From Thamnaconus septentrionalis (taxonomy: Eukaryota; Chordata; Actinopteri; Tetraodontiformes; Monacanthidae), in contig CM020504.1 of the NCBI GenBank assembly GCA_009823395.1, positions 26,808,531 to 26,872,530 of the forward strand: a stretch of DNA of 64,000 nucleotides, written 5' to 3'. The position numbers and the translations under genes are program-made. The notes under the pieces were generated by a model. The model ran no database searches. It worked only from the letters and a program-made list of their open reading frames with translations, and had not been told where the DNA came from. This document shows, one piece after another, positions 1 through 64,000 of this stretch (the first letter of the stretch is position 1; every line of letters begins with the position of its first letter).

Positions 1-101
1 GGTCTCGGAGAACTGGGAACTGGTCCTCAGAAGGATCCAGGAGAACACGTCGTCCAGCAACCAGGAACGCGTCAGACGGCAGCTCCAGGTACAGCGAGCT
101 G
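1..101 (-). CDS. Partial exon of an unidentified minus-strand gene, cut by the window edge
   Basis: On the minus strand, an acceptor (pyrimidine-poor, ending CAAACAG) is followed at 101 by an open frame of 33 codons running off the window (SSSLYLELPSDAFLVAGRR...). Its first base completes the split codon left by the exon at 280-413, so the two exons join in phase. I do not recognise the protein. The gene is divergently oriented to the fat3-like gene, with about 1.2 kb between it and the CpG-rich first exon of that gene. Confidence 0.4.
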
Positions 102-279
102 CTGTTTGGGAATCCATCACAACTTCAAAATAAAAGGCCAAATATGACACAAAGCTTGGGATTAATCTCAGACAGTTTTTAAGAGGTTCTACCACTGCTG
201 CTGCACCTTCCACCCCTTTACTGCTCCACACTACTGCATATTATGCACAAAGTATAATGCACCTGTTGTCACCTTGTAC

Positions 280-413
280 CTGAACAGGTGTTCCTCAAAG
301 ACCTGCAGTTGGGGCGTCAACAGCAGCGCAGCTTCCTGAAGAGGCTCCACTTCCACTGGGTGGAGACGTCCGTTCATCAGGCGCTCAAGAAGCTCCAGGA
401 AGACAGTTAACCT
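280..413 (-). CDS. Internal exon of the same unidentified minus-strand gene
   Basis: On the minus strand, acceptor TTGGCAG precedes 413, and 134 nt stay open (RLTVFLELLERLMNGRLHPV..., ending ...FEEHLFR) up to donor GTACAAG at 279. The phase is 2, matching the next exon at 1-101 across a 178-nt intron. The helical, leucine-rich character and intact splice signals suggest a real exon, but I cannot name the family. The Met-run reading frame upstream comes from the ATC repeat and is not coding. Confidence 0.45.
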
Positions 414-426
414 CTGCCAACAGGTC

Positions 427-456
427 ACCATCATCATCATCATCATCATCATCACC

Positions 457-488
<32 letters not shown>

Positions 489-505
489 CACCATCATCAT
501 CATAG
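427..505. repeat. (ATC)n trinucleotide microsatellite
   Basis: About 25 interrupted copies of ATC/CAT lie just upstream (minus strand) of the exon at 280-413. Translation gives poly-Met or poly-His and is not meaningful. Confidence 0.95.
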
Positions 506-612
506 AGAGCCAGAGCCAATAGAGGAATGGGGAAGTTGTAAAGTAAACCAAGGAGACCATGTGTCTGTCAGCCCTTCAGAATAAGAGCTCTGCAGTATAA
601 AGATACAACATT

Positions 613-965
613 ATGGTGAAAAGCTGTCTCAGTGTAGACCAGTGGTCGTCCCACCTTCTGACTGGTGGGGCCACAGTGGGGTCTACAGTGGGCCAGAGGG
701 GGGTAGCGGAGCAGCAGCAGATGGATGCAGTGTTCTGGTGGAGGAAACCATCTATCCTGGGACATCCTGGAGGAAACATGTTGCTGCAGTGTCACTGGAA
801 AATGAAGCAAAGTTGCAACCAAGTCAGAGTCTTGAAGCCCCACCAGGGTGTTGAGCTCTTAGAACTACCCAGAACCACCCACAACCATCCAGAACCACCC
901 AGAACCACCCAGAACCATCCAGAACTATCCAGAACCACCCAGAACCACCAGGGTGTTGAGCTCGT
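613..965 (+). repeat. Interspersed repeat copy A with a CAGAACCACC minisatellite
   Basis: The segment contains a CAGAACCACC/CAGAACCATC minisatellite (~863-950). It is similar, in opposite orientation, to 3170-3500: the shared anchors are the GAGCTC...CACCAGGGTG edge, a TTGCAACCAAGTC stretch and a GTTGCTGCAGTG stretch. This makes it one copy of a dispersed element present on both sides of the first exon. Confidence 0.65.
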
Positions 966-1540
966 TATTGAAATCTCTCGTTCACTCTTCTTCTTCTTCT
1001 TCTTCTTCTGTTTTTGGTGACAGGTTGAGTTGAGTTCAGACCATCCAGGCAGCAGCAGCAGCAGCAGCAGCAGCAGCTGGATGTGTTGAAGGACCATCAG
1101 ATCCAGCTGTGGTTCTGTTGCTTCCGCTGCGACTGGAGGTCCAACCAGCCCAGTTCTGAGTGAACAGAACCTGTCAGACGTGCTGAAAACATCTTTGTTG
1201 CTTTGGTCTGGTGTGATTTTCTGAGACTCAACGTTTGGACTTTCTGCAATCAGTAAAAGTGAGGAGAACCAACCGCTGGAAATTTGCTGAATCACGTCTC
1301 AAATTAAAACCGAAATCAAAATCATTCAAATGTCAATAAAAAAAAATCCTACAGCTCTTTTGTTACTCACAGCCTCGTGATTTAAATTGAATTTAAAATC
1401 AATAATGAAGCAGTGATGTCATCATAATGATATTCTCCAATCAACAGCCTGTCCTGATGGAGCAGCACAGCATTCTGGGATTTGTGGTATTAAACAATAA
1501 TAAAAACTTCAACACCAAAACTACCAAGCAGGGTTTTGGA
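966..1540. other. Intergenic DNA with short TTC and CAG repeats
   Basis: (TTC)n lies at ~986-1010 and (CAG)8 at ~1051-1076. Otherwise it is AT-leaning unique-looking sequence with no convincing exon. The open minus-strand frames crossing it are rich in repeat-coded residues. Confidence 0.5.
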
Positions 1541-2180
1541 GACAGCAGGTATGCGCGCTCCCGCTCCTTGCCGTGAGCGCGCCGGCCTGGTTGCAGCAGC
1601 AGCAGCAGCAGCAGTGTGAGCGGGAGGAGGGGGAGGAGGAGGAGGAGGGCGGAGGGAGGCTGCGGGAACAGCCAGTGGGGGAAGAGCGCAGAGGAGACAC
1701 ATGGATGCGAGCGGACCGCGGACCGCCGCTTGGATGACGGATTCATCGCAACAGCAGCGGGATTTTCCATCCCTGGACCTTCGAGAGAACAGCAGCGCGT
1801 GTGAGTCAGCGGTGATATCGATCGTATCGATGATACTCGTGCTGATATTGATGTGAAGGATGTGATGTGACGTCGCGCGCCGACTCGTGTGTGTGTGTGT
1901 TTGTATGTGCGCGCGCGCGCGCGTGTTTTGACGTCTCGTATTTTCACTCGCAATGTTCTCACGAAGACGAAATAGAACCGGGAGAACATCGTGACGTCAT
2001 CATTGCGATGTCGTTCCAACATCTGCTGCTGCTGCTGCTGCTGCGGACTGCTAATGAGCGGCGGCGGCGGGGTGTGTGCGTGTGTGTGCGTGTGTGTGTC
2101 TGTGCGTGCGTGCGACATGAGATCCGAACATGTCACGTCGTCACGTCAGTGAGGCGTCTTTACGGCAACAGGCGGAGCTA
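1540..2180 (+). promoter_or_regulatory. CpG-rich promoter region of the fat3-like gene
   Basis: This stretch is strikingly CpG-dense compared with its surroundings (GCGCGC runs, GACCGCGGACCGCCG, ATCGATCGTATCGATG, CGGCGGCGGCGGGG). It covers the candidate first exon and continues about 380 bp into intron 1. No TATA box is obvious. This is the expected appearance of a vertebrate CpG-island promoter. The transcription start is not determined. Confidence 0.6.
1600..1800 (+). other. Probable non-coding first exon (5' UTR) of the fat3-like gene
   Basis: A strong donor (GT|GTGAGTCAG) begins at 1801 inside the CpG-rich block, and the next good acceptor on this strand is the one at 4036-4037 that opens the first coding exon. 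FAT-family genes typically begin with a non-coding exon before a giant coding exon. The 5' limit given is approximate. A 62-codon arginine-rich frame starts at 1616; if translated it would be an upstream ORF. Confidence 0.5.
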
Positions 2181-2578
2181 ACTAGTTAGCCTGTCACAGC
2201 TAATAGCATAGTGAAGGTTTCAGGTAAAACAGACTGGCGGCACCACGTGTGTTGATGATCAATCAATCAATCAATCAATTAGAATAGGTGCTGATCTGTG
2301 TCCCTTCAGTTAGCTAGTTTGAGTGAGCAGCGCTAATAGCTTTAATTCTAGTTTTGACTAAAATTATTATTATTATTATTATTATTATTAGTAGTAGTAG
2401 TAGTGGTATTAGTAGTATCTGGTACATTCACATGTGACCTATGTACCATGTTATTTTGACACACCACCACAACAACCACATTTCATCGTAATAGCAGCAA
2501 TAAAGCTCCCAGTCGATGCTTCACTTTAACTTGTTTATCAATCCAATAGTATCAACTACAGAGCACATCCACCATCTG

Positions 2579-2630
<52 letters not shown>

Positions 2631-4037
2631 CCTGTCTGTCTGTCTGTCTATCAGTCCATATCCTCTATCCATCCATCCCATCAGCCACAGCAGAGTTCAG
2701 CGACTGAGACTTCATCGTTAGACTCCGCCTCCTCCTGCTTCCTGTCAGTTTCTGACCAAACTCACTGCAGCAGCAAAAGTGCGTTAATACAATAATACAC
2801 TGCTACACAAGATCTCAGATTTCATATGATGGGGCTGTTGGCTGGATGGTCATTGGTTCCCTCTTGCTGATCTTCTATTGATAAACTGGATAAACAATTT
2901 GTGAACAGTAATGTGTAAAAGAAAATAATAAAATTATAATTATTATCATTATTATTATCATTATTATTATTATTATTCCCACATTCTTCCCCCGAAGCTC
3001 AACTAGCGGCTAGATCAGGCATGGGCAAACTACGACCCGGGGGCCATATGTGGCCCGTTAAACTTTTTAATCTGGCCCTTCATTCAAAACTTTAAGAAAT
3101 GATATTAACTATATTAATTAAATTATATTAACAGTCAGTCATAAAACAGCTGTGTCTCCTCCATGTTTCCAGAGTCATTTCAATAAAGAGCTGAACACCC
3201 TGGTGGTTCTGGATGGTTCTGGGCAGTTCTGGGTGGTTCTAAGAGCTGAACACCCTGGTGGTTCTGGATGGTTCTGGGCGGTTCTGGGTGGTTCTGGGTG
3301 GTTCTAAGAGCTCAACACTCTGGTGGGGCTTCAAAGACACTGGTTTGGTTGCAACTTTGCTTTGCTTCATTTTCCATTGACATTACAGCAACATGTTTTA
3401 TTGTTTCCTCCTATATGGGGGCTCACTAACACGCCATCTATCTGCTGCTGCTCCGGCTCCCCCTCTGGCACATTTTAGTACCGTCAATGTTCCTGCACTG
3501 AACTCCTCATATTGTAACGACTGGAAAAGTTGTGGTCTTCTGTGTTTGGCTCCAGCAAAGACCTTGACTGTGGTCAGCCAGGTGGAGACCTGGGCTCCAG
3601 AGACCTGGGCTCTAGAGTGTTTGTCAGTCTGGAGCAGTTTAGTCTCTGGAGCTCAGTTGGTAGCACGGCTGATCCTGCTCTGAGCTGACGTCTTCCAGTC
3701 AAACCCTGCAATCCACAACCCTAAACATCAAGCCAGAACGAGCCAATGGTTGCTGCCCCCCTGCTGATTGGCTGGCCAGTCATTTTTTTCATATGCAAAG
3801 ATCAAGAGAAGAGGAGAGAATTTTCTAAACCGGTCGGGGTGCCTGTGTTTAAAGGTGCTTGGCCAGGTTTTGACGTGCTTCCTCCCGTCGTCTGAAATCA
3901 AAATATTTGCCCGTGCGACTGAGGTTTTCTAAGGTTTTCTAAACCGGCCCCTCAGTCCTGGCAATGATTCATCTGTGAATGATGTCCACCACGTTTTGTT
4001 CATAATGCCTTTGTTCTCTCCTGTCTCTCTGTTCCAG
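1801..4037 (+). other. Intron 1 with microsatellites and transposon fragments
   Basis: Contents in order: alternating GC/GT tracts (~1885-1925, 2070-2115), AATC copies (~2258-2280), (TTA)n (~2362-2400), (TATC)n (~2577-2630), an AT-rich stretch (~2930-2976), a hAT-like terminal motif with GCATGGGCAAACTACG and GGCCC blocks (~3016-3080), and inverted repeat copy B (3170-3500). The intron ends in a strong pyrimidine tract and TTCCAG at 4037. No exon is seen. Confidence 0.6.
3170..3500 (-). repeat. Interspersed repeat copy B, inverted relative to 613-965
   Basis: It carries the reverse complement of the minisatellite (GGTTCTGGGTGGTTCT units, 3200-3305) followed by the same single-copy anchors as copy A in opposite orientation. 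The two copies flank the CpG-rich first exon as a roughly 2.2-kb-spaced inverted pair. Confidence 0.65.
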
Positions 4038-4054
4038 GATGCGGTGATGTTGGG

Positions 4055-7000
4055 ATGGATGTGAGGATGGGAGGATGGAGAGGTGAGAGAGGAGCCCTGT
4101 CCCTCGGCCTCATCCTGCTCTCTCATCTTCTGCTATTTGGGCCACCGTCCTGCTGTGGCCAGGACATGAAGGGAGCTCTTCTATACAGTTCTCAGTTCAG
4201 TTTCACTGGGGCTGTGTATTATGCAACCGTTTATGAAAACTCAGCGGCACGCACCTACCTCAAGAGTCAAGCCAAAATGGGGATTAGCTTGACGCAGAAG
4301 TCCTGGGAGATACGTTTCAGAATAACGTCCGGTGACGAGGAAGGACTGTTCAAAGCGGAAGAATACGTCGTGGGTGACTTTTGTTTCTTGCGCATAAGGA
4401 CTAAAGGCGGCAACGCGGCCATCCTAAACCGAGAGATTCAGGACAACTACGTGCTGACGGTGAAAGCTGCCGTCAAGGGTGACGCCCTTCTTGAAACCTG
4501 GGCTAAAGTCTACATCCAGGTGTTGGACATGAACGATCTGCGGCCCTTGTTCTCGCCGACCACATACTCGGTCACCATCATGGAGGACACTCCTCTCAGG
4601 GCTAGCATAGCGCAGGTTACTGCCACAGATGCAGACATTGGGCCCAATGGCGAGTTTTACTACTTCTTTAAGGACAGAGTAGAGCTGTTTGCAGTGCATC
4701 CAACCAGCGGAGTCGTCTTCCTAAGTGGGAAGCTCAACGTGGACGAACACAAGCAGTACGATTTAGAAATCCTGGCCGTCGACCGCGGCACAAAGCTGTA
4801 CGGAAACAATGGAGTCAGCAGCACGGCCAAGCTTTTTGTACGCGTGGAGCGCGCCAATCGACACGCGCCGCTAATGGACGTGGTTGCGCACAATCCCTTA
4901 AAGCGCGATCAAAACCCCGTGTACGCAGTGGTCACCGTTGAGGACGCAGACGAAGGCTTAAATGGAGAAATAGACTCAGTTGTAATTGTAGATCCAATAG
5001 GTGTGTTCTCTGTCAACAGGTCAGATGGAAATGAATTTACAATTACAGCAGCAAAGTCAATTAACTGGGATGCTCATCCTGACGGCTTCAACCTGACTTT
5101 GCAGGCTAAAGACAGAGGAACTCCGCAGAAAGTTTCTGATACCCACGTGATCCACGTCATGGAGAAGGTCAGCGAGCGAACTGAAGCCAAGTTTGACCGA
5201 GAACTGTATGAAGTTTCTTTGAATGAATTTTCGCCGCCAGGCACAATTGTACTGGCTGTTGAAATGAAACCAGAGCCTCAGAATGCAGAATACAGGTTGA
5301 AGCCTTCCGCAGATTCTCTCTTTTTTCAAATCAACAGTATGACGGGAGTGATTAGTACCACAAGGTGGCTTACTCAAGAGACACAAAACATCTTCAACCT
5401 TGAAGTCACAGAAATATCCAGTGAGCTTCAAGTGAAAGTGTGCGTCATCATTCAGGATGCTAATGACAACACACCATCTTTTTCTCAGAACTCCTATGTG
5501 GTGTCAGTCAGCGAGAGTGTCCCAGTGGGGACCAGTGTGCTCACAGTCTCTGCACTGGACAAGGACCAAGGAGAAAATGGCTACATCACATACAGCATCT
5601 CCAGCCCTCAGCCCTTTCCCTTCATCATCAATCAATTTTCAGGCATCATCAGCACAGCTAAAGAGTTGGACTTTGAATCGTTGGAGAGCTTTGAGTTTGT
5701 CGTCCGAGCGTCGGACTGGGGGTCGCCTTACAGGCGAGAGAGCGAAGTCAACGTCACCGTCCACCTGGAAAACGTCAACGATAATCATCCAGCGTTTGAG
5801 AAGCTCGCCTGTCACGGAGCCATTTCCAGGGACTTTCAAGTGAATCAAGTCATAACAACAATGTCTGCTATCGACATCGACGACTTGGCTCTGGTCAAAT
5901 ACAAAATTGTTTCAGGGAATGAGTTGGAGTACTTTGACCTCAACGCGGATTCCGGGGCGCTCACTCTCCGGCGTTCTTTAGCCACAACCGGTCCAAAGAG
6001 CAATGTTTTCAGTCTGAAGATCACTGCCACGGATGGGGAGAACCTCTCCGACCCGGTGTTTGTTAACATTTCAGTGGCTCAAGGAAAACATGCACAAACA
6101 CAGAGTATCAGTTGTAAAGAGACGAGGATCGCTCAAAAGTTGGCTGAAAAGTTAATGAAAAAGTCAAGATTTACTGGTAAACCCAAAATCGAGGAAGATT
6201 TCATCGACATTTTTTCCATCAATCGACAACCACCACAGTTTGTTGCAGGTTTTCCTACAGACATTGCCGTGCAAGAAGACCTAAAGATTGGTTCAAGTGT
6301 TTATAAGGTCAATGCCTACGATAGCGATGCAGGTTTCAACGGTCAAATCGTGTACTCTATTTCAAGTGGAAACACCGACAGTTGTTTCACTATTGACATG
6401 GAGACTGGCCTGATGAGCGTCTTCATGCCCCTCGACAGGGAGAAGAGGGATCGTTACGTTCTCAATGTAACTATCAATGACCTTGGCCTTCCATCAAAGT
6501 CTGCTTGGCATCTGCTGACTGTTCACGTACAAGATGCTAATGACAACGCACCCCTGTTTTTGCAAAACAGAGGTTATACAGTGGTCATCCCTGAAAATAC
6601 TGCCATAGGCAAGGAGGTCATTCAGGTTGGTGCCACTGACAAAGACCTCGGAGCCAATGGGGAGATTTTGTATTCTATTCTCACCAGAACGACCCATTTT
6701 GGTATCAACTCCACAAATGGGGTCGTTCATGTCGCTGGACAATTAGACAGGGAGTTTGTTTCTACTTTTAGTCTGAAGATTGAAGCCCGTGACCAGGCTG
6801 AACCAGGAAGACAAAAGTTCACCGTCACTACTTTAAAAGTTATATTGAAGGACGTAAACGACTGCCCTCCCCGGTTTATTCCCAGCGTTTACAGAGCCAG
6901 GGCTCGTGAGGACCTTCCTGTAGGAACTGTTGTGGCTTGGCTTGAAACCCAGGACCCAGACTTGGGGTTGGGAGGTCAGGTCAGGTTCTCTCTCGCCAGT

Positions 7001-7361
7001 GACTACAGTGGGTGGTTTGAGATCGACAAGGCCAGTGGAGTTATTCGCCTGATGAAGGAACTGGATTATGAGAGCCAGCAGTTCTACAACCTCACAGTCA
7101 AGGCTAAAGACAAGGGAAAGCCTGTGTCTCTTCTCTCTGTCACTTATGTGGAGATCGAGGTCGTGGATGTGAACGAAAACCTCCAAGCTCCATATTTCAC
7201 CAACTTTGCTTTGACAGGACTGGTCAAAGAGAATTCCAGTATTGGAACTACCGTGATACAGGTCTCCGCTAACGACGAGGACTCAGGCAAAGATGGTGAA
7301 ATCCAGTACTCCATTCATGACGGAACCGGGCTTGGGTTGTTTGCCATCGATGAAGGAACAG
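4055..7361 (+). CDS. fat3: fat3-like coding exon 1: signal peptide and first ~9 cadherin repeats
   Basis: This 3,307-nt exon encodes residues 1-1102 plus one base. ATG 4055 has a good context (G at -3 and +4) and opens a hydrophobic signal peptide ([15 protein letters not shown]), then the family's N-terminal block ([11 protein letters not shown]). Cadherin boundaries carry calcium motifs such as [31 protein letters not shown] and KDVNDCPP. A huge first coding exon is typical of FAT1-3. The acceptor is at 4036-4037; the donor GTATGTG starts at 7362, phase 1. Two tiny upstream ORFs crowd the start (see findings). Confidence 0.93.
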
Positions 7362-7818
7362 GTATGTGAAGTTTTAACAATGAATTTACAGCCAGTATTT
7401 GGTCAGATGACAAATTAAAATTAGCAATTGAAGAAAAATGTTGTTTCGTCAAAGACCCTCACGCACAAACAGCAAAACAGGTCCACAAATACATGAACAT
7501 GCAGGTCCTGCTATCAGGATTCTATGCTCAGGAAACTGAGAGTCCATCAGCAGTGATGGTGGACCACTGGGACGTTCATCTGTTTCAGAACCTTCTAGTG
7601 GAGTGACGGCAATCTTACACAATGGAAAGAATGAATAAAAACTGGTCCTCACTGGTTCAATCCATCATTGGTTGGATTTTGCCCAATGCTTTACTGTGCT
7701 GTACTACCTGTTCTTTGTTTTCCGTGCAACTGCTATTATTGTTATTGTTATTGTTGTAATAAGAATCAAATGAACTTGACCAATATGTCAAGCTCTGGTG
7801 TGTGTTTCTCTTTGTCAG

Positions 7819-8145
7819 GGACGATCTACACCACTGACATGCTGGATCGTGAGACCAAGGACTCCTACTGGCTCACGGTCTACGCCACAGACCGAGGCGT
7901 GGTTCCCCAGTTTGCCACCCTGGAGGTTTTCATCCAGGTGGAGGACGTGAATGACAACGCACCGCTGACTTCAGAGCCACTGTATTGGCCGTCGGTGCTG
8001 GAGAACTCTCCCCCGGACGTGTCTGTGGTTCGAATCCAAGCGCAAGACCCCGACGGCCCGACACCTCCGACCTCTGCAGACCAGCTCAGCTATCGCATCG
8101 TCAGTGGAAACGCCCAGAATTTCTTCTCTATCAACAGTCAGACTG
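7819..8145 (+). CDS. fat3: fat3-like coding exon 2: cadherin repeat segment
   Basis: Residues ~1103-1211. Acceptor TTTGTCAG, donor GTAAGT at 8146, phase 1 to 1. It encodes [20 protein letters not shown] and the calcium motif EDVNDNAP, then the start of the next repeat ([11 protein letters not shown]). The preceding 457-nt intron shows nothing notable. Confidence 0.92.
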
Positions 8146-9172
8146 GTAAGTAGAAGTGGTTTCTTGTGAGTTATTCATTCTATCTATCCATCTATCTATC
8201 TACTGTATCTATCCATGTATCCATCCATCTATCCATCCATCTATCCGAGAGTTAGAATGGTTGTCTTGCAAGTTCAATGTGTTTTCTCCTGCGGTTTGGC
8301 TGCTGTCAACCATGATTTTCCATTGCAACTCAAAATAACCTCTTCATTCATTCATTCATTCATTCATTCATTTATTCATTCCATTACCAAGACCAGAATC
8401 ACTCTGGAACTGTTGCAGTAGATTGACATCTCTGATTCTTATTCCATGCTTTGGAGCTGTCCAGTGAGTCCAATGTTTGTATTAAAATCTCCTCCTATTG
8501 TGATTGGGAAGCTGGAAATAATTGATATAAAAGAAAATAATAAAAGGATGTTGATGAAAATATACTGTAAGGTCATTCAGGGTCTCTGATGGTTGTGTTA
8601 TGGACACATGAGCTCAATTCAATTCAATTATACTTTATTGATCCCGTGGGAGAGTTTCTGGTGTTTGACCGAAAACACAACAAAAGAAAAGCAGATTTCT
8701 CTTTTATAGTCTTTACCGTTCTTTTGTAGTCTTTATCGTGACCAAAGCTTTGGTGGCTCCTGACTGAGGAGGTCCTGGACCAGGGTTTTCTGAAGTTCAG
8801 TTTTTGGAGGATATCTCAGAATTGGTCTTTGACTTCTTTGGCTTTGTTAATTGTGGAGGATTGGTTGATTGATCACCGTCACAACCTGGGTTTTATTTTA
8901 CTGTTGTTGATTTCAGCTGGTTTCAGTTGTGCAGAGGGTTTACCTGGGGGAGAACATGTGAACTTCACACTGAAGAACCCCGAGGCTTGGAGATCAAAGC
9001 CATCCCATCTTTAAAAGTGATGTCACAGTCAATAATTAAAGTGTTATTGTGTGTGTACGTTGTGAGTGTTTGATTCTCTTCCAGATGTTCAACTTGAGAT
9101 TTTAGGGTTTTTTTTGTGTTGTGTAATGATTTTCAACAATCTCTGTGCTGATTCGTCTGTTTTCCCTCACAG
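8146..9172 (+). other. Intron with ATCT/ATCC and ATTC repeats and a LINE-like tail
   Basis: (ATCT/ATCC)n lies at ~8180-8247, (ATTC)n at ~8344-8382, and a short AATTCAATT...TTTATTGATCCC segment at ~8617-8645 resembles the 3' end of common fish retroposons. The rest has no recognisable feature. Confidence 0.5.
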
Positions 9173-9234
9173 GTCTCATCACCACAACCTCCAGAAAACT
9201 GGATCGTGAGCAACAAATGGAACACATGTTGGAG
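9173..9234 (+). CDS. fat3: fat3-like coding exon 3 (62 nt)
   Basis: A short exon encoding GLITTTSRKLDREQQMEHM plus LE, the standard G-L/I-I-x-T-x-x-x-LDRE strand of a cadherin repeat. Acceptor CCTCACAG, donor GTGAGG at 9235, phase 1 to 0. It is too short to stand out as a reading frame but is required for continuity between exons 2 and 4. Confidence 0.9.
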
Positions 9235-10156
9235 GTGAGGCACTGTGTGCTTTGTGTGTGTGCTCGTTCTAGGAGAGAAAAATGATCCAAAAAACCTTCA
9301 AGGTTTTGTGATTGTTTTTAATGTTGTTCTGGAGAGGCCTGGAAACTGGCCTGGAAACGCTAACCCTAACCCTGCAAACTGGCCTGGAAACGCTAACCCT
9401 AACCCTGTTCAGGGCCCAGTAAAGCTCCAGTGTGCAATATTTTGCTTGAGTTATGACTTTTATTTTGGTAAAGGCTTTACATACGTATGAATACAAATAT
9501 TGTTTAAGGTACTTGAGCCCAGTATTTAAGGTAGATTTTAAAAAAGAGAGCAAGTATGATTTAAAGGATACAAGATGTTAAAATAAAAAAACAGATTCAG
9601 AACAAAAGTGATTGTGACAGTGTTGGGAATCAGTTTAAGCAAGGATCTGAACAAAGAAACCAAAGAATCCCAAACAATATTGACGTTTAAAAGAAAAATA
9701 AAAGCCAGAAAGTTGAAGAAGTATGTTTGTCTCTGACTGTCATAAAAAAATAATAATAATACTGTCAGATGTTTTGGTTTGTTGAAGTATTAACGGGAAA
9801 ATGGATGTTATTATTCTGAATATTTTGATATTTATTGTGTTGTTTGGGTAAAATGGCAGAAGATGGCAGAGAAGATTCTTCTTATTTCTGCTTCCTTTCA
9901 TTCAGGAATGTTGGGAATGTTTGTGTTGGCGTCTAATTGTTTTCTTTTAACTCAATGAATAATATAAAAATTGAAATCAATAAATGCCTGTGCCATCATA
10001 TAGGAGTTCAGCAAATGTTGACAAGTGTCCCGCGATGATGTGAAGAGTGAAGATAGAATATAGAATATAGAATGGAATGAAATAGACAGCGGTTGCAGCC
10101 AAAGCCACCGCTCACTCGAGGCGTTGAATTCCTTCAACTCCAACTCTGTTCTCCAG
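9235..10156 (+). other. Intron with a short duplicated telomere-like motif
   Basis: At ~9333-9406 a 37-bp unit (GGCCTGGAAACGCTAACCC...) is tandemly duplicated, carrying two (CTAACC)2 blocks. The rest is AT-rich with no recognisable element. Confidence 0.5.
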
Positions 10157-10471
10157 GTTTTGGTGTCAGACGGCGGTGAAAGTCCGAGACACAGCACCGC
10201 CTGGGTGATGGTCCGAGTCCTGGACCAGAACGACAACAAGCCGCTCTTCCCGGAGCAGATCTACAAGGTCCAGGTAGCAGAGAGAGAGCGAAGGAGGAAG
10301 GGAGAAGCCGTGTTCAGAGTGTCGGCCTTCGACCCAGACGAAGGCTCCAACGCCCGGCTGTCCTACAGCATCGTGGATGGAAACCACGAGGGAAAATTCT
10401 CCATCGACGCCAGAAGCGGAGTTGTGTTCTCGCGAAAGGCCTCGGCTGCAGGAAACTACGACATTCTGACT
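10157..10471 (+). CDS. fat3: fat3-like coding exon 4: cadherin repeat segment
   Basis: Residues ~1233-1337, phase 0 to 0. It starts VLVSDGGESPRHSTAWVMVR, contains the calcium motif LDQNDNKP and ends ...AAGNYDILT. Acceptor TTCTCCAG, donor GTAAGG at 10472. A basic stretch (ERERRRKGEAV) replaces the usual hydrophobic EC strand, which is mildly unusual. Confidence 0.92.
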
Positions 10472-10494
10472 GTAAGGGCGTGTGCATATACACA

Positions 10495-10765
10495 TAAGTA
10501 CCGTAGTTTTCGGACTCCGAGTCGCTCCAAAAGTAAAAATCACGTCATTCAAAAATGTGCAATAAAGATGAAAAATACACACAAAAGTCGCATTTTTCAA
10601 GGGAATTTATTTGACAAAATCCAAAAACAAGAACTGACGTTTCATCTGGAAATAATAATGTACATACATACACACACACTTAATTATGCTGTTCATGTCT
10701 CGTGTCGTAGACACACACACACTTCCCTGACAGATAAGGCACAATTAAAGCTTCAAATAAACAGG
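10495..10765. mobile_element. Probable MITE remnant in an intron
   Basis: The segment opens with TACCGTAGTTTTCGGACTCCGAG, close to the terminal motif of a widespread vertebrate DNA-transposon family with ends like ACCGTATTTTCCGGACTATA, and continues with AT-rich filler and a CA tract (~10670, 10713). The right end is not clear. The class is inferred from the end motif only. Confidence 0.4.
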
Positions 10766-10894
10766 TTTTGCAACAGAATCACAGTCGTGGCCAGGAAGAA
10801 TGAAATGATCAACCAAACCAAGGCTTAGTTTCTGTGCTTTGCTTCTACAGACTCAGTGGTTGCAGTAGAGCTGTACTCGTTGCTTCCTCTGCAG

Positions 10895-11108
10895 ATCAAA
10901 GCAGTGGACGCTGGTTCTCCCCCAAAGTTTTCTACTGCTCAACTTCACCTGGAATCCATCCAGCAACCTCCTCCCTCCCGGCTCCCCCCACTGGCTTTCC
11001 TGGAGCCCTTCTACAACTTCACCGTCATGGAGAACAGCAGCGTGGCTGCAGTGGTGGGCGTGGTGTCGCTGACACAGAGCTCTGCAAGGTTCTGGTTCGA
11101 CTTCACCG
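10895..11108 (+). CDS. fat3: fat3-like coding exon 5: cadherin repeat segment
   Basis: Residues ~1338-1408, phase 0 to 1. IKAVDAGSPPKFSTAQLHLE is followed by a proline-rich linker (QQPPPSRLPPLAFLEPF) where the DxNDNxP calcium motif would normally sit. FAT repeats in this region often lack the motif. Acceptor CCTCTGCAG, donor GTAAAA at 11109. Confidence 0.9.
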
Positions 11109-12009
11109 GTAAAATACACCTTTAGTCTTCAGTATCATGGCGTGACAGTGTTGTGTTTGACACTGGTTGAAGAGGAAGATGGAGTCAACGTCCATCCATC
11201 AATCATCCATCAATCATCCATCAATCATCCATCATCCATCCATCCATCATTCATCCATTCAACCATCCAGCCATCCAACCATCATCCATCCATCCATCAT
11301 CCATTCATCCATCCATCATCCATCCATCCAGAGCCACGACCCAATGAAAACAACGATCCACCAGTTGAGAAACGCTGTTTTAGACGAAATCATTTTGGCG
11401 CACCCCTACAGTACCTTTGCAGGTCTCTAGGGGGGGTCACAGACCCCAGGTTGAAGACCAATGGTTTCTTGTATATACTAGGCTGTGGTGGCCATTCTAA
11501 ATCCCAGAGATTGCAACTTGAGTGAATTTTTCATATTAAAGGTTTGCTCAGACGATAAACGCTTCATAAAGCTCAGCATTGAGAATATCTGGCCATCCTG
11601 TTTTTTTTTTGTTGTCTGTCCTGTTGCTTTCACTGGCCACCCAAAACCATGTGACCATCTGATGGTGCCTTGCTGACCAGATTTTCTACATGACTGGTTA
11701 TCTGTGTTCCTCTAGTCCTGATCACTTCATTCTGGAGTGTTTCGTCTCATTCTGTCTCTCTCTCTCTCTCTCTCCCTCTCTCTCTCTGAAGCTCCCAGGT
11801 CGTCTCGTGAAGTTTTCTACGTTCTACCAAACACGTGCATCAGGAACTGTTCATTGGAAGGTAGGAAGGACTCCATCAACCTTGTTGTCTTTTTGTTGTC
11901 AGCCTTGAATGTCGTGTCCAGCTAACAGCTTCTTCATGACCAGACAGTGACCTGCTGTTGGACTGACTGGTGGGTTGAGAAACACTGGTGTAGTGCCCCC
12001 CCAGCCCCT

Positions 12010-12070
<61 letters not shown>

Positions 12071-12840
12071 CCCACCGGCTTATATTGGGAGATTTCTGGG
12101 CAAATGTCATATTTTGAGTGCTGAAAAATCACCAGATTTAAGCATTTAAATAGAATATTTCCATTTTTTTTTTCAGGGGAGCTATGCTGACCCCTACAGC
12201 ACCCCCTACTGGGTCGGAGTCCACCCAGCATAGCCTTCAAATATCCAGTGGAAACACCACTTGCTCTTGCATGATGTGTGGTTCTTCCAAACTGTGGCCA
12301 AATTAGTCGTTGCTTTGGGTGACCAGAAATAACATGAAATAAATTACAAATATTTACAATGTAAAAAAAAATTATACTCACAATATACAACAATATTGAA
12401 GAAATACAGTCATTCATAATACAATTAATAAATTGGGATAAGCAAAATAGAACAGTACAAATAAATAGATAATAAATGAAAAATCAAACGCCTGCTGCCA
12501 CCTCCTGGATGACTGCTTTATTGCAGGAAAGCAGATGTATAGATTCACACATCAGACACAAATGGACATAATAGCAACCATAGATATATAATGGTGACAC
12601 CTGGTCCACCTGCGGTTTGGCTTTCATTCATATTGCTCATTTTAAAACTGGAGCTACATTGTTATCATGTTTGGCTGTTTGCATGCACATTTCTACACTA
12701 ACCTGTGATCTTATTGCAGACAATAAACAGAAATGCACAGTCACATGTTTCAAAGTCCGAACTCTTCTGCTCTTAAACACAATCATTATTAAATGTACAG
12801 TTTTTAATGTGTGTGGTTCTCTTTGCGTGTCTCTGTGCAG
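11109..12840 (+). other. Intron rich in simple repeats
   Basis: (ATCC/ATCA)n at ~11190-11330, (TC)n at ~11755-11787, (AC)n at ~12013-12066. Other sequence is unremarkable; a poly-T run is at ~11601. Minus-strand frames through the CA tract give poly-CV and are artefacts. Confidence 0.7.
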
Positions 12841-12992
12841 TAGGTGGAAACAGTGACGATGGAACCACTGCTGCTGCTGCTGCTGCCACTGTGGGAACCA
12901 TCGTCACTGCCAGGAGCCTGGATGCTGAGCAGTGCTCTTCATACAACCTCACACTGCAGGCCACTGACGGAAGCAACACTGCATACACACAG
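12841..12992 (+). CDS. fat3: fat3-like coding exon 6, with an alanine run and a tandem acceptor
   Basis: Residues ~1409-1459. The acceptor is CAGTAG: splicing after CAG (exon starts 12841) or after TAG (12844) both keep frame and differ by one codon. The exon encodes a (GCT)n alanine run, AAAAAA, then TVGTIVTARSLDAEQCSSYN and ...GSNTAYTQ. Donor GTACAG at 12993, phase 0. The alanine run sits in a loop before the conserved T-I-V-T strand, where an insertion could be tolerated. Confidence 0.88.
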
Positions 12993-13359
12993 GTACAGTG
13001 CCTGTCTGTCTGTCTGAGAGTGAGAGGAGGTACAGTTAGATGGTGTGGGGGGGAAGATGTGGTTGATCATGTGGAGAAGTGAGTCTTTAGAAAGTGAGGC
13101 CTGGTGTCTGGAGCCTTGTTCCATGTTTTGGATCAGGTTGAGCCGCTGGCCTGGTGGCTCTCAGTGTGGGTCAGGGTCAACCCAGTGTCTGACCAAGAGA
13201 GTCCTGTTGAAGAGGAGTCAGAGAAAAGCTCACTCAGTGTTAATATAGAAGTTCCTCCCCCAGTTTGTGCAGCAGTGCAGCTCAATCCAATGTCTTTGAC
13301 AGCCAGAGATCAGCAACAGTCTGCCCTCATTTCTCCTGTTGTCCTTCTTCATGTTCCAG
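12993..13359 (+). other. Short intron, nothing notable
   Basis: 367 nt with no repeat or exon signal beyond the flanking splice sites. Confidence 0.6.
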
Positions 13360-13635
13360 GTTTATATCACGGTGGTGGACAACAACGACAATCCGCCTGT
13401 CTTCTCCCAGCCCACCTACGAAGTCACTGTTTCTGAAGACTTGCAAGCAGACACGGAGGTCGTCCAGGTTGTGGCTTCTGACCTGGATGGGCACCACCGT
13501 CTGAAGTTCTCTCTGCAAAGCTCCATCGACCCCAGCAGCTTGAACCTCTTCCGTATTCACCCCAGTCTGGGGACCATCTCCACTAGTCAGCCGCTGGACC
13601 GTGAGGCCTGCGCCCAGCACATCCTGACCGTCATG
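13360..13635 (+). CDS. fat3: fat3-like coding exon 7: cadherin repeat segment
   Basis: Residues ~1460-1551, phase 0 to 0. Starts VYITVVDNNDNPPVFSQPTY and ends ...LDREACAQHILTVM. Acceptor ATGTTCCAG, donor GTGAGT at 13636. The cadherin motifs DNNDNPP and LDRE are intact. Confidence 0.93.
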
Positions 13636-14197
13636 GTGAGTCCAGCTCATTCTCTCATCTCATTGGTTGGTTGTTAACTTATTATTATTTTAGGAATGTC
13701 GGTGAATATTTCACCCATTTTGGCTCCCTGGAAGAATATTCTTCACACACTCGGTGTTGTCTTGTGGGGGTTTGTCTTGATCTGTGAGCTTCCAAGGTAC
13801 ACAGGGTACACAGGGGTTCCACGGTAGGACTGTGGACACGAGACACTGCGATACAGACAAACTTTTCATGCTTCTCGTCGGCAGTATTTGGTCCAGTGTG
13901 TTGTGGAGTTTGTGTTTTGTCTGTGAGCCTTCAGGGCCACCGGAGGAATCCCGTGGTGACTCATTTGTTTTTCTGCCGAGAGACTCGAAGTAAAATGACC
14001 TTCCACTGTGCTTCATCACGTGCACTCTTTCATGTTTAGTAATGTTTACACCGTTTTACACAACGCACTCACAGATATTTTGTTGCTTAAAAAATTTATC
14101 TCGGTTTCAAAAATTCTTCATTTTCATGTTATTGTCGATATGATGATTCTGAAGGTTGATGGTTGGTTGTTTATGTTTATGTTTTTATCATTTAAAG
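13636..14197 (+). other. Intron, no recognisable element
   Basis: 562 nt of ordinary intronic sequence. The acceptor at 14196-14197 (TTTAAAG) is purine-leaning and comparatively weak. Confidence 0.6.
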
Positions 14198-14408
14198 GTA
14201 CAAGACCAAGAATTCCCTTTCAGGATGAATTTGGCTCGTGTGCTCATCGAAGTGGAGGACAGAAACGACCACGTGCCTCTGTTCACCAGTGCTGCGTACA
14301 TGGGAACCGTGTACGAGTCGGCAGCAGTGGGCTCGGCTGTGGTCCGGGTCACTGCTGTGGACAAAGACAAAGGAAAGAATGCACAGCTGCACTACTCCAT
14401 TGATTCTG
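14198..14408 (+). CDS. fat3: fat3-like coding exon 8: cadherin repeat segment
   Basis: Residues ~1552-1621, phase 0 to 1. Begins VQDQEFPFRMNLARVLIEVE with EDRNDHVP as the calcium motif, and ends ...AQLHYSIDS plus one base. Donor GTAGGC at 14409. Confidence 0.9.
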
Positions 14409-14491
14409 GTAGGCACTCTCAACCTTTTGAAGATGATTTTTTTTCTCATATAAATTAAAGTGACAACGACTTTCTCATTTTTTTTTAACAG

Positions 14492-17220
14492 GAAACAATG
14501 GAGATGCCTTTCATATTGAGCCACACACAGGTTTTATTACCGTTGCCCACGATCTTGACTTGTCCAGGGCGGCTCAATACGCACTGACCGTCAGAGCCAC
14601 TGACGGCGGTTCCCCTCCCTTGTCCAGCACCGCGTCAGTGCACATCTCCGTCACCGTCCCCGACGATGCTGCCCCAAAGTTCTCTCTGCCTGTGTACCAC
14701 GCTGAGGTCACAGAGTACGCAATAGTGGGCACGTCCGTCGCCAGCGTCAGCGCCGTCAGCAAATCAACTCTCACGTACGAATTCAAACAGGGCAACGCTG
14801 ATTCTGCCTTCAGAATAAATCAGTACAGTGGCGTGATTACAACTCATTGCTCCCTGGATTTTGAGAGCGTTGCATCGTACACACTAATAGTCCAGGCCGT
14901 CAATATGGCTGGTGTGGTGTCAAACGCAACTTTATTGATTCAAGTCAAGGATGAGAATGACAACTGTCCAGTTTTCAAACAGCTACTCTATTCTGGAGGC
15001 GTAAGTGAGGCAGCACCGGTTGGTAGCATTGTATTGAACGCGGATGACTCACCGCTGGTCGTCAAGGCTACTGACGCTGACAGTAACCTCAACGGACTGC
15101 TGCTCTATCAAATTGTTGAGGAGGAAGCAAAAATGTTCTTTTCAATAGACTCGCGAACTGGCTTAATTCGAACAGTCGCCAATTTAGACCATGAGACACA
15201 TGAGACCTTCCACTTTCATGTTCATGTGAAGGACAGTGGTAGGCCCCAGCTGACAGCAGACTCGCCGACTGAAGTCACCATACGAGTGATTGACACCAAT
15301 GATTCCCCACCGTGTTTTACTCAGACGACTTACGAAACTGTCCTGCTGTTCCCCACGTACGAGGGTGTTGAAGCTCTACAGGTTTCAGCCATAGATCCCG
15401 ATAGAGACATCTCCACTAACCTCACCTATTCCTTCACTGAGGGAGCACTGGAGGACTTTGCCATCAACCCTTCCAGTGGAGTCATCACGGTCAAACACAG
15501 TAACTTTTCCAAGCAACATTTCCACTTCACTGTCAAAGTTTCAGATGGTAAATTTTCTAGCACAGCTTTGGTGAGCATTTTTGTGAAACAAGCTCTGGAC
15601 TCTGGTCTCAGATTTGTCCAAAGCGTTTACTCATCAACAATACAAGAGAATTTATCGGATATTACCACAGTGGTGGTTGTTAATGCTGTAGGCAACCGTT
15701 TGAATGAACCATTAAGATACTCTTTGTTGAATGGCCGCAACTATTTTCAGATTCGTCCCACTTCTGGAGTGATCCAAACCACTGGGTTCCCGTTTGACCG
15801 AGAAGAGAAAGAATCCTATGAACTGGTCGTTGAGGCAAGAAGGGAGCTTGACCATCTGCACGTAGCCAGAGTTTTAGTCTCAGTCCAAGTCGAGGACACC
15901 AACGACAATGTCCCTGTGTTTGTTGGACTTCCGTATTATGCAGCAGTTCAAGTAGATGCTAAACCAGGATCCTTGATTTGTAGGGTGATGGCAGTAGACA
16001 GGGACAAAGGTGTTAATGGAGAGGTCTCGTACTCCCTCAAAAATGACTACGGCCACTTTGAGATCCACCAACATACGGGCAGTCTTACCCTGAGGAGAGC
16101 TTTTGAGTCTGACCTGTGTAATGTAGACTTCCACATGGTGGTATCCGCTACAGATGGTGGTAATCTGCCTCTCTCGTCGATCACAGAGTTCCCAATCTCT
16201 GTCGTCAATAAAGCAATGCCGGCCTTCGACAAGTCCTTTTACTCCAGCATCGTCAATGAAGATGTGATGGTGCACACACCCATTCTTGGCATTAATGCCT
16301 CTAGTCCTAGAGGCCAAAACATCATCTATACCATTATTGACGGAGACCCGTCTATTCAGTTTGACATTGGTTTTAACACTGGAGTCTTAAGTGTCATTCA
16401 TCCTTTGGACTACGAAACTGCGTCATCCCACCACCTGACCGTCAGGGCCACAGACTCACTGACTGGTGCTCATGCAGAAGTTAGTGTCAATCTTCAGGTC
16501 CAAGATGTAAATGATAATCCCCCCATCTTTCAGGAAGTACTATACAGGGCAGTTTTGTCAGAAACGTCAACCATTGGCACTCCAGCACTCCAAGTTATTG
16601 CAACTGACAAGGACTCTGTTAGGAACAATGTCATTCACTACCAAATTCTTTCAAATGGAAAAAATAGCGCAGACTACTTTCACATTGACAGTAGCAGTGG
16701 CTTAATCCTCACAGCACGTACACTGGACCATGAACTGGTCCAGAAGTATGTCTTCTCTGTGAGGGCCACTGACAATGGCTTTCCAGCGTTAAGCAGTGAA
16801 GTCTTAGTCACAGTCACGGTGAACGATATCAATGATAATCCTCCAGTTTTCAACCAGCTGATCTACGAAGCGTACGTGAATGAGCTGGCCCCTAGAGGTC
16901 ACTTTGTGACCTGTGTCCAAGCCTCAGATGCTGACAGTTCAGACTTTGACAAGTTGGAGTACAGCATTCTGTCAGGAAATGAAAGAATGTTGTTTGTTAT
17001 AGACAAAAAGACCGGAGTTATCACTTTATCAAGCCACCACCAGCAAAGAATGGAGCCATTCTACAGTCTTTATGTTTCAGTGTCGGACAGGATCTTCACC
17101 AGCACTGCACAGGTTCTCATTACAGTGTGGTGTGCCAACCTCTACAGTCCAGTGTTTGAGCAGAACATGTATGTGGCAGAAGTGAAAGAGAATTCTCCAG
17201 TGGGAACCAAAGTTGTTGAG
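14492..17220 (+). CDS. fat3: fat3-like coding exon 9: giant internal exon with ~9 cadherin repeats
   Basis: A 2,729-nt uninterrupted exon, residues ~1622-2531. It carries the calcium motifs [32 protein letters not shown] and NDINDNPP; boundaries near [22 protein letters not shown] and CANLYSP have lost the motif. A giant middle exon is a hallmark of FAT1-3 genes. Acceptor TTTAACAG at 14491; donor GTAAAT at 17221, phase 1 to 0. The true exon starts before the first methionine of the frame, at [10 protein letters not shown]. Confidence 0.94.
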
Positions 17221-17328
17221 GTAAATGATGTCGAACTGCACTTCCTGTTTATGGTTGTGTCATTGTTGCTTTAAACATACATCAGCCTGTAAGCATCAAT
17301 TCATCTCAGGACTTTTTTTGTTCCCTAG

Positions 17329-18694
17329 GTCAAGGCAATAGATGCTGATCCTGGACAAGACGGTCACATTGTTTACTCTATTGTCAATAATATTGACAAA
17401 TTTAGCATCGATGCGAGTGGTTGCATCACTACTCTGGAGAAGCTGGATCGTGAAGACCAAGGCAACAGTAACATTGTTTTAAAAGTGGAGGCTAAAGACT
17501 CTGGCGGACGTGTTTCTAGCTGTAGCGTACTGGTGACCTTGCTGGATGACAATGACAACACGCCTTCTTTCTGTGTCTCAGAGTATCAAACTTCAGTCAA
17601 GTCTGATGTGCCTCTTGGTTTTTTGGTGATACAAATTCAAGCTCATGATCCTGATGACGGCACCAATGCGAAGATAACTTATTCATTTCACAGCGAGGGA
17701 CGCTCTGCTTCAGTAGATGTTTTGGATCTTCATCCAGATAGCGGTTGGATCGTCACCAAAGGCAGCTTAAGCCATTTGAAAAACTCCATATTATCTTTAT
17801 TAGTGAAGGCCGTTGACTCAGGCAATCCCTCGCACTACTCTCTGGTGTCGGTCTACATCAGTGTTCTCTGTCCTGAGTGCATGATGCCCGTCTTTGTCCA
17901 AAGTAAATATTTCTTCTATGCACCAGAAGACACACATATAGGTTCAGTCGTAGGAAAAGTGCAACTCAACGCCGCTGATGGACAGAATTCACCCTCCACT
18001 TCTTTCTCACTCGTCAATGGAAAGACACAAGAGAATAACAAGGAGGGGGTCTTTGTAGTGGAACCGTACACAGGTCTGATTAAACTTGAGAAGCCACTGG
18101 ATCACGAGTCCATCAAAAGATACCATTTCAAAGTCGCTGCCAACTTACAGCAAGCTACAATGGATTCTGTGACCTCTGCTGACGTCCAAGTACAAGTTTT
18201 GGATATAAATGACAATAAGCCTACTTTTGAGGCAAGCTCCTACGAGGCCACTGTCATGGAGGGAATACCAGTCGGAAGTAGAATAATTAAAGTGGAAGCC
18301 GTAGACCCAGACTCAGACTCTAATGGTCAGGTGACCTACAGCCTAGGCTCTCTGATGTATTTAGAGGAGAATTCCGACACGCTGGTTTCTATCTTTACCA
18401 TTGACTTGGACAGTGGGTGGATCTCCACACGTCAGAACTTAGATCATGAGGCCAATCCATCGTACATATTCACTGTAGTTGCCTCAGATCGTGGGGAGAA
18501 CTTGCTGCTTTCCAGTACCACCACTGTGACAATAGTGGTGGAAGACGTCAACGACAACCCCCCGAGATTCCTGGAGCAGCACTATTGGGCCACAGTGAAG
18601 GAGAGCGACTCGCCTGGTGAGGTGGTCGCGATGGTCAACACCAGAGACGATGACAGCTCAGCCATCCACAGACAAGTCAGCTATCATATCACCG
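17329..18694 (+). CDS. fat3: fat3-like coding exon 10: ~4-5 cadherin repeats
   Basis: Residues ~2532-2986, phase 0 to 1. Starts VKAIDADPGQDGHIVYSI. Calcium motifs: LDDNDNTP, LDINDNKP, EDVNDNPP; the repeat boundary CPECMMPVF is degenerate. Acceptor TTCCCTAG, donor GTAAGC at 18695. The intervening intron is only 108 nt. Confidence 0.94.
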
Positions 18695-18730
18695 GTAAGC
18701 GGATCTAAAACTGTCATTACAGTCAAACTC

Positions 18731-18784
<54 letters not shown>

Positions 18785-19743
18785 TAAAGTGTTGGTCTGT
18801 TTCTTAGTACAGACCTTGTAAGAGAATCATCACCTAAAGAGTTCATCTAGTTGAACAGACAGAAGCTCCCTGTCATCCATCCATTCATTTCCTGCCACTT
18901 ATCTGGAATGAGGTCACTATCAGGGTTAGCATGCACCATTAGCACAGTGTTGGAGGTCCCCTAACCAGCAATGCTTTCAAGCTCCGCCTTCTTTGACAAG
19001 TGACCCATGGTGGTTTCTGCATAAGAGTCATCTTAACAGGGCTGAATTTGACCTCTGACCCCTCTGACCCTGATGACAGTACTTGGCCTTGGGCGACTCT
19101 TCCAGGGTCTTGCTTGCACTCCCAACAACTGGGCTCCAGCACTAAGAGGGCGCTGTTGGTGAAACAGCAAAATGCTACTTTTCAGCGTTCTAGGCAATAA
19201 ATTGAAATATTTCAATTTATTTGCTTCATCATAAAATTTATTTTAAAATTACTTTTTATTCATATTCATACATGTGGTGTCCCGGAAATGGCAGAATCCC
19301 TCTCATCAATTTGATTACTGATTAATATTCTGTATTTATTTTGATATTTTTTTTATTTCAAATAGTGCTGTGAAGTGCTGTTCACTTAAGAAGTATGGAT
19401 GGACAACATTTGGAACAATCTGCTGCTCTGTTTATTTGTTTGTTTATTTTTAACCTTCAACTCCTTCTTTTATTAATATTGTTAACAAAATGCTCTTCCA
19501 ACAATTGCACACAAACATTTCTTATTGCCTTCTCTCCATCTTTTCAGTCACTATCATAATGAGTGATGTCCTCCATAAAGTCTTGCACTTCAGCTGCACT
19601 TTCACATTGGACCAAAGAGTCAAATGATCCCCTCAGAAACATAAAGATTATTAATAACAGAAACTCAGCCGCTGAATTCTCTCTTTCTCACAATCACTCT
19701 TTGTTGAGTCCAACCTCCGCTTCTTCTCCTCCGTGTTGTCCAG
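18695..19743 (+). other. Intron with a (GT)n tract and a fish dispersed repeat fragment
   Basis: (GT)n at ~18733-18780. CATCCATCCATTCATTTCCTGCCACTTATCTGG at ~18874-18906 matches the common fish TCCATTTTCTGCCGCTTATC repeat motif. The remainder is AT-rich and not recognised. Confidence 0.5.
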
Positions 19744-19940
19744 GGGGAAACCAGCACGGTGTGTTTGATCTAGGCTTGGTTCAGGACGAATGGAAAATGT
19801 ACGTCAAGCAGCCGCTAGATCGGGAGAAAAACGACCTGTACGTTATCAACGTCACCGCTAGCGACGGCCTCTTTGTTTGTGAGACCACAGTGGTGGTGAC
19901 GGTGATGGACACCAATGACAACGCCCCAGTTTTTGTGCAG
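19744..19940 (+). CDS. fat3: fat3-like coding exon 11: cadherin repeat segment
   Basis: Residues ~2987-3052, phase 1 to 0. [20 protein letters not shown], then [18 protein letters not shown] and the motif [12 protein letters not shown]. Acceptor TTGTCCAG, donor GTGAGA at 19941. Confidence 0.93.
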
Positions 19941-20060
19941 GTGAGAATTGAATGGTAGAGAAAGTAGGAAGTATAGGGTTAGGGTTAGGTCAAGGTACTG
20001 ATGCCTACATCGGGAGAGCTGACTTGAAATTTACTTCCGTTTCTTCTTGTGTTTCTGCAG

Positions 20061-20214
20061 CCTGTGTATACTCACTACATTCCAGAGGACATTGCTGTTA
20101 ACAGTGTGCTGCTGAGGGTCAAAGCCACTGATGAAGATACTGGAACCAATGCCTTGATCAAGTACTCCATACATGGTGTTGGATCGCAGGACTTTAGTAT
20201 TGACCAAGACTCAG
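20061..20214 (+). CDS. fat3: fat3-like coding exon 12: cadherin repeat segment
   Basis: Residues ~3053-3103, phase 0 to 1. PVYTHYIPEDIAVNSVLLRV through ...SQDFSIDQDS. Acceptor TTTCTGCAG, donor GTACCA at 20215. A short TTAGGG-like motif (AGGGTTAGGGTTAGG) lies just upstream in the 120-nt intron at ~19975. Confidence 0.92.
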
Positions 20215-20428
20215 GTACCAATGCACTGCAGTTCTTATATATCTCTGTGAGTGCAGACTGTTTGACCCAATAGGTCCAAACGTTGCTCAACGAACCCAAG
20301 TAAAATAAAGCACAGCGTTGCAGTGAGATGATGTCTGTTTGTGTTCCAAGTGTGATCCTGAAGATAAGGACTTGCTTGGTGGCTGCTTTTCTTCATCCAT
20401 CACCTGTTTGTGTTTGCTTGTCTTGCAG

Positions 20429-20662
20429 GGGAGCTCAAGTCCAGTGTGAACCTCGACCGCGAGCTGACTCCTCACTATCAATTCTTTGCCCAGGCCACCG
20501 ACGGTGGTGGGCGGTGGTGTCGTGCCGAGGTGCAGCTGACCATATCTGATGTCAATGACAATCCACCCATCTTCACTCTGTCGCAGTACAGCGCCAGCGT
20601 ATATGAGGACACCACCCCCAAAGCCTTGCTCACTCGCATCCAGGCCATAGACCCTGATGAAG
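20429..20662 (+). CDS. fat3: fat3-like coding exon 13: cadherin repeat segment
   Basis: Residues ~3104-3181, phase 1 to 1. Encodes ELKSSVNLDRELTPHYQFFA, the motif [10 protein letters not shown] and ...IQAIDPDE. Acceptor GTCTTGCAG, donor GTAACA at 20663. Confidence 0.92.
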
Positions 20663-20871
20663 GTAACACTGAAACAATGTGTGTGAGTCCGGAACTGTGA
20701 TGGAGCTGTTGGTCTTAACCACCACTCTGGGTGGGAACCTTGCAATATGTCTGTTTATTGCAGCTGTCTTTTCTAATATGGTCAATAGCATTAAACCAGT
20801 GTGAAGCATCTGACCCTCACTTTATGTGAATAATCAACATAATAAGAATCAATATCAACTAATTATTATCG

Positions 20872-20908
<37 letters not shown>

Positions 20909-20989
20909 TATTATTATTGACACATTAAGACACCTTGTGCATTGACTAGTTTAAATGATCCAGAACTAACTGTTGTCTGGTTTGTCCAG
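20663..20989 (+). other. Intron with (TTA)n
   Basis: 327 nt; (TTA)n at ~20878-20919. No other feature. Confidence 0.7.
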
Positions 20990-21379
20990 GTCCGGGTCGT
21001 ATGGTGATGTACTCCCTGCTGGACTCTGCAGGAGACACTTTTTCCATCGATGAGTCCTCTGGCATTTTGATTTTGGAACAAAGTCTTGATCGTGAGGTCC
21101 AGTCCACCTATCAGTTAACAGTCAAAGCGTTTGACTTGGGTTCGCCTTGGCCGCTCTCCTCATCCGTCAACATTACTATCATAGTTTTGGACATCAACGA
21201 CAATCCGCCTGTGTTTGAGCACCGCGACCAACTTGCGACTGTGCCTGAAGATGTGAGAGTGGGAACGGAGGTGCTGAGTGTTCACGCTGCCAGCAAGGAC
21301 ATTGGAACCAATGCTGAGATCACTTATGGTATTCGATCAGGCAACGAGCATCGCAGGTTCCACATACACCCACTGACTG
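20990..21379 (+). CDS. fat3: fat3-like coding exon 14: cadherin repeat segment
   Basis: Residues ~3182-3311, phase 1 to 1. [37 protein letters not shown], motif [10 protein letters not shown], ending ...RRFHIHPLT. Acceptor TTGTCCAG, donor GTGAGT at 21380. Confidence 0.93.
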
Positions 21380-21671
21380 GTGAGTGTTTGGATCACAACT
21401 GAGGCAACAAATAGATTTGTAGCTACCAAACGTGTCCGACTCTACTTGTGGTGGCATCTTCTTCTGTTTCTGAGTCAACTAGAACAGCAGGTCTGGAGTA
21501 TATGCTACACATGCACTGGAGGCAAACTCCACTTCCTGTCTTTCTATCATTATTATCATCTTTATATTTCTGTGTATTTGTGTTCAAAACTCATAAATAT
21601 GTCTTAGCCACACTCCCACCATCTGCCTCTCATTGTTGTCACGCTAACGTCGCTCTGTCGTTCTCTTCCAG

Positions 21672-21886
21672 GTCTTATTTCAGTTTTGAAGCCTCTGGAC
21701 TATGAGACGGGCAGGGATTACTTCCTCACAGTGGAGGCCTGGGACGGTGGCACACCGCCACTATCTGCAATTACCACCATCAACATAAACCTGACAGATG
21801 TCAACGACAATGCACCAATGTTTAGCTACGACCTCTACACAGCAGTTGTGTCCGAAGATGCTGCTATTGACACCTTTATTGTTAAG
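21672..21886 (+). CDS. fat3: fat3-like coding exon 15: cadherin repeat segment
   Basis: Residues ~3312-3383, phase 1 to 0. LISVLKPLDYETGRDYFLTV, motif TDVNDNAPMF, ending ...AAIDTFIVK. Acceptor CTCTTCCAG, donor GTAGGA at 21887. Confidence 0.92.
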
Positions 21887-23260
21887 GTAGGATTTGGTCA
21901 ATATTAACGCCATGGTATAATAAAGTGAAGAAGTAAATTACCGATCAGCTGTTTTATTTCTGCTGCTTCTCCGGAGTGGAATCATGGTGGCAACAGACGC
22001 CCAGACGTCCCTGCTGAGTCTCCTCCCAGCCGCTTCACTCTCAGCTGAAAACTGCCCCAGCGGACATTGGAAGTTCTAGCTCAGTGACGCCAACGTGATG
22101 ACATCATCTGCAAAAAGCAGAGATGCAATCATGTGGTTCCCAGAGCAGCAAACTGAAACCCCCCTCTGGCCCCTGGCCTTGACAAAGGGCGGTCCTGCCG
22201 GAGACCAACATGCACTGGGAGTAGATCTGAGTCAGGGTTAGGGTTAGCTGTGTCTTTCTCTCCACCACCCTGGCATAGACTTCACAGGGGCGGCTGGGGA
22301 GTGTGGTCCCGCTGTAGTTGGAGCACACCTCCGCTTCCCCTTCCCCCACCCAGGTCTGTCCAAAGGCACCTTCCCGACCGCCAAGCGATGCTACAGAGAC
22401 GAGTCCGCCATGACATCCCTGCTCATCCAGACTCTTGAAATATTTGGGGCAGATGTTGTCTGTTCCTCACGTCTGACCACGAGGAGCTTTTTAACGACCT
22501 CAATGTCTTCAGCCTGGCTGATGGACGAGTCCACCTCCGAGACAAAGTCGGTCATCGACCTTTTGGCCCAGAGTGTTCCGGTACCACGTCCACCAATGGA
22601 TACTTGTCCTCCAACATGGTGCTCAGTGTGGACAACCTGTGCCTAGCACAAGAGTTAAACAACAGAACAGCGCTCGGGTTCAGATCGGCCCATATGGGTG
22701 TTTAAGTCCCCCAGCAGAACCATGGAGTCCCCAGTCAGAGCACCACCCAGCACCCCTCCCATCTAGCCAGTACCTCTCAACCTCCCTCACAAGCTCCTCC
22801 CCCCCAGCGAGGTGACACGTCCCTACAGCTAGAGGCTGTTTCCAAGGCCCGGGTCATCAAGGCCTTCAACCTCGACTGCCGCCCGTCCCACTTTGCACCT
22901 GAACCCACATCGCTTGTTCTCACTGAGCCCAGCTGGGCCTCGTGGCCAATGGCCCGGCTACCATGTGCTCACATGCGAGCCCAGCCCCAGGCCTGGCTCC
23001 TGGGTGGGGCCCTGGCCACCCCACACCAGGCGATGGCACAGCCCCTGTTGTTTTCTTCATCGTAGGGGTTTTGGTTGTAAAGAATTCTGATCAATAATCA
23101 ATTCAAAAGAATGACCAACGTGAATCAAAAGTATATTTAACCTGGAAATAAATTCCATTCCGTGCAGATAATTTTCATTTCAATTCATTGCTACTTTAAA
23201 ACTTGAATATTTCAGTTTTGCATTTGATTTTCCAGTTGTAACTGTATGTGTTGGTACCAG
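21887..23260 (+). mobile_element. Intron filled mostly by a decayed dispersed repeat
   Basis: From ~21960 to ~23065 the base composition turns GC-rich and unlike neighbouring introns, with phrases such as CTCACTGAGCCCAGCTGGGC and CATGTGCTCACATGCGAGCC that I associate with a high-copy fish retroelement 3' region. Only short, broken frames exist and no catalytic motif is readable, so the class is uncertain. The flanks (21887-21960, 23065-23260) are ordinary AT-rich intron. Confidence 0.4.
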
Positions 23261-23398
23261 GTGGTGGCAGAAGATGCAGACAGTCATCTGAATGGCGCTG
23301 TTATGTACTCCATCATTCGCGGAGACCAAGGCAAGCAGTTTGTGATTGATTCAGTCAGTGGACTCCTCAAAGTCAACAAACAACTGGACCGTGAGACA
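23261..23398 (+). CDS. fat3: fat3-like coding exon 16: cadherin repeat segment
   Basis: Residues ~3384-3429, phase 0 to 0. VVAEDADSHLNGAVMYSIIR through ...VNKQLDRET. Acceptor GGTACCAG, donor GTGAGT at 23399. The frame continues for a few codons past the donor, but the next exon restores the cadherin strand directly after LDRET. Confidence 0.9.
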
Positions 23399-23845
23399 GT
23401 GAGTAAAGGTTTTCACACACACGAAGGTCCTTGAGTGGCCCAGACTCGGGTGTTGCAGTCCAGAAGTAAGAGTCCAGTCTCCTACTGTTGCAGACATGGA
23501 TTCACACAGCGACAGTTTAGTGATACTAGTGAGTTTTATTTCAAGTCAGCGCGTGTTGATGTCGGCCACTGTAAACTTCCTGCACTCGTAGCTACGCTAT
23601 TCCCATATCCGCTAATCCAACTTCAGTTGCCGTGATCATTAGAATTCCTTATTTGCAGAACTTAGGGGGAACCCAGTGAGTTCGCACCCTCTAATTCTAT
23701 GACAAATAAATCAGTTATTAATATGAGTTATTTTCAGTCATTTAGTGTGTTTGCTCTGTCTTTTTTTTTAGCGTGCTCGCTAACACGGCTTTGTTATACT
23801 TGTTTTTTTCCACATCAATATGCTACTGTTTGTATATTCTGTCAG
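23399..23845 (+). other. Intron, nothing recognised
   Basis: 447 nt; a poly-T run at ~23760 and AT-rich sequence before the acceptor. No element identified. Confidence 0.6.
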
Positions 23846-23989
23846 ATTCCCAACTACTCGTTAACTATCCTGGCTGTGGACGGAGGAGTTCCAGCTATGT
23901 CTTCAACCGCGACGGTCAACGTAGACGTCTTAGACATCAACGACAACCCGCCCACTTTCTCCCTGACCAGCCTGACCACTGTCACACAG
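23846..23989 (+). CDS. fat3: fat3-like coding exon 17: cadherin repeat segment
   Basis: Residues ~3430-3477, phase 0 to 0. [20 protein letters not shown], motif [10 protein letters not shown], ending TTVTQ. Acceptor TCTGTCAG, donor GTTAGT at 23990, a less common donor variant. Confidence 0.9.
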
Positions 23990-24312
23990 GTTAGTCCCAT
24001 GACAAATCCATGTCCATCTATTGCTTTGATGACTGTGATGACGATGATGACCTCTTCATCTTCTTCATCAATGATTTCCTGCTGTCAGTTTTGTTGGAAT
24101 GGACTTGCATTGGGTTCAGACCGAGCTCCTTGTGTCAGTGATCAGAGGTCCTTCTGTGCTCTGGAAGGTCAGCAGCTCCAAGGCCTTGCGGTCTCCTCAA
24201 CTCATGGCCATTTCTCAAGTGTGCCAGTCGCCATGTTCACTGCTGTTTGTTGTCTTCTAATGTATAACCATGTCGCAGCTCTAAAAGAGTCTGTCTGTCT
24301 GTCTGTCCCCAG
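23990..24312 (+). other. Intron, nothing recognised
   Basis: 323 nt; short ATG/TCT-rich stretch at ~24030-24070, otherwise unremarkable. Confidence 0.6.
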
Positions 24313-24510
24313 GAAAATAAGCCAGTTGGCACAAGCATCCTGAAGTTGGCCGTCACAGATGAGGACTCCCCCCAGAATGGCCCCCCCTACCATTTCAACA
24401 TCCTCTCTGGAAACGACGGTCAAGAGTTCGTCCTCGAGAACGATGGAACCTTGGTGGCAAACAAAGTTCTGAGGCGGGACCATGCAACTGAATATGTACT
24501 TCAGATACAG
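24313..24510 (+). CDS. fat3: fat3-like coding exon 18: cadherin repeat segment
   Basis: Residues ~3478-3543, phase 0 to 0. [20 protein letters not shown] through ...[10 protein letters not shown]. Acceptor GTCCCCAG. The donor at 24511 is CAG|GTCAAC, weak downstream of GT, but it joins exactly to [10 protein letters not shown] in exon 19. Confidence 0.87.
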
Positions 24511-25355
24511 GTCAACTCCGAGTACCTTCTGATCTACCTCCAGTATTCTCAACAGTGCGCACGTGTTCACAGCAGCATTACTTGAAGACCATCAACAAGC
24601 TTTGGTTGTGTGTGAGGTTTTCAGGTCATCCAACTGTTCTGCACTCAGCACTGTCAGAACCTCTTCACTGGGACTCTGTCATGCTAGGAAACCCAAGGAG
24701 ATCTCTTGATGTGGTTAGGGTTAGGGTTATCTTTTCTCCGTCACACCTCACACATTCAGGGTTCAACTCATTTATGCAAGCAATCATGCAAAGGTCTTTT
24801 AATCCTGCAATACTTTTCTGGCATTTTGATCGTTTAAAACTCACAACACACATTCGTATCGTAACAAAAACCTCTTTGTTCTGACAAGGCCATTGTGTAG
24901 TTCTTATAACTGTTGTCCAACAAAGATTAGTAGCCTAATGTCTTTACCTTTACGCTGTATGCAGTGCACAACTGTAATTGATCGCCTGTTTTCACCTTTA
25001 ATTCTCAACGTCAGTGTTTATTTTGAGTCGATGATTGATTTGACTGCATCAGCTTTAAAAGGTGGAATTTAGATGCCCAAAAACAAAAGTACAATTTTCT
25101 GCAACATTTAAGTATGTGGAAGGCGGGGCTTGTTTTTGCAGTGCGTATTTAATGCGATGGCCGTTGAGGCAAACATTACTTTTGATTGTGACAGTTGAGG
25201 AAATCTAGTGGACAGATGTTAGTGTGTGATGAGTGTCCAATAAGCTCACGGGAGCCGGACGACCAATCAGGGTGTTTGGCGTCAATCAGTCGATCCATGA
25301 ATCCATCAATCAGAAAGCAGATCTTTGATCTTCTCACCTTCTGGGTCCCTGGCAG
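24511..25355 (+). other. Intron, mostly unremarkable
   Basis: 845 nt; one short TTAGGGTTAGGGTTA motif at ~24714-24729. No transposon or exon recognised. Confidence 0.55.
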
Positions 25356-26156
25356 GTGACGGACTCAGGGAAGCCCCGCCTGTCCTCCGTCTCCTCGCTG
25401 AGCGTCCGGGTCATCGAGGAGAGTCTTCACCCGCCGGCGGTCTCGCCTCTGGAGATCCACATCGTCACCATGGAGGACGAGTTCCCGGGCGGCATCATCG
25501 GCCAGCTGTACGCCAGCGACGCCGACCCTCACGACGCCCTGACCTTTGGCCACACCCTCCCGGCCCAGCGCAGCCTCTTCAAGATAGGCCCTCGCGACGG
25601 CCGCATCGTGGCGCTGGGGGGGCTGGACGCCGGCAGCTACTCCCTCAATGCTAGCGTTAGCGACGGACACTTCACCGTCCCGGTGACGGTCAACATTCAC
25701 GTGAAGCAAGCCACGCCCACGATGCTGCACGAGGCGGTGACGGTGCGTTTCGAGAGCGTCACGCCGCAGGACTTTGTCTCCAACCACCTGAGCGCCGTCC
25801 TGAAGGTCCTGCGGGCCACCGCCGCCTCGCCGGCCGACACGCTGCACCTGCTGGGCCTGCAGCCGGTGGGTGGGACCCGGCAGCTGGACCTGCTGGTGGC
25901 GGTGGGGACGGCGGCGGGGGGGGCTACTACAAGGCCGCCTACCTCACCCAGAAGCTGAGTGCGTCGCGGCGCCACCTGGAGGAGCTGCTGAGAGTGTCGG
26001 CCATCCTGGACAAGAACTGTTCTGGACTGGAGTGCCGCGGCGCCCAGTGTGTGGAGAACATTGTCCTGGAGCCCCTCAACCTGGCCACCTACAGCACCGC
26101 CCGGGTCAGCTTCGTCTCGCCGCGATTCCATCGCACCTCTCGCTGCACCTGCTACG
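25356..26156 (+). CDS. fat3: fat3-like coding exon 19: last cadherin repeat and membrane-distal linker, with an apparent 1-base frameshift
   Basis: Residues ~3544-3810. GC-rich exon starting [19 protein letters not shown]. The frame is open to about 25915, where a run of eight G (25916-25923) is followed by conserved linker in another frame ([20 protein letters not shown], then [15 protein letters not shown]). Adding one base (or removing two) in the run restores the family's sequence and makes the total coding length exactly divisible by three. Acceptor TGGCAG; donor GTGAGT at 26157, phase 1. Either a sequencing/assembly slip or a genuine allele. Confidence 0.85.
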
Positions 26157-26663
26157 GTGAGTCGGCCAATCACAGGGCTGCAAATCACTCACTGGCGGTC
26201 CTGAGAGTCTCGGTGCCATCGCTTCATCTTCAGCACCGACGTCAGGACCAGGACCTGAGTGAGCAGCGGATCATGTGACACCACGAACCCTGACCTCTGA
26301 CCTCCCAAACACATTCCGCATGAAGGTCAGATGACCTTTGACCTTCTGAAGTCTGGATCTGCTCCAGGTTTCTTCCCACAGGGGAGTTTTCCCTGCGCAC
26401 TGTTGCCCCCTGCTGCTCTGGAGGCCCAGTTGTGATGTAGCGCTATACAAATAAAGGTTGATTGGTTGTTTTACCCAATTAGAGGAAAATCGTCTCTTCG
26501 GAACTTCAGACAGTCAACAGAAGCTTTGTTCAGCTATTGTGAGTGGGAGAGGTTTCCATCGGTCAGGTGGATTCATCCGGCCAATGAGCTGCCGGGGAGT
26601 CGTAAAAACTTCAACGCAAGGTTCTAACAGACGTCCTGTTTTCCTGTGTCCCTCTTTGATCAG
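26157..26663 (+). other. Intron with an L2-like LINE tail
   Basis: At ~26430-26470, TGTAGCGCTATACAAATAAAGGTTGATTGGTTG resembles the 3' terminus of fish L2-type LINEs. The rest is unremarkable. Confidence 0.5.
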
Positions 26664-26798
26664 ACGCCAGCTGTGCTGCACTGTCAGAGCAGTGCCAGGA
26701 CCAACCCTGTCCTCCAGACATGCAGTGCTTCACTCACGAGCCAACCAGAGGCTCCTATGGATGCAGGTGTCCCTCCGGCAAACTGGGGGAGTGTGCAG
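26664..26798 (+). CDS. fat3: fat3-like coding exon 20: EGF-like domain 1
   Basis: Residues ~3811-3855, phase 1 to 1. Encodes a six-cysteine EGF module ([19 protein letters not shown]..., [15 protein letters not shown]). Acceptor TTGATCAG, donor GTTGGT at 26799. The frame differs from the longest open frame here, so the exon is easily missed. It sits before laminin G, as in FAT1 and FAT3. Confidence 0.9.
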
Positions 26799-26880
26799 GT
26801 TGGTGTCACAGGAGCTCCACAGGCTAACGCGAAGCTAGTCCCAAAAACACTCCCTAGGCCAGTCTGCAAAATACAGTTTG

Positions 26881-27056
<176 letters not shown>

Positions 27057-27792
27057 GCCAGTACACACATGTATAAATATATACATCAGCATATATATAA
27101 CAAACAATGTTCTTTTTCCAATGTTACTTTCTGGTGTGATCATGTAGTGGTTTTAATATCAATGCTTTTACAATTAGTTTAATGCAGTTTCAATTTAATT
27201 TTAAACCAATATCATCCGTTTTTATGTAGGAAATGAATCAACAATACAAAATAGAAGACTTCAAACAAAATAAATTGCATCTCAGCACCCTCTAGTGGTT
27301 ACCAAGAAATATACCATCAGCGAAGCACGTTGCCTCACATGTGAACGTGGGCGGTAAAGCACACGAACGTGACTTCACACAAAGAACTTTTATAATTGAA
27401 TTACCTGCAATGAACAGTTAGTGACAAACGATTTGTCGTCAGCACCTCCGCTGCAACCAACGTCTAAAAGGAAAATAAAAATACCGACTTCAGTATATAA
27501 AAAAAATACATAGCATAACCAACTTGAATCAGTACAGCTGAGAATTCTGTCTTGCTGGCTGCGCTGCAGAAGTGCTGCCACCGTGAGGTGAACAGAAGAA
27601 TTGCAGTCAGCTTGTTAGAGAAACCGCAGGCCACTGAAAATCAGCTGGCCAACTGCATTTGGCCGCTGCAGTGTCACTCAAAATGTCTTTAACGTCTCCT
27701 CAGCTAATAATAATAAAATATTATACACTTTTTTTTGGCTAAGTGGAGCTTGTGTGTGTGTGTGTGTGTGTGTGTGTGATTGGGTGCTTGAG
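27057..27792 (+). other. Rest of intron 20, with a poly-T and (TG)n tract close to the acceptor
   Basis: AT-rich sequence without a recognised element until CTTTTTTTTGG (~27728) and (TG)n at ~27750-27778, only about 14 nt upstream of the acceptor AG at 27791-27792. Confidence 0.6.
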
Positions 27793-27947
27793 GCCACTCC
27801 TCCCTGAGTTTCTCTGGCAACAGCTACATCAAGTACAGGCTTTTTGATTGGCTGCAGCCGGAGCTGAAGGTCAGCCTCCGGATCAGAACCCTGCAGAGTC
27901 GAGGGGTGGTTCTGTTCACTCAGACCGAGCCCTGCATCATGCTCAAG
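27793..27947 (+). CDS. fat3: fat3-like coding exon 21: laminin G domain, first part
   Basis: Residues ~3856-3907, phase 1 to 0. HSSLSFSGNSYIKYRLFDWL, LRIRTLQSRGVVLFTQTEPC and IMLK, the family's laminin G N-terminal strands. The acceptor GCTTGAG lacks a good pyrimidine tract and is preceded by (TG)n. Donor GTATGT at 27948. The start was chosen because it restores phase and the GECAG-to-laminin G junction. Confidence 0.88.
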
Positions 27948-27957
27948 GTATGTGAGT

Positions 27958-28045
27958 GTACTCACTGCAGACCAACACTCACTGCAGACCAACACACACT
28001 GCGCAGACCAACACTCACTGCAGACAAACACTCACTGCAGACCAG
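27958..28045 (+). repeat. Short minisatellite in an intron
   Basis: About five imperfect copies of CTCACTGCAGACCAACA fill most of the 163-nt intron between the two laminin G exons. Confidence 0.85.
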
Positions 28046-28110
28046 TGGGAGGAGTCCTTCCACATGTTTCTTCTTTGAGAGAGTCTCCCCCTGCTGGTGT
28101 GTCTGAGCAG

Positions 28111-28356
28111 CTGCAGGAGGGAAAGCTGTGCTTCCAGCTGTCGTGCGGCCTGGGTGACGCCCCCGCCACCGCTGCTGCGGACTTGACGGGCGTCTCTGGT
28201 CATCACGTTAACGACGGCCACTGGCACACAGTGGTGCTGGAGCTCAACCACAACTTCAGCGGCCTGGCGGTGGACAGCAGCTACTTTGAACAACGACTAG
28301 GAGCCTCGACGCTGCCGTCGCTCACTCCAGACAAGAGCATCTGCCTGGGGGCGCTA
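28111..28356 (+). CDS. fat3: fat3-like coding exon 22: laminin G domain, second part
   Basis: Residues ~3908-3989, phase 0 to 0. LQEGKLCFQLSCGLGDAPAT, HHVNDGHWHTVVLELNHNFS, ending ...SICLGAL. The VNDGxWH core motif is intact. Acceptor CTGAGCAG at 28109-28110 was chosen over the following CTGCAG because LQEGKL aligns with the family's I-V-D-G-K-L. Donor GTGAGT at 28357. Confidence 0.9.
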
Positions 28357-28830
28357 GTGAGTCTCTGAGTGGAGGAAGCTTCTTATGCTCTCTCTCTCCC
28401 TCTCTCTTCCTCCCTCTCTCTCTCTCCCTCTCTCTCTCTCTGTCTCTCTCCCCCGCCCTTGCCCCACCCCCCTCTCTTTAAAAACTACAATGATTTTCCA
28501 GTGGAATGTGCATCAGGTGTGCAAAGCGTTGCTTCTTCTTCCGGCAGATGGAGCAAAGTCTTCTTGCTGTCGTATCATCCGACTGATATCTCAGCTTTAG
28601 TTGATGTTTTCCTCTTAATTCCCAGCAGCCCTGCAGAGGGTTGGAGCAGTTAAAGAAAGTAGACTAAATATTTGTTGTGTTGCGTCACTTCTAGATTTCA
28701 TCACAAGATGAACTCTACCAGTGGTTTTCTCATTGATCAGATTTGATGAGAATTGATCCGAACGTCTTTGTTGCTCCTACGAGTCGTTGATGTTGTGCAG
28801 TTGAACGCCAGCGTCTGCTCTTTGCACCAG
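28357..28830 (+). other. Intron with (CT)n
   Basis: Pyrimidine-rich (CT)n/(TCTCCC)n at ~28388-28450; remaining sequence unremarkable. Confidence 0.7.
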
Positions 28831-29071
28831 GTGCAGAACGAGCAGAGCGTCTCGGAGCAGCAGAAGAACCCGCTGGTTCTGCAGGGCTTCCAGGGCTGCC
28901 TGGACTCGGTTCTGGTCAATGCCAACCAGCTGCCCCTGCAGAACAAACGCTCTCACGTGGCTGAAGTGGTGGAGCTGGCGGAGATCAAACTGGGCTGCGT
29001 GCTTCATCCAGACCACTGCCTGGCGCAGCCCTGCCTCAATGGAGCCACCTGCGTGAACCTGCCCTCTGGTG
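28831..29071 (+). CDS. fat3: fat3-like coding exon 23: laminin G end and start of EGF-like domain 2
   Basis: Residues ~3990-4069, phase 0 to 1. [40 protein letters not shown], ending TCVNLPSGG. Acceptor TTGCACCAG, donor GTAATG at 29072. The conserved GFQGCLDSV motif marks the laminin G C-terminal strand. Confidence 0.92.
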
Positions 29072-29289
29072 GTAATGTAAAGCAGTGCAGCAGTAATCAA
29101 AGGTCCAGTGTGGAACACTGGGCTCGATGAATGATTTTTTTGGTAAAGTGCACACTGGCAGAACTGGGTGTGTGTTTAGAGTGAAGTGCTGGACTACAGT
29201 CAGACAGAAGCTCTGTGAGTGGACCTCCTGCTCACCAAACCTCTTCATCTCTTCATCTCTTCCTCTCTTCTTCCCTGCTGGTCCACCAG

Positions 29290-29443
29290 GGTTCTCGTGC
29301 CAGTGCAGCCCCAGATTCACTGGAGGTCACTGTGAGATGGAGATCACAGCTTGCGTGCCCAACCCCTGCCAGAACGCTGCTGCTTGCAGGACCATCGGCC
29401 ACGCATTCCTGTGCAGCTGCAGAAGAGGCTTCAAGGGTCTGAT
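29290..29443 (+). CDS. fat3: fat3-like coding exon 24: EGF-like domain 2 end and EGF-like domain 3
   Basis: Residues ~4070-4120, phase 1 to 2. FSCQCSPRFTGGHCEMEI, then ACVPNPCQNAAACRTIGHAF and LCSCRRGFKGL. The last two bases (AT) join with the first base of exon 25 to give Ile before the final cysteine. Acceptor TCCACCAG, donor GTGAGT at 29444. Confidence 0.92.
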
Positions 29444-30321
29444 GTGAGTTCCCTTCAAGACAACAACATAAAGACAGAGTTGGGAGAAAAGTCTGTGTTC
29501 TTGAAAACGTCTTCAGTTGATTTATTAGGATTGTTAGGAATGAACTCTGGACAAAGCTGTGCCTGGACTCATCAGAATCATCTTCTGACCGACCTTCAAC
29601 CAACATGGATTCTGCAACACTCCACTGTTGTAGCTTCTGGAAGCTCTTTGCTACCAGCATAGAAAAAAAAACCCGGGCTCAGTATCACGCTATAACGTGA
29701 AACTGTTGTTATTCCAGGATTTCCTGTTATAACCTGAAATTTATCACCTTAGAATGAGAGCCCGGTTGTCACAGTGTCTAGTGCGGCCACAAACTACGGA
29801 AGCGCATCAACTGGGCTTGATAGAATACGAAGCCATTCAAAGGATTGTTGGGGTCTAGTTGATCTAGTTGAATCAAGCTCCATGATCTGTGTACAAGTAC
29901 GATAAAGGCGACGTTCTAAAAACAAAACTCAATAACAAAACTTAATAACCGAAATCAGACAAACTACCATCAGCAGAATTCACGTAGGCAATACAGGAAT
30001 TTAACTCCCAAGCTAGGCCTGACTGCAGACACCCATGTGAAGTGTGGTGATGGCTGCTTTCACTCATTAACAGGTGTAGAATTCCCCTCAGTATCAGGTA
30101 ATAACGTGGTAGTTTGATGTTATTACCTGATACTGAGCCCTGTGTTTCCGTAGGGTGGCAGTGATACACTTGTGCGGTATTTTCACCAAAGTTGCCTGAC
30201 AATGTCTCGCTAACATCTGCAGAAAAACTGGGCCTGCAGGGTTTTTTCTGATCCAAATGTTGCTTTTGCTGTTTTGTTTGTTTGCGTTTTCAATCTTTGT
30301 CCTTTTTTTAAACTCCTGCAG
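29444..30321 (+). mobile_element. Intron containing a probable MITE with terminal inverted repeats
   Basis: A GGGCTCAGTATCA(C/G)G(C/G)TAATAACGT-like terminus at ~29676 recurs inverted at ~30144, giving an element of about 470 bp. Its right end is itself a near-perfect 51-nt hairpin (30087-30137). No target duplication is clear. Confidence 0.45.
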
Positions 30322-31061
30322 CTGTGAGGAAGACGTAAACGAATGCGCACGCGGCAGCCTGGCGGACGAGTGCGAGAACGGCGGCGTCTGCGTCAACACT
30401 CACGGCTCCTTCTACTGCAACTGCACGGCCGGCTTCGTGGGCCAACGCTGCGGCTCGCGGCCCGTGGTGGTCCCGGACATGCGGGCGGGCCGGGCCGCGG
30501 TGGGGCGAGAGGAGCTGGTGGGCATCAGTGTGGTGCTCCTGGTGATCGTGGCGCTGGTGGTTTCCTTCGTGGTTCTGCGCAAGAGGTTCTTCCAGAAGGA
30601 CTACTCCAGGAACGACCTGTCCCTGGTCCAGGACCCGGCCACGGCGGCGCTCCTCAACAAAGCCGCCGGCTTCCACTTCAAGACGCTGCACTGCCACTCC
30701 AGAGACGCCCTCAACCTCTTTGCCGAGACGGGACTGGGGGGGTCGGCGGCCTCGGGGGGGTCGGCGTTCAAAGGGCCTCCCCAGGTTCCCGTCAGGCCCA
30801 TCGCCTACACCCCCTGCTTCAAAGGAGACCCCAAGGCCACATTGCAGAAGGTGGCGGAGAGCCGAGGCAGTGCGGAGCACACGGAGATGAGAACCTTCCA
30901 CCCCGGTGAGTCCCCCAGGATCCTGCCGGGAGGCAACAGGAGGGGCCTGGTGGTCTGCAGCGTGGCCCCCAACCTGCCTCCAGTGGCCCCCAACCTGCCT
31001 CCAGTGTCCCCGTCCTGCTCAGAAGACTCCATCTGCAAGAGCCCCTGGGACAGCAAGGAGG
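30322..31061 (+). CDS. fat3: fat3-like coding exon 25: calcium-binding EGF, transmembrane helix and start of the intracellular domain
   Basis: Residues ~4121-4367, phase 2 to 1. The order is EEDVNECARG...GVCVNTHGSFYCNC (calcium-binding EGF consensus), RPVVVPDMRAG, the transmembrane helix LVGISVVLLVIVALVVSFVV, basic stop RKRFFQKDYSRND, LVQDPATAALLNK, a Gly-rich insertion, PPQVPVRPIAYTPCF, MRTFHP (fits the WIRS pattern, hydrophobic-x-T/S-F-x-x) and a duplicated VAPNLPP. Donor GTGAGC at 31062. An internal perfect donor at 30906 offers an in-frame shorter form. Confidence 0.93.
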
Positions 31062-31129
31062 GTGAGCTGGCGTTGGTCCACCCTGCTGATCTTCAGGGTT
31101 GGACAGGAGATCCTTTTGGGGGGAATTAA

Positions 31130-32935
31130 GAAATTTGAATTCTGAAAGTTTCCCGCATTGAGTTGTTTTTTTTTTATATATCTGGCATTCTTTTTTTTTT
31201 TTAATTCTCTCCCAGATGCAAGAAAATATTTTCTTTGAAGCAGAAATCTCCTGGTCTCTGTTGGCCCTCATCTTAAACAATCTCAGTGTTTTCCCCGCCC
31301 CCTTTAAAAGGGCGGTGGTGAGGCCCCTTCTGAAGAACATTTTTAATAACTGCGGACCTGCATCCAACTCAGCCTTTGAAGTAAAATCTTAGAAAAACTA
31401 AAAAGTAAAGGATTTTTTAAATACAAAAGAATATTTTAGAGAAACATCCATCTGGTTTTGGAATGAAGCACAGCACTGAGACAGCCTTGTAAAGTCCTCA
31501 AGGACTTCTATAAATAAAATGTATTATTATTATTATTTTTGTTGAGGTGCAACACAGACTCACTAAAAGTGACAGTCCTGGTGCTACTGGATCTAAGCGC
31601 AGCCTTTGATGCAGTAGATGACCACATTTTATTGAATAGACTCAGAAACCTGGTGGGCCTCTCTTGTGCTGTTTTTACCAGGTTGGTTCTTGGTGTGGAT
31701 GCCTGCTCCTCCAGAACTCATGGAATCAGGTGTGGGGTCCCTCAAGGGTCAGCTTTAGGTCCGGTTCTTTTTAATCTGGGCCTGCTTCCCTTGCTGACGT
31801 CATCAGGAGACACAGCATCGGCTTCCACTCTTATGCTGATGATACATAGCTGTACATCGCTGTGTCTCCTGATGACACACAGCCAATCGATGCCCTTTTT
31901 CACTGTAATTCAGGTATAAAGTCATGGATGGCAGGCAGTGAACTTCCTACAGCTCAACCAGGACTAAACTGAGGTTTCAGTCATTGGTGCTGAAGGCCGC
32001 AGAGAGGAACTTTTACCAAAACTACGAGATTTTAAACCCTCGCAATATGTAAAGAACCTGGGCGTAGTTTTTGACTTTGAGCTCATATTTGTTCCACATG
32101 TACAAAATATTAGGAAGACAGGTTTTTACCCTCTCAGGCCAGCAGGCGGTGCTGTTGCATGCTTTTATTTCCTGTAGATTAGATGTCCTGCTCTCTGGTC
32201 TTCCCATAATCTACAAACATTACAAAAGTGGCGGCTGGTGTGCTGAGGAGGACCAGAGGATCACATGACGCCAGTTTTAAAGTCGCTGCAAGCACCCCCC
32301 TGTCCACTTCAGGGTCCAGACGTTATTAAACGTCTGATTGGTCTTGGGCCATCTGATCTATCAGACCTGCTTCTATCACATCCACCCTCGTGGACCCTGA
32401 GGTCCTCTGGCACCGACCCTAACCCTAACCCTTCAACCGTACCACCAGTCAAAATAAAACCCACGGCGAGGCTGCGTTCAGCCATCATGGCCCTTATTGG
32501 TGGAGCAGCCTGCCAGGGAACCAGTCTGACCCGAACCCCAACCCTGCCAGGGAACCTCAGAGTCTGTTGATATTTTCAGAGGAACTTCAGACAAAGCTTT
32601 TGAATCTGGCTTTTAACTGTGGTGGCGCCCCCTGTGGCTGCAGACTGTGGTGCCTCTCTGTGTGGATGGCCGCCCATTAGTGGCCTTTCCTCACTCTAAC
32701 CTTAGTGCCCAGCTATCCTGTGTGTGTCTGTGTGGAGGGGCGGGTCCATATGAGGGGGTGGGAGGGATGAGCTTTTATTTATTTATTTATTTATTTATTT
32801 TCTCTTGTTTGTTGTCTCGCCGTTTTGTTTTTGTTTTATCTTGTGAAGCACTTTGGGTTGCAACATCGTTTGCATGAAAAGTGCTGTATAAATAAAGTTT
32901 GATTTTGATTTAATTTCATTTGGTAACAGACACAC
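31130..32935 (+). mobile_element. Decayed L2/Rex-like LINE (reverse transcriptase remnant) in intron 25
   Basis: Readable pieces of a non-LTR reverse transcriptase: LLDLSAAFDAVDDHILLNRL at ~31580-31640, GVPQGSALGPVLFN at ~31736-31779, and a YADDT motif followed by an in-frame TAG at ~31832-31850. Downstream comes LGPSDLSDLLL at ~32345, and then the typical tail (GAAGCACTTTGGGTTGCAAC... AAATAAAGTTTGATTTTGATT) at ~32845-32912. Stops and frameshifts make it inactive. (TTTA)n at ~32776-32800 lies inside. The exact 5' truncation point is unclear. Confidence 0.75.
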
Positions 32936-32989
32936 AGATATATATATCCACACATCCATGTATTCCTCCTGGATGGCCTACGAGGTTGT

Positions 32990-33070
32990 TCCTGTTGTCC
33001 ACTCTTGGTCCGGTCTGGTCTGGTCTGGTCTAGTCTAGTCTAGTCTGGTCTGGTCTGGTCTAGTCTGGTT
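32990..33070. repeat. (GGTCT/AGTCT)n pentanucleotide repeat
   Basis: TGGTC/TAGTC units repeat from ~33006 to 33068 downstream of the LINE tail. Confidence 0.9.
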
Positions 33071-33364
33071 TGGTTCTCCTGGTGTTGCCATCCTGCACCA
33101 CTGCGTTTCCCAGAAAGTCACAAAACATACAAATGTGTGTTTTTGTTTTATATTCTTGTTACTATATTCTTTCTCCACATTACACAATACCCATTGTATT
33201 GTGTAATGTAATTCAAATAATTCTAAATGAATTTGAGGAACATCAAACTCGTCTAATATTGGTAAATCTTGAGAAAGCCAAAGATGAACTTGCAGTTGCT
33301 GCTTTCCTCCACTGTGTGGTTCTTCTCCCACAACATCTGCTGTGGCTTACAGGTCTTTTCACAG

Positions 33365-33478
33365 ACCAGGTCGATGTGGACAAAGTGACGTGTTTGTCCG
33401 GAACCAACAGCGACGGTCAGAGCGTCTCAGAGGTCAAATCTGGAAGTTTGTTCCGCTCGGACTCTTGCGAGGACAACG
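33365..33478 (+). CDS. fat3: fat3-like coding exon 26: intracellular domain
   Basis: Residues ~4368-4405, phase 1 to 1. QVDVDKVTCLSGTNSDGQSV, ending SLFRSDSCEDN, which aligns with the family's E-V-T-C-F-A-G-S-N / F-x-S-D-S-G-D-D-N block. Acceptor TTTTCACAG; a second in-frame acceptor 12 nt upstream (CTTACAG, exon from 33353) would add four residues. Donor GTAAGG at 33479. Confidence 0.85.
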
Positions 33479-34193
33479 GTAAGGAAAACACTTCACTCAG
33501 TTCGCTAACCTGAAATATTGCAGTTGTTTTTCTTCCCTCACGGTGAAAACACTCAACAAGAGGCTCCAACAATCAAAGTCATTCAATCAAATCAAAAGGA
33601 CTTCAGCAGAACTTGAAATGTTGCAAAGTTCAGTAAAATAACCCAAAACAAGGCCCAAGTGTGTGTGTTTGAAGGACGATTAACACAAAACTACGAGATA
33701 CTTTATTGGTCTGTGGAGGTTCTCAGTCATCCAGGTCTTCTAGAAGTAGAAGCGATGAGTTGGCTTTTTAAGTATTTATTTAGTTTTTATTCAATCCCAC
33801 ACAAGCTGTCACTTCATCTTTGTTTTCTTGGAATTGGAAAAGTTTTCAACAAACTTGAAGTGTTTTGCCCTGACCATTATTTCTAATGTGTACTTTTTGT
33901 GATGCGTTTGTACTGTTTTGTATTATAATCCAAGGTTTATGCCACTGCTGCCATCAGTGAACAACTTTAGTAGTCAACAAAAAACTTTCTTGTATTTCGT
34001 ATCGTACGTTTCTGTACATAGACGTTCTTTTACTTTATATTTTTTCCACACTACGATATCATTTTTTTATATGTGAATTACAAATTTACTGCTTTACAAA
34101 CAGTGAGAATAGTAAAAGGTATAATAACTTCATTAAAGTGTGTACTTAGAGTTATTGAAGGAGTGTCCTCACCAAACTGTTTGTTGCTTCCAG
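33479..34193 (+). other. Intron, nothing recognised
   Basis: 715 nt of AT-rich sequence with no element I can identify. Confidence 0.6.
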
Positions 34194-34253
34194 CTTCCAT
34201 CGTCACCGTCATCCGCCTGGTGAACGACGCAGTCGACACAATTGAAAGTGAAG
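34194..34253 (+). CDS. fat3: fat3-like coding exon 27 (60 nt): intracellular domain
   Basis: Residues ~4406-4425, phase 1 to 1. Encodes (A)SIVTVIRLVNDAVDTIESE, nearly identical to the conserved N-A-S-I-V-T-V-I-Q-L-V-N block of FAT tails. Acceptor TTGCTTCCAG, donor GTAGTA at 34254. Confidence 0.9.
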
Positions 34254-34389
34254 GTAGTATTTCGTAATTTACTTTGTACATCGTCTCACTTTTGAAACAT
34301 TGCCTTGTTTTCCTAATTAATACCTCTGCCTTTGTTGGCCTCTGAAATGCAGTTTTTTTTTTTTAAGTGGTTGCCTAAAAGTGGCCTCA

Positions 34390-35520
34390 CTTGTATGTCG
34401 GGACGTCCCGGTCACACTTTTTTGCTCCCTATCTGATCCTGATTTTTTCATGATGAATATCTGCCAATCCCGATTTTTTGCTCCCGATCCGATCTTTTTT
34501 CTTACTTTGAATAAACTGAATTCATTGGATTCAGACTTTTCTTTTGGTGCATTGCAAAATAAAATCTGATTGTTTGCTTCAATGATCAATCCGTGCTTTG
34601 CTTTTCCTCAACATTTTGTTTATTGTACAAATTCAAGAACACAGTTATCTCACTATATAAAATATATAAATGAAATAAAACATAATGATGTAAAGTTTTG
34701 TTTATAAAGTAAGTACATTGATTTTGAAAGTGCATTCTGAGCTTGGTGATGACTTCATTCTTTGCTCAGTAAATACAATGTAGACTTTGTCAAGATAACG
34801 TACGCTTCACTGAATCAGTAACTTCATCTACAGTAAACCACTGATACAAAATAAAAGTATAAACAATGTAGCAGCTCAAGTTTAACACTGCTCAGTAAAA
34901 AATAGATAGAGCCATATGTAAATAAAATAAAATATAATAATTATCTAAGTGTAACTTATCAAGTAAGCACATTCATTTTCAAAGTGTCTTCAGAGCTTGG
35001 TGATGACTGCACTCTTTGCTCAGTAAGCAAAATTAATCAGTAACTTCAGTTACAGTAAACTACCAAAGCAAAATAAAGTTAAATCAGTGTAGCAGCTCAC
35101 GGCTAACAAAGCTAACTTGTCTTTTCTTAAACTAGCGAGCAGCGTCTGCTGCTTCAAACCAGCTTTTGATTCGGTAGCAGCGCTGTATTCCTCATCTTCT
35201 GCTTCGTGTTTCTCCAAATTAAAATAGTTGTGTTTTAGGAAGCTGTGTTGCTGCCACCCCGTGAAACCATTAGATGGCAGACTTTGCATTTCGTCTGCAT
35301 TCGTCTTACAACTCGTAGAATCACCACACGGCGAACGTGGTTTTGTTTACCAATGTGGAGACGTGCACCTGGACTTAAACCTTCCACCTCAATACGTCGT
35401 TTACGTTGGGAAATAACGGTTCCAAAAAAAACAAACCGTCAGATCTGAGATTTTGAACGCAGAGAGGCCGATCGCTGATCTAGTAAAATATGCCAGATCG
35501 TCAAGGACGTCCCTACTCCA
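34390..35520. mobile_element. Decayed hAT-like element in intron 27
   Basis: The left end (GTCGGGACGTCCCGGTCACA, ~34398, with GATCCTGATTTTT and CCGATCCGATC repeats) and right end (ATCGTCAAGGACGTCCCTAC, ~35496-35516) form imperfect inverted termini of the TAGGGACGTCC type. Internally, a ~150-bp segment with GAGCTTGGTGATGACT is tandemly duplicated (~34700-34860 and ~34940-35080). No intact transposase. Boundaries are approximate. Confidence 0.5.
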
Positions 35521-35747
35521 ATGTGAGTAATATACATAAATGCAGTGCCACAACTTTCACTGCACGTTCAACAGAGAACTACGGAATCTCATCAATTCCT
35601 TTCTTTCGTATACTAGTACACAAGGATGTTCCCGGAACGTAGAAAGCAGTGGAGATCATTTCTGCCAAACTCGGACTTTAGAATTTGTGTTTTTAACTGT
35701 CTGGGAAATTTGTGGAATGTGCGACAGGATCTGACGTATATGTAAAA

Positions 35748-36105
35748 CTAGAGATGCACAGATACCAATACCAATATCAGGTCCTGGTACCGATACCAGT
35801 ATCAGGTATTGGCACCAATACCTGGGGTTGAGTACTCTACTTGTACCCATAGGATATGTGCTGATACCACAACACCAGTACCAGTTGTATATATTTTGTT
35901 CATTTTGTGTTAGTACTGCAATGAAACTTCTGCTGAGGAATGTTTGATAGAACACAACATCTGTGGAAAAATTAAAAGGAAAGAAAAGTAATTCTATAAT
36001 GTATATTATTAACTACTCAGTATTGCTATTGGTGAGTACTGAAAAGAAAGTACTCGTACTCTACTGTTTCTGGTAAACAAGTGGTATTGGTGCATCCCTA
36101 TGATT
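35748..36105. mobile_element. Probable hAT-type MITE with ATACCAATACC repeats
   Basis: The left terminus TAGAGATGCACAGATACCA (~35749) and right terminus TGGTATTGGTGCATCCCTA (~36081-36099) are imperfect inverted repeats of the TAGGGATGCACCGATACCA class common in fish. The interior has (TACCGATACCAGTATCAGG)-like units. No convincing target duplication. Confidence 0.6.
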
Positions 36106-36159
36106 GAAAGCCTGTGTGGACATTGTGATGTTCTGACTTTCTTCTTCTCCTGCCCACAG

Positions 36160-36195
36160 TTTCAGATATGGAGCTCAGTCGAACCTTCAACACAG
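36160..36195 (+). CDS. fat3: fat3-like coding exon 28: 36-nt microexon of the intracellular domain
   Basis: Residues ~4426-4437: VSDMELSRTFNT, phase 1 to 1, so skipping it preserves the frame. Strong pyrimidine tract and TGCCCACAG acceptor; donor GTGCCT at 36196 is modest. Its position just before the YHWxTSDW block and its 12-residue length match the small tail exon of the FAT family, where mammalian FAT1 splice forms with a 12-residue insertion have been described. Confidence 0.8.
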
Positions 36196-36449
36196 GTGCC
36201 TGATTTTCTTTCCCTTACTTTTTCATTGCCTGTCTGTGTACCGCATGGTTGTCAAGTTGTATCATTATTAATTAAAGGTGAACTGAGGAAATTCTTCACT
36301 GTAAATACTTTCCAAAGGTTGCTCAGAGACAATGAGGCTACGTGTTTTTGCTAACATACATCTATTACATTATTCCATTTATTGTTTGCGTTTGATGTTC
36401 TCATTTTTAATTCAAAGTCGGTATCAATCGTCTCCTCTTCCTTACCCAG

Positions 36450-37030
36450 CGTACCACTGGCACACCTCAGACTGGAGGCTAAACACCAGGTTTTCCGACA
36501 CTGAGGCCTCACCAATTAGTCAAGTGGGTCCTGGGAACCGTGTCACCGTGACGCCGGCCTGCCTCGAAGGGAGTACACAGTTACTAGAATCTGACTACTA
36601 CTTGGGGGGCTACGACATAGACAGTGACTGTCCCGCTTCACACGGTGAGGTCCTCCTGAGCGAAGATCTTCCCGCTCTGCCGTCCAACCAGGACTTTTCC
36701 GAGGCGTGGACACCCATTGCAGCAACACTGAGACTCAGTCACCAAGACGTACTCGGTTCTGGCAGTACTGCGTCCCACCCTGGACCAAACTTCCTTCCAA
36801 GTCAGTCCCACCCGTCGCCTCCGCTGTGCTCGGGTCCCACCCCCCCAGGGGAGTTCAGGTCTTCGGTGAAAGGGAACGATGCTGTGGACGATGTCTCGGC
36901 CGAGTCGTTGTCCCCAGAAAATGTCGCTTGTGTCGATCGCTCCGAGCGCAGCCTCAGTTTGGACGGTCCGGCCCACCTTTGTGGTGGAGAGACTGCAATT
37001 GGTGACTTGCAGCTACAGACTGAGGTGTGA
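36450..37030 (+). CDS. fat3: fat3-like coding exon 29: terminal coding exon with PDZ ligand
   Basis: Residues ~4438-4630, then TGA at 37028. The acceptor is CTTCCTTACCCAG (36448-36449), which gives AYHWHTSDWRLNTRFSDTEA in phase. LLESDYYLGGYDIDSDCP is the conserved FAT tail motif. The distal ~130 residues are Ser/Pro-rich and poorly conserved, without the usual E-E-F-L-S-Q-D-Q block. The C-terminus QTEV fits a class I PDZ ligand (T-x-V). Confidence 0.92.
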
Positions 37031-37435
37031 TCCACCAGGCCTAGCGGCACTGATGCTACGTGTGCGACTGTAAGAGATGCACAAATATTTTTGCGGTTGT
37101 TTAACGGTTTTGTCATGCTAAGAAAGATTTTCTACGACATGGGGACGACTCGTGTCAAAAGGAATATCTGTAAAAAAGAAGATATTGATAACACAACAAT
37201 TGGCTGTGTGTGGCAAGAAAATTTGAAGGACAAAAATGTAAAGAAAATAGATTTTTATTTCATTGCATTTAATAGAACGTTATATAGGAATCTGTTCCGG
37301 CTCTTCTATCATAGAACACATAGGCACCAGTTTAAAAGTATGGAACCTTTTTTAGTGTTTGATTATTTGTTTTCGTGATTGATCTTCAAAGCCACATGAA
37401 AAAATGTGAATAAACTCATTTTAATTAAAATAAAA
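37031..37435 (+). other. Probable 3' UTR of the fat3-like gene with poly(A) signals
   Basis: AT-rich sequence after the stop; AATAAA occurs at 37409-37414 and 37429-37434, the first plausible poly(A) signals downstream. The cleavage site is not determined. Confidence 0.6.
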
Positions 37436-38183
37436 AGAGTTCTGAAAAAATTTTTACATGACTCAACTAAAAATAGCACAAACAATTTAAAGGCATTGAG
37501 TACAACAGTGTTTTTATTCCCTGAATGATATTTGAATGTTAATTGTAATTAAATGACTTTTTGAGTTCATGCTGTCTCTATAACTGTAATACAAGTATTC
37601 TATTTAAAAAAGAAGCAGTGCAATTTTTTTTATTCATTTGTGTAAGTGAAAAAATGTTTGCTTGAAAAAAAAACAACTTTTTTGTTCTTATTCATTTTTG
37701 GACAATGAATAAGAACAAAAACAAGGTTTTAACAAGGTTAAAAATGTTTTAATAATCTCTTGATGTTTTGTTGCAAAAATGCAGTTAAACATGTTTTTGT
37801 TTTTTCCCCCCATACATTTCAGTTCGGTTCCTTGTAGCTCACACAGTTGTGGCTGACAGCGGCTGTTCTCTGTCAACTAAATTTGTATTTCATATTACAA
37901 ACGTGTCTCTTAATGGTGTTGTTATAAGTTTGGATACATTGACAGTATAAAAATATCCTCAAAGAATCTCTGGTAGCAGTCAAGCATCACATCATTCTAA
38001 TAATGCTACATAGCTACAGTGAAGCTTCCACCCACAGTCCACAAACACATGAGGCAAACCAGGAAGTCTCAACTGTCCACAGGTGAGAGAGGTTTTGAAA
38101 GCTTTGTCTGTCTTTCTACCTGGTCCTGCCGTCAACTGGAACCCAAAGACTTTTCCCTGGGACAGCTGGGAGAGGCTCCAGCA

Positions 38184-38246
<63 letters not shown>

Positions 38247-38320
38247 GTGCAGAAGAAGCTGGATGCATAGATGGATGTAATTGACCCAAGCGCTGGTTTG
38301 CCCTAAAGTCCCTCAGGTGG
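37436..38320. other. Intergenic AT-rich DNA with a hairpin and a (CA)n tract
   Basis: A perfect 17-bp inverted repeat lies at ~37680-37720 and (CA)n at ~38190-38244. A longer 3' UTR could extend into the first part. No exon is recognised. Confidence 0.55.
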
Positions 38321-38327
38321 AGATGGT

Positions 38328-38665
38328 TCAAAGTATCTCGGGGTCCTTGTTCACTAGTGAGGGAGAGATGGAGTTGATTGGTTGTTCTGCAGTGATGCAG
38401 TCGTTGCAGTGATCCTTTGTGATGGAGAAGCTCTCGATACTCCAGTCAGTCCACGTTCCAACCCTCACCCAACCCAAGTCCTGCTTCTTCCACTGAGGAC
38501 TCAGCTCCACCAGTGGCTTCTGGGACGTCTCTCCCAGTAACCACAGCAGCTTGTAGGGAGAAGCAGTCCGCCAGCCACCAGGCTGCACTGGGGTCAAAGG
38601 TCGTGATACGTCCAGCAGCTCGCTGTTTAGCTCCACTGGTTGTAGTTCTGTCAGCCACCACTAGA
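38328..38665 (-). pseudogene. Minus-strand coding remnant of unknown family, downstream of the LRR remnant
   Basis: A minus-strand frame (GWRTASPYKLLWLLGETSQK, then VELSPQWKKQDLGWVRVGTW) is protein-like rather than repeat-coded but is ended by in-frame stops. Upstream on the same strand an acidic stretch (~38665-38720) is interrupted by TAG. It lies in the same orientation as the LRR remnant at 38993-39244, so it may be the 3' part of the same dead gene. I cannot name the domain. Confidence 0.35.
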
Positions 38666-38992
38666 TGGAGCTATCCTCTTCACTCTCCTCCTCATCCTCC
38701 CTCAGTTCTTCCAGCTGTAGAGAGAAGAAGAGACAGCAGGAGTCAGGACTCAGGGTCCTTGAAGGCATCATCACAGAGACGTTGACTGTTGATGGAGACG
38801 ATGGAGTGACTGGTGAGAAGAAGCAGACTCTCAGTCACATGTCAAGTGTGGAACATATGAAGGTCATGTGACCATGGAGTGTTGGACTGATACTGAGGCC
38901 TGATGAAGATGAACTGATCAATAATTGAGTGGTGAACTGAGAGAAGAAGCAGTTTGGCAGCAGATGTTGGATGAATGAGGAGCAGCTGGACG

Positions 38993-39244
38993 TCACCATC
39001 CTCCTCTCACACTGTGACTGGGAACACTGGACTTCTGCTGTGGGATCCACTGGTTCCAAACCAGTACTGACCTCAGAGTCTCCAGTTGATAGTCTCTGTC
39101 GTGGACAAGATCCACTAGTGGCTTCACTGATGATTCCTGCAGCTGGTTCTCACTCAGGTCCAGGTGTCTGAGGTGGGAGGGGTTGGACATCAGAGCTGAG
39201 AGCAGCCAATCACAGCTGAGCTCTGACAAACTGCAGCCCACCAA
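38993..39244 (-). pseudogene. Leucine-rich-repeat remnant of a fish NLRC3-like gene
   Basis: Minus-strand frame LSELSCDWLLSALMSNPSHL-RHLDLSENQLQESSVKPLVD has the ribonuclease-inhibitor-type LRR consensus of the greatly expanded teleost NLRC3-like family (C-x-x-L-x-S-A-L-x-S-N-P-S-H-L-R-x-L-D-L-S). Only about one and a half repeats remain; a pyrimidine-poor edge near 39245 could be the exon boundary. No NACHT domain is in the window. Confidence 0.6.
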
Positions 39245-39641
39245 CCTGAGTAAAGATTAAATGATGGAGATTTTTTCCAGTGTAATTAGGTTATTTTCTG
39301 TTAATGCAATTCCCATGATCCTTAAACACCACACCCTGGACACTCTCGTCATGTATTTTACGACGCTGTATGTACCGAATTCCTATTGTTTTCCACTAGA
39401 TAATGTCGTTTAGCATTATTTATTGTATTTACTGAGTCAGTGATGGGGACAGGTAAATGGGTCCTGGGGGCCTATAAATGGGCTTGGCAGCCATTGTTCT
39501 TCTTCTGTTTGCATTTTAACTTCCAGAGAGCAGCCAGTAGTGCGTCGATGACCATGTGGCATGTAAGTCATTTATTTCATGGGTTCAGTTGGAGCTTTAT
39601 GTTTGCAGTACATGTGACATTGAGTTGTTTGAATTATGTCT

Positions 39642-41090
39642 TAGGGCTGGGCAAGTTAACGCGTTATTATCTCGTCAACTCATTTATTTTTAAACGCTGA
39701 CAATTATTTTATCGCGCATTAACGCATGTTGCTCACGTGCTATAGGAGCCGTGAGTAGGGATGGGCAATATGTCGGCATTTGCGTTATATTGTCATAAAT
39801 TTCACTGTGGTAAGAATATGTCATCTCGCGGTAATAACGATAAACTCGTGTTGATGACGTAATTACGTGTGCAACGCACTTGCTGCTGGTAGCCGGCAGC
39901 TCATGTGTCGCACAATAACAAGCACGGGGCTGATAGCGTAGCCACCGTGCTCGAGGATCCATCGTGGATTGTGTGCAAAGTGAAAATAAACACCACGGAA
40001 ACGATTTGCAAACATCTTGTTTTACTTTTTATTTATTTTCTTTTGGGTCGGCGGACCGGGATGTTGAGGCAGGAAACACAAAAAAGTTCGCGAACTTTTA
40101 CTGGCACAACTCCGAGTCAATTTTAGCACGGACCTTTTCAGGGTTTGTGTTTTAAAGTTACTGGAAGCAGACGTTGAACTCTGTCGTTTACCCACACTGT
40201 CTTTTCACGAGCGATCTTTCTTTCTGTTCTCTGTGGCGCTAATGTTGTCAGCGAGCTACTGCTTCTGCAAACACGGCGTGCTTCAGGCGTTCTTCTGCCT
40301 TCAAGGAATAAACTTGCGGCGCCACACCAGGCCGGGCATAGGTATTACATCGTTTTCAGTCATTTCCAGCCGCGTATCTGTGTAAACGGGATTTATTTTT
40401 TATTTTACTTTATTTATTATTTTATTTAATTTTAATACGGCTTTGTGTAGACGCGTTTTTTTCGAGTGCAGTTTAAAAAAAAAACCCCAAAACATGGAGT
40501 TGAATTGCTTTATATTTTTTATCGTTATCGCAATAAATGCCAGAAATTATTGTGATAAAACTTTTAGTCCATATGGCCCATCCCTAGCCGTGAGTTTCTA
40601 ATGTTTATATTTGTGAGCGCACTTCTTTGACACCTGGGTAGGGGGTGTGTGTGTCACTGTGGGGTGTAGCCACAACGCTATTTAATGACATTCACCTGTG
40701 CACCTCGGATGGCTTGGTGTGGTGGGGTGAGCGTCGGAGGTCATTGTGATAAAGAAAAAAATAAATTAAAAAAAAAACCTTGAAGAAAGACTGGATATAT
40801 TTTTGAATGCGAGTCAACAATTACTCCTTTGTTTAGCCCACCGCGGCTTATTTATTTATCGATCGCCAGTTAGCCGCAATACGTGCTTTTATTTTGTAAA
40901 AGTGTGTTGCTGGCTTCTGCGTAACCAGAAAATAAGACTTTGTTCATATGGTAGAACATTAAAATAAAAGAGCACTATACACTTCTTTTAAATTCATTAT
41001 TGGATTTTGCGTATACAGTGATTAATCGTGATTAATCAGGGAAAATCGTGATTAATTGCGATTAAAAATTTTAATCGTTGCCCAGCCCTA
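39642..41090. mobile_element. hAT-type element (outer) with TAGGGCTGGGCAA termini
   Basis: Begins TAGGGCTGGGCAA and ends TTGCCCAGCCCTA (13-bp perfect terminal inverted repeats), flanked by 8-bp sites TTATGTCT (39634-39641) and TTATGTAT (41091-41098), 7 of 8 matching. Subterminal GATTAATCGTGATTAATC motifs are at ~41021-41060. The 1,449-bp length includes a second, nested element. No intact transposase, so it is non-autonomous. Confidence 0.85.
39756..40586. mobile_element. hAT-type element (inner), inserted in the outer one
   Basis: Begins TAGGGATGGGCAATATG and ends CATATGGCCCATCCCTA, with a perfect 8-bp target duplication GCCGTGAG (39748-39755 and 40587-40594). At 831 bp it contains only short frames (for example DPSWIVCKVKINTTETICKH near 39957, possibly a transposase N-terminal relic). 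It is younger than the element it interrupts. Confidence 0.88.
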
Positions 41091-42164
41091 TTATGTATAT
41101 ATAAGTATATATTTCAGTGGTCAACAATAAGGGATATTGCCACTGGCCAGACTTTTGTAACCGCTGGCCCGACTGAAGACGATGTAGTACCTATGCCCGG
41201 CCTGGTGTGGCGCCGTAAGTTTACTCCCAGAAGGCGGAAGAAGAAGAACACCAGAAGCATGCCATGTTTAAAGGGGACCTATTATACTAATTTTCGGGCC
41301 TTTGTATTTGATTTCTGGCCCCTTCAGAGCAGCGACAGACAATTACCCGCACTGAAAGCTTTGTAGATCTGTCTCTTGCTCTCTCGCTTCCTCCTATTTC
41401 CTGCATCCCGCGAAAACGGTCTGTCTTCCTTCACTCCACCCCTGGCCTCCTCCATGTACTCCTCCTGCACAGCCCACTCCACTGTGATTGGTTGCTGCTG
41501 AGCCTCACTTCCTCAGTTTGCTGGTGCGGGAGTTGAGAGTAAATGGCAAACTTTACGAAACTGTCACAATTGAAACACTTGCGTCAGGAAGGCTTGATCC
41601 TTCAGCAGCAGTTTACTGGCTAATCCAGCTACCTAGGGGCCCAGCGCGGCCTGAGCTCCCGCAGCCCCTTGGCAATTTGATTTTGATTTAATTTTATTTA
41701 TTTATTTCAAACATGTAAGAAAGGAAGAGAAATGAAAAGGAAACACAAAAGAAAAATAATATATAAATAAAACAGCAAGGTAAGAATAAATAAGCAAACA
41801 CCAGTGAAAAATACAAGAGAATATTGTTCATGTTGGAAAAGGGTTAGGAAGAAGTATAAACTTATATATACCTACCCCTAGAGTCAAATAAAAATACAAA
41901 CTTATGAACTAAATAAAATTTATATAACAGAAACTAGATAACAGAAAACATAAAACAACTCTAGAAGGTCTCAATACATATACATACATGTATAGTAATA
42001 ATCATAATAATAATAATAACAGTAATAATATTAGTAATAATAATAATATTAATAATAATAATAATAATGACCATCTTCTTGGCCTTGGCCATCAATTTGG
42101 CCATGCGCTTTCCCTGTGCAATGACAATGAAACAATTCAGAGAAAAAGGAATTAAAAACACATT
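41091..42164. other. Intergenic DNA with element fragments and (ATA)n
   Basis: 41180-41230 is the inverse of 40295-40350 of the inner hAT region (shared CCTGGTGTGGCGCCG core). AAGGGGACCTATTATACTAA at ~41270 resembles the end of a common fish MITE. ~41680-41960 is AT-rich low-complexity and (ATA)n lies at ~42000-42068. No gene seen. Confidence 0.5.
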
Positions 42165-43960
42165 TTATGATTGACACAGAATTCTTGCGAAAAGTTTATA
42201 ATACCGGTGAATGAGATCAGGTGCTTGTCCAGCCGGACATACTCCCTGGTGGAGGAGCAGTCCGGCAAAGGGGCACCTGAGCCTCCCCCTGAAGCACAGG
42301 GACTTCTTGCCGATAAACAGACTCCCTGGCATCCTTGTGGCCGTGCATGTCCTTGAGGGCCCTGGAGAGGTTGTTGTATTTACCAGCGCACTCTGGACAG
42401 GTTTTTGGCGAGGATAAAGATTGACATGACCATTCAATGCCTCAAATGACAGACCAGTTCTGTGTATTTCCAGTAATACTACGTCTATATCCAGGATATT
42501 GAGCCTGTCTTCTGGTTTTTATACACTAACCTTTGGAGAACAACCTCTGGCCCTAACCCCCTTTTCCACGCTGCCAACTTCTCCAGAATACAGGAGATCG
42601 ACCTAACCGTGATTGAGGTACCTGATAATCAAACAATGCAAATCATCATCACCGTCAATACTGTGTTGAAGGTTATTTCGACCGACCTTGAGGACAAAAC
42701 AGTGACATACCTATTCAATTGGGTCAATTTAATTAAGAAAGAGCAAGGTCACATTGATGTCAGAGTCCCCCCGACATATAGAGGAGTAACTTGCTGACAT
42801 ATGATGCTCTCTGCCTGATGTTTCTGCGTGACCTTACGCTCGTGTTCGGCCCTAGGAGGTGTGCCTCAAAGGATGCCAGCAGCTGTTATTCAAAAAAGAT
42901 GCCATTACTTTAACATGACAGCCAGATGTTCACACACTCACTCACTCACACATAGCAATACTCACCCAAATTGGGCTTGGCGGTGGCAGCGGCAGAGGGC
43001 CCGGGGGTGGGGGTGGAAGAGCCAGCAGAGCCGGCAGAGCACCCGGGGGTGGGAAGGCTGGAAAGTGGAGGGGACTTAGTGCGCTGCCGCTTTGCGGCAG
43101 GCCTCTCCGGAGCAGCAGCAGCAGAGGAGGTGTAGGGGCGGGAGGGGTAGGAGGAAGGGGAAGAGGAGGAGAGTGGCACCCGACGGTGGCGTCGGGGCTC
43201 CTCAGACGCCGCTCTGGCCACTGTTGGCAGACGTGAACGACGGCGACGCTGTACTGCCTTGGCCCGCAGCACGTCCACCTCCGCCAACAGCTTGGCCAGG
43301 CTCATCCTCACCCCCTGGAGCCCCACGGCCATCTCCTTGTCCCACGTCTGTGGGCTGGGCGGGAGCGGCGCCAGGGGGCGGAGGAGGGACTACGGCAGGC
43401 CTGCCAGAGGAGGCGAGGGCGGGGGCGATGCTGCAGGCGGGGATGCTGCACGCGACCCACGCATCAGCCTCCGCAGACCCTCGTTGATGGCCGACTTATT
43501 AACCTTGGCCAGAAGCTTGCTCAGTCGTCGGCCCTATGCAAAGGAAATTGAGAGACAATTGAGTGAAAACGGAAGTACAAACCAATTTTACGATTGACCA
43601 AAAATTGTTGGGAAAAGCCTGTCATACCGGTGTTTGCCCATGGCAGGTGATCAGGTGTTTATCCAGCCGGACATACTCCTTGGTGGAGGAGCAGTCCGGC
43701 ATGGGACACCTGAGCTTTCCCCCAAACCGCAGGGTCTGCGTGCTGGCGACCAGCCGCCTCTCCTGGTGGTGCACCTGTTTGAGGTGCCGGGAGATAAACA
43801 TTGCTTGACTTACCTTCATCCTCACAGTTGTAGAAGTGACTAAGAGCAAAGTGAGCTGCACTCCTATTTGTAAGGCCGGTAAGCCACACCCCAAATTTTC
43901 GGTTGCCAGGTCAGTTTTTGGGAATGTCAAGTGCGCAATTGGAGTTGACCTCACATCAGC
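42165..43960 (-). pseudogene. Decayed minus-strand zinc-finger-like locus with a duplicated finger segment
   Basis: Minus strand 43954-43622 encodes a C2H2-like unit (KLRCPMPDCSSTKEYVRLDK then HLITCHG). A ~100-bp related segment at 42221-42320 has the same finger but carries a one-base frameshift between its cysteines. In between, 43332-42946 is an Ala/Ser/Pro- and Arg-rich minus-strand frame. The arrangement suggests exons of a repeat-associated gene, or two degraded copies. No transposase or recombinase motif is readable. Confidence 0.4.
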
Positions 43961-44985
43961 TTAATGAAAACAACTCTTCTTCACCACCACTACTTTCGAA
44001 CAAATGCCACATATTGGCTCGTCCGTGTTCATTGGCTCACCTCGTTCGTTTCGTTTGAAGCCGAACTGTTCCGATACTGGCACTGTTCACTCATAGCGTT
44101 TGCTCACTTTTCCTTCACTTCGCTCACTTGCAGCATTGTCCGTGTGTGTGTGTGTATCTGTGTCCGCGCCAGCACCCGCCTCGCCCATCCCGTGACAAAG
44201 AGATTTAATGACTGACAGGAGAGTTCACTTACTCCGTTCATTCCGCTATAGAGCCAACGCGGGTGGCCAATTAATAGTTTTGCGTCGCGGCTGACGCCAC
44301 GAAGCATTCACCGTAACAGGTACAGGGGTAATAACCACGATCGGGAAATTCCCGATCCTCTAAAATGTCCATATCTCCACGGTGGAATGAGTTATAGACT
44401 TGAAATTTTGTACACATGTGTATGAGGCGTGTACCTACCTGTAACGTGAGTTACGTGATGATGTCACTTCCGGTTCCGGAGTTATACCGGAAATAGCCAT
44501 ATCTCGGGAACCGTAGGTCGTAGAGACTGGGGATGGCACCAGCGTGTTCAGCATGGCCGAATTATGTCAGACGGATCAAGGTTCCAAGGTCGTAGGATTT
44601 ACCGTTCTCGCGATATTTGCGTTTGAATTTCGCTATTCATTTCAATGGGAGATTCGTTGAGTGGCAAAAACAGCCAAGTGTTTTTCCGAAAATCACCTCC
44701 CAGAAAGTGGTTTGGAGCACGTTTCAGGCCATTTGGAGTTGATACAACATGCCCTTTTAGGTAGTAACTTTTTTCACCTAGGTGGCGCTATAGTCACCAA
44801 AGTTGACGGACGGCCGGGAGGTCAGTCCGACCCCAGATGTACAAGAATCACGTGTCAATTATGTTCGTAGCCAAAGATATGAACTTAAAACCTATGTCAT
44901 TTATTGATTTTGAATTTGAATAAACATCAGTTCATATTTCCCAAAAAAACAATACAAAAGTTTCAAAATTACACTTAGCATGTAG
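43961..44985. other. Intergenic DNA before the tandem array
   Basis: No gene recognised. It contains a 19-nt perfect palindrome (44339-44357) and sequence at ~44360-44880 that reads like an unclassified dispersed repeat (several sentence-like motifs, no frame). Confidence 0.4.
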
Positions 44986-44995
44986 CTAGCGTGGT

Positions 44996-45052
44996 GACGG
45001 CGTTCGCGCAACGTTTCGGCCTAGGAATGGCCTTCCTCAGGCGCTGGCCGTC
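44996..45052 (-). ncRNA. Hammerhead-ribozyme-like fold, copy 1
   Basis: Read on the minus strand: outer stem I GACGGC/GCCGUC, inner stem I GCGC/GCGC, box CUGAGGA, one extra A, stem II GGCC/GGCC with loop AUUCCUA, GAAAC, then GUU before the cleavage position. Stem III would be two pairs (A-U, C-G) with no loop, as in minimal Penelope-type hammerheads. The extra A after CUGANGA deviates from the textbook core. Confidence 0.6.
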
Positions 45053-45177
45053 TGGAGCTGACTGCCTGAAATGGCTTGTCGCTCTAAGAGGCCCGTGCTC
45101 TGCTGCACCTCCCTCCCTCTTCAAAAAATTGGTTATAAAAATTGTTTTCAAAAATTGGTCTCAAATATTTCTTTCAG

Positions 45178-45851
45178 GTTGCAGTTTAACGTCATGCCCA
45201 GGACGCAGGTAAGTAAAAATTTGGTATAATTTATGAGTGTTTAATTTAGGTGACTTTATATAGTTTTTAATTTATTAATTTGTACCTGTAATCGACACCC
45301 ACCGTCATCTACTACATATTTCCCTAATATGGGATTATTATATGTTTTTCCCTCAGGTGGGAAGACGGTCCTGTCATTAAGAGTGCCGGACCCCTAGTAT
45401 GGGGACTCTTACGCAAACTCAGTCATCGAGGTAAGTCTTTTTCAATTAGTATTGTTTGTCCGAATTTTCCATTAATTTGTTGTTCTTCTTTCCACAGGGG
45501 CTCCAATCAGGTAAGTATATGTTTTTGTTTGTCCAATTAATTGTTTTTTCTTTTTTAGGTTCTCCAATCAGGTAAGTGGTTCAGGTGAGTAGGTTTTATC
45601 CTTTTCTTCTTTTCTTCTCTATCCTCTTCCTTTCCTCTTCCTTCATCCCTTTCTTCCTTTCCCCTTCCCATCTTCTTCCTCCCTTGTCTTCTTTTCCTCT
45701 GTTCTTCCCGTTCCTCTCCTTTATTCCACTAATCTTCTCCTTTCTTTTCTTCCAGGTCCATGGTCATCCACTCCATGTTGTCATCTGCTGTTCTCGATGC
45801 CCTAATGAATACCCCCCATCCCCATATGTGCGCTAATATGCGATTAATAAA
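45178..45851 (+). other. Putative multi-microexon transcription unit, monomer 1
   Basis: Ordered segments with strong flanking splice signals: 45178-45208 (31 nt), 45357-45430 (74 nt), 45498-45510 (13 nt), 45559-45571 (13 nt, sharing CTCCAATCAG with the previous one), then a terminal acceptor at 45754-45755 and AATAAA at 45846-45851. Donors are GTAAGT in all four cases. No coding potential is evident. Existence as RNA is inferred from signals only. Confidence 0.45.
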
Positions 45852-46021
45852 GATTATATTGGCTCAACTGCACCTTCTTACAGTGGCCTCTTTCTTGAAT
45901 ATTGGCGTGAGTAATAGCATTAGATAGACAAATGGGCTTTAGATCAGAGTTAGGGATTAAATACTGAGATAGATTAGGGTTAAGGGTTGGATTAAGGGGT
46001 TAAAAACAGGGTTAGGGTTTC

Positions 46022-46112
46022 TGTTTAGGTACAGGGTTAGGGGTTAAGGTTAGGGTTAGGGTAAGGTTAGGGTTAGGGTTAGGGTTAGGGTTAGGGTTAG
46101 GGTTAGGTTAAG
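46022..46112 (+). repeat. Telomeric (TTAGGG)n tract 1
   Basis: About ten TTAGGG units, slightly imperfect, ending at GGTTAAGGAAAAAGAG where the array element's hairpin end begins. The G-rich strand is the plus strand. Confidence 0.93.
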
Positions 46113-46190
46113 GAAAAAGAGTTCTCTCCTAAGAGAGAACAATGCACTCTCCGCTTCAGTCTGAGCTGGTGAGGCAGATCTCCCAGCTAT

Positions 46191-46254
46191 GGGTTAGGGT
46201 TAGGGTTAGGGTTAGGGTTAGGGTTAGGGTTAGGGTTAGGGTTAGGGTTAGGTT
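46191..46254 (+). repeat. Telomeric (TTAGGG)n tract 2
   Basis: About ten perfect TTAGGG units directly followed by GGTTAGAGAAAGAAGGG and the next copy of the element's hairpin end. Confidence 0.95.
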
Positions 46255-46403
46255 AGAGAAAGAAGGGTATTCTCCAACTGGAGACCCTGGTGCACTCTCC
46301 GGCTGAGAGTGTGATCCGGGTAGGCCTTCAAGCCCTAAGAAAGTCCACCACCCTAAGGTGGTGGGGTTTCCAAAAATTTTACATATCTTATAAAGATAGC
46401 AAA

Positions 46404-46459
46404 GATGGCGTTCGCGCAACGTTTCGGCCTGGTACGGCCTTCATCAGGCGCTGGCCATC
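46404..46459 (-). ncRNA. Hammerhead-ribozyme-like fold, copy 2
   Basis: Same plan with CUGAUGA and outer stem I GAUGGC/GCCAUC. Relative to copy 1, one C-G pair has become U-A on both sides, a compensatory change. Stem II GGCC/GGCC, loop GUACCA, then GAAAC and GUU. Confidence 0.62.
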
Positions 46460-47324
46460 TGACGGAGCTAACTGCCTGTATGGCTTTAGTTGCTCAGGAG
46501 CCGTGCTCTGTTTGCACCTCCCTTCCCAAATTTAGGATCTAATTTAAATGTTTTAATTTGTGCCAATAATTGCTTAATTTATATATTCCAATTTCTTTCA
46601 GGTTGCAGTTTAACGTCTTGCCCAGGACGGAGAGGTGAGTGTCCAATTAGTGTCTAAAATTGTCTTCTTTATGAGTTAATGTCTTTCTCTTTCCTCTCTT
46701 TTAGGTGCCCAATTAAGGTAGGTAAGGTAAGTATCCTATTTTCCTCCTTCTTCTTTCTTTTCCTCTATCCTTTCCTTCTTCTCCCCGTCTTCTTCATCCT
46801 TTTACTGCTGTTCTTCCAGTGTCTTCCTTCTTCCTCCAGTCTTCCTTTCTCCTCTTCCGTTTCCCATCTTCTCTCTTGTTCCACTGTCCCAACCGAATCC
46901 GCTTCCCAAGCCGCACTAATCCCTTTCCTTCTTCTTTCTCAGGTTCTAGATCTAGTGCGTCATCCAATCTTCAGCAATTCTCGATGCCTCCCACCCCCCA
47001 TCCCCATATAAGCGCTCGCAAGCGGTAAGTATAGTGGCTCAACTGGCATGATCCTTCAGTGGCCTTTCTTAAATTGGCTCAACCGGTATTTCTCTTCGGC
47101 GGCTCTTTATCCCAAGGCTGAAAATTAACTAAAGACTGAAGAGCTTAAGACTAGGGTTAGAGATCGAATCCGGTTAGGGTTAGGGCTCAGGAGAGACTCA
47201 AGGTAAGTAACAGGGTCAGAGGTCATAAATAGGTTACAGGATTTAGATACAGAAAGAACTAGGGTTAGGGTTAACCAAGGGGATAGAAACAGAGCAAGGG
47301 TTAGGTTTAGACGTTGGTAAGGGG

Positions 47325-47397
47325 TTATGGTTAGGGTTAGGGTTAGGGTTAGGGTTAGGGTTAGGGTTAGGGTTAGGGTTAGGGTTAGGGTTAGGTT
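47325..47397 (+). repeat. Telomeric (TTAGGG)n tract 3
   Basis: About eleven TTAGGG units ending at TTTAGGAAAAAAGG, the left end of the hairpin cluster of monomer 3. This is the last pure telomeric tract; later monomers keep only degenerate TTAGG motifs here. Confidence 0.95.
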
Positions 47398-47503
47398 TAG
47401 GAAAAAAGGTTCTCCTAAGAGAAACCTGAGCACTCTCCGGCTGAGAGTGTGCTCAGGGTGGGCCCCCAAGCCCTTAAGTTTTTCCACCACCCTAAGGTGG
47501 TGG
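47398..47503 (-). other. Hairpin cluster at the telomere-abutting end of the array element (type copy)
   Basis: Three consecutive stem-loops: ~47408-47428 (GGTTCTC...GAGAAACC), ~47428-47459 (CTGAGCACTCTC...GAGAGTGTGCTCAG, one bulge) and 47485-47504 (CCACCACC/GGTGGTGG, 8 bp perfect). The first and third have CTAA loops (UUAG on the minus strand). The cluster is repeated in every monomer and lies 3' of the ribozyme core on the minus strand. Confidence 0.8.
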
Positions 47504-47543
47504 AGGTTCAAAAAATTACACATCTCGTGTTTAGGATGCGAAA

Positions 47544-47601
47544 GACGGTTTACGCGCGACGTTTCGACCAATAGAGTGGTCTTCTTCAGGCGCTGACCGT
47601 C
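47544..47601 (-). ncRNA. Hammerhead-ribozyme-like fold, copy 3 (core type)
   Basis: CUGAAGA, stem II GACC/GGUC (a compensatory change from GGCC/GGCC), loop ACUCUAUU, GAAAC, then GUC, the most usual hammerhead cleavage triplet. Inner stem I GCGC/GCGC and outer GACGGU/ACCGUC. Confidence 0.62.
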
Positions 47602-47713
47602 TTGGGAGTTGACTGCCTAGTATGGCGTTAGTCACTCAAAAATTGGCCCGTGCAATGCTGCACCTCCCTCCCTTTCAAAAAATTGACTAATTGTTTTCCA
47701 ATTATTTTTTCAG

Positions 47714-48106
47714 GTTGCAGTTTAACGTCGTGCCCAGGACGGTGAGGTAAGTTTTCCAATTGTTAATTTGGTGTCTTTAATGACTTAATTAATTTCTTTT
47801 CTTTCTTTTCCAGGGTTCCCGGTCCAGGTGAGTAAAGGTAAGTCCTCTTTTCTTCCTTTCTCCTTCCTTCTCCTCTATCCTTTTCTTCCTCCTTTCTTCT
47901 TCCCCGTCTTCTTACTCCCTCTTGTTCTTTGTTCTTCCTTTCTTCTAGTCTTTTCTTCCGTCGATTGATCCTCTGTCTCTTCCGAATCCTTTGTCCTTAG
48001 CCGCTCTAATCTTTGTCCTTCTTCTTTTCCAGGTTCTTCTCATGGCTTCAATCAACTTTTTGCCTTTTTCGTACCATGTTGTGCGCTAATATGCGATAAT
48101 AATAAA
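47714..48106 (+). other. Putative microexon transcription unit, core monomer (type copy, monomer 3)
   Basis: Segment 47714-47746 (33 nt, TTTTTTCAG acceptor, GTAAGT donor), segment 47814-47827 (14 nt, TTTTCCAG acceptor, GTGAGT donor, with a second GTAAGT 10 nt further), a ~200-nt pyrimidine tract, terminal acceptor TTTTCCAG at 48031-48032 and AATAAA at 48101-48106. The same arrangement repeats in the following monomers. Confidence 0.45.
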
Positions 48107-48778
48107 TTGGCTCTACTGGATCCTTGTCTTCAGTGGCCTTCTTGAAATGAGCTCTCCCGGTATTTTTCTTCGGTGGCTATCAATATGGGATAATGGTAGA
48201 ACAGATGGCATTAAAAAGATGACGAGCTTAGATTAGGCTCTGAATCCAAAAATGGCCTCCAATCGGGAACTAAGAGGTAAGAGTACAGGGTGGGACGGGA
48301 ATTAGCTAGGGTTAGCGATAGTGGATAGAAACAAACAGGGGTTAGGTTTAGGCGTTGATAAGGGGTTAGGTTCTGTTTAGGGTTAGGATAGGGTTGGGTG
48401 TAGATCCAAATTAAAGGGGTTAAGTTTAGGTGTCCATCAAATTGGTTAGGTTTAGGCGGGAATTCCGAATTGGTTAGGTTTAGGTATGTCCTTCGAATTG
48501 GTTAGGTTTAGTGTCATGGGTTAGGGGTAGGTGTACAATCCAATAGGGAATAAACAACATGCAAAAAGGGGCTCAGAGGGCTAGGGGACCACATCCCATC
48601 ACAACACCCTCCGGGACCTGGCTGGGTAGGTTTAGGAAAAAAGGTTCTCCTAAGAGAAACCTGAGCACTCTCCGGCTGAGAGTGTGCTCAGGGTGGGCCC
48701 CCAAGCCCTTAAGTTTTTCCACCACCCTAAGGTGGTGGAGGTTCAAAAAATTACACATCTCGTGTTTAGGATGCGAAA

Positions 48779-48836
48779 GACGGTTTACGCGCGACGTTTC
48801 GACCAATAGAGTGGTCTTCTTCAGGCGCTGACCGTC
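48779..48836 (-). ncRNA. Hammerhead-ribozyme-like fold, copy 4
   Basis: Identical to copy 3 in all core positions. Confidence 0.6.
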
Positions 48837-50014
48837 TTGGGAGTTGACTGCCTAGTATGGCGTTAGTCACTCAAAAATTGGCCCGTGCAATGCTGCACCT
48901 CCCTCCCTTTCAAAAAATTGACTAATTGTTTTCCAATTATTTTTTCAGGTTGCAGTTTAACGTCGTGCCCAGGACGGTGAGGTAAGTTTTCCAATTGTTA
49001 ATTTGGTGTCTTTAATGACTTAATTAATTTCTTTTCTTTCTTTTCCAGGGTTCCCGGTCCAGGTGAGTAAAGGTAAGTCCTCTTTTCTTCCTTTCTCCTT
49101 CCTTCTCCTCTATCCTTTTCTTCCTCCTTTCTTCTTCCCCCGTCTTCTTACTCCCTCTTGTTCTTTGTTCTTCCTTTCTTCTAGTCTTTTCTTCCGTCCG
49201 ATTGATCCTCTGTCTCTTCCGAATCCTTTGTCCTTAGCCGCTCTAATCTTTGTCCTTCTTCTTTTCCAGGTTCTTCTCATGGCTTCAATCAACTTTTTGC
49301 CTTTTTCGTACCATGTTGTGCGCTAATATGCGATAATAATAAATTGGCTCTACTGGATCCTTGTCTTCAGTGGCCTTCTTGAAATAGAGCTCTCCCGGTA
49401 TTTTTCTTGGTGGCTATCAATATGGGATAATGGTAGAACAGATGGCATTAAAAAGATGACGAGCTTAGATTAGGCTCTGAATCCAAAAATGGCCTCCAAT
49501 CGGGAACTAAGAGGTAAGAGTACAGGGTGGGACGGGAATTAGCTAGGGTTAGCGATAGTGGATAGAAACAAACAGGGGTTAGGTTTAGGCGTTGATAAGG
49601 GGTTAGGTTCTGTTTAGGGTTAGGATAGGGTTGGGTGTAGATCCAAATTAAAGGGGTTAAGTTTAGGTGTCCATCAAATTGGTTAGGTTTAGGCGGGAAT
49701 TCCGAATTGGTTAGGTTTAGGTATGTCCTTCGAATTGGTTAGGTTTAGTGTCATGGGTTAGGGGTAGGTGTACAATCCAATAGGGAATAAACAACATGCA
49801 AAAAGGGGCTCAGAGGGCTGGGGACCACATCCCATCACAACACCCTCCGGGACCTGGCTGGGTAGGTTTAGGAAAAAAGGTTCTCCTAAGAGAAACCTGA
49901 GCACTCTCCGGCTGAGAGTGTGCTCAGGGTGGGCCCCCAAGCCCTTAAGTTTTTCCACCACCCTAAGGTGGTGGAGGTTCAAAAAATTACACATCTCGTG
50001 TTTAGGATGCGAAA

Positions 50015-50072
50015 GACGGTTTCTACGCGACGTTTCGACCAATAGAGTGGTCTTCTTCAGGCGCTGACCGTC
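50015..50072 (-). ncRNA. Hammerhead-ribozyme-like fold, copy 5
   Basis: Core boxes as in copy 3; inner stem I is GCGC against GCGU, which still pairs with a G-U wobble. Confidence 0.55.
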
Positions 50073-51247
50073 TTGGGAGTTGACTGCCTAGTATGGCGTT
50101 AGTCACTCAAAAATTGGCCGTGCAATGCTGCACCTCCTCCCTTTCAAAAAAATTGACTAATTGTTTTCCAATTATTTTTCAGGTTGCAGTTTAACGTCGT
50201 GCCCAGGACGGTGAGGTAAGTTTTCCAATTGTTAATTTGGTGTCTTTAATGACTTAATTAATTTCTTTTCTTTCTTTTCCAGGGTTCCCGGTCCAGGTGA
50301 GTAAAGGTAAGTCCTCTTTTCTTCCTTTCTCCTTCCTTCTCCTCTATCCTTTTCTTCCTCCTTTCTTCTTCCCCGTCTTCTTACTCCCTCTTGTTCTTTG
50401 TTCTTCCTTTCTTCTAGTCTTTTCTTCCGTCGATTGATCCTCTGTCTCTTCCGAATCCTTTGTCCTTAGCCGCTCTAATCTTTGTCCTTCTTCTTTCCAG
50501 GTTCTTCTCATGGCTTCAATCAACTTTTGCCTTTTTTTTCGTACCATGTTGTGCGCTAATATGCGATAATAATAAATTGGCTCTACTGGATCCTTGTCTT
50601 CAGTGGCCTTCTTGAAATGAGCTCTCCCGGTATTTTTCTTCGGTGGCTATCAATATGGGATAATGGTAGAACAGATGGCATTAAAAAGATGACGAGCTTA
50701 GATTAGGCTCTGAATCCAAAAATGGCCTCCAATCGGGAACTAAGAGGTAAGAGTACAGGGTGGGACGGGAATTAGCTAGGGTTAGCGATAGTGGATAGAA
50801 ACAAACAGGGGTTAGGTTTAGGCGTTGATAAGGGGTTAGGTTCTGTTTAGGGTTAGGATAGGGTTGGGTGTAGATCCAAATTAAAGGGGTTAAGTTTAGG
50901 TGTCCATCAAATTGGTTAGGTTTAGGCGGGAATTCCGAATTGGTTAGGTTTAGGTATGTCCTTGAATTGGTTAGGTTTAGTGTCATGGGTTAGGGGTAGG
51001 TGTACAATCCAATAGGGAATAAACAACATGCCAAAAAGGGGCTCAGAGGGCTAGGGGACCACATCCCATCACAACACCCTCCGGGACCTGGCTGGGTAGG
51101 TTTAGGAAAAAAGGTTCTCCTAAGAGAAACCTGAGCACTCTCCGGCTGAGAGTGTGCTCAGGGTGGGCCCCCAAGCCCTTAAGTTTTTCCACCACCCTAA
51201 GGTGGTGGAGGTTCAAAAATTACACATCTCGTGGTTTAGGATGCGAA

Positions 51248-51305
51248 GACGGTTTACAAGTGACGCTTCGACCAATAGAGTGGTCTTCTTCAGGCGCTGA
51301 CCGTC
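51248..51305 (-). ncRNA. Hammerhead-ribozyme-like fold, copy 6 (probably inactive)
   Basis: GAAAC is changed to GAAGC and inner stem I is damaged (plus-strand TTTACAAGTGACG). Activity is unlikely if the fold is a hammerhead. Confidence 0.45.
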
Positions 51306-52480
51306 TTGGGAGTTGACTGCCTAGTATGGCGTTAGTCACTCAAAATTGGCCCGCAGTAATGCTGCACCTCCCTCCCTTTCAAAAAATTGACTAATTGTTT
51401 TCCAATTATTTTTTCAGGTTGCAGTTTAACGTCGTGCCCAGGACGGTGAGGTAAGTTTTCCAATTGTTAATTTGGTGTCTTTAATGACTTAATTAATTTC
51501 TTTTCTTTCTTTTCCAGGGTTCCCGGTCCAGGTGAGTAAAGGTAAGTCCTCTTTTCTTCCTTTCTCCTTCCTTCTCCTCTATCCTTTTCTTCCTCCTTTC
51601 TTCTTCCCCGTCTTCTTACTCCCTCTTGTTCTTTGTTCTTCCTTTCTTCTAGTCTTTTCTTCCGTCGATTGATCCTCTGTCTCTTCCGAATCCTTTGTCC
51701 TTAGCCGCTCTAATCTTTTTGTCCTTCTTCTTTTCCAGGTTCTTCTCATGGCTTCAATCAACTTTTGCCTTTTTTTCGTACCATGTTGTGCGCTAATATG
51801 CGATAATAATAAATTGGCTCTACTGGATCCTTGTCTTCAGTGGCCTTCTTGAAATGAGCTCTCCGGTATTTTTCTTCGTGGCTATCAATATGGGATAATG
51901 GTAGAACAGATGGCATTAAAAAAGATGACGAGCTTAGATTAGGCTCTGAATCCAAAATGGCCTCCAATCGGGAACTAAGAGGTAAGAGTACAGGGTGGGA
52001 CGGAATTAGCTAGGGTTAGCGATAGTGGATAGAAACAAACAGGGGTTAGGTTTAGGCGTTGATAAGGGGTTAGGTTCTGTTTAGGGTTAGGATAGGGTTG
52101 GGTGTAGATCCAAATTAAAGGGGTTAAGTTTAGGTGTCCATCAAATTGGTTAGGTTTAGGCGGGAATTCCGAATTGGTTAGGTTTAGGTATGTCCTTCGA
52201 ATTGGTTAGGTTTAGTGTCATGGGTTAGGGGTAGGTGTACAATCCAATAGGGAATAAACAACATGCAAAAAGGGGCTCAGAGGGCTAGGGGACCACATCC
52301 CATCACAACACCCTCCGGGACCTGGCTGGGTAGGTTTAGGAAAAAGGTTCTCCTAAGAGAAACCTGAGCACTCTCCGGCTGAGAGTGTGCTCAGGGTGGG
52401 CCCCCAAGCCCTTAAGTTTTTCCACCACCCTAAGGTGGTGGAGGTTCAAAAATTACACATCTCGTGTTTAGGATGCGAAA

Positions 52481-52538
52481 GACGGTTTACGCGCGACGTT
52501 TCGACCAATAGAGTGGTCTTCTTCAGGCGCTGACCGTC
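52481..52538 (-). ncRNA. Hammerhead-ribozyme-like fold, copy 7
   Basis: All boxes and stems as in copy 3. Confidence 0.6.
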
Positions 52539-53710
52539 TTGGGAGTTGACTGCCTAGTATGGCGTTAGTCACTCAAAATTGGCCCGTGCAATGCTGCACC
52601 TCCCTCCCTTTCAAAAAAATTGACTAATTGTTTTCCAATTATTTTTCAGGTTGCAGTTTAACGTCGTGCCCAGGACGGTGAGGTAAGTTTTCCAATTGTT
52701 AATTTGGTGTCTTTAATGACTTAATTAATTTCTTTTCTTTCTTTTCCAGGGTTCCCGGTCCAGGTGAGTAAAGGTAAGTCCTCTTTTCTTCCTTTCTCCT
52801 TCCTTCTCCTCTATCCTTTTCTTCCTCCTTTCTTCTTCCCCGCCTTCTTACTCCCTCTTGTTCTTTGTTCTTCCTTTCTTCTAGTCTTTTCTTCCGTCGA
52901 TTGATCCTCTGTCTCTTCCGAATCCTTTGTCCTTAGCCGCCTAATCTTTGTCCTTCTTCTTTCCAGGTTCTTCTCATGGCTTCAATCAACTTTTGCCTTT
53001 TTTCTGCACCATGTTGTGCGCTAATATGCGATAATAATAAATTGGCTCTACTGGATCCTTGTCTTCAGTGGCCTTCTTGAAATGAGCTCTCCCGGTATTT
53101 TCTTCGGTGGCTATCAATATGGGATAATGGTAGAACAGATGGCATTAAAAAGATGACGAGCTTAGATTAGGCTCTGAATCCAAAAATGGCCTCCAATCGG
53201 GAACTAAGAGGTAAGAGTACAGGGTGGGACGGGAATTAGCTAGGGTTAGCGATAGTGGATAGAAACAAACAGGGGGTTAGGTTTAGGCGTTGATAAGGGG
53301 TTAGGTTCTGTTTAGGGTTAGGATAGGGTTGGGTGTAGATCCAAATTAAAGGGGTTAAGTTTAGGTGTCCATCAAATTGGTTAGGTTTAGGCGGGAATTC
53401 CGAATTGGTTAGGTTTAGGTATGTCCTTCGAATTGGTTAGGTTTAGTGTCATGGGTGGGGTAGGTGTACAATCCAATAGGGAATAAACAACATGCAAAAA
53501 GGGGCTCAGAGGGCTAGGGGACCACATCCCATCACAACACCCTCCGGGACCTGGCTGGGTAGGTTTAGGAAAAAAGGTTCTCCTAAGAGAAACCTGAGCA
53601 CTCTCCGGCTGAGAGTGTGCTCAGGGTGGGCCCCCAAGCCCTTAAGTTTTTCCACCACCCTAAGGTGGTGGAGGTTCAAAAAATTACACATCTCGTGTTT
53701 AGGATGCGAA

Positions 53711-53771
53711 GACGGTTTGTTTACGCCGACGTTTCGACCAATAGAGTGGTCTTCTTCAGGCGCTGACCGCC
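53711..53771 (-). ncRNA. Hammerhead-ribozyme-like fold, copy 8
   Basis: Boxes and stem II intact; a small insertion (TTTG) and a lost base weaken stem I. Confidence 0.5.
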
Positions 53772-56180
53772 TTGGGAGTTGACTGCCTAGTATGGCGTTA
53801 GTCACTCAAAAATTGGCCCGGGCAAGCTGCACCTCCCTCCCTTTCCAAAAAATTGACTAATTGTTTTCCAATTATTTTTTCAGGTTGCAGTTTAACGTCG
53901 TGCCCAGGACGGTGAGGTAAGTTTTCCAATTGTTAATTTGGTGTCTTTAATGACTTAATTAATTTCTTTTCTTTCTTTTCCAGGGTTCCCGGTCCAGGTG
54001 AGTAAAGGTAAGTCCTCTTTTCTTCCTTTCTCCTTCCTTCTCCTCTATCCTTTTCTTCCTCCTTTCTTCTTCCCCGTCTTCTTACTCCCTCTTGTTCTTT
54101 GTTCTTCCTTTCTTCTAGTCTTTTCTTCCGTCGATTGATCCTCTGTCTCTTCCGAATCCTTTGTCCTTAGCCCAGCCTAATCTTTGTCCTTCTTCTTTTC
54201 CAGGTTCTTCTCATGGCTTCAATCAACTTTTTGCCTTTTTCGTACCATGTTGTGCGCTAATATGCGAATAATAATAAATTGGCTCTACTGGATCCTTGTC
54301 TTCAGTGGCCTTCTTGAAATGAGCTCTCCGGTATTTTCTTCGGGTGGCTATCAATATGGGATAATGGTAGAACAGATGGCATTAAAAAGATGACGAGCTT
54401 AGATTAGGCTCTGAATCCAAAAATGGCCTCCAATCGGGAACTAAGAGGTAAGAGTACAGGGTGGGACGGGAATTAGCTAGGGTTAGCGATAGTGGATAGA
54501 AACAAACAGGGGTTAGGTTTAGGCGTTGATAAGGGGTTAGGTTCTGTTTAGGGTTAGGATAGGGTTGGGTGTAGATCCAAATTAAAGGGGTTAAGTTTAG
54601 GTGTCCATCAAATTGGTTAGGTTTAGGCGGGAATTCCGAATTGGTTAGGTTTAGGTATGTCCTTCGAATTGGTTAGGTTTAGTGTCATGGGTTAGGTAGT
54701 GTGTACAATCCAATAGGAATAAACAACATGCAAAAAGGGGCTCAGAGGGCTAGGGGACCACATCCCATCACAACACCCTCGGGACCTGGCTGGGTAGGTT
54801 TAGGAAAAAGGTTCTCCTAAGAGAAACCTGAGCACTCTCCGGCTGAGAGTGTGCTCAGGGTGGCCCCCAAGCCCTTAAGTTTTCCACCACCCTAAGGTGG
54901 TGGAGGTTCAAAAATTACACATCTCGTGTTTAGGATGCGAAAGACTTGGTTCTGCTGGCGGCGATTTCGACCAATAGAGTGGTCTTCTTCAGGCGCTGAC
55001 CGTCTTGGGAGTTGACTGCCTAGTATGGCGTTAGTCATAAAAATTGGCCAACCCCGTGCAATGCTGCACCTCCTCCCTTTCAAAAATTGACTAATTGTTT
55101 TCCAATTATTTTTTTCAGGTTGCAGTTTAACGTCGTGCCCAGGACGGTGAGGTAAGTTTTCCAATTGTTAATTTGGTGTCTTTAATGACTTAATTAATTT
55201 CTTTTCTTTCTTTTCCAGGGTTCCCGGTCCAGGTGAGTAAAGGTAAGTCCTCTTTTCTTCCTTTCTCCTTCCTTCTCCTCTATCCTTTTCTTCCTCCTTT
55301 CTTCTTCCCCCGTCTTCTTACTCCCTCTTGTTCTTTGTTCTTCCTTTCTTCTAGTCTTTTCTTCCGCCGATTGATCCTCTGTCTCTCTTCGAATCCTTTG
55401 TCCTTAGCCGCTCTAATCTTTGTCCTTCTTCTTTCCAGGTTCTTCTCATGGCTTCAATCAACTTTTGCCTTTTTCGTACTATGTTGTGCGCTAATATGCG
55501 ATAATAATAAATTGGCTCTACTGGATCCTTGTCTTCAGTGGCCTTCTTGAAATGAGCTCTCCCGGTATTTTTCTTCGGTGGCTATCAATATGGGATAATG
55601 GTAGAACAGATGGCATTAAAAGATGACGAGCTTAGATTAGGCTCTGAATCCAAAAATGGCCTCAATCGGGGAACTAAGAGGTAAGAGTACAGGGTGGGAC
55701 GGGAATTAGCTAGGGTTAGCGATAGTGGATAGAAACAAACAGGGGTTAGGGTTTAGGCGTTGATAAAGGGTTAGGTTCTGTTTAGGGTTAGGATAGGGTG
55801 GGTGTAGATCCAAATTAAAGGGTTAAGTTTAGGTGTCCATCAAATTGGTTAGGTTTAGTAAAGAATTCGAATTGGTTAGGTTTAGGTATGTCCTTCTGAA
55901 TTGGTTTAGGTTTAGTGTCATGGGTTAGGGGGTAGGTGTACAATCCAATAGGAATAAACAACATGCAAAAAGGGGCTCAGAGGGCTAGGGGACCACATCC
56001 CATCACAACACCCTCCGGGACCTGGCTGGGTAGGTTTAGGAAAAAGGTTCTCCCAGAAGAGAAACCTGAGCACTCTCCGCTGAGAGTGTGCTCAGGGTGG
56101 GCCCCAAGCCTTAAGTTTTTCCACCACCCTAAGGTGGTGGAGGTTCAAATTACACATCTCTAGGTGTTTTAGATGCGAAA

Positions 56181-56238
56181 GATGGTTTACTGACGACGCT
56201 TCGACCAATAGAGTGGTCTTCTTCAGGCGCTGACCGTC
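56181..56238 (-). ncRNA. Hammerhead-ribozyme-like fold, copy 10 (probably inactive)
   Basis: CUGAAGA and stem II intact but GAAAC has become GAAGC and inner stem I is altered. Copy 9 (54943-55004) is more damaged, with the GAAAC/GUC region replaced. Confidence 0.45.
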
Positions 56239-57416
56239 TTGGGAGTTGACTGCCTAGTATGGCGTTAGTCACTCAAAATTGGCCGATGCAATGCTGCACC
56301 TCCTCCCTTTCAAAAAATTGACTAATTGTTTTCCAATTATTTTTTCAGGTTGCAGTTTAACGTCGTGCCCAGGACGGTGAGGTAAGTTTTCCAATTGTTA
56401 ATTTGGTGTCTTTAATGACTTAATTAATTTCTTTCTTTCTTTTCCAGGGTTCCCGGTCCAGGTGAGTAAAGGTAAGTCCTCTTTTCTTCCTTTCTCCTTC
56501 CTTCTCCTCTATCCTTTTCTTCCTCCTTTCTTCTTCCCGTCTTCTTACTCCCTCTTGTTCTTTGTTCTTCCTTTCTTCTAGTCTTTTCTTCCGTCGATTG
56601 ATCCTCTGTCTCTTCGAATCCTTTGTCCTTAGCCGCTCTAATCTTTGTCCTTCTTCTTTTCCAGGTTCTTCTCATGGCTTCAATCAACTTTTGCCTTTTA
56701 CATTGCACCATGTTGTGCGCGCTAATATGCGATAATAATAAATTGGCCTCTACTGGATCCTTGTCTTCAGTGGCCTTCTTGAAATGAGCTCTCCGGTATT
56801 TTCTTCGGTGGCTATCAATATGGGATAATGGTAGAACAGATGGCATTAAAAAGATGACGAGCTTAGATTGGGCTCTGAATCCAAAAATGGCCTCAATCCG
56901 GGAACTAAGAGGTAAGAAGTACAGGGTGGGACGGGGAATTAGCTAGGGTTAGCGATAGTGGATAGAAACAAACAGGGGTTAGGTTTAGAGCGTTGATAAA
57001 GGGTTAGGTTCTGTTTAAGGTTGAGATAGGGTTGGGTGTAGATCCAAATTAAAGGGGTTAAGTTTAGGTGTCCATCAAATTGGTTAGGTTTAGGCGGGAA
57101 TTCCGAATTGGTTAGGTTTAGGTATGTCCTTCGAATTGGTTAGGTTTAGTGTCATGGGTTAGGGGTAGGTGTACAATCCAATAGGGAATAAACAACATGC
57201 AAAAAGGGGCTCAGAGGGCTAGGGGACCACATCCCATCACAACACCCTCCGGGACCTGGCTGGGTAGGTTTAGGAAAAAAGGTTCTCCTAAGAGAAACCT
57301 GAGCACTCTCCGGCTGAGAGTGTGCTCAGGGTGGGCCCCCAAGCCCTTAAGTTTTTCCACCACCCTAAGGTGGTGGAGGTTCAAAAAATTACACATCTCG
57401 TGTTTAGGATGCGAAA

Positions 57417-57474
57417 GACGGTTTACGCGCGACGTTTCGACCAATAGAGTGGTCTTCTTCAGGCGCTGACCGTC
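57417..57474 (-). ncRNA. Hammerhead-ribozyme-like fold, copy 11
   Basis: Identical to copy 3 in core boxes and stems; the last intact copy before the decayed part of the array. Confidence 0.6.
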
Positions 57475-60400
57475 TTGGGAGTTGACTGCCTAGTATGGCG
57501 TTAGTCACTCAAAATTGGCCCGTGCAATGCTGCACCTCCCTCCCCTTTCAAAAATTGACTAATTGTTTTCCAATTATTTTCAGGTTGCAGTTTAACGTCG
57601 TGCCCAGGACGGTGAGGTAAGTTTTCCAATTGTTAATTTGGTGTCTTTAATGACTTAATTAATTTCTTTTCTTTCTTTCCAGGGTTCCGGTCCAGGTGAG
57701 TAAAGGTAAGTCCTCTTTTCTTCCTTTCTCCTTCCTTCTCCTCTATCCTTTTCTTCCTCCTTTCTTCTTCCCCGCCTTCTCACTCCCTCTTGTTCTTTGT
57801 TCTTTCCTTTCTTCTAGTCTTTTCTTCCGCCGATTGATCCTCTGTCTCTTCCGAATCCTTTGTCCTTAGCCGCTCTAATCTTTGTCCTTCTTCTTCTTTC
57901 CAGGTTCTTCTCATGGCTTCAATCAACCTTTTGCCTTTTCGTACCATGTTGTGCTAATATGCGATAATAATAAATTGGCTCTACTGGATCCTTGTCTTCA
58001 GTGGCCTTCTTGAAATGAGCCTCTCCGGTATTTTTCTTGATTGGTAGCCCTATCAATATGGGATAATGGTAGAACAGATGGCATTAAAAAGATAAGTTTA
58101 AAAGTCCACCAACGAGCTTAGATTAGGCTCCCTGAATCCAAAAATGCAAGCCTCCAGGGTCAGGGACCATCCATCACAAACTAAGAGGTAAGAGTACAGC
58201 ACCTAATGGAGTGGGTGGGAGTTTTCCCGGGAATTAGTTTAGGGGGTTGCCGACAAAGGCCTGCAAGCGATAGTGGATAGTGAAACAAACAGGGTTAGGT
58301 TTAGAGCGTTGATGAGGGTTTAAATCTGTTGAATTCTGCAATTTCTTCCAGGGTCCCTGGTTAGGGTTAGGATAGGGTTGGCCTTAATCTTTGTCCTTCT
58401 TTTGTAGATCCAAATTAAAGGGGTTAAGTCTTAGGTGTCCATCAAATTGGACAATTGCATTAAAAAGTTTAGATTAGGCCTAAACGGAATTCTGGGAATT
58501 GGTTGGGTTTAGGTATGTCCTTAGGCCCTGCTTATATTATAATTGGTTAGTTAAGTTTAGTGTCATGGGTTAGGGGGTAGGTGTACATGTCCCTTCAATC
58601 AGGGAATAAACAACATGCAAAAAGGGGCTCAGAGGGCTAGGGGACCACATCCCATCACAGCACCCTCCGGGACCTGGCTAGGTGAGTTTAGGAAAAAAAG
58701 GTTCTCCCTAAGAGAAACCTGAGTACTCTCTCCGGCTGAGAGGTGTGCTCAGGGTGGGCCCCTGCCCTTAAGTTTTCCACCACCCCTAAGGTGGTGGAGG
58801 TTCAAAAATACACATCTCGTGTTTAGATACGAAAAAAGAGCGGCTTACGCGCGACGCTTACGAACCAATAGAGTGGTCTTCTTCAGGCGCTGACCGTCTT
58901 GGGAGTTGACTTCCTCATTATAGCGTTAGTCACTCAAAAATTGGCCCGCAATGCTGCACCTCCTCCCTTTCAAAAAATTGACTTAATTGTTTTCCAATTA
59001 TTTTTCAGGTTGCAGTTTAACGTCGTGCCCAGGACGGTGAGGTAAGTTTTCCAATTGTTAATTTGGTGTCTTTAATGACTTAATTAATTTCTTTTTTCTT
59101 TCTTTTCCAGGGTTCGGTCCAGGTGAGTAAAGGTAAGTCCTCTTTTTCTTCCTTTCCTTCCTTCTCCTCTATCCTTTTCTTCCTCCTTTCTTCTTCCCGC
59201 CTCTTCTTACTCCCTCTTGTTCTTTGTTCTTCCTTTCTTCTAGTCTTTTCTTCCGCCGATTGATCCTCTGTCTCTTCCAACTTTGTCCTTAGCCGCCTAA
59301 TCTTTTGTCCTTCTTCTTTCCAGGTTCTTCTCATGGCTTCAATCAACTTTTGCCTTTTTCGTACCATGTTTGTGCGCTAATATGCATAATAATAAATTGG
59401 CTCTACTGGATCCTTGTCTCTGTGGCCTTCTTGAAATGAGCTCTCCGGTATTTTTCTTCGGTGGCTATCAATATGATGATAATGGTAGAACAGATGGCAT
59501 TAAAAAGATGACGAGCTTAGATTAGGCTCTGAATCCAAAAATGGCCTCCAACTGGAACTAAGAGGTAAGAGTACAGGGGTGGGACGGGAATGAAACTAGG
59601 GTTAGCGATAGTGATAGAAACAAACAGGGTTAGGTTTAGGCGTTGATAAGGGGTTAGGTTCTGTTTAGGGTTAGGATAGGGTTGGGTGTAGATCCAAATT
59701 AAAGGGGTTAAGTTTAGGTGGTGTCCATCAAATTGGTTAGGTTTAGGCGGAATTCTGAATTAGTTAGGGGCTTTAGGTATGTCCTTCGAATTGGCTAGGG
59801 TTTAGTGTCATGGGTTAGGTAGGTGTACAATCCATTAATAGGGAATAAACAACATGGGGGCAGGGGCTCAGAGGGCTAGGGGGGATCCACATCCCATCAC
59901 AACACCTCCGGGACCTGGCTGCAGGTAGGTTTAGGGAAAAAGGTTCTCCTAAGAGAAACCTGAGCACCTCCGGCTGAGAGTGTGCTCAGGTGGGCCTCAA
60001 GCCCTTAGTTTCCACCACCCCAAGGTGGTGGAGGTTCAAAATTACACATCTCGTGTTTGGGATGCGAAGACGGTTTACTGCCGACGTCAATTCAATAGAG
60101 TGGTCTTCTTCAGGCGCTTTGACCGCTCTTGGGAGTTGACTGCCTAGTAATGGCGTTAGTCACTCAAAATTGGCCCGTGCAACGCTGCACCTCCCTCCCT
60201 TTCAAAAAAATTGACTAATTGTTTTCCAATTATTTTTTCAGGTTGCAGTTTAACGTCGTGCCCAGGACTGGTGAGGTAAGTTTTCCAATTGTTAATTTGG
60301 TGTCTTTGATGACTTAATTAATTTCTTTTCTTTCTTTTCCAGGGTTCCCGGTCCAGGTGAGTAAGTCTCTCTTCCTTTCTCCTTCCTTCCTCTATCCTTT

Positions 60401-63400
60401 CTTCCTCCTTTCTTCTTCCCCGCCTTCTTACTCCCTCTTGTTCTTTGTTCTTCTCTTTCTTCTAGTCTTTTTCTTCCGCCGATTGATCCCTCTGTCTCTT
60501 CCGAATCCTTTGTCCTTAGCCGCTTCTAATCTTTTGTCCTTCTTCTTTTCCAGGTTCTTCTCATGGCTTCAATCAACTTTGCCTTTTTCGTACCATGTTG
60601 TGCGCGCTAATATGCGATAATAACAAATTGGCTCTACTGGATCCTTGTCTTCAGTGGCCTTCTTGAAAATGAGCTCTCCCGGTATTTTTCTTCGGTGGCT
60701 ATCAACAGTGGGATAATGGTAGAACAGATGGCATTAAAAAGATGACGAGCTTAGATTAGGCTCTGAATCCAAAATGGCCTCAAATCAGAACTAAGAGGTA
60801 AGAGTACAGGGTGGGACGGGAATTAGCTAGGGTTAGGGATAGTGGATAGAAACAAACAGGGTTAGGTTTGAGGGCGCTGATAAGGGGTTAGGTTCTGTTT
60901 AGAGGTTAGGATAGGGTTGGGTGTGGATCCAAATTAAAAGGGTTAAGTTTAGGTGTCCATCAAATTGGTTAAGTTTAGGCGAGAATTCGAATTGGTTAGG
61001 GTTTAGGTATGTCCTTCGTAATTGGTTAGGTTTAGTGTCCTTGGGTTGAGGGGTAGGTGTACAATCCAACAGAATAAACAACATGCAAAAAGGGGCTCAG
61101 AGGGCTAGGGGGACCACATCCCATCACAACACCTCCGGGACCTGGCTGGGTAGGTAGGAAAAAGGTTCTCCTAAGAGAAACCTGAGCACTCTCAGGCTGA
61201 GAAATTGTGTGCTCAGGGTGGGCCCCCGGCCACTTAAGTTTCCACCACCCTCATGGGTGGTGGAACCAAAAATTACACATCCGTGGTTTACGATGCGAGA
61301 AAGACGGTTTACACGCTGACGCTCCGCCCAACAGAGTGGTCATCAGCGCGACCATCTTGGGAGTTGACTGCCTAGTATGGCGTTAGTCACTCAAAATGGG
61401 CCGGTAATGCTGTTACCCTCCCTCCTTTCAAAATTGACTAATTGTTTTTCCAATTATTTTTTCAGGTTGCAGTTGCTTGTCGTGCCCAGGACTTGGTGAG
61501 GTAAGTTTTCCAATTGTTAATTTGGTGTCTTTAATGACTTAATTAATTTCTTTTCTTTTCTTTCCAGGGTTCCCGGTCCAGTTGAGTAAAGGTAAGTCCT
61601 CTTTTTCTTCCTTTCTCTCCTTCTCCTATCCTTTTCTTCCTCCTTTCTTCTTCCCTGCCTTCTTCCCTCCCCTCTTGTTCTTTGTTCTTCCTTTCTTCTA
61701 GCTCCTTTCTTCCGCCGATTGATCCCTCTGTCTCTTCCTCGAATCCTTTGTCCTTAGTCAGCTTCTAATCTTTGTCCTTCTTCTTTTCAGGTTCTTTCTC
61801 ATGGCTTCAATCAACTTTTTGCCTTTTTTCGCATTTCATGTTGTGCGCCTAATATGGTATAATAATAAATTGGTTCTACTGATCCTCTTGTCTTCAGTGG
61901 CCTTCTTGAAATGAGCTCTCCGGTATTTTTCTTCGGTGGCTATCAATATGGGATAATAGTGCAGACAGATGGCATTAAAAAGATGATTTAACTAGATTAG
62001 GCTCTGAATCCAAAAATAGCCTCCAATCGGAACTAAGAGGTAAAAATTATAGGGTGGGGCGAAATTAGCTAGGGTTAGCGATAGTGGATAAAACAAACAG
62101 GGGGTTAGAGTTTAGGCGTTGATAGAGGGTTAGATTCTGTTTTAGGGTTAGGATAAGGTTGGGCGTAGATCCAAATTAAAGTTGGTTGCTTAGGTGTCCA
62201 ACAAATTGGATTTAGGTTTATTGAAGATTCCTAGATTAGTTAGGTTTAGGCATGTCCTTCGAATTGGTTAGAGTTTGAGTGTCATGGGTTAGGGTGAGTG
62301 TACAATCCAATAGAGAATAAACAACATACAAAAAGAGGCTCAGAGGGCTGGGGACCACATCCCATCACAAATACCCTCCAGGACCTGTTTAGGCAGGTTT
62401 AGGAAAAAATTTCTCTAAGAGAAAAGCTAGGCACTCTCGGCAGAGAGTGTGCTCAGGGTAGACCCTCAAGCTCTGCCAGCTTTTTCCACCACCCCTAAGG
62501 TGGTGGGAGGTTCAAAATTACACATCTCGTGTTTGGGATACGAAAGGCGGTTCTAATGCTGACGCTTTAGGCAATAGAGTGGTCTTCTTCAGTAGCTGAC
62601 CGCCTTGGGGAGTTGGACTGGTTTGTAAGTATGCATGCTGATCACTCAAAAATTGGTGATGCAATACTGCACTGCCCTCCCTTTCAAAAAAAATTGACTA
62701 ATTGTTTTCCAATTATTTTTTCAGGTTGCAGTTTAACGTGGTACCCCAGGACCCGGTGAGGTAAGTTTTTCAATTATTGATTTGAAGCCTTTTAATGACT
62801 TAATTAATTTCTTTTCTTTCTTTCCGGGGTTCCCGGTCCAGGTGAGTAAAGGTGAGTCCTCTTTTCTACCTTTCTCCTTCCTTCTCCTCTATCCTTTTCT
62901 TCCTCCTTTCTTCTTCCCATCTTCTTACTCCCTCTTGTTCTTTGTTCTTCCCTTTCTTCTAGTCTTTTCTTCCAGTCAGTGATCCTCTAGCCTCTTCCAG
63001 ATCCTTTGTCCTTAGTCAGCTCTAATCTTTTGTCCTTCTTCTTTTCCAGAGTTCTTCTCATGGCTTCAATCAACTTTTTGCCTTGGTCGTACTCATGTTT
63101 ATTAACTAATATGCGATAATAATAAATTGGCTCTACCGGATCCTTGTCTTCAGTGGCCTTCTTTGAAATGAGCTCTCCCGGTATTTTTCTTCGGTGGCTA
63201 ATCAATATGGGATAATGGTAGAACAGATGGCATTAAAAGCATGACGAACTTAGATTAGGCTCTGAATCCAAAATGGCCTCCAATCGGGAACCAAGAGGTA
63301 AGAGTACAAGGGTGGGGCAGGAATTAGCTGGGGTTAGCGATAGTGAATGAGAAACAAACAGGGGTTAGGGTTTAGGCAAAGATAAGAGGTTGAGTTCTGT

Positions 63401-64000
63401 TTAGGGTTAGGGATAGGGTTGGGTGTAGATCCAAGTTAAAGGGGTTAAGTTTGGGTGTCCAACAAATTGGTTGGGTTTAGAAGTAGAATTCCGAATTGAA
63501 CAGGTTTTGTGCATGTCCTCTCGAATTGGACTGAGGTTTAGTGTCATGGGTTGGGGCAGGTGCCACAGTCCAATAGGAATAAACAACATGCCAAAAAGAG
63601 CTCCAGAGGGCTAGGGGGACCACATCCCATCACAACACCCTCCAGGACCTGGCTGGGTGAGTTTTAGGAAAAAGGTTCTCCTAAGAGAAACCTGAGGCAC
63701 TCTCCGGTGAGTGTGTGCTCAGGGTGGGCCCCCTGCCCATGAAAGTTTTTCCCACCAAATTCCTAAGGTGGTGGAGGTTCAGAAATTACACATCCTTTTG
63801 GGTTTAGGATCACGAAAGACGGTTTCTGTGACGTTTAAAATAATAAATTAGTCTTCTTCAGGCGCCGACCTGCTTTGGGAGTTTAGGTTAGGTGTTTCTT
63901 ATGAGGTGAATTTATTTTTTTCCTTTTTTTTTCCTTTTCCTCCCTTCTTCCCTTTTTCCCCTTTCTTTCCTTTTCTTTTCTTCCTCTTCCTTTTTCCCCG
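57417..64000. repeat. Decayed right part of the array
   Basis: Five further monomers and a partial one with many scattered indels and foreign-looking short insertions (58050-58560 repeats phrases out of order, lengthening that monomer to ~1.42 kb). The cores at ~58838, 60068, ~61302, ~62546 and ~63816 are damaged. The last ~120 bp (63890-64000) is pure pyrimidine-rich low complexity. Decay at an array edge and poor consensus quality are both possible. Confidence 0.8.

What the first reader, a model, noticed from the sequence alone, without database searches (positions are those of the whole stretch)
44996..57474. A hammerhead-ribozyme-like motif in every intact monomer of the array, supported by covariation
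On the minus strand the box CUGANGA varies only at N (G in copy 1, U in copy 2, A in the rest), the one position hammerheads leave free. Stem II changes from GGCC/GGCC to GACC/GGUC and outer stem I from GACGGC/GCCGUC to GAUGGC/GCCAUC to GACGGU/ACCGUC, always compensated. GAAAC is followed by GUU or GUC. The two-pair, loopless stem III resembles minimal hammerheads of Penelope-like elements, which are thought to work as dimers, and a tandem array would supply dimers. Caveat: one extra A lies between CUGANGA and stem II.
Basis: partly seen in the sequence, partly recalled or inferred. Interest (0 to 1): 0.9.

Follow-up and report, generated by a model that had tools for sequence, protein, structure and literature searches.

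The report
Self-cutting-RNA motif at chromosome ends
Repeats at many chromosome ends of this vertebrate carry a conserved RNA fold that matches the hammerhead self-cutting ribozyme except for one extra base, so RNA copied from them would likely cut itself into unit lengths, probably as part of the life of a mobile element that settles near telomeres.

Summary
The minus-strand motif has 16 sites (44,996-63,885), not only up to 57,474; the core is intact in 8 of 16. Rfam finds no hammerhead. The window is the last 64 kb of a chromosome-scale contig, and the motif pattern occurs 651 times in that genome. Of the 100 places listed, 96 lie within 300 kb of a contig end, and 92 of those 96 point inward (telomeric C-strand). 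Stems I and II covary (14 pairs, 29 sequences: 85.4% paired against 27-45% when slid). N7 varies; G8 and the extra A hardly ever do. Stem III is a loopless ACGU palindrome that only a dimer could form. A conserved tail usually follows: Sm-site-like AAUUUUUUGA, hairpins, often (CCCUAA)n. The same extra-A motif lies beside Penelope-like RT/GIY-YIG reading frames, and identical copies flank a 5.6-kb two-frame subtelomeric element. Best reading: a non-autonomous subtelomeric Penelope-type repeat with an A-inserted minimal hammerhead, predicted to cut tandem transcripts into units as dimers. Transcription, cleavage and telomere attachment are untested. A new variant of a known kind (PLE/Terminon hammerheads); I found no description of it in vertebrates in the papers searched.

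The parts
44996..45064 (-). motif site of type 1 (N7 = G, extra A, core intact); homology ends soon after it
46403..46471 (-). motif site of type 2 (N7 = T, extra A, core intact)
47543..47613 (-). array motif site, core intact
48778..48848 (-). array motif site, core intact (reference monomer 47590-48824)
50014..50084 (-). array motif site, core intact, one G-U in inner stem I
51247..51317 (-). array motif site, core changed (GAAGC)
52480..52550 (-). array motif site, core intact
53710..53783 (-). array motif site, core intact, stem I changed
54949..55016 (-). array motif site, core changed
56180..56250 (-). array motif site, core changed
57416..57486 (-). array motif site, core intact
58838..58910 (-). 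array motif site, core changed
60068..60137 (-). decayed motif site in the array, not found by the model (approximate ends)
61299..61368 (-). decayed motif site in the array, not found by the model (approximate ends)
62545..62616 (-). decayed motif site (E 0.087)
63817..63885 (-). decayed motif site (E 0.11)
47389..64000 (-). tandem array of the ~1235-bp monomer, to the contig end
48743..48752 (-). Sm-site-like AATTTTTTGA downstream of the motif in the reference monomer
48719..48738 (-). conserved hairpin CCACCACCTTAGGGTGGTGG
48663..48689 (-). second hairpin of the tail (by eye; not a pair of the consensus fold)
46191..46256 (-). telomeric repeats, CCCTAA on the motif strand, after the 46447 site
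47322..47401 (-). telomeric repeats, CCCTAA on the motif strand, after the 47589 site
46010..46107 (-). telomeric repeats, CCCTAA on the motif strand, after a partial tail

Best explanation
The array is a tandem block of a subtelomeric repeat, likely non-autonomous, whose better-kept units carry a hammerhead-type core with one extra A, and RNA from its minus strand is predicted to self-cleave there, likely as dimers, into unit-length pieces. Shown: the letters, the covarying stems I and II, free N7 beside a fixed G8, the nearly invariant extra A, the loopless self-complementary ACGU, the subtelomeric place and mostly inward orientation, the recurrent tail (Sm-like site, hairpins, often CCCTAA repeats), and the same extra-A motif at Penelope-like (PLE) frames in the same genome. 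Inferred: the minus strand is transcribed through several units; two units pair through ACGU/ACGU, so stems I and III form between them, and each is cut after H17; the RNA is copied by the reverse transcriptase of the subtelomeric two-frame PLE; its C-rich 3' sequence could pair with the G-rich chromosome end to prime copying, as proposed for rotifer Terminons; later unequal exchange spread the monomer into the array.
For: 651 pattern matches, 0 in the backward control. RNAalifold on 25 relatives, given no structure, finds inner stem I and stem II at the hammerhead places. 14 pairs over 29 chosen sequences: 85.4% paired against 27.0-45.2% slid; 35 double-change cells against a shuffled mean of 8.9, 0 of 500. 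Stem I strands of 13 families fit their own partner: mean -13.79 against -8.84 kcal/mol, 0 of 10,000 permutations. N7 T29 A23 G23 C3 of 78; no CGTG among the 78; G8 replaced: 1 hit, control 1. Extra A replaced by C, G or T: 0; absent: 5 hits, of which 2 are truly A-less; 15 of 15 motifs in six contig-end stretches fetched blind have it. Model without window sequences finds 14 of 16 window sites. 96 of 100 listed places within 300 kb of a contig end, 92 of 96 inward. Same-strand (CCCTAA)2 downstream in 36 of 72, G-rich in 0 of 72. PLE frames beside the motif: L020, L011 and L015, L079. An A in the same place exists in the active plus hammerhead of CChMVd (PMC3705267, passages). Minimal PLE hammerheads in tandem may cut as dimers (PMC7761336, passages).
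Against: No Rfam hammerhead match. Half of the window sites have lost the core. For the main array type the best computed fold shifts inner stem I and pairs part of the core, 2.9 kcal/mol below the hammerhead pairing. The inserted A is outside the hammerhead consensus and lowers the rate in CChMVd. In the lizard PLE PAc the hammerhead cut only with protein added, was not needed for insertion in vitro, and left no RNA ends in public reads (PMC11167929, passages). No RNA data here. The window units hold no RT frame. The 45040 copy ends soon after the motif, without tail hairpins or telomeric repeats. Related copies are not independent.
Confidence: 0.6

Rival explanations
1. The fold is a descendant of a hammerhead that no longer cuts at a useful rate because of the extra A, and it is kept as a binding or priming structure for the PLE reverse transcriptase.
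For: Extra A nearly invariant and Rfam negative; catalytic mutants of the PAc hammerhead still insert in vitro (PMC11167929, passages).
Against: N7 stays free while neighbouring G8 does not change, and no site has G at position 17; these are rules of the catalytic core rather than of a plain stem-loop. An A in the same place is active in CChMVd.
Confidence: 0.2
2. The motif was active in the founder element, but the window array is a passively amplified satellite in which it does nothing now.
For: 8 of 16 sites have a broken core, with no sign that breaks are kept out; near-identical monomers fit spread by unequal exchange.
Against: The identical intact sequence is kept in 47589, 48824, 52526 and 57462 and at places on C3; some differences cluster in a way that may be assembly error.
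Confidence: 0.13
3. The conserved function lies on the opposite strand: a spliced RNA running toward the telomere, with the motif region kept for other reasons.
For: AGGTRAGT splice-donor words: 156 on the strand opposite the motif against 1 on the motif strand in 120.6 kb; acceptor-like words 30 against 0 in the window array.
Against: The core rules make sense on the motif strand only, and the Sm-like word is in 53 of 61 tails on the motif strand and 0 of 61 on the other. Both strands could be used.
Confidence: 0.05

Closest known systems
Minimal type I hammerheads of Penelope-like elements
   Same: Minimal core without a proper helix III, tandem copies, in or near PLE terminal repeats, thought to act as dimers (PMC7761336, PMC6155905, passages).
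   Different: A nearly invariant extra A after A9; the window repeat has no frames of its own. Whether published PLE hammerheads carry the A could not be checked (papers not held).
Terminons and other telomere-associated PLEs of rotifers
   Same: Hammerhead, then reverse-complement telomeric repeats; telomere-proximal, head-to-tail arrays; 5' ends cut by telomeric repeats (PMC6431247, passages; L060).
   Different: Vertebrate host; about 190 nt of Sm-like site and hairpins between motif and repeats; the reverse transcriptase keeps a GIY-YIG domain; units of 1.2 and 5.6 kb, not giant.
CChMVd plus-strand hammerhead
   Same: An unpaired A between A9 and the first stem II pair (PMC3705267, passages).
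   Different: A viroid; monomer-active; there the A is a single case, here it is a family trait.
Metazoan retrozymes and newt satellite 2
   Same: Non-coding tandem repeats with type I hammerheads; dimer action in amphibians (PMC7229834, PMC6155905, passages).
   Different: Units of about 170-400 nt with canonical cores; here 1,235 bp, minimal A-inserted core, telomeric tail.

Membership tests
Hammerhead ribozyme | CUGANGA box with N7 free and the rest fixed | tested here: met
   N7 takes four letters; G8 replaced gives 1 hit with 1 in the control. Other box positions were fixed by the search and not tested.
Hammerhead ribozyme | stem II starts directly after A9 | tested here: not met
   One extra A in between; precedent in CChMVd.
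Hammerhead ribozyme | stems I and II with covariation | tested here: met
Hammerhead ribozyme | GAAA with A15.1-U16.1 and H17 | tested here: met
   63 of 78 distinct sites read GAAACGTH, none GAAACGTG; GAAA was required by the search.
Hammerhead ribozyme | stem III | tested here: inconclusive
   Two loopless pairs (ACGU): possible only between two units; not shown to form.
Hammerhead ribozyme | match to Rfam hammerhead models | tested here: not met
Hammerhead ribozyme | self-cleavage | not testable with these tools
   needs RNA assay
Penelope-like element | RT and GIY-YIG frame with flanking repeats that carry the motif | tested here: not met
   Not met by the window units. Met by a relative: C1 element with identical motifs 5,586 nt apart around two frames.
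Terminon / telomere-associated PLE | subtelomeric place, uniform orientation | tested here: met
   96 of 100 listed places, 92 of 96 inward
Terminon / telomere-associated PLE | reverse-complement telomeric repeats directly after the hammerhead | tested here: inconclusive
   Same-strand CCCTAA repeats in 36 of 72, but about 190 nt downstream.
Terminon / telomere-associated PLE | endonuclease-deficient RT | tested here: not met
   ORF2 has GIY-YIG above Pfam's cut-off.
Metazoan retrozyme | unit of about 170-400 nt with canonical type I hammerhead | tested here: not met
   1,235-bp unit, minimal core with extra A

The most novel reading that the evidence does not exclude
Vertebrate subtelomeres here are built by a ribozyme-processed, telomere-seeking retroelement system: C-strand RNAs are cut into units by A-inserted dimeric hammerheads, held as RNPs through an Sm-like site, and end in a telomerase-template-like CCUAACCC tract that pairs with the chromosome end, where a two-frame Penelope-like reverse transcriptase copies them; a second, Terminon-like route of chromosome-end growth beside telomerase.
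Probability: 0.25. Interest if true: 0.92.

Novelty: new variant of a known kind. Interest (0 to 1): 0.8.

Why it matters
Penelope-like reverse transcriptases share ancestry with telomerase (PMC3846280, passages), and the role of their hammerheads is called a mystery (PMC7761336, passages). Here one vertebrate genome offers hundreds of copies with a fixed departure from the hammerhead core, a stem III that only a dimer could form, and a tail that often ends in the telomeric template sequence, mostly in one orientation at chromosome ends. That makes the open question of what the hammerhead is for directly testable: cleavage as dimers, the effect of the extra A, help by protein, and priming on telomeric ends. 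It also shows a hammerhead-like class that the Rfam models miss.

Tried and rejected
Rfam at gathering score and at E <= 10, in the window and in 20 relatives, gave no hammerhead; the weak SmY and SL1 matches (E 0.4-9.3) seem to rest on an Sm-like site plus a hairpin and are below threshold, so I do not call the RNA an snRNA. Pfam on eight long window frames: Fat-type cadherin and EGF exons, unrelated. An IMG/VR pattern scan found nothing. PDB sequence searches with ORF2 and ORF1 gave only matches at E about 1 or worse. 'Interstitial' telomeric repeats: rejected, the window ends at the contig end. In one search the rows were filtered for the extra A and for stem II, so that call is not used as evidence for these; at least one of its 78 rows (window +20654) is a chance match and L015 +1756 may be another family. 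In one search the outer stem I is out of register in some families, which lowers its count (69.8% paired). In one search an Sm-like word also lies within 90 nt upstream in 20 of 61 sites, so the word is not confined to the tail. A wider pattern did not complete, nor its A-less twin, so the statistics of the extra A rest on narrower patterns, and those are a little narrower than those. Papers: no report of hammerhead-bearing subtelomeric PLE arrays in a vertebrate among the rows listed (22 of 22 papers; 12 of 12; 15 of 91; 20 of 176; 20 of 52; 15 of 77; 10 of 10; 15 of 37); only open-licence PMC papers are held. PMC10088271 (passages) lists telomere-associated retrotransposons and names only Tx1_Acar for vertebrates. 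PMC10794172 (passages) puts Penelope near frog centromeres.
Full report
What was checked. On the minus strand the window holds 16 sites of the motif, from 45,040 to 63,861 (first base of CTGA or its counterpart). They fall into three types: the copy at 45,040, the copy at 46,447, and the array of a ~1,235-bp monomer from 47,389 to the window's end. Eight of 16 sites keep CTGANGA...GAAACGTH; among the others are three full-length monomers 95.7-98.6% identical to the reference, changed in the 3' half of the motif. Rfam 15 gives no hammerhead, at gathering score or at E <= 10 in 44-64 kb.

Where it is. The window is bases 26,808,531-26,872,530 of a contig of 26,872,530 bases: the array lies at the end of a chromosome-scale contig. 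The long window frames at 4-19 kb are Fat-type cadherins; the named relatives listed are vertebrate, apart from one odd source name. The pattern with set stem II letters and the extra A has 257 + 394 matches and none when read backwards. Of the 100 places listed (on C1 and C3-C10 only), 96 lie within 300 kb of a contig end, which is 2.3% of those nine contigs, and 92 of the 96 point inward, on the telomeric C-strand. Of 20 left ends of C1-C20 looked at over 3-10 kb, 10 hold the motif: eight by eye pattern (C5, C6, C7, C9, C11, C16, C18, C19) and two by the model (C10, C20); the other ten show none above E 0.01.

Is it a hammerhead fold? Base pairing: RNAalifold on 25 relatives, given no structure, predicts inner stem I and stem II at the hammerhead places, with compensatory changes. 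Fourteen hammerhead pairs over 29 chosen sequences give 85.4% paired cells against 27.0-45.2% with partners slid by 1 to 3, and 35 double-change cells against a shuffled mean of 8.9 (0 of 500; the measure 'further pair types' does not differ, 177 of 500). Over 13 families the two strands of stem I pair with each other better than with those of other families (mean -13.79 against -8.84 kcal/mol, 0 of 10,000 permutations); stem I played no part in choosing the sites. Core rules: N7 takes all four bases (T29, A23, G23, C3 of 78 distinct sites) and none of the 78 reads CGTG; replacing G8 leaves one hit, with one in the control. A model built without window sequences finds 14 of 16 window sites. 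Against: single-sequence folding gives the exact hammerhead pairing as optimum for 45040 and 50060, adds four pairs in the core of 46447, and for the main array type prefers a shifted inner stem I by 2.9 kcal/mol.

The extra A. Intact copies have one A between A9 and stem II. Without it the genome has 5 pattern hits, 3 of which still read CTGANGAAGCC, so two are truly A-less, one of these with G at position 17. With C, G or T in its place there are none. In six contig-end stretches fetched without knowing of motifs there (L025, L027, L032, L034, L035, L037), 15 of 15 motifs have the A. It is a family trait. The plus hammerhead of CChMVd has an A in the same place and is active; there the A costs some rate, C or G is very harmful, and U raises the rate (PMC3705267, passages).

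Stem III. GAA-ACGU-H has no loop, so one unit can form stems I and II only. ACGU is self-complementary, so two units could share a 4-bp stem III. The interior PLE copies of this genome have ACGCGU instead (3 of 3), again self-complementary. It is an inference.

What it belongs to. At C6:23.68 Mb the motif lies about 130 nt after a PLE C-terminal fragment, near a longer PLE copy with an RYIDDI-type RT and a GIY-YIG-like end (the listed relatives of that frame carry RVT_1, GIY-YIG or PF26215, fish and amphibians among those named). A search with this frame gives 87 matches in the genome. Among them is a distant clade (26-34% identity); of 15 of its rows that I picked, 13 lie within 300 kb of a contig end, 12 face inward, and 12 have no stop inside the match. 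One unit on C1 is complete: identical motifs at 34,805,490 and 34,799,904 flank ORF1 (650 aa between stops; weak GDSL-like match, below cut-off) and ORF2 (767 aa between stops; GIY-YIG above, RVT_1 just below Pfam's cut-off). The window units have no such frames and are taken as non-autonomous relatives; that the ORF2 enzyme serves them is inferred from shared motif, place and orientation.

The tail. In most of 25 aligned relatives the motif is followed by a variable stretch, an Sm-site-like AAUUUUUUGA (consensus recalled), hairpin CCACCACC-loop-GGUGGUGG, further predicted pairing, then CCUAACCC. The Sm-like word is in 53 of 61 sites of the non-PLE groups, 1 of 12 of the two-frame-PLE type, 0 of 3 interior PLE copies and 1.4% of shuffled tails; on the other strand 0 of 61; but also upstream in 20 of 61 (copies are related, and at least one of the 61 is a chance row). 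The hairpin is in 47 of 61. (CCCTAA)2 follows on the same strand in 36 of 72, (TTAGGG)2 in 0 of 72. One copy is cut at its 5' end by telomeric repeats right before CTGA (L060). Rotifer Terminons show a hammerhead plus reverse-complement telomeric repeats, 5' truncation by telomeric repeats and head-to-tail arrays (PMC6431247, passages). Differences: vertebrate host, about 190 nt between motif and repeats, and a reverse transcriptase that keeps its endonuclease domain.

Results against. Rfam negatives; half of the window's cores broken; the best fold of the main array type; in the lizard PLE PAc the hammerhead cut only with protein added, was not needed for insertion in vitro, and left no RNA ends in public reads (PMC11167929, passages). 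No RNA data are at hand. Clustered differences among near-identical monomers may be assembly error.

Verdict. A real, structurally constrained hammerhead-type motif with a nearly fixed extra A, in a subtelomeric, Penelope-related repeat system. Dimer cleavage of tandem C-strand transcripts is inferred. It likely works like a PLE/Terminon hammerhead; strict membership in the Rfam hammerhead families fails on the inserted A and on the score. Hammerhead numbering, the Sm consensus, the U1 5' end and the telomerase template are recalled, not from a call.

Noticed in passing
window 44901-64000 (+ strand; for example donors at 47747, 47828, 47838) and 17 other subtelomeric loci: The strand opposite the motif is full of perfect 5' splice-site words AGGTRAGT: 156 against 1 in 120.6 kb, 46 against 0 in the window array, with acceptor-like words 30 against 0. 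Read on the motif strand, ACTTACCT equals the U1 snRNA 5' end (recalled). It could mean a spliced telomere-ward RNA, U1 recruitment, or a U1 mimic.
   Followed up: partly
window 47715-47747 and matching places near 45.2 and 46.6 kb: A ~33-nt exon-like block (GTTGCAGTTTAACGTC-TGCCCAGGACG on the + strand) between acceptor-like and donor-like sites is kept in all three types while its surroundings differ.
   Followed up: partly
   Followed up: partly
window monomers 47589-57462: Differences among near-identical monomers cluster in a few short CG-bearing stretches, above all the 3' half of the motif (33 in one 25-nt bin); real hotspot or assembly error.
   Followed up: partly
L060 (C10:25,079-25,399): A motif copy whose upstream side is pure CCCTAA repeats up to the first base of CTGA.
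   Followed up: no
window 4055-18708: A Fat-type (Fat 3-like) cadherin gene lies within about 60 kb of the contig end, beside the array.
   Followed up: no
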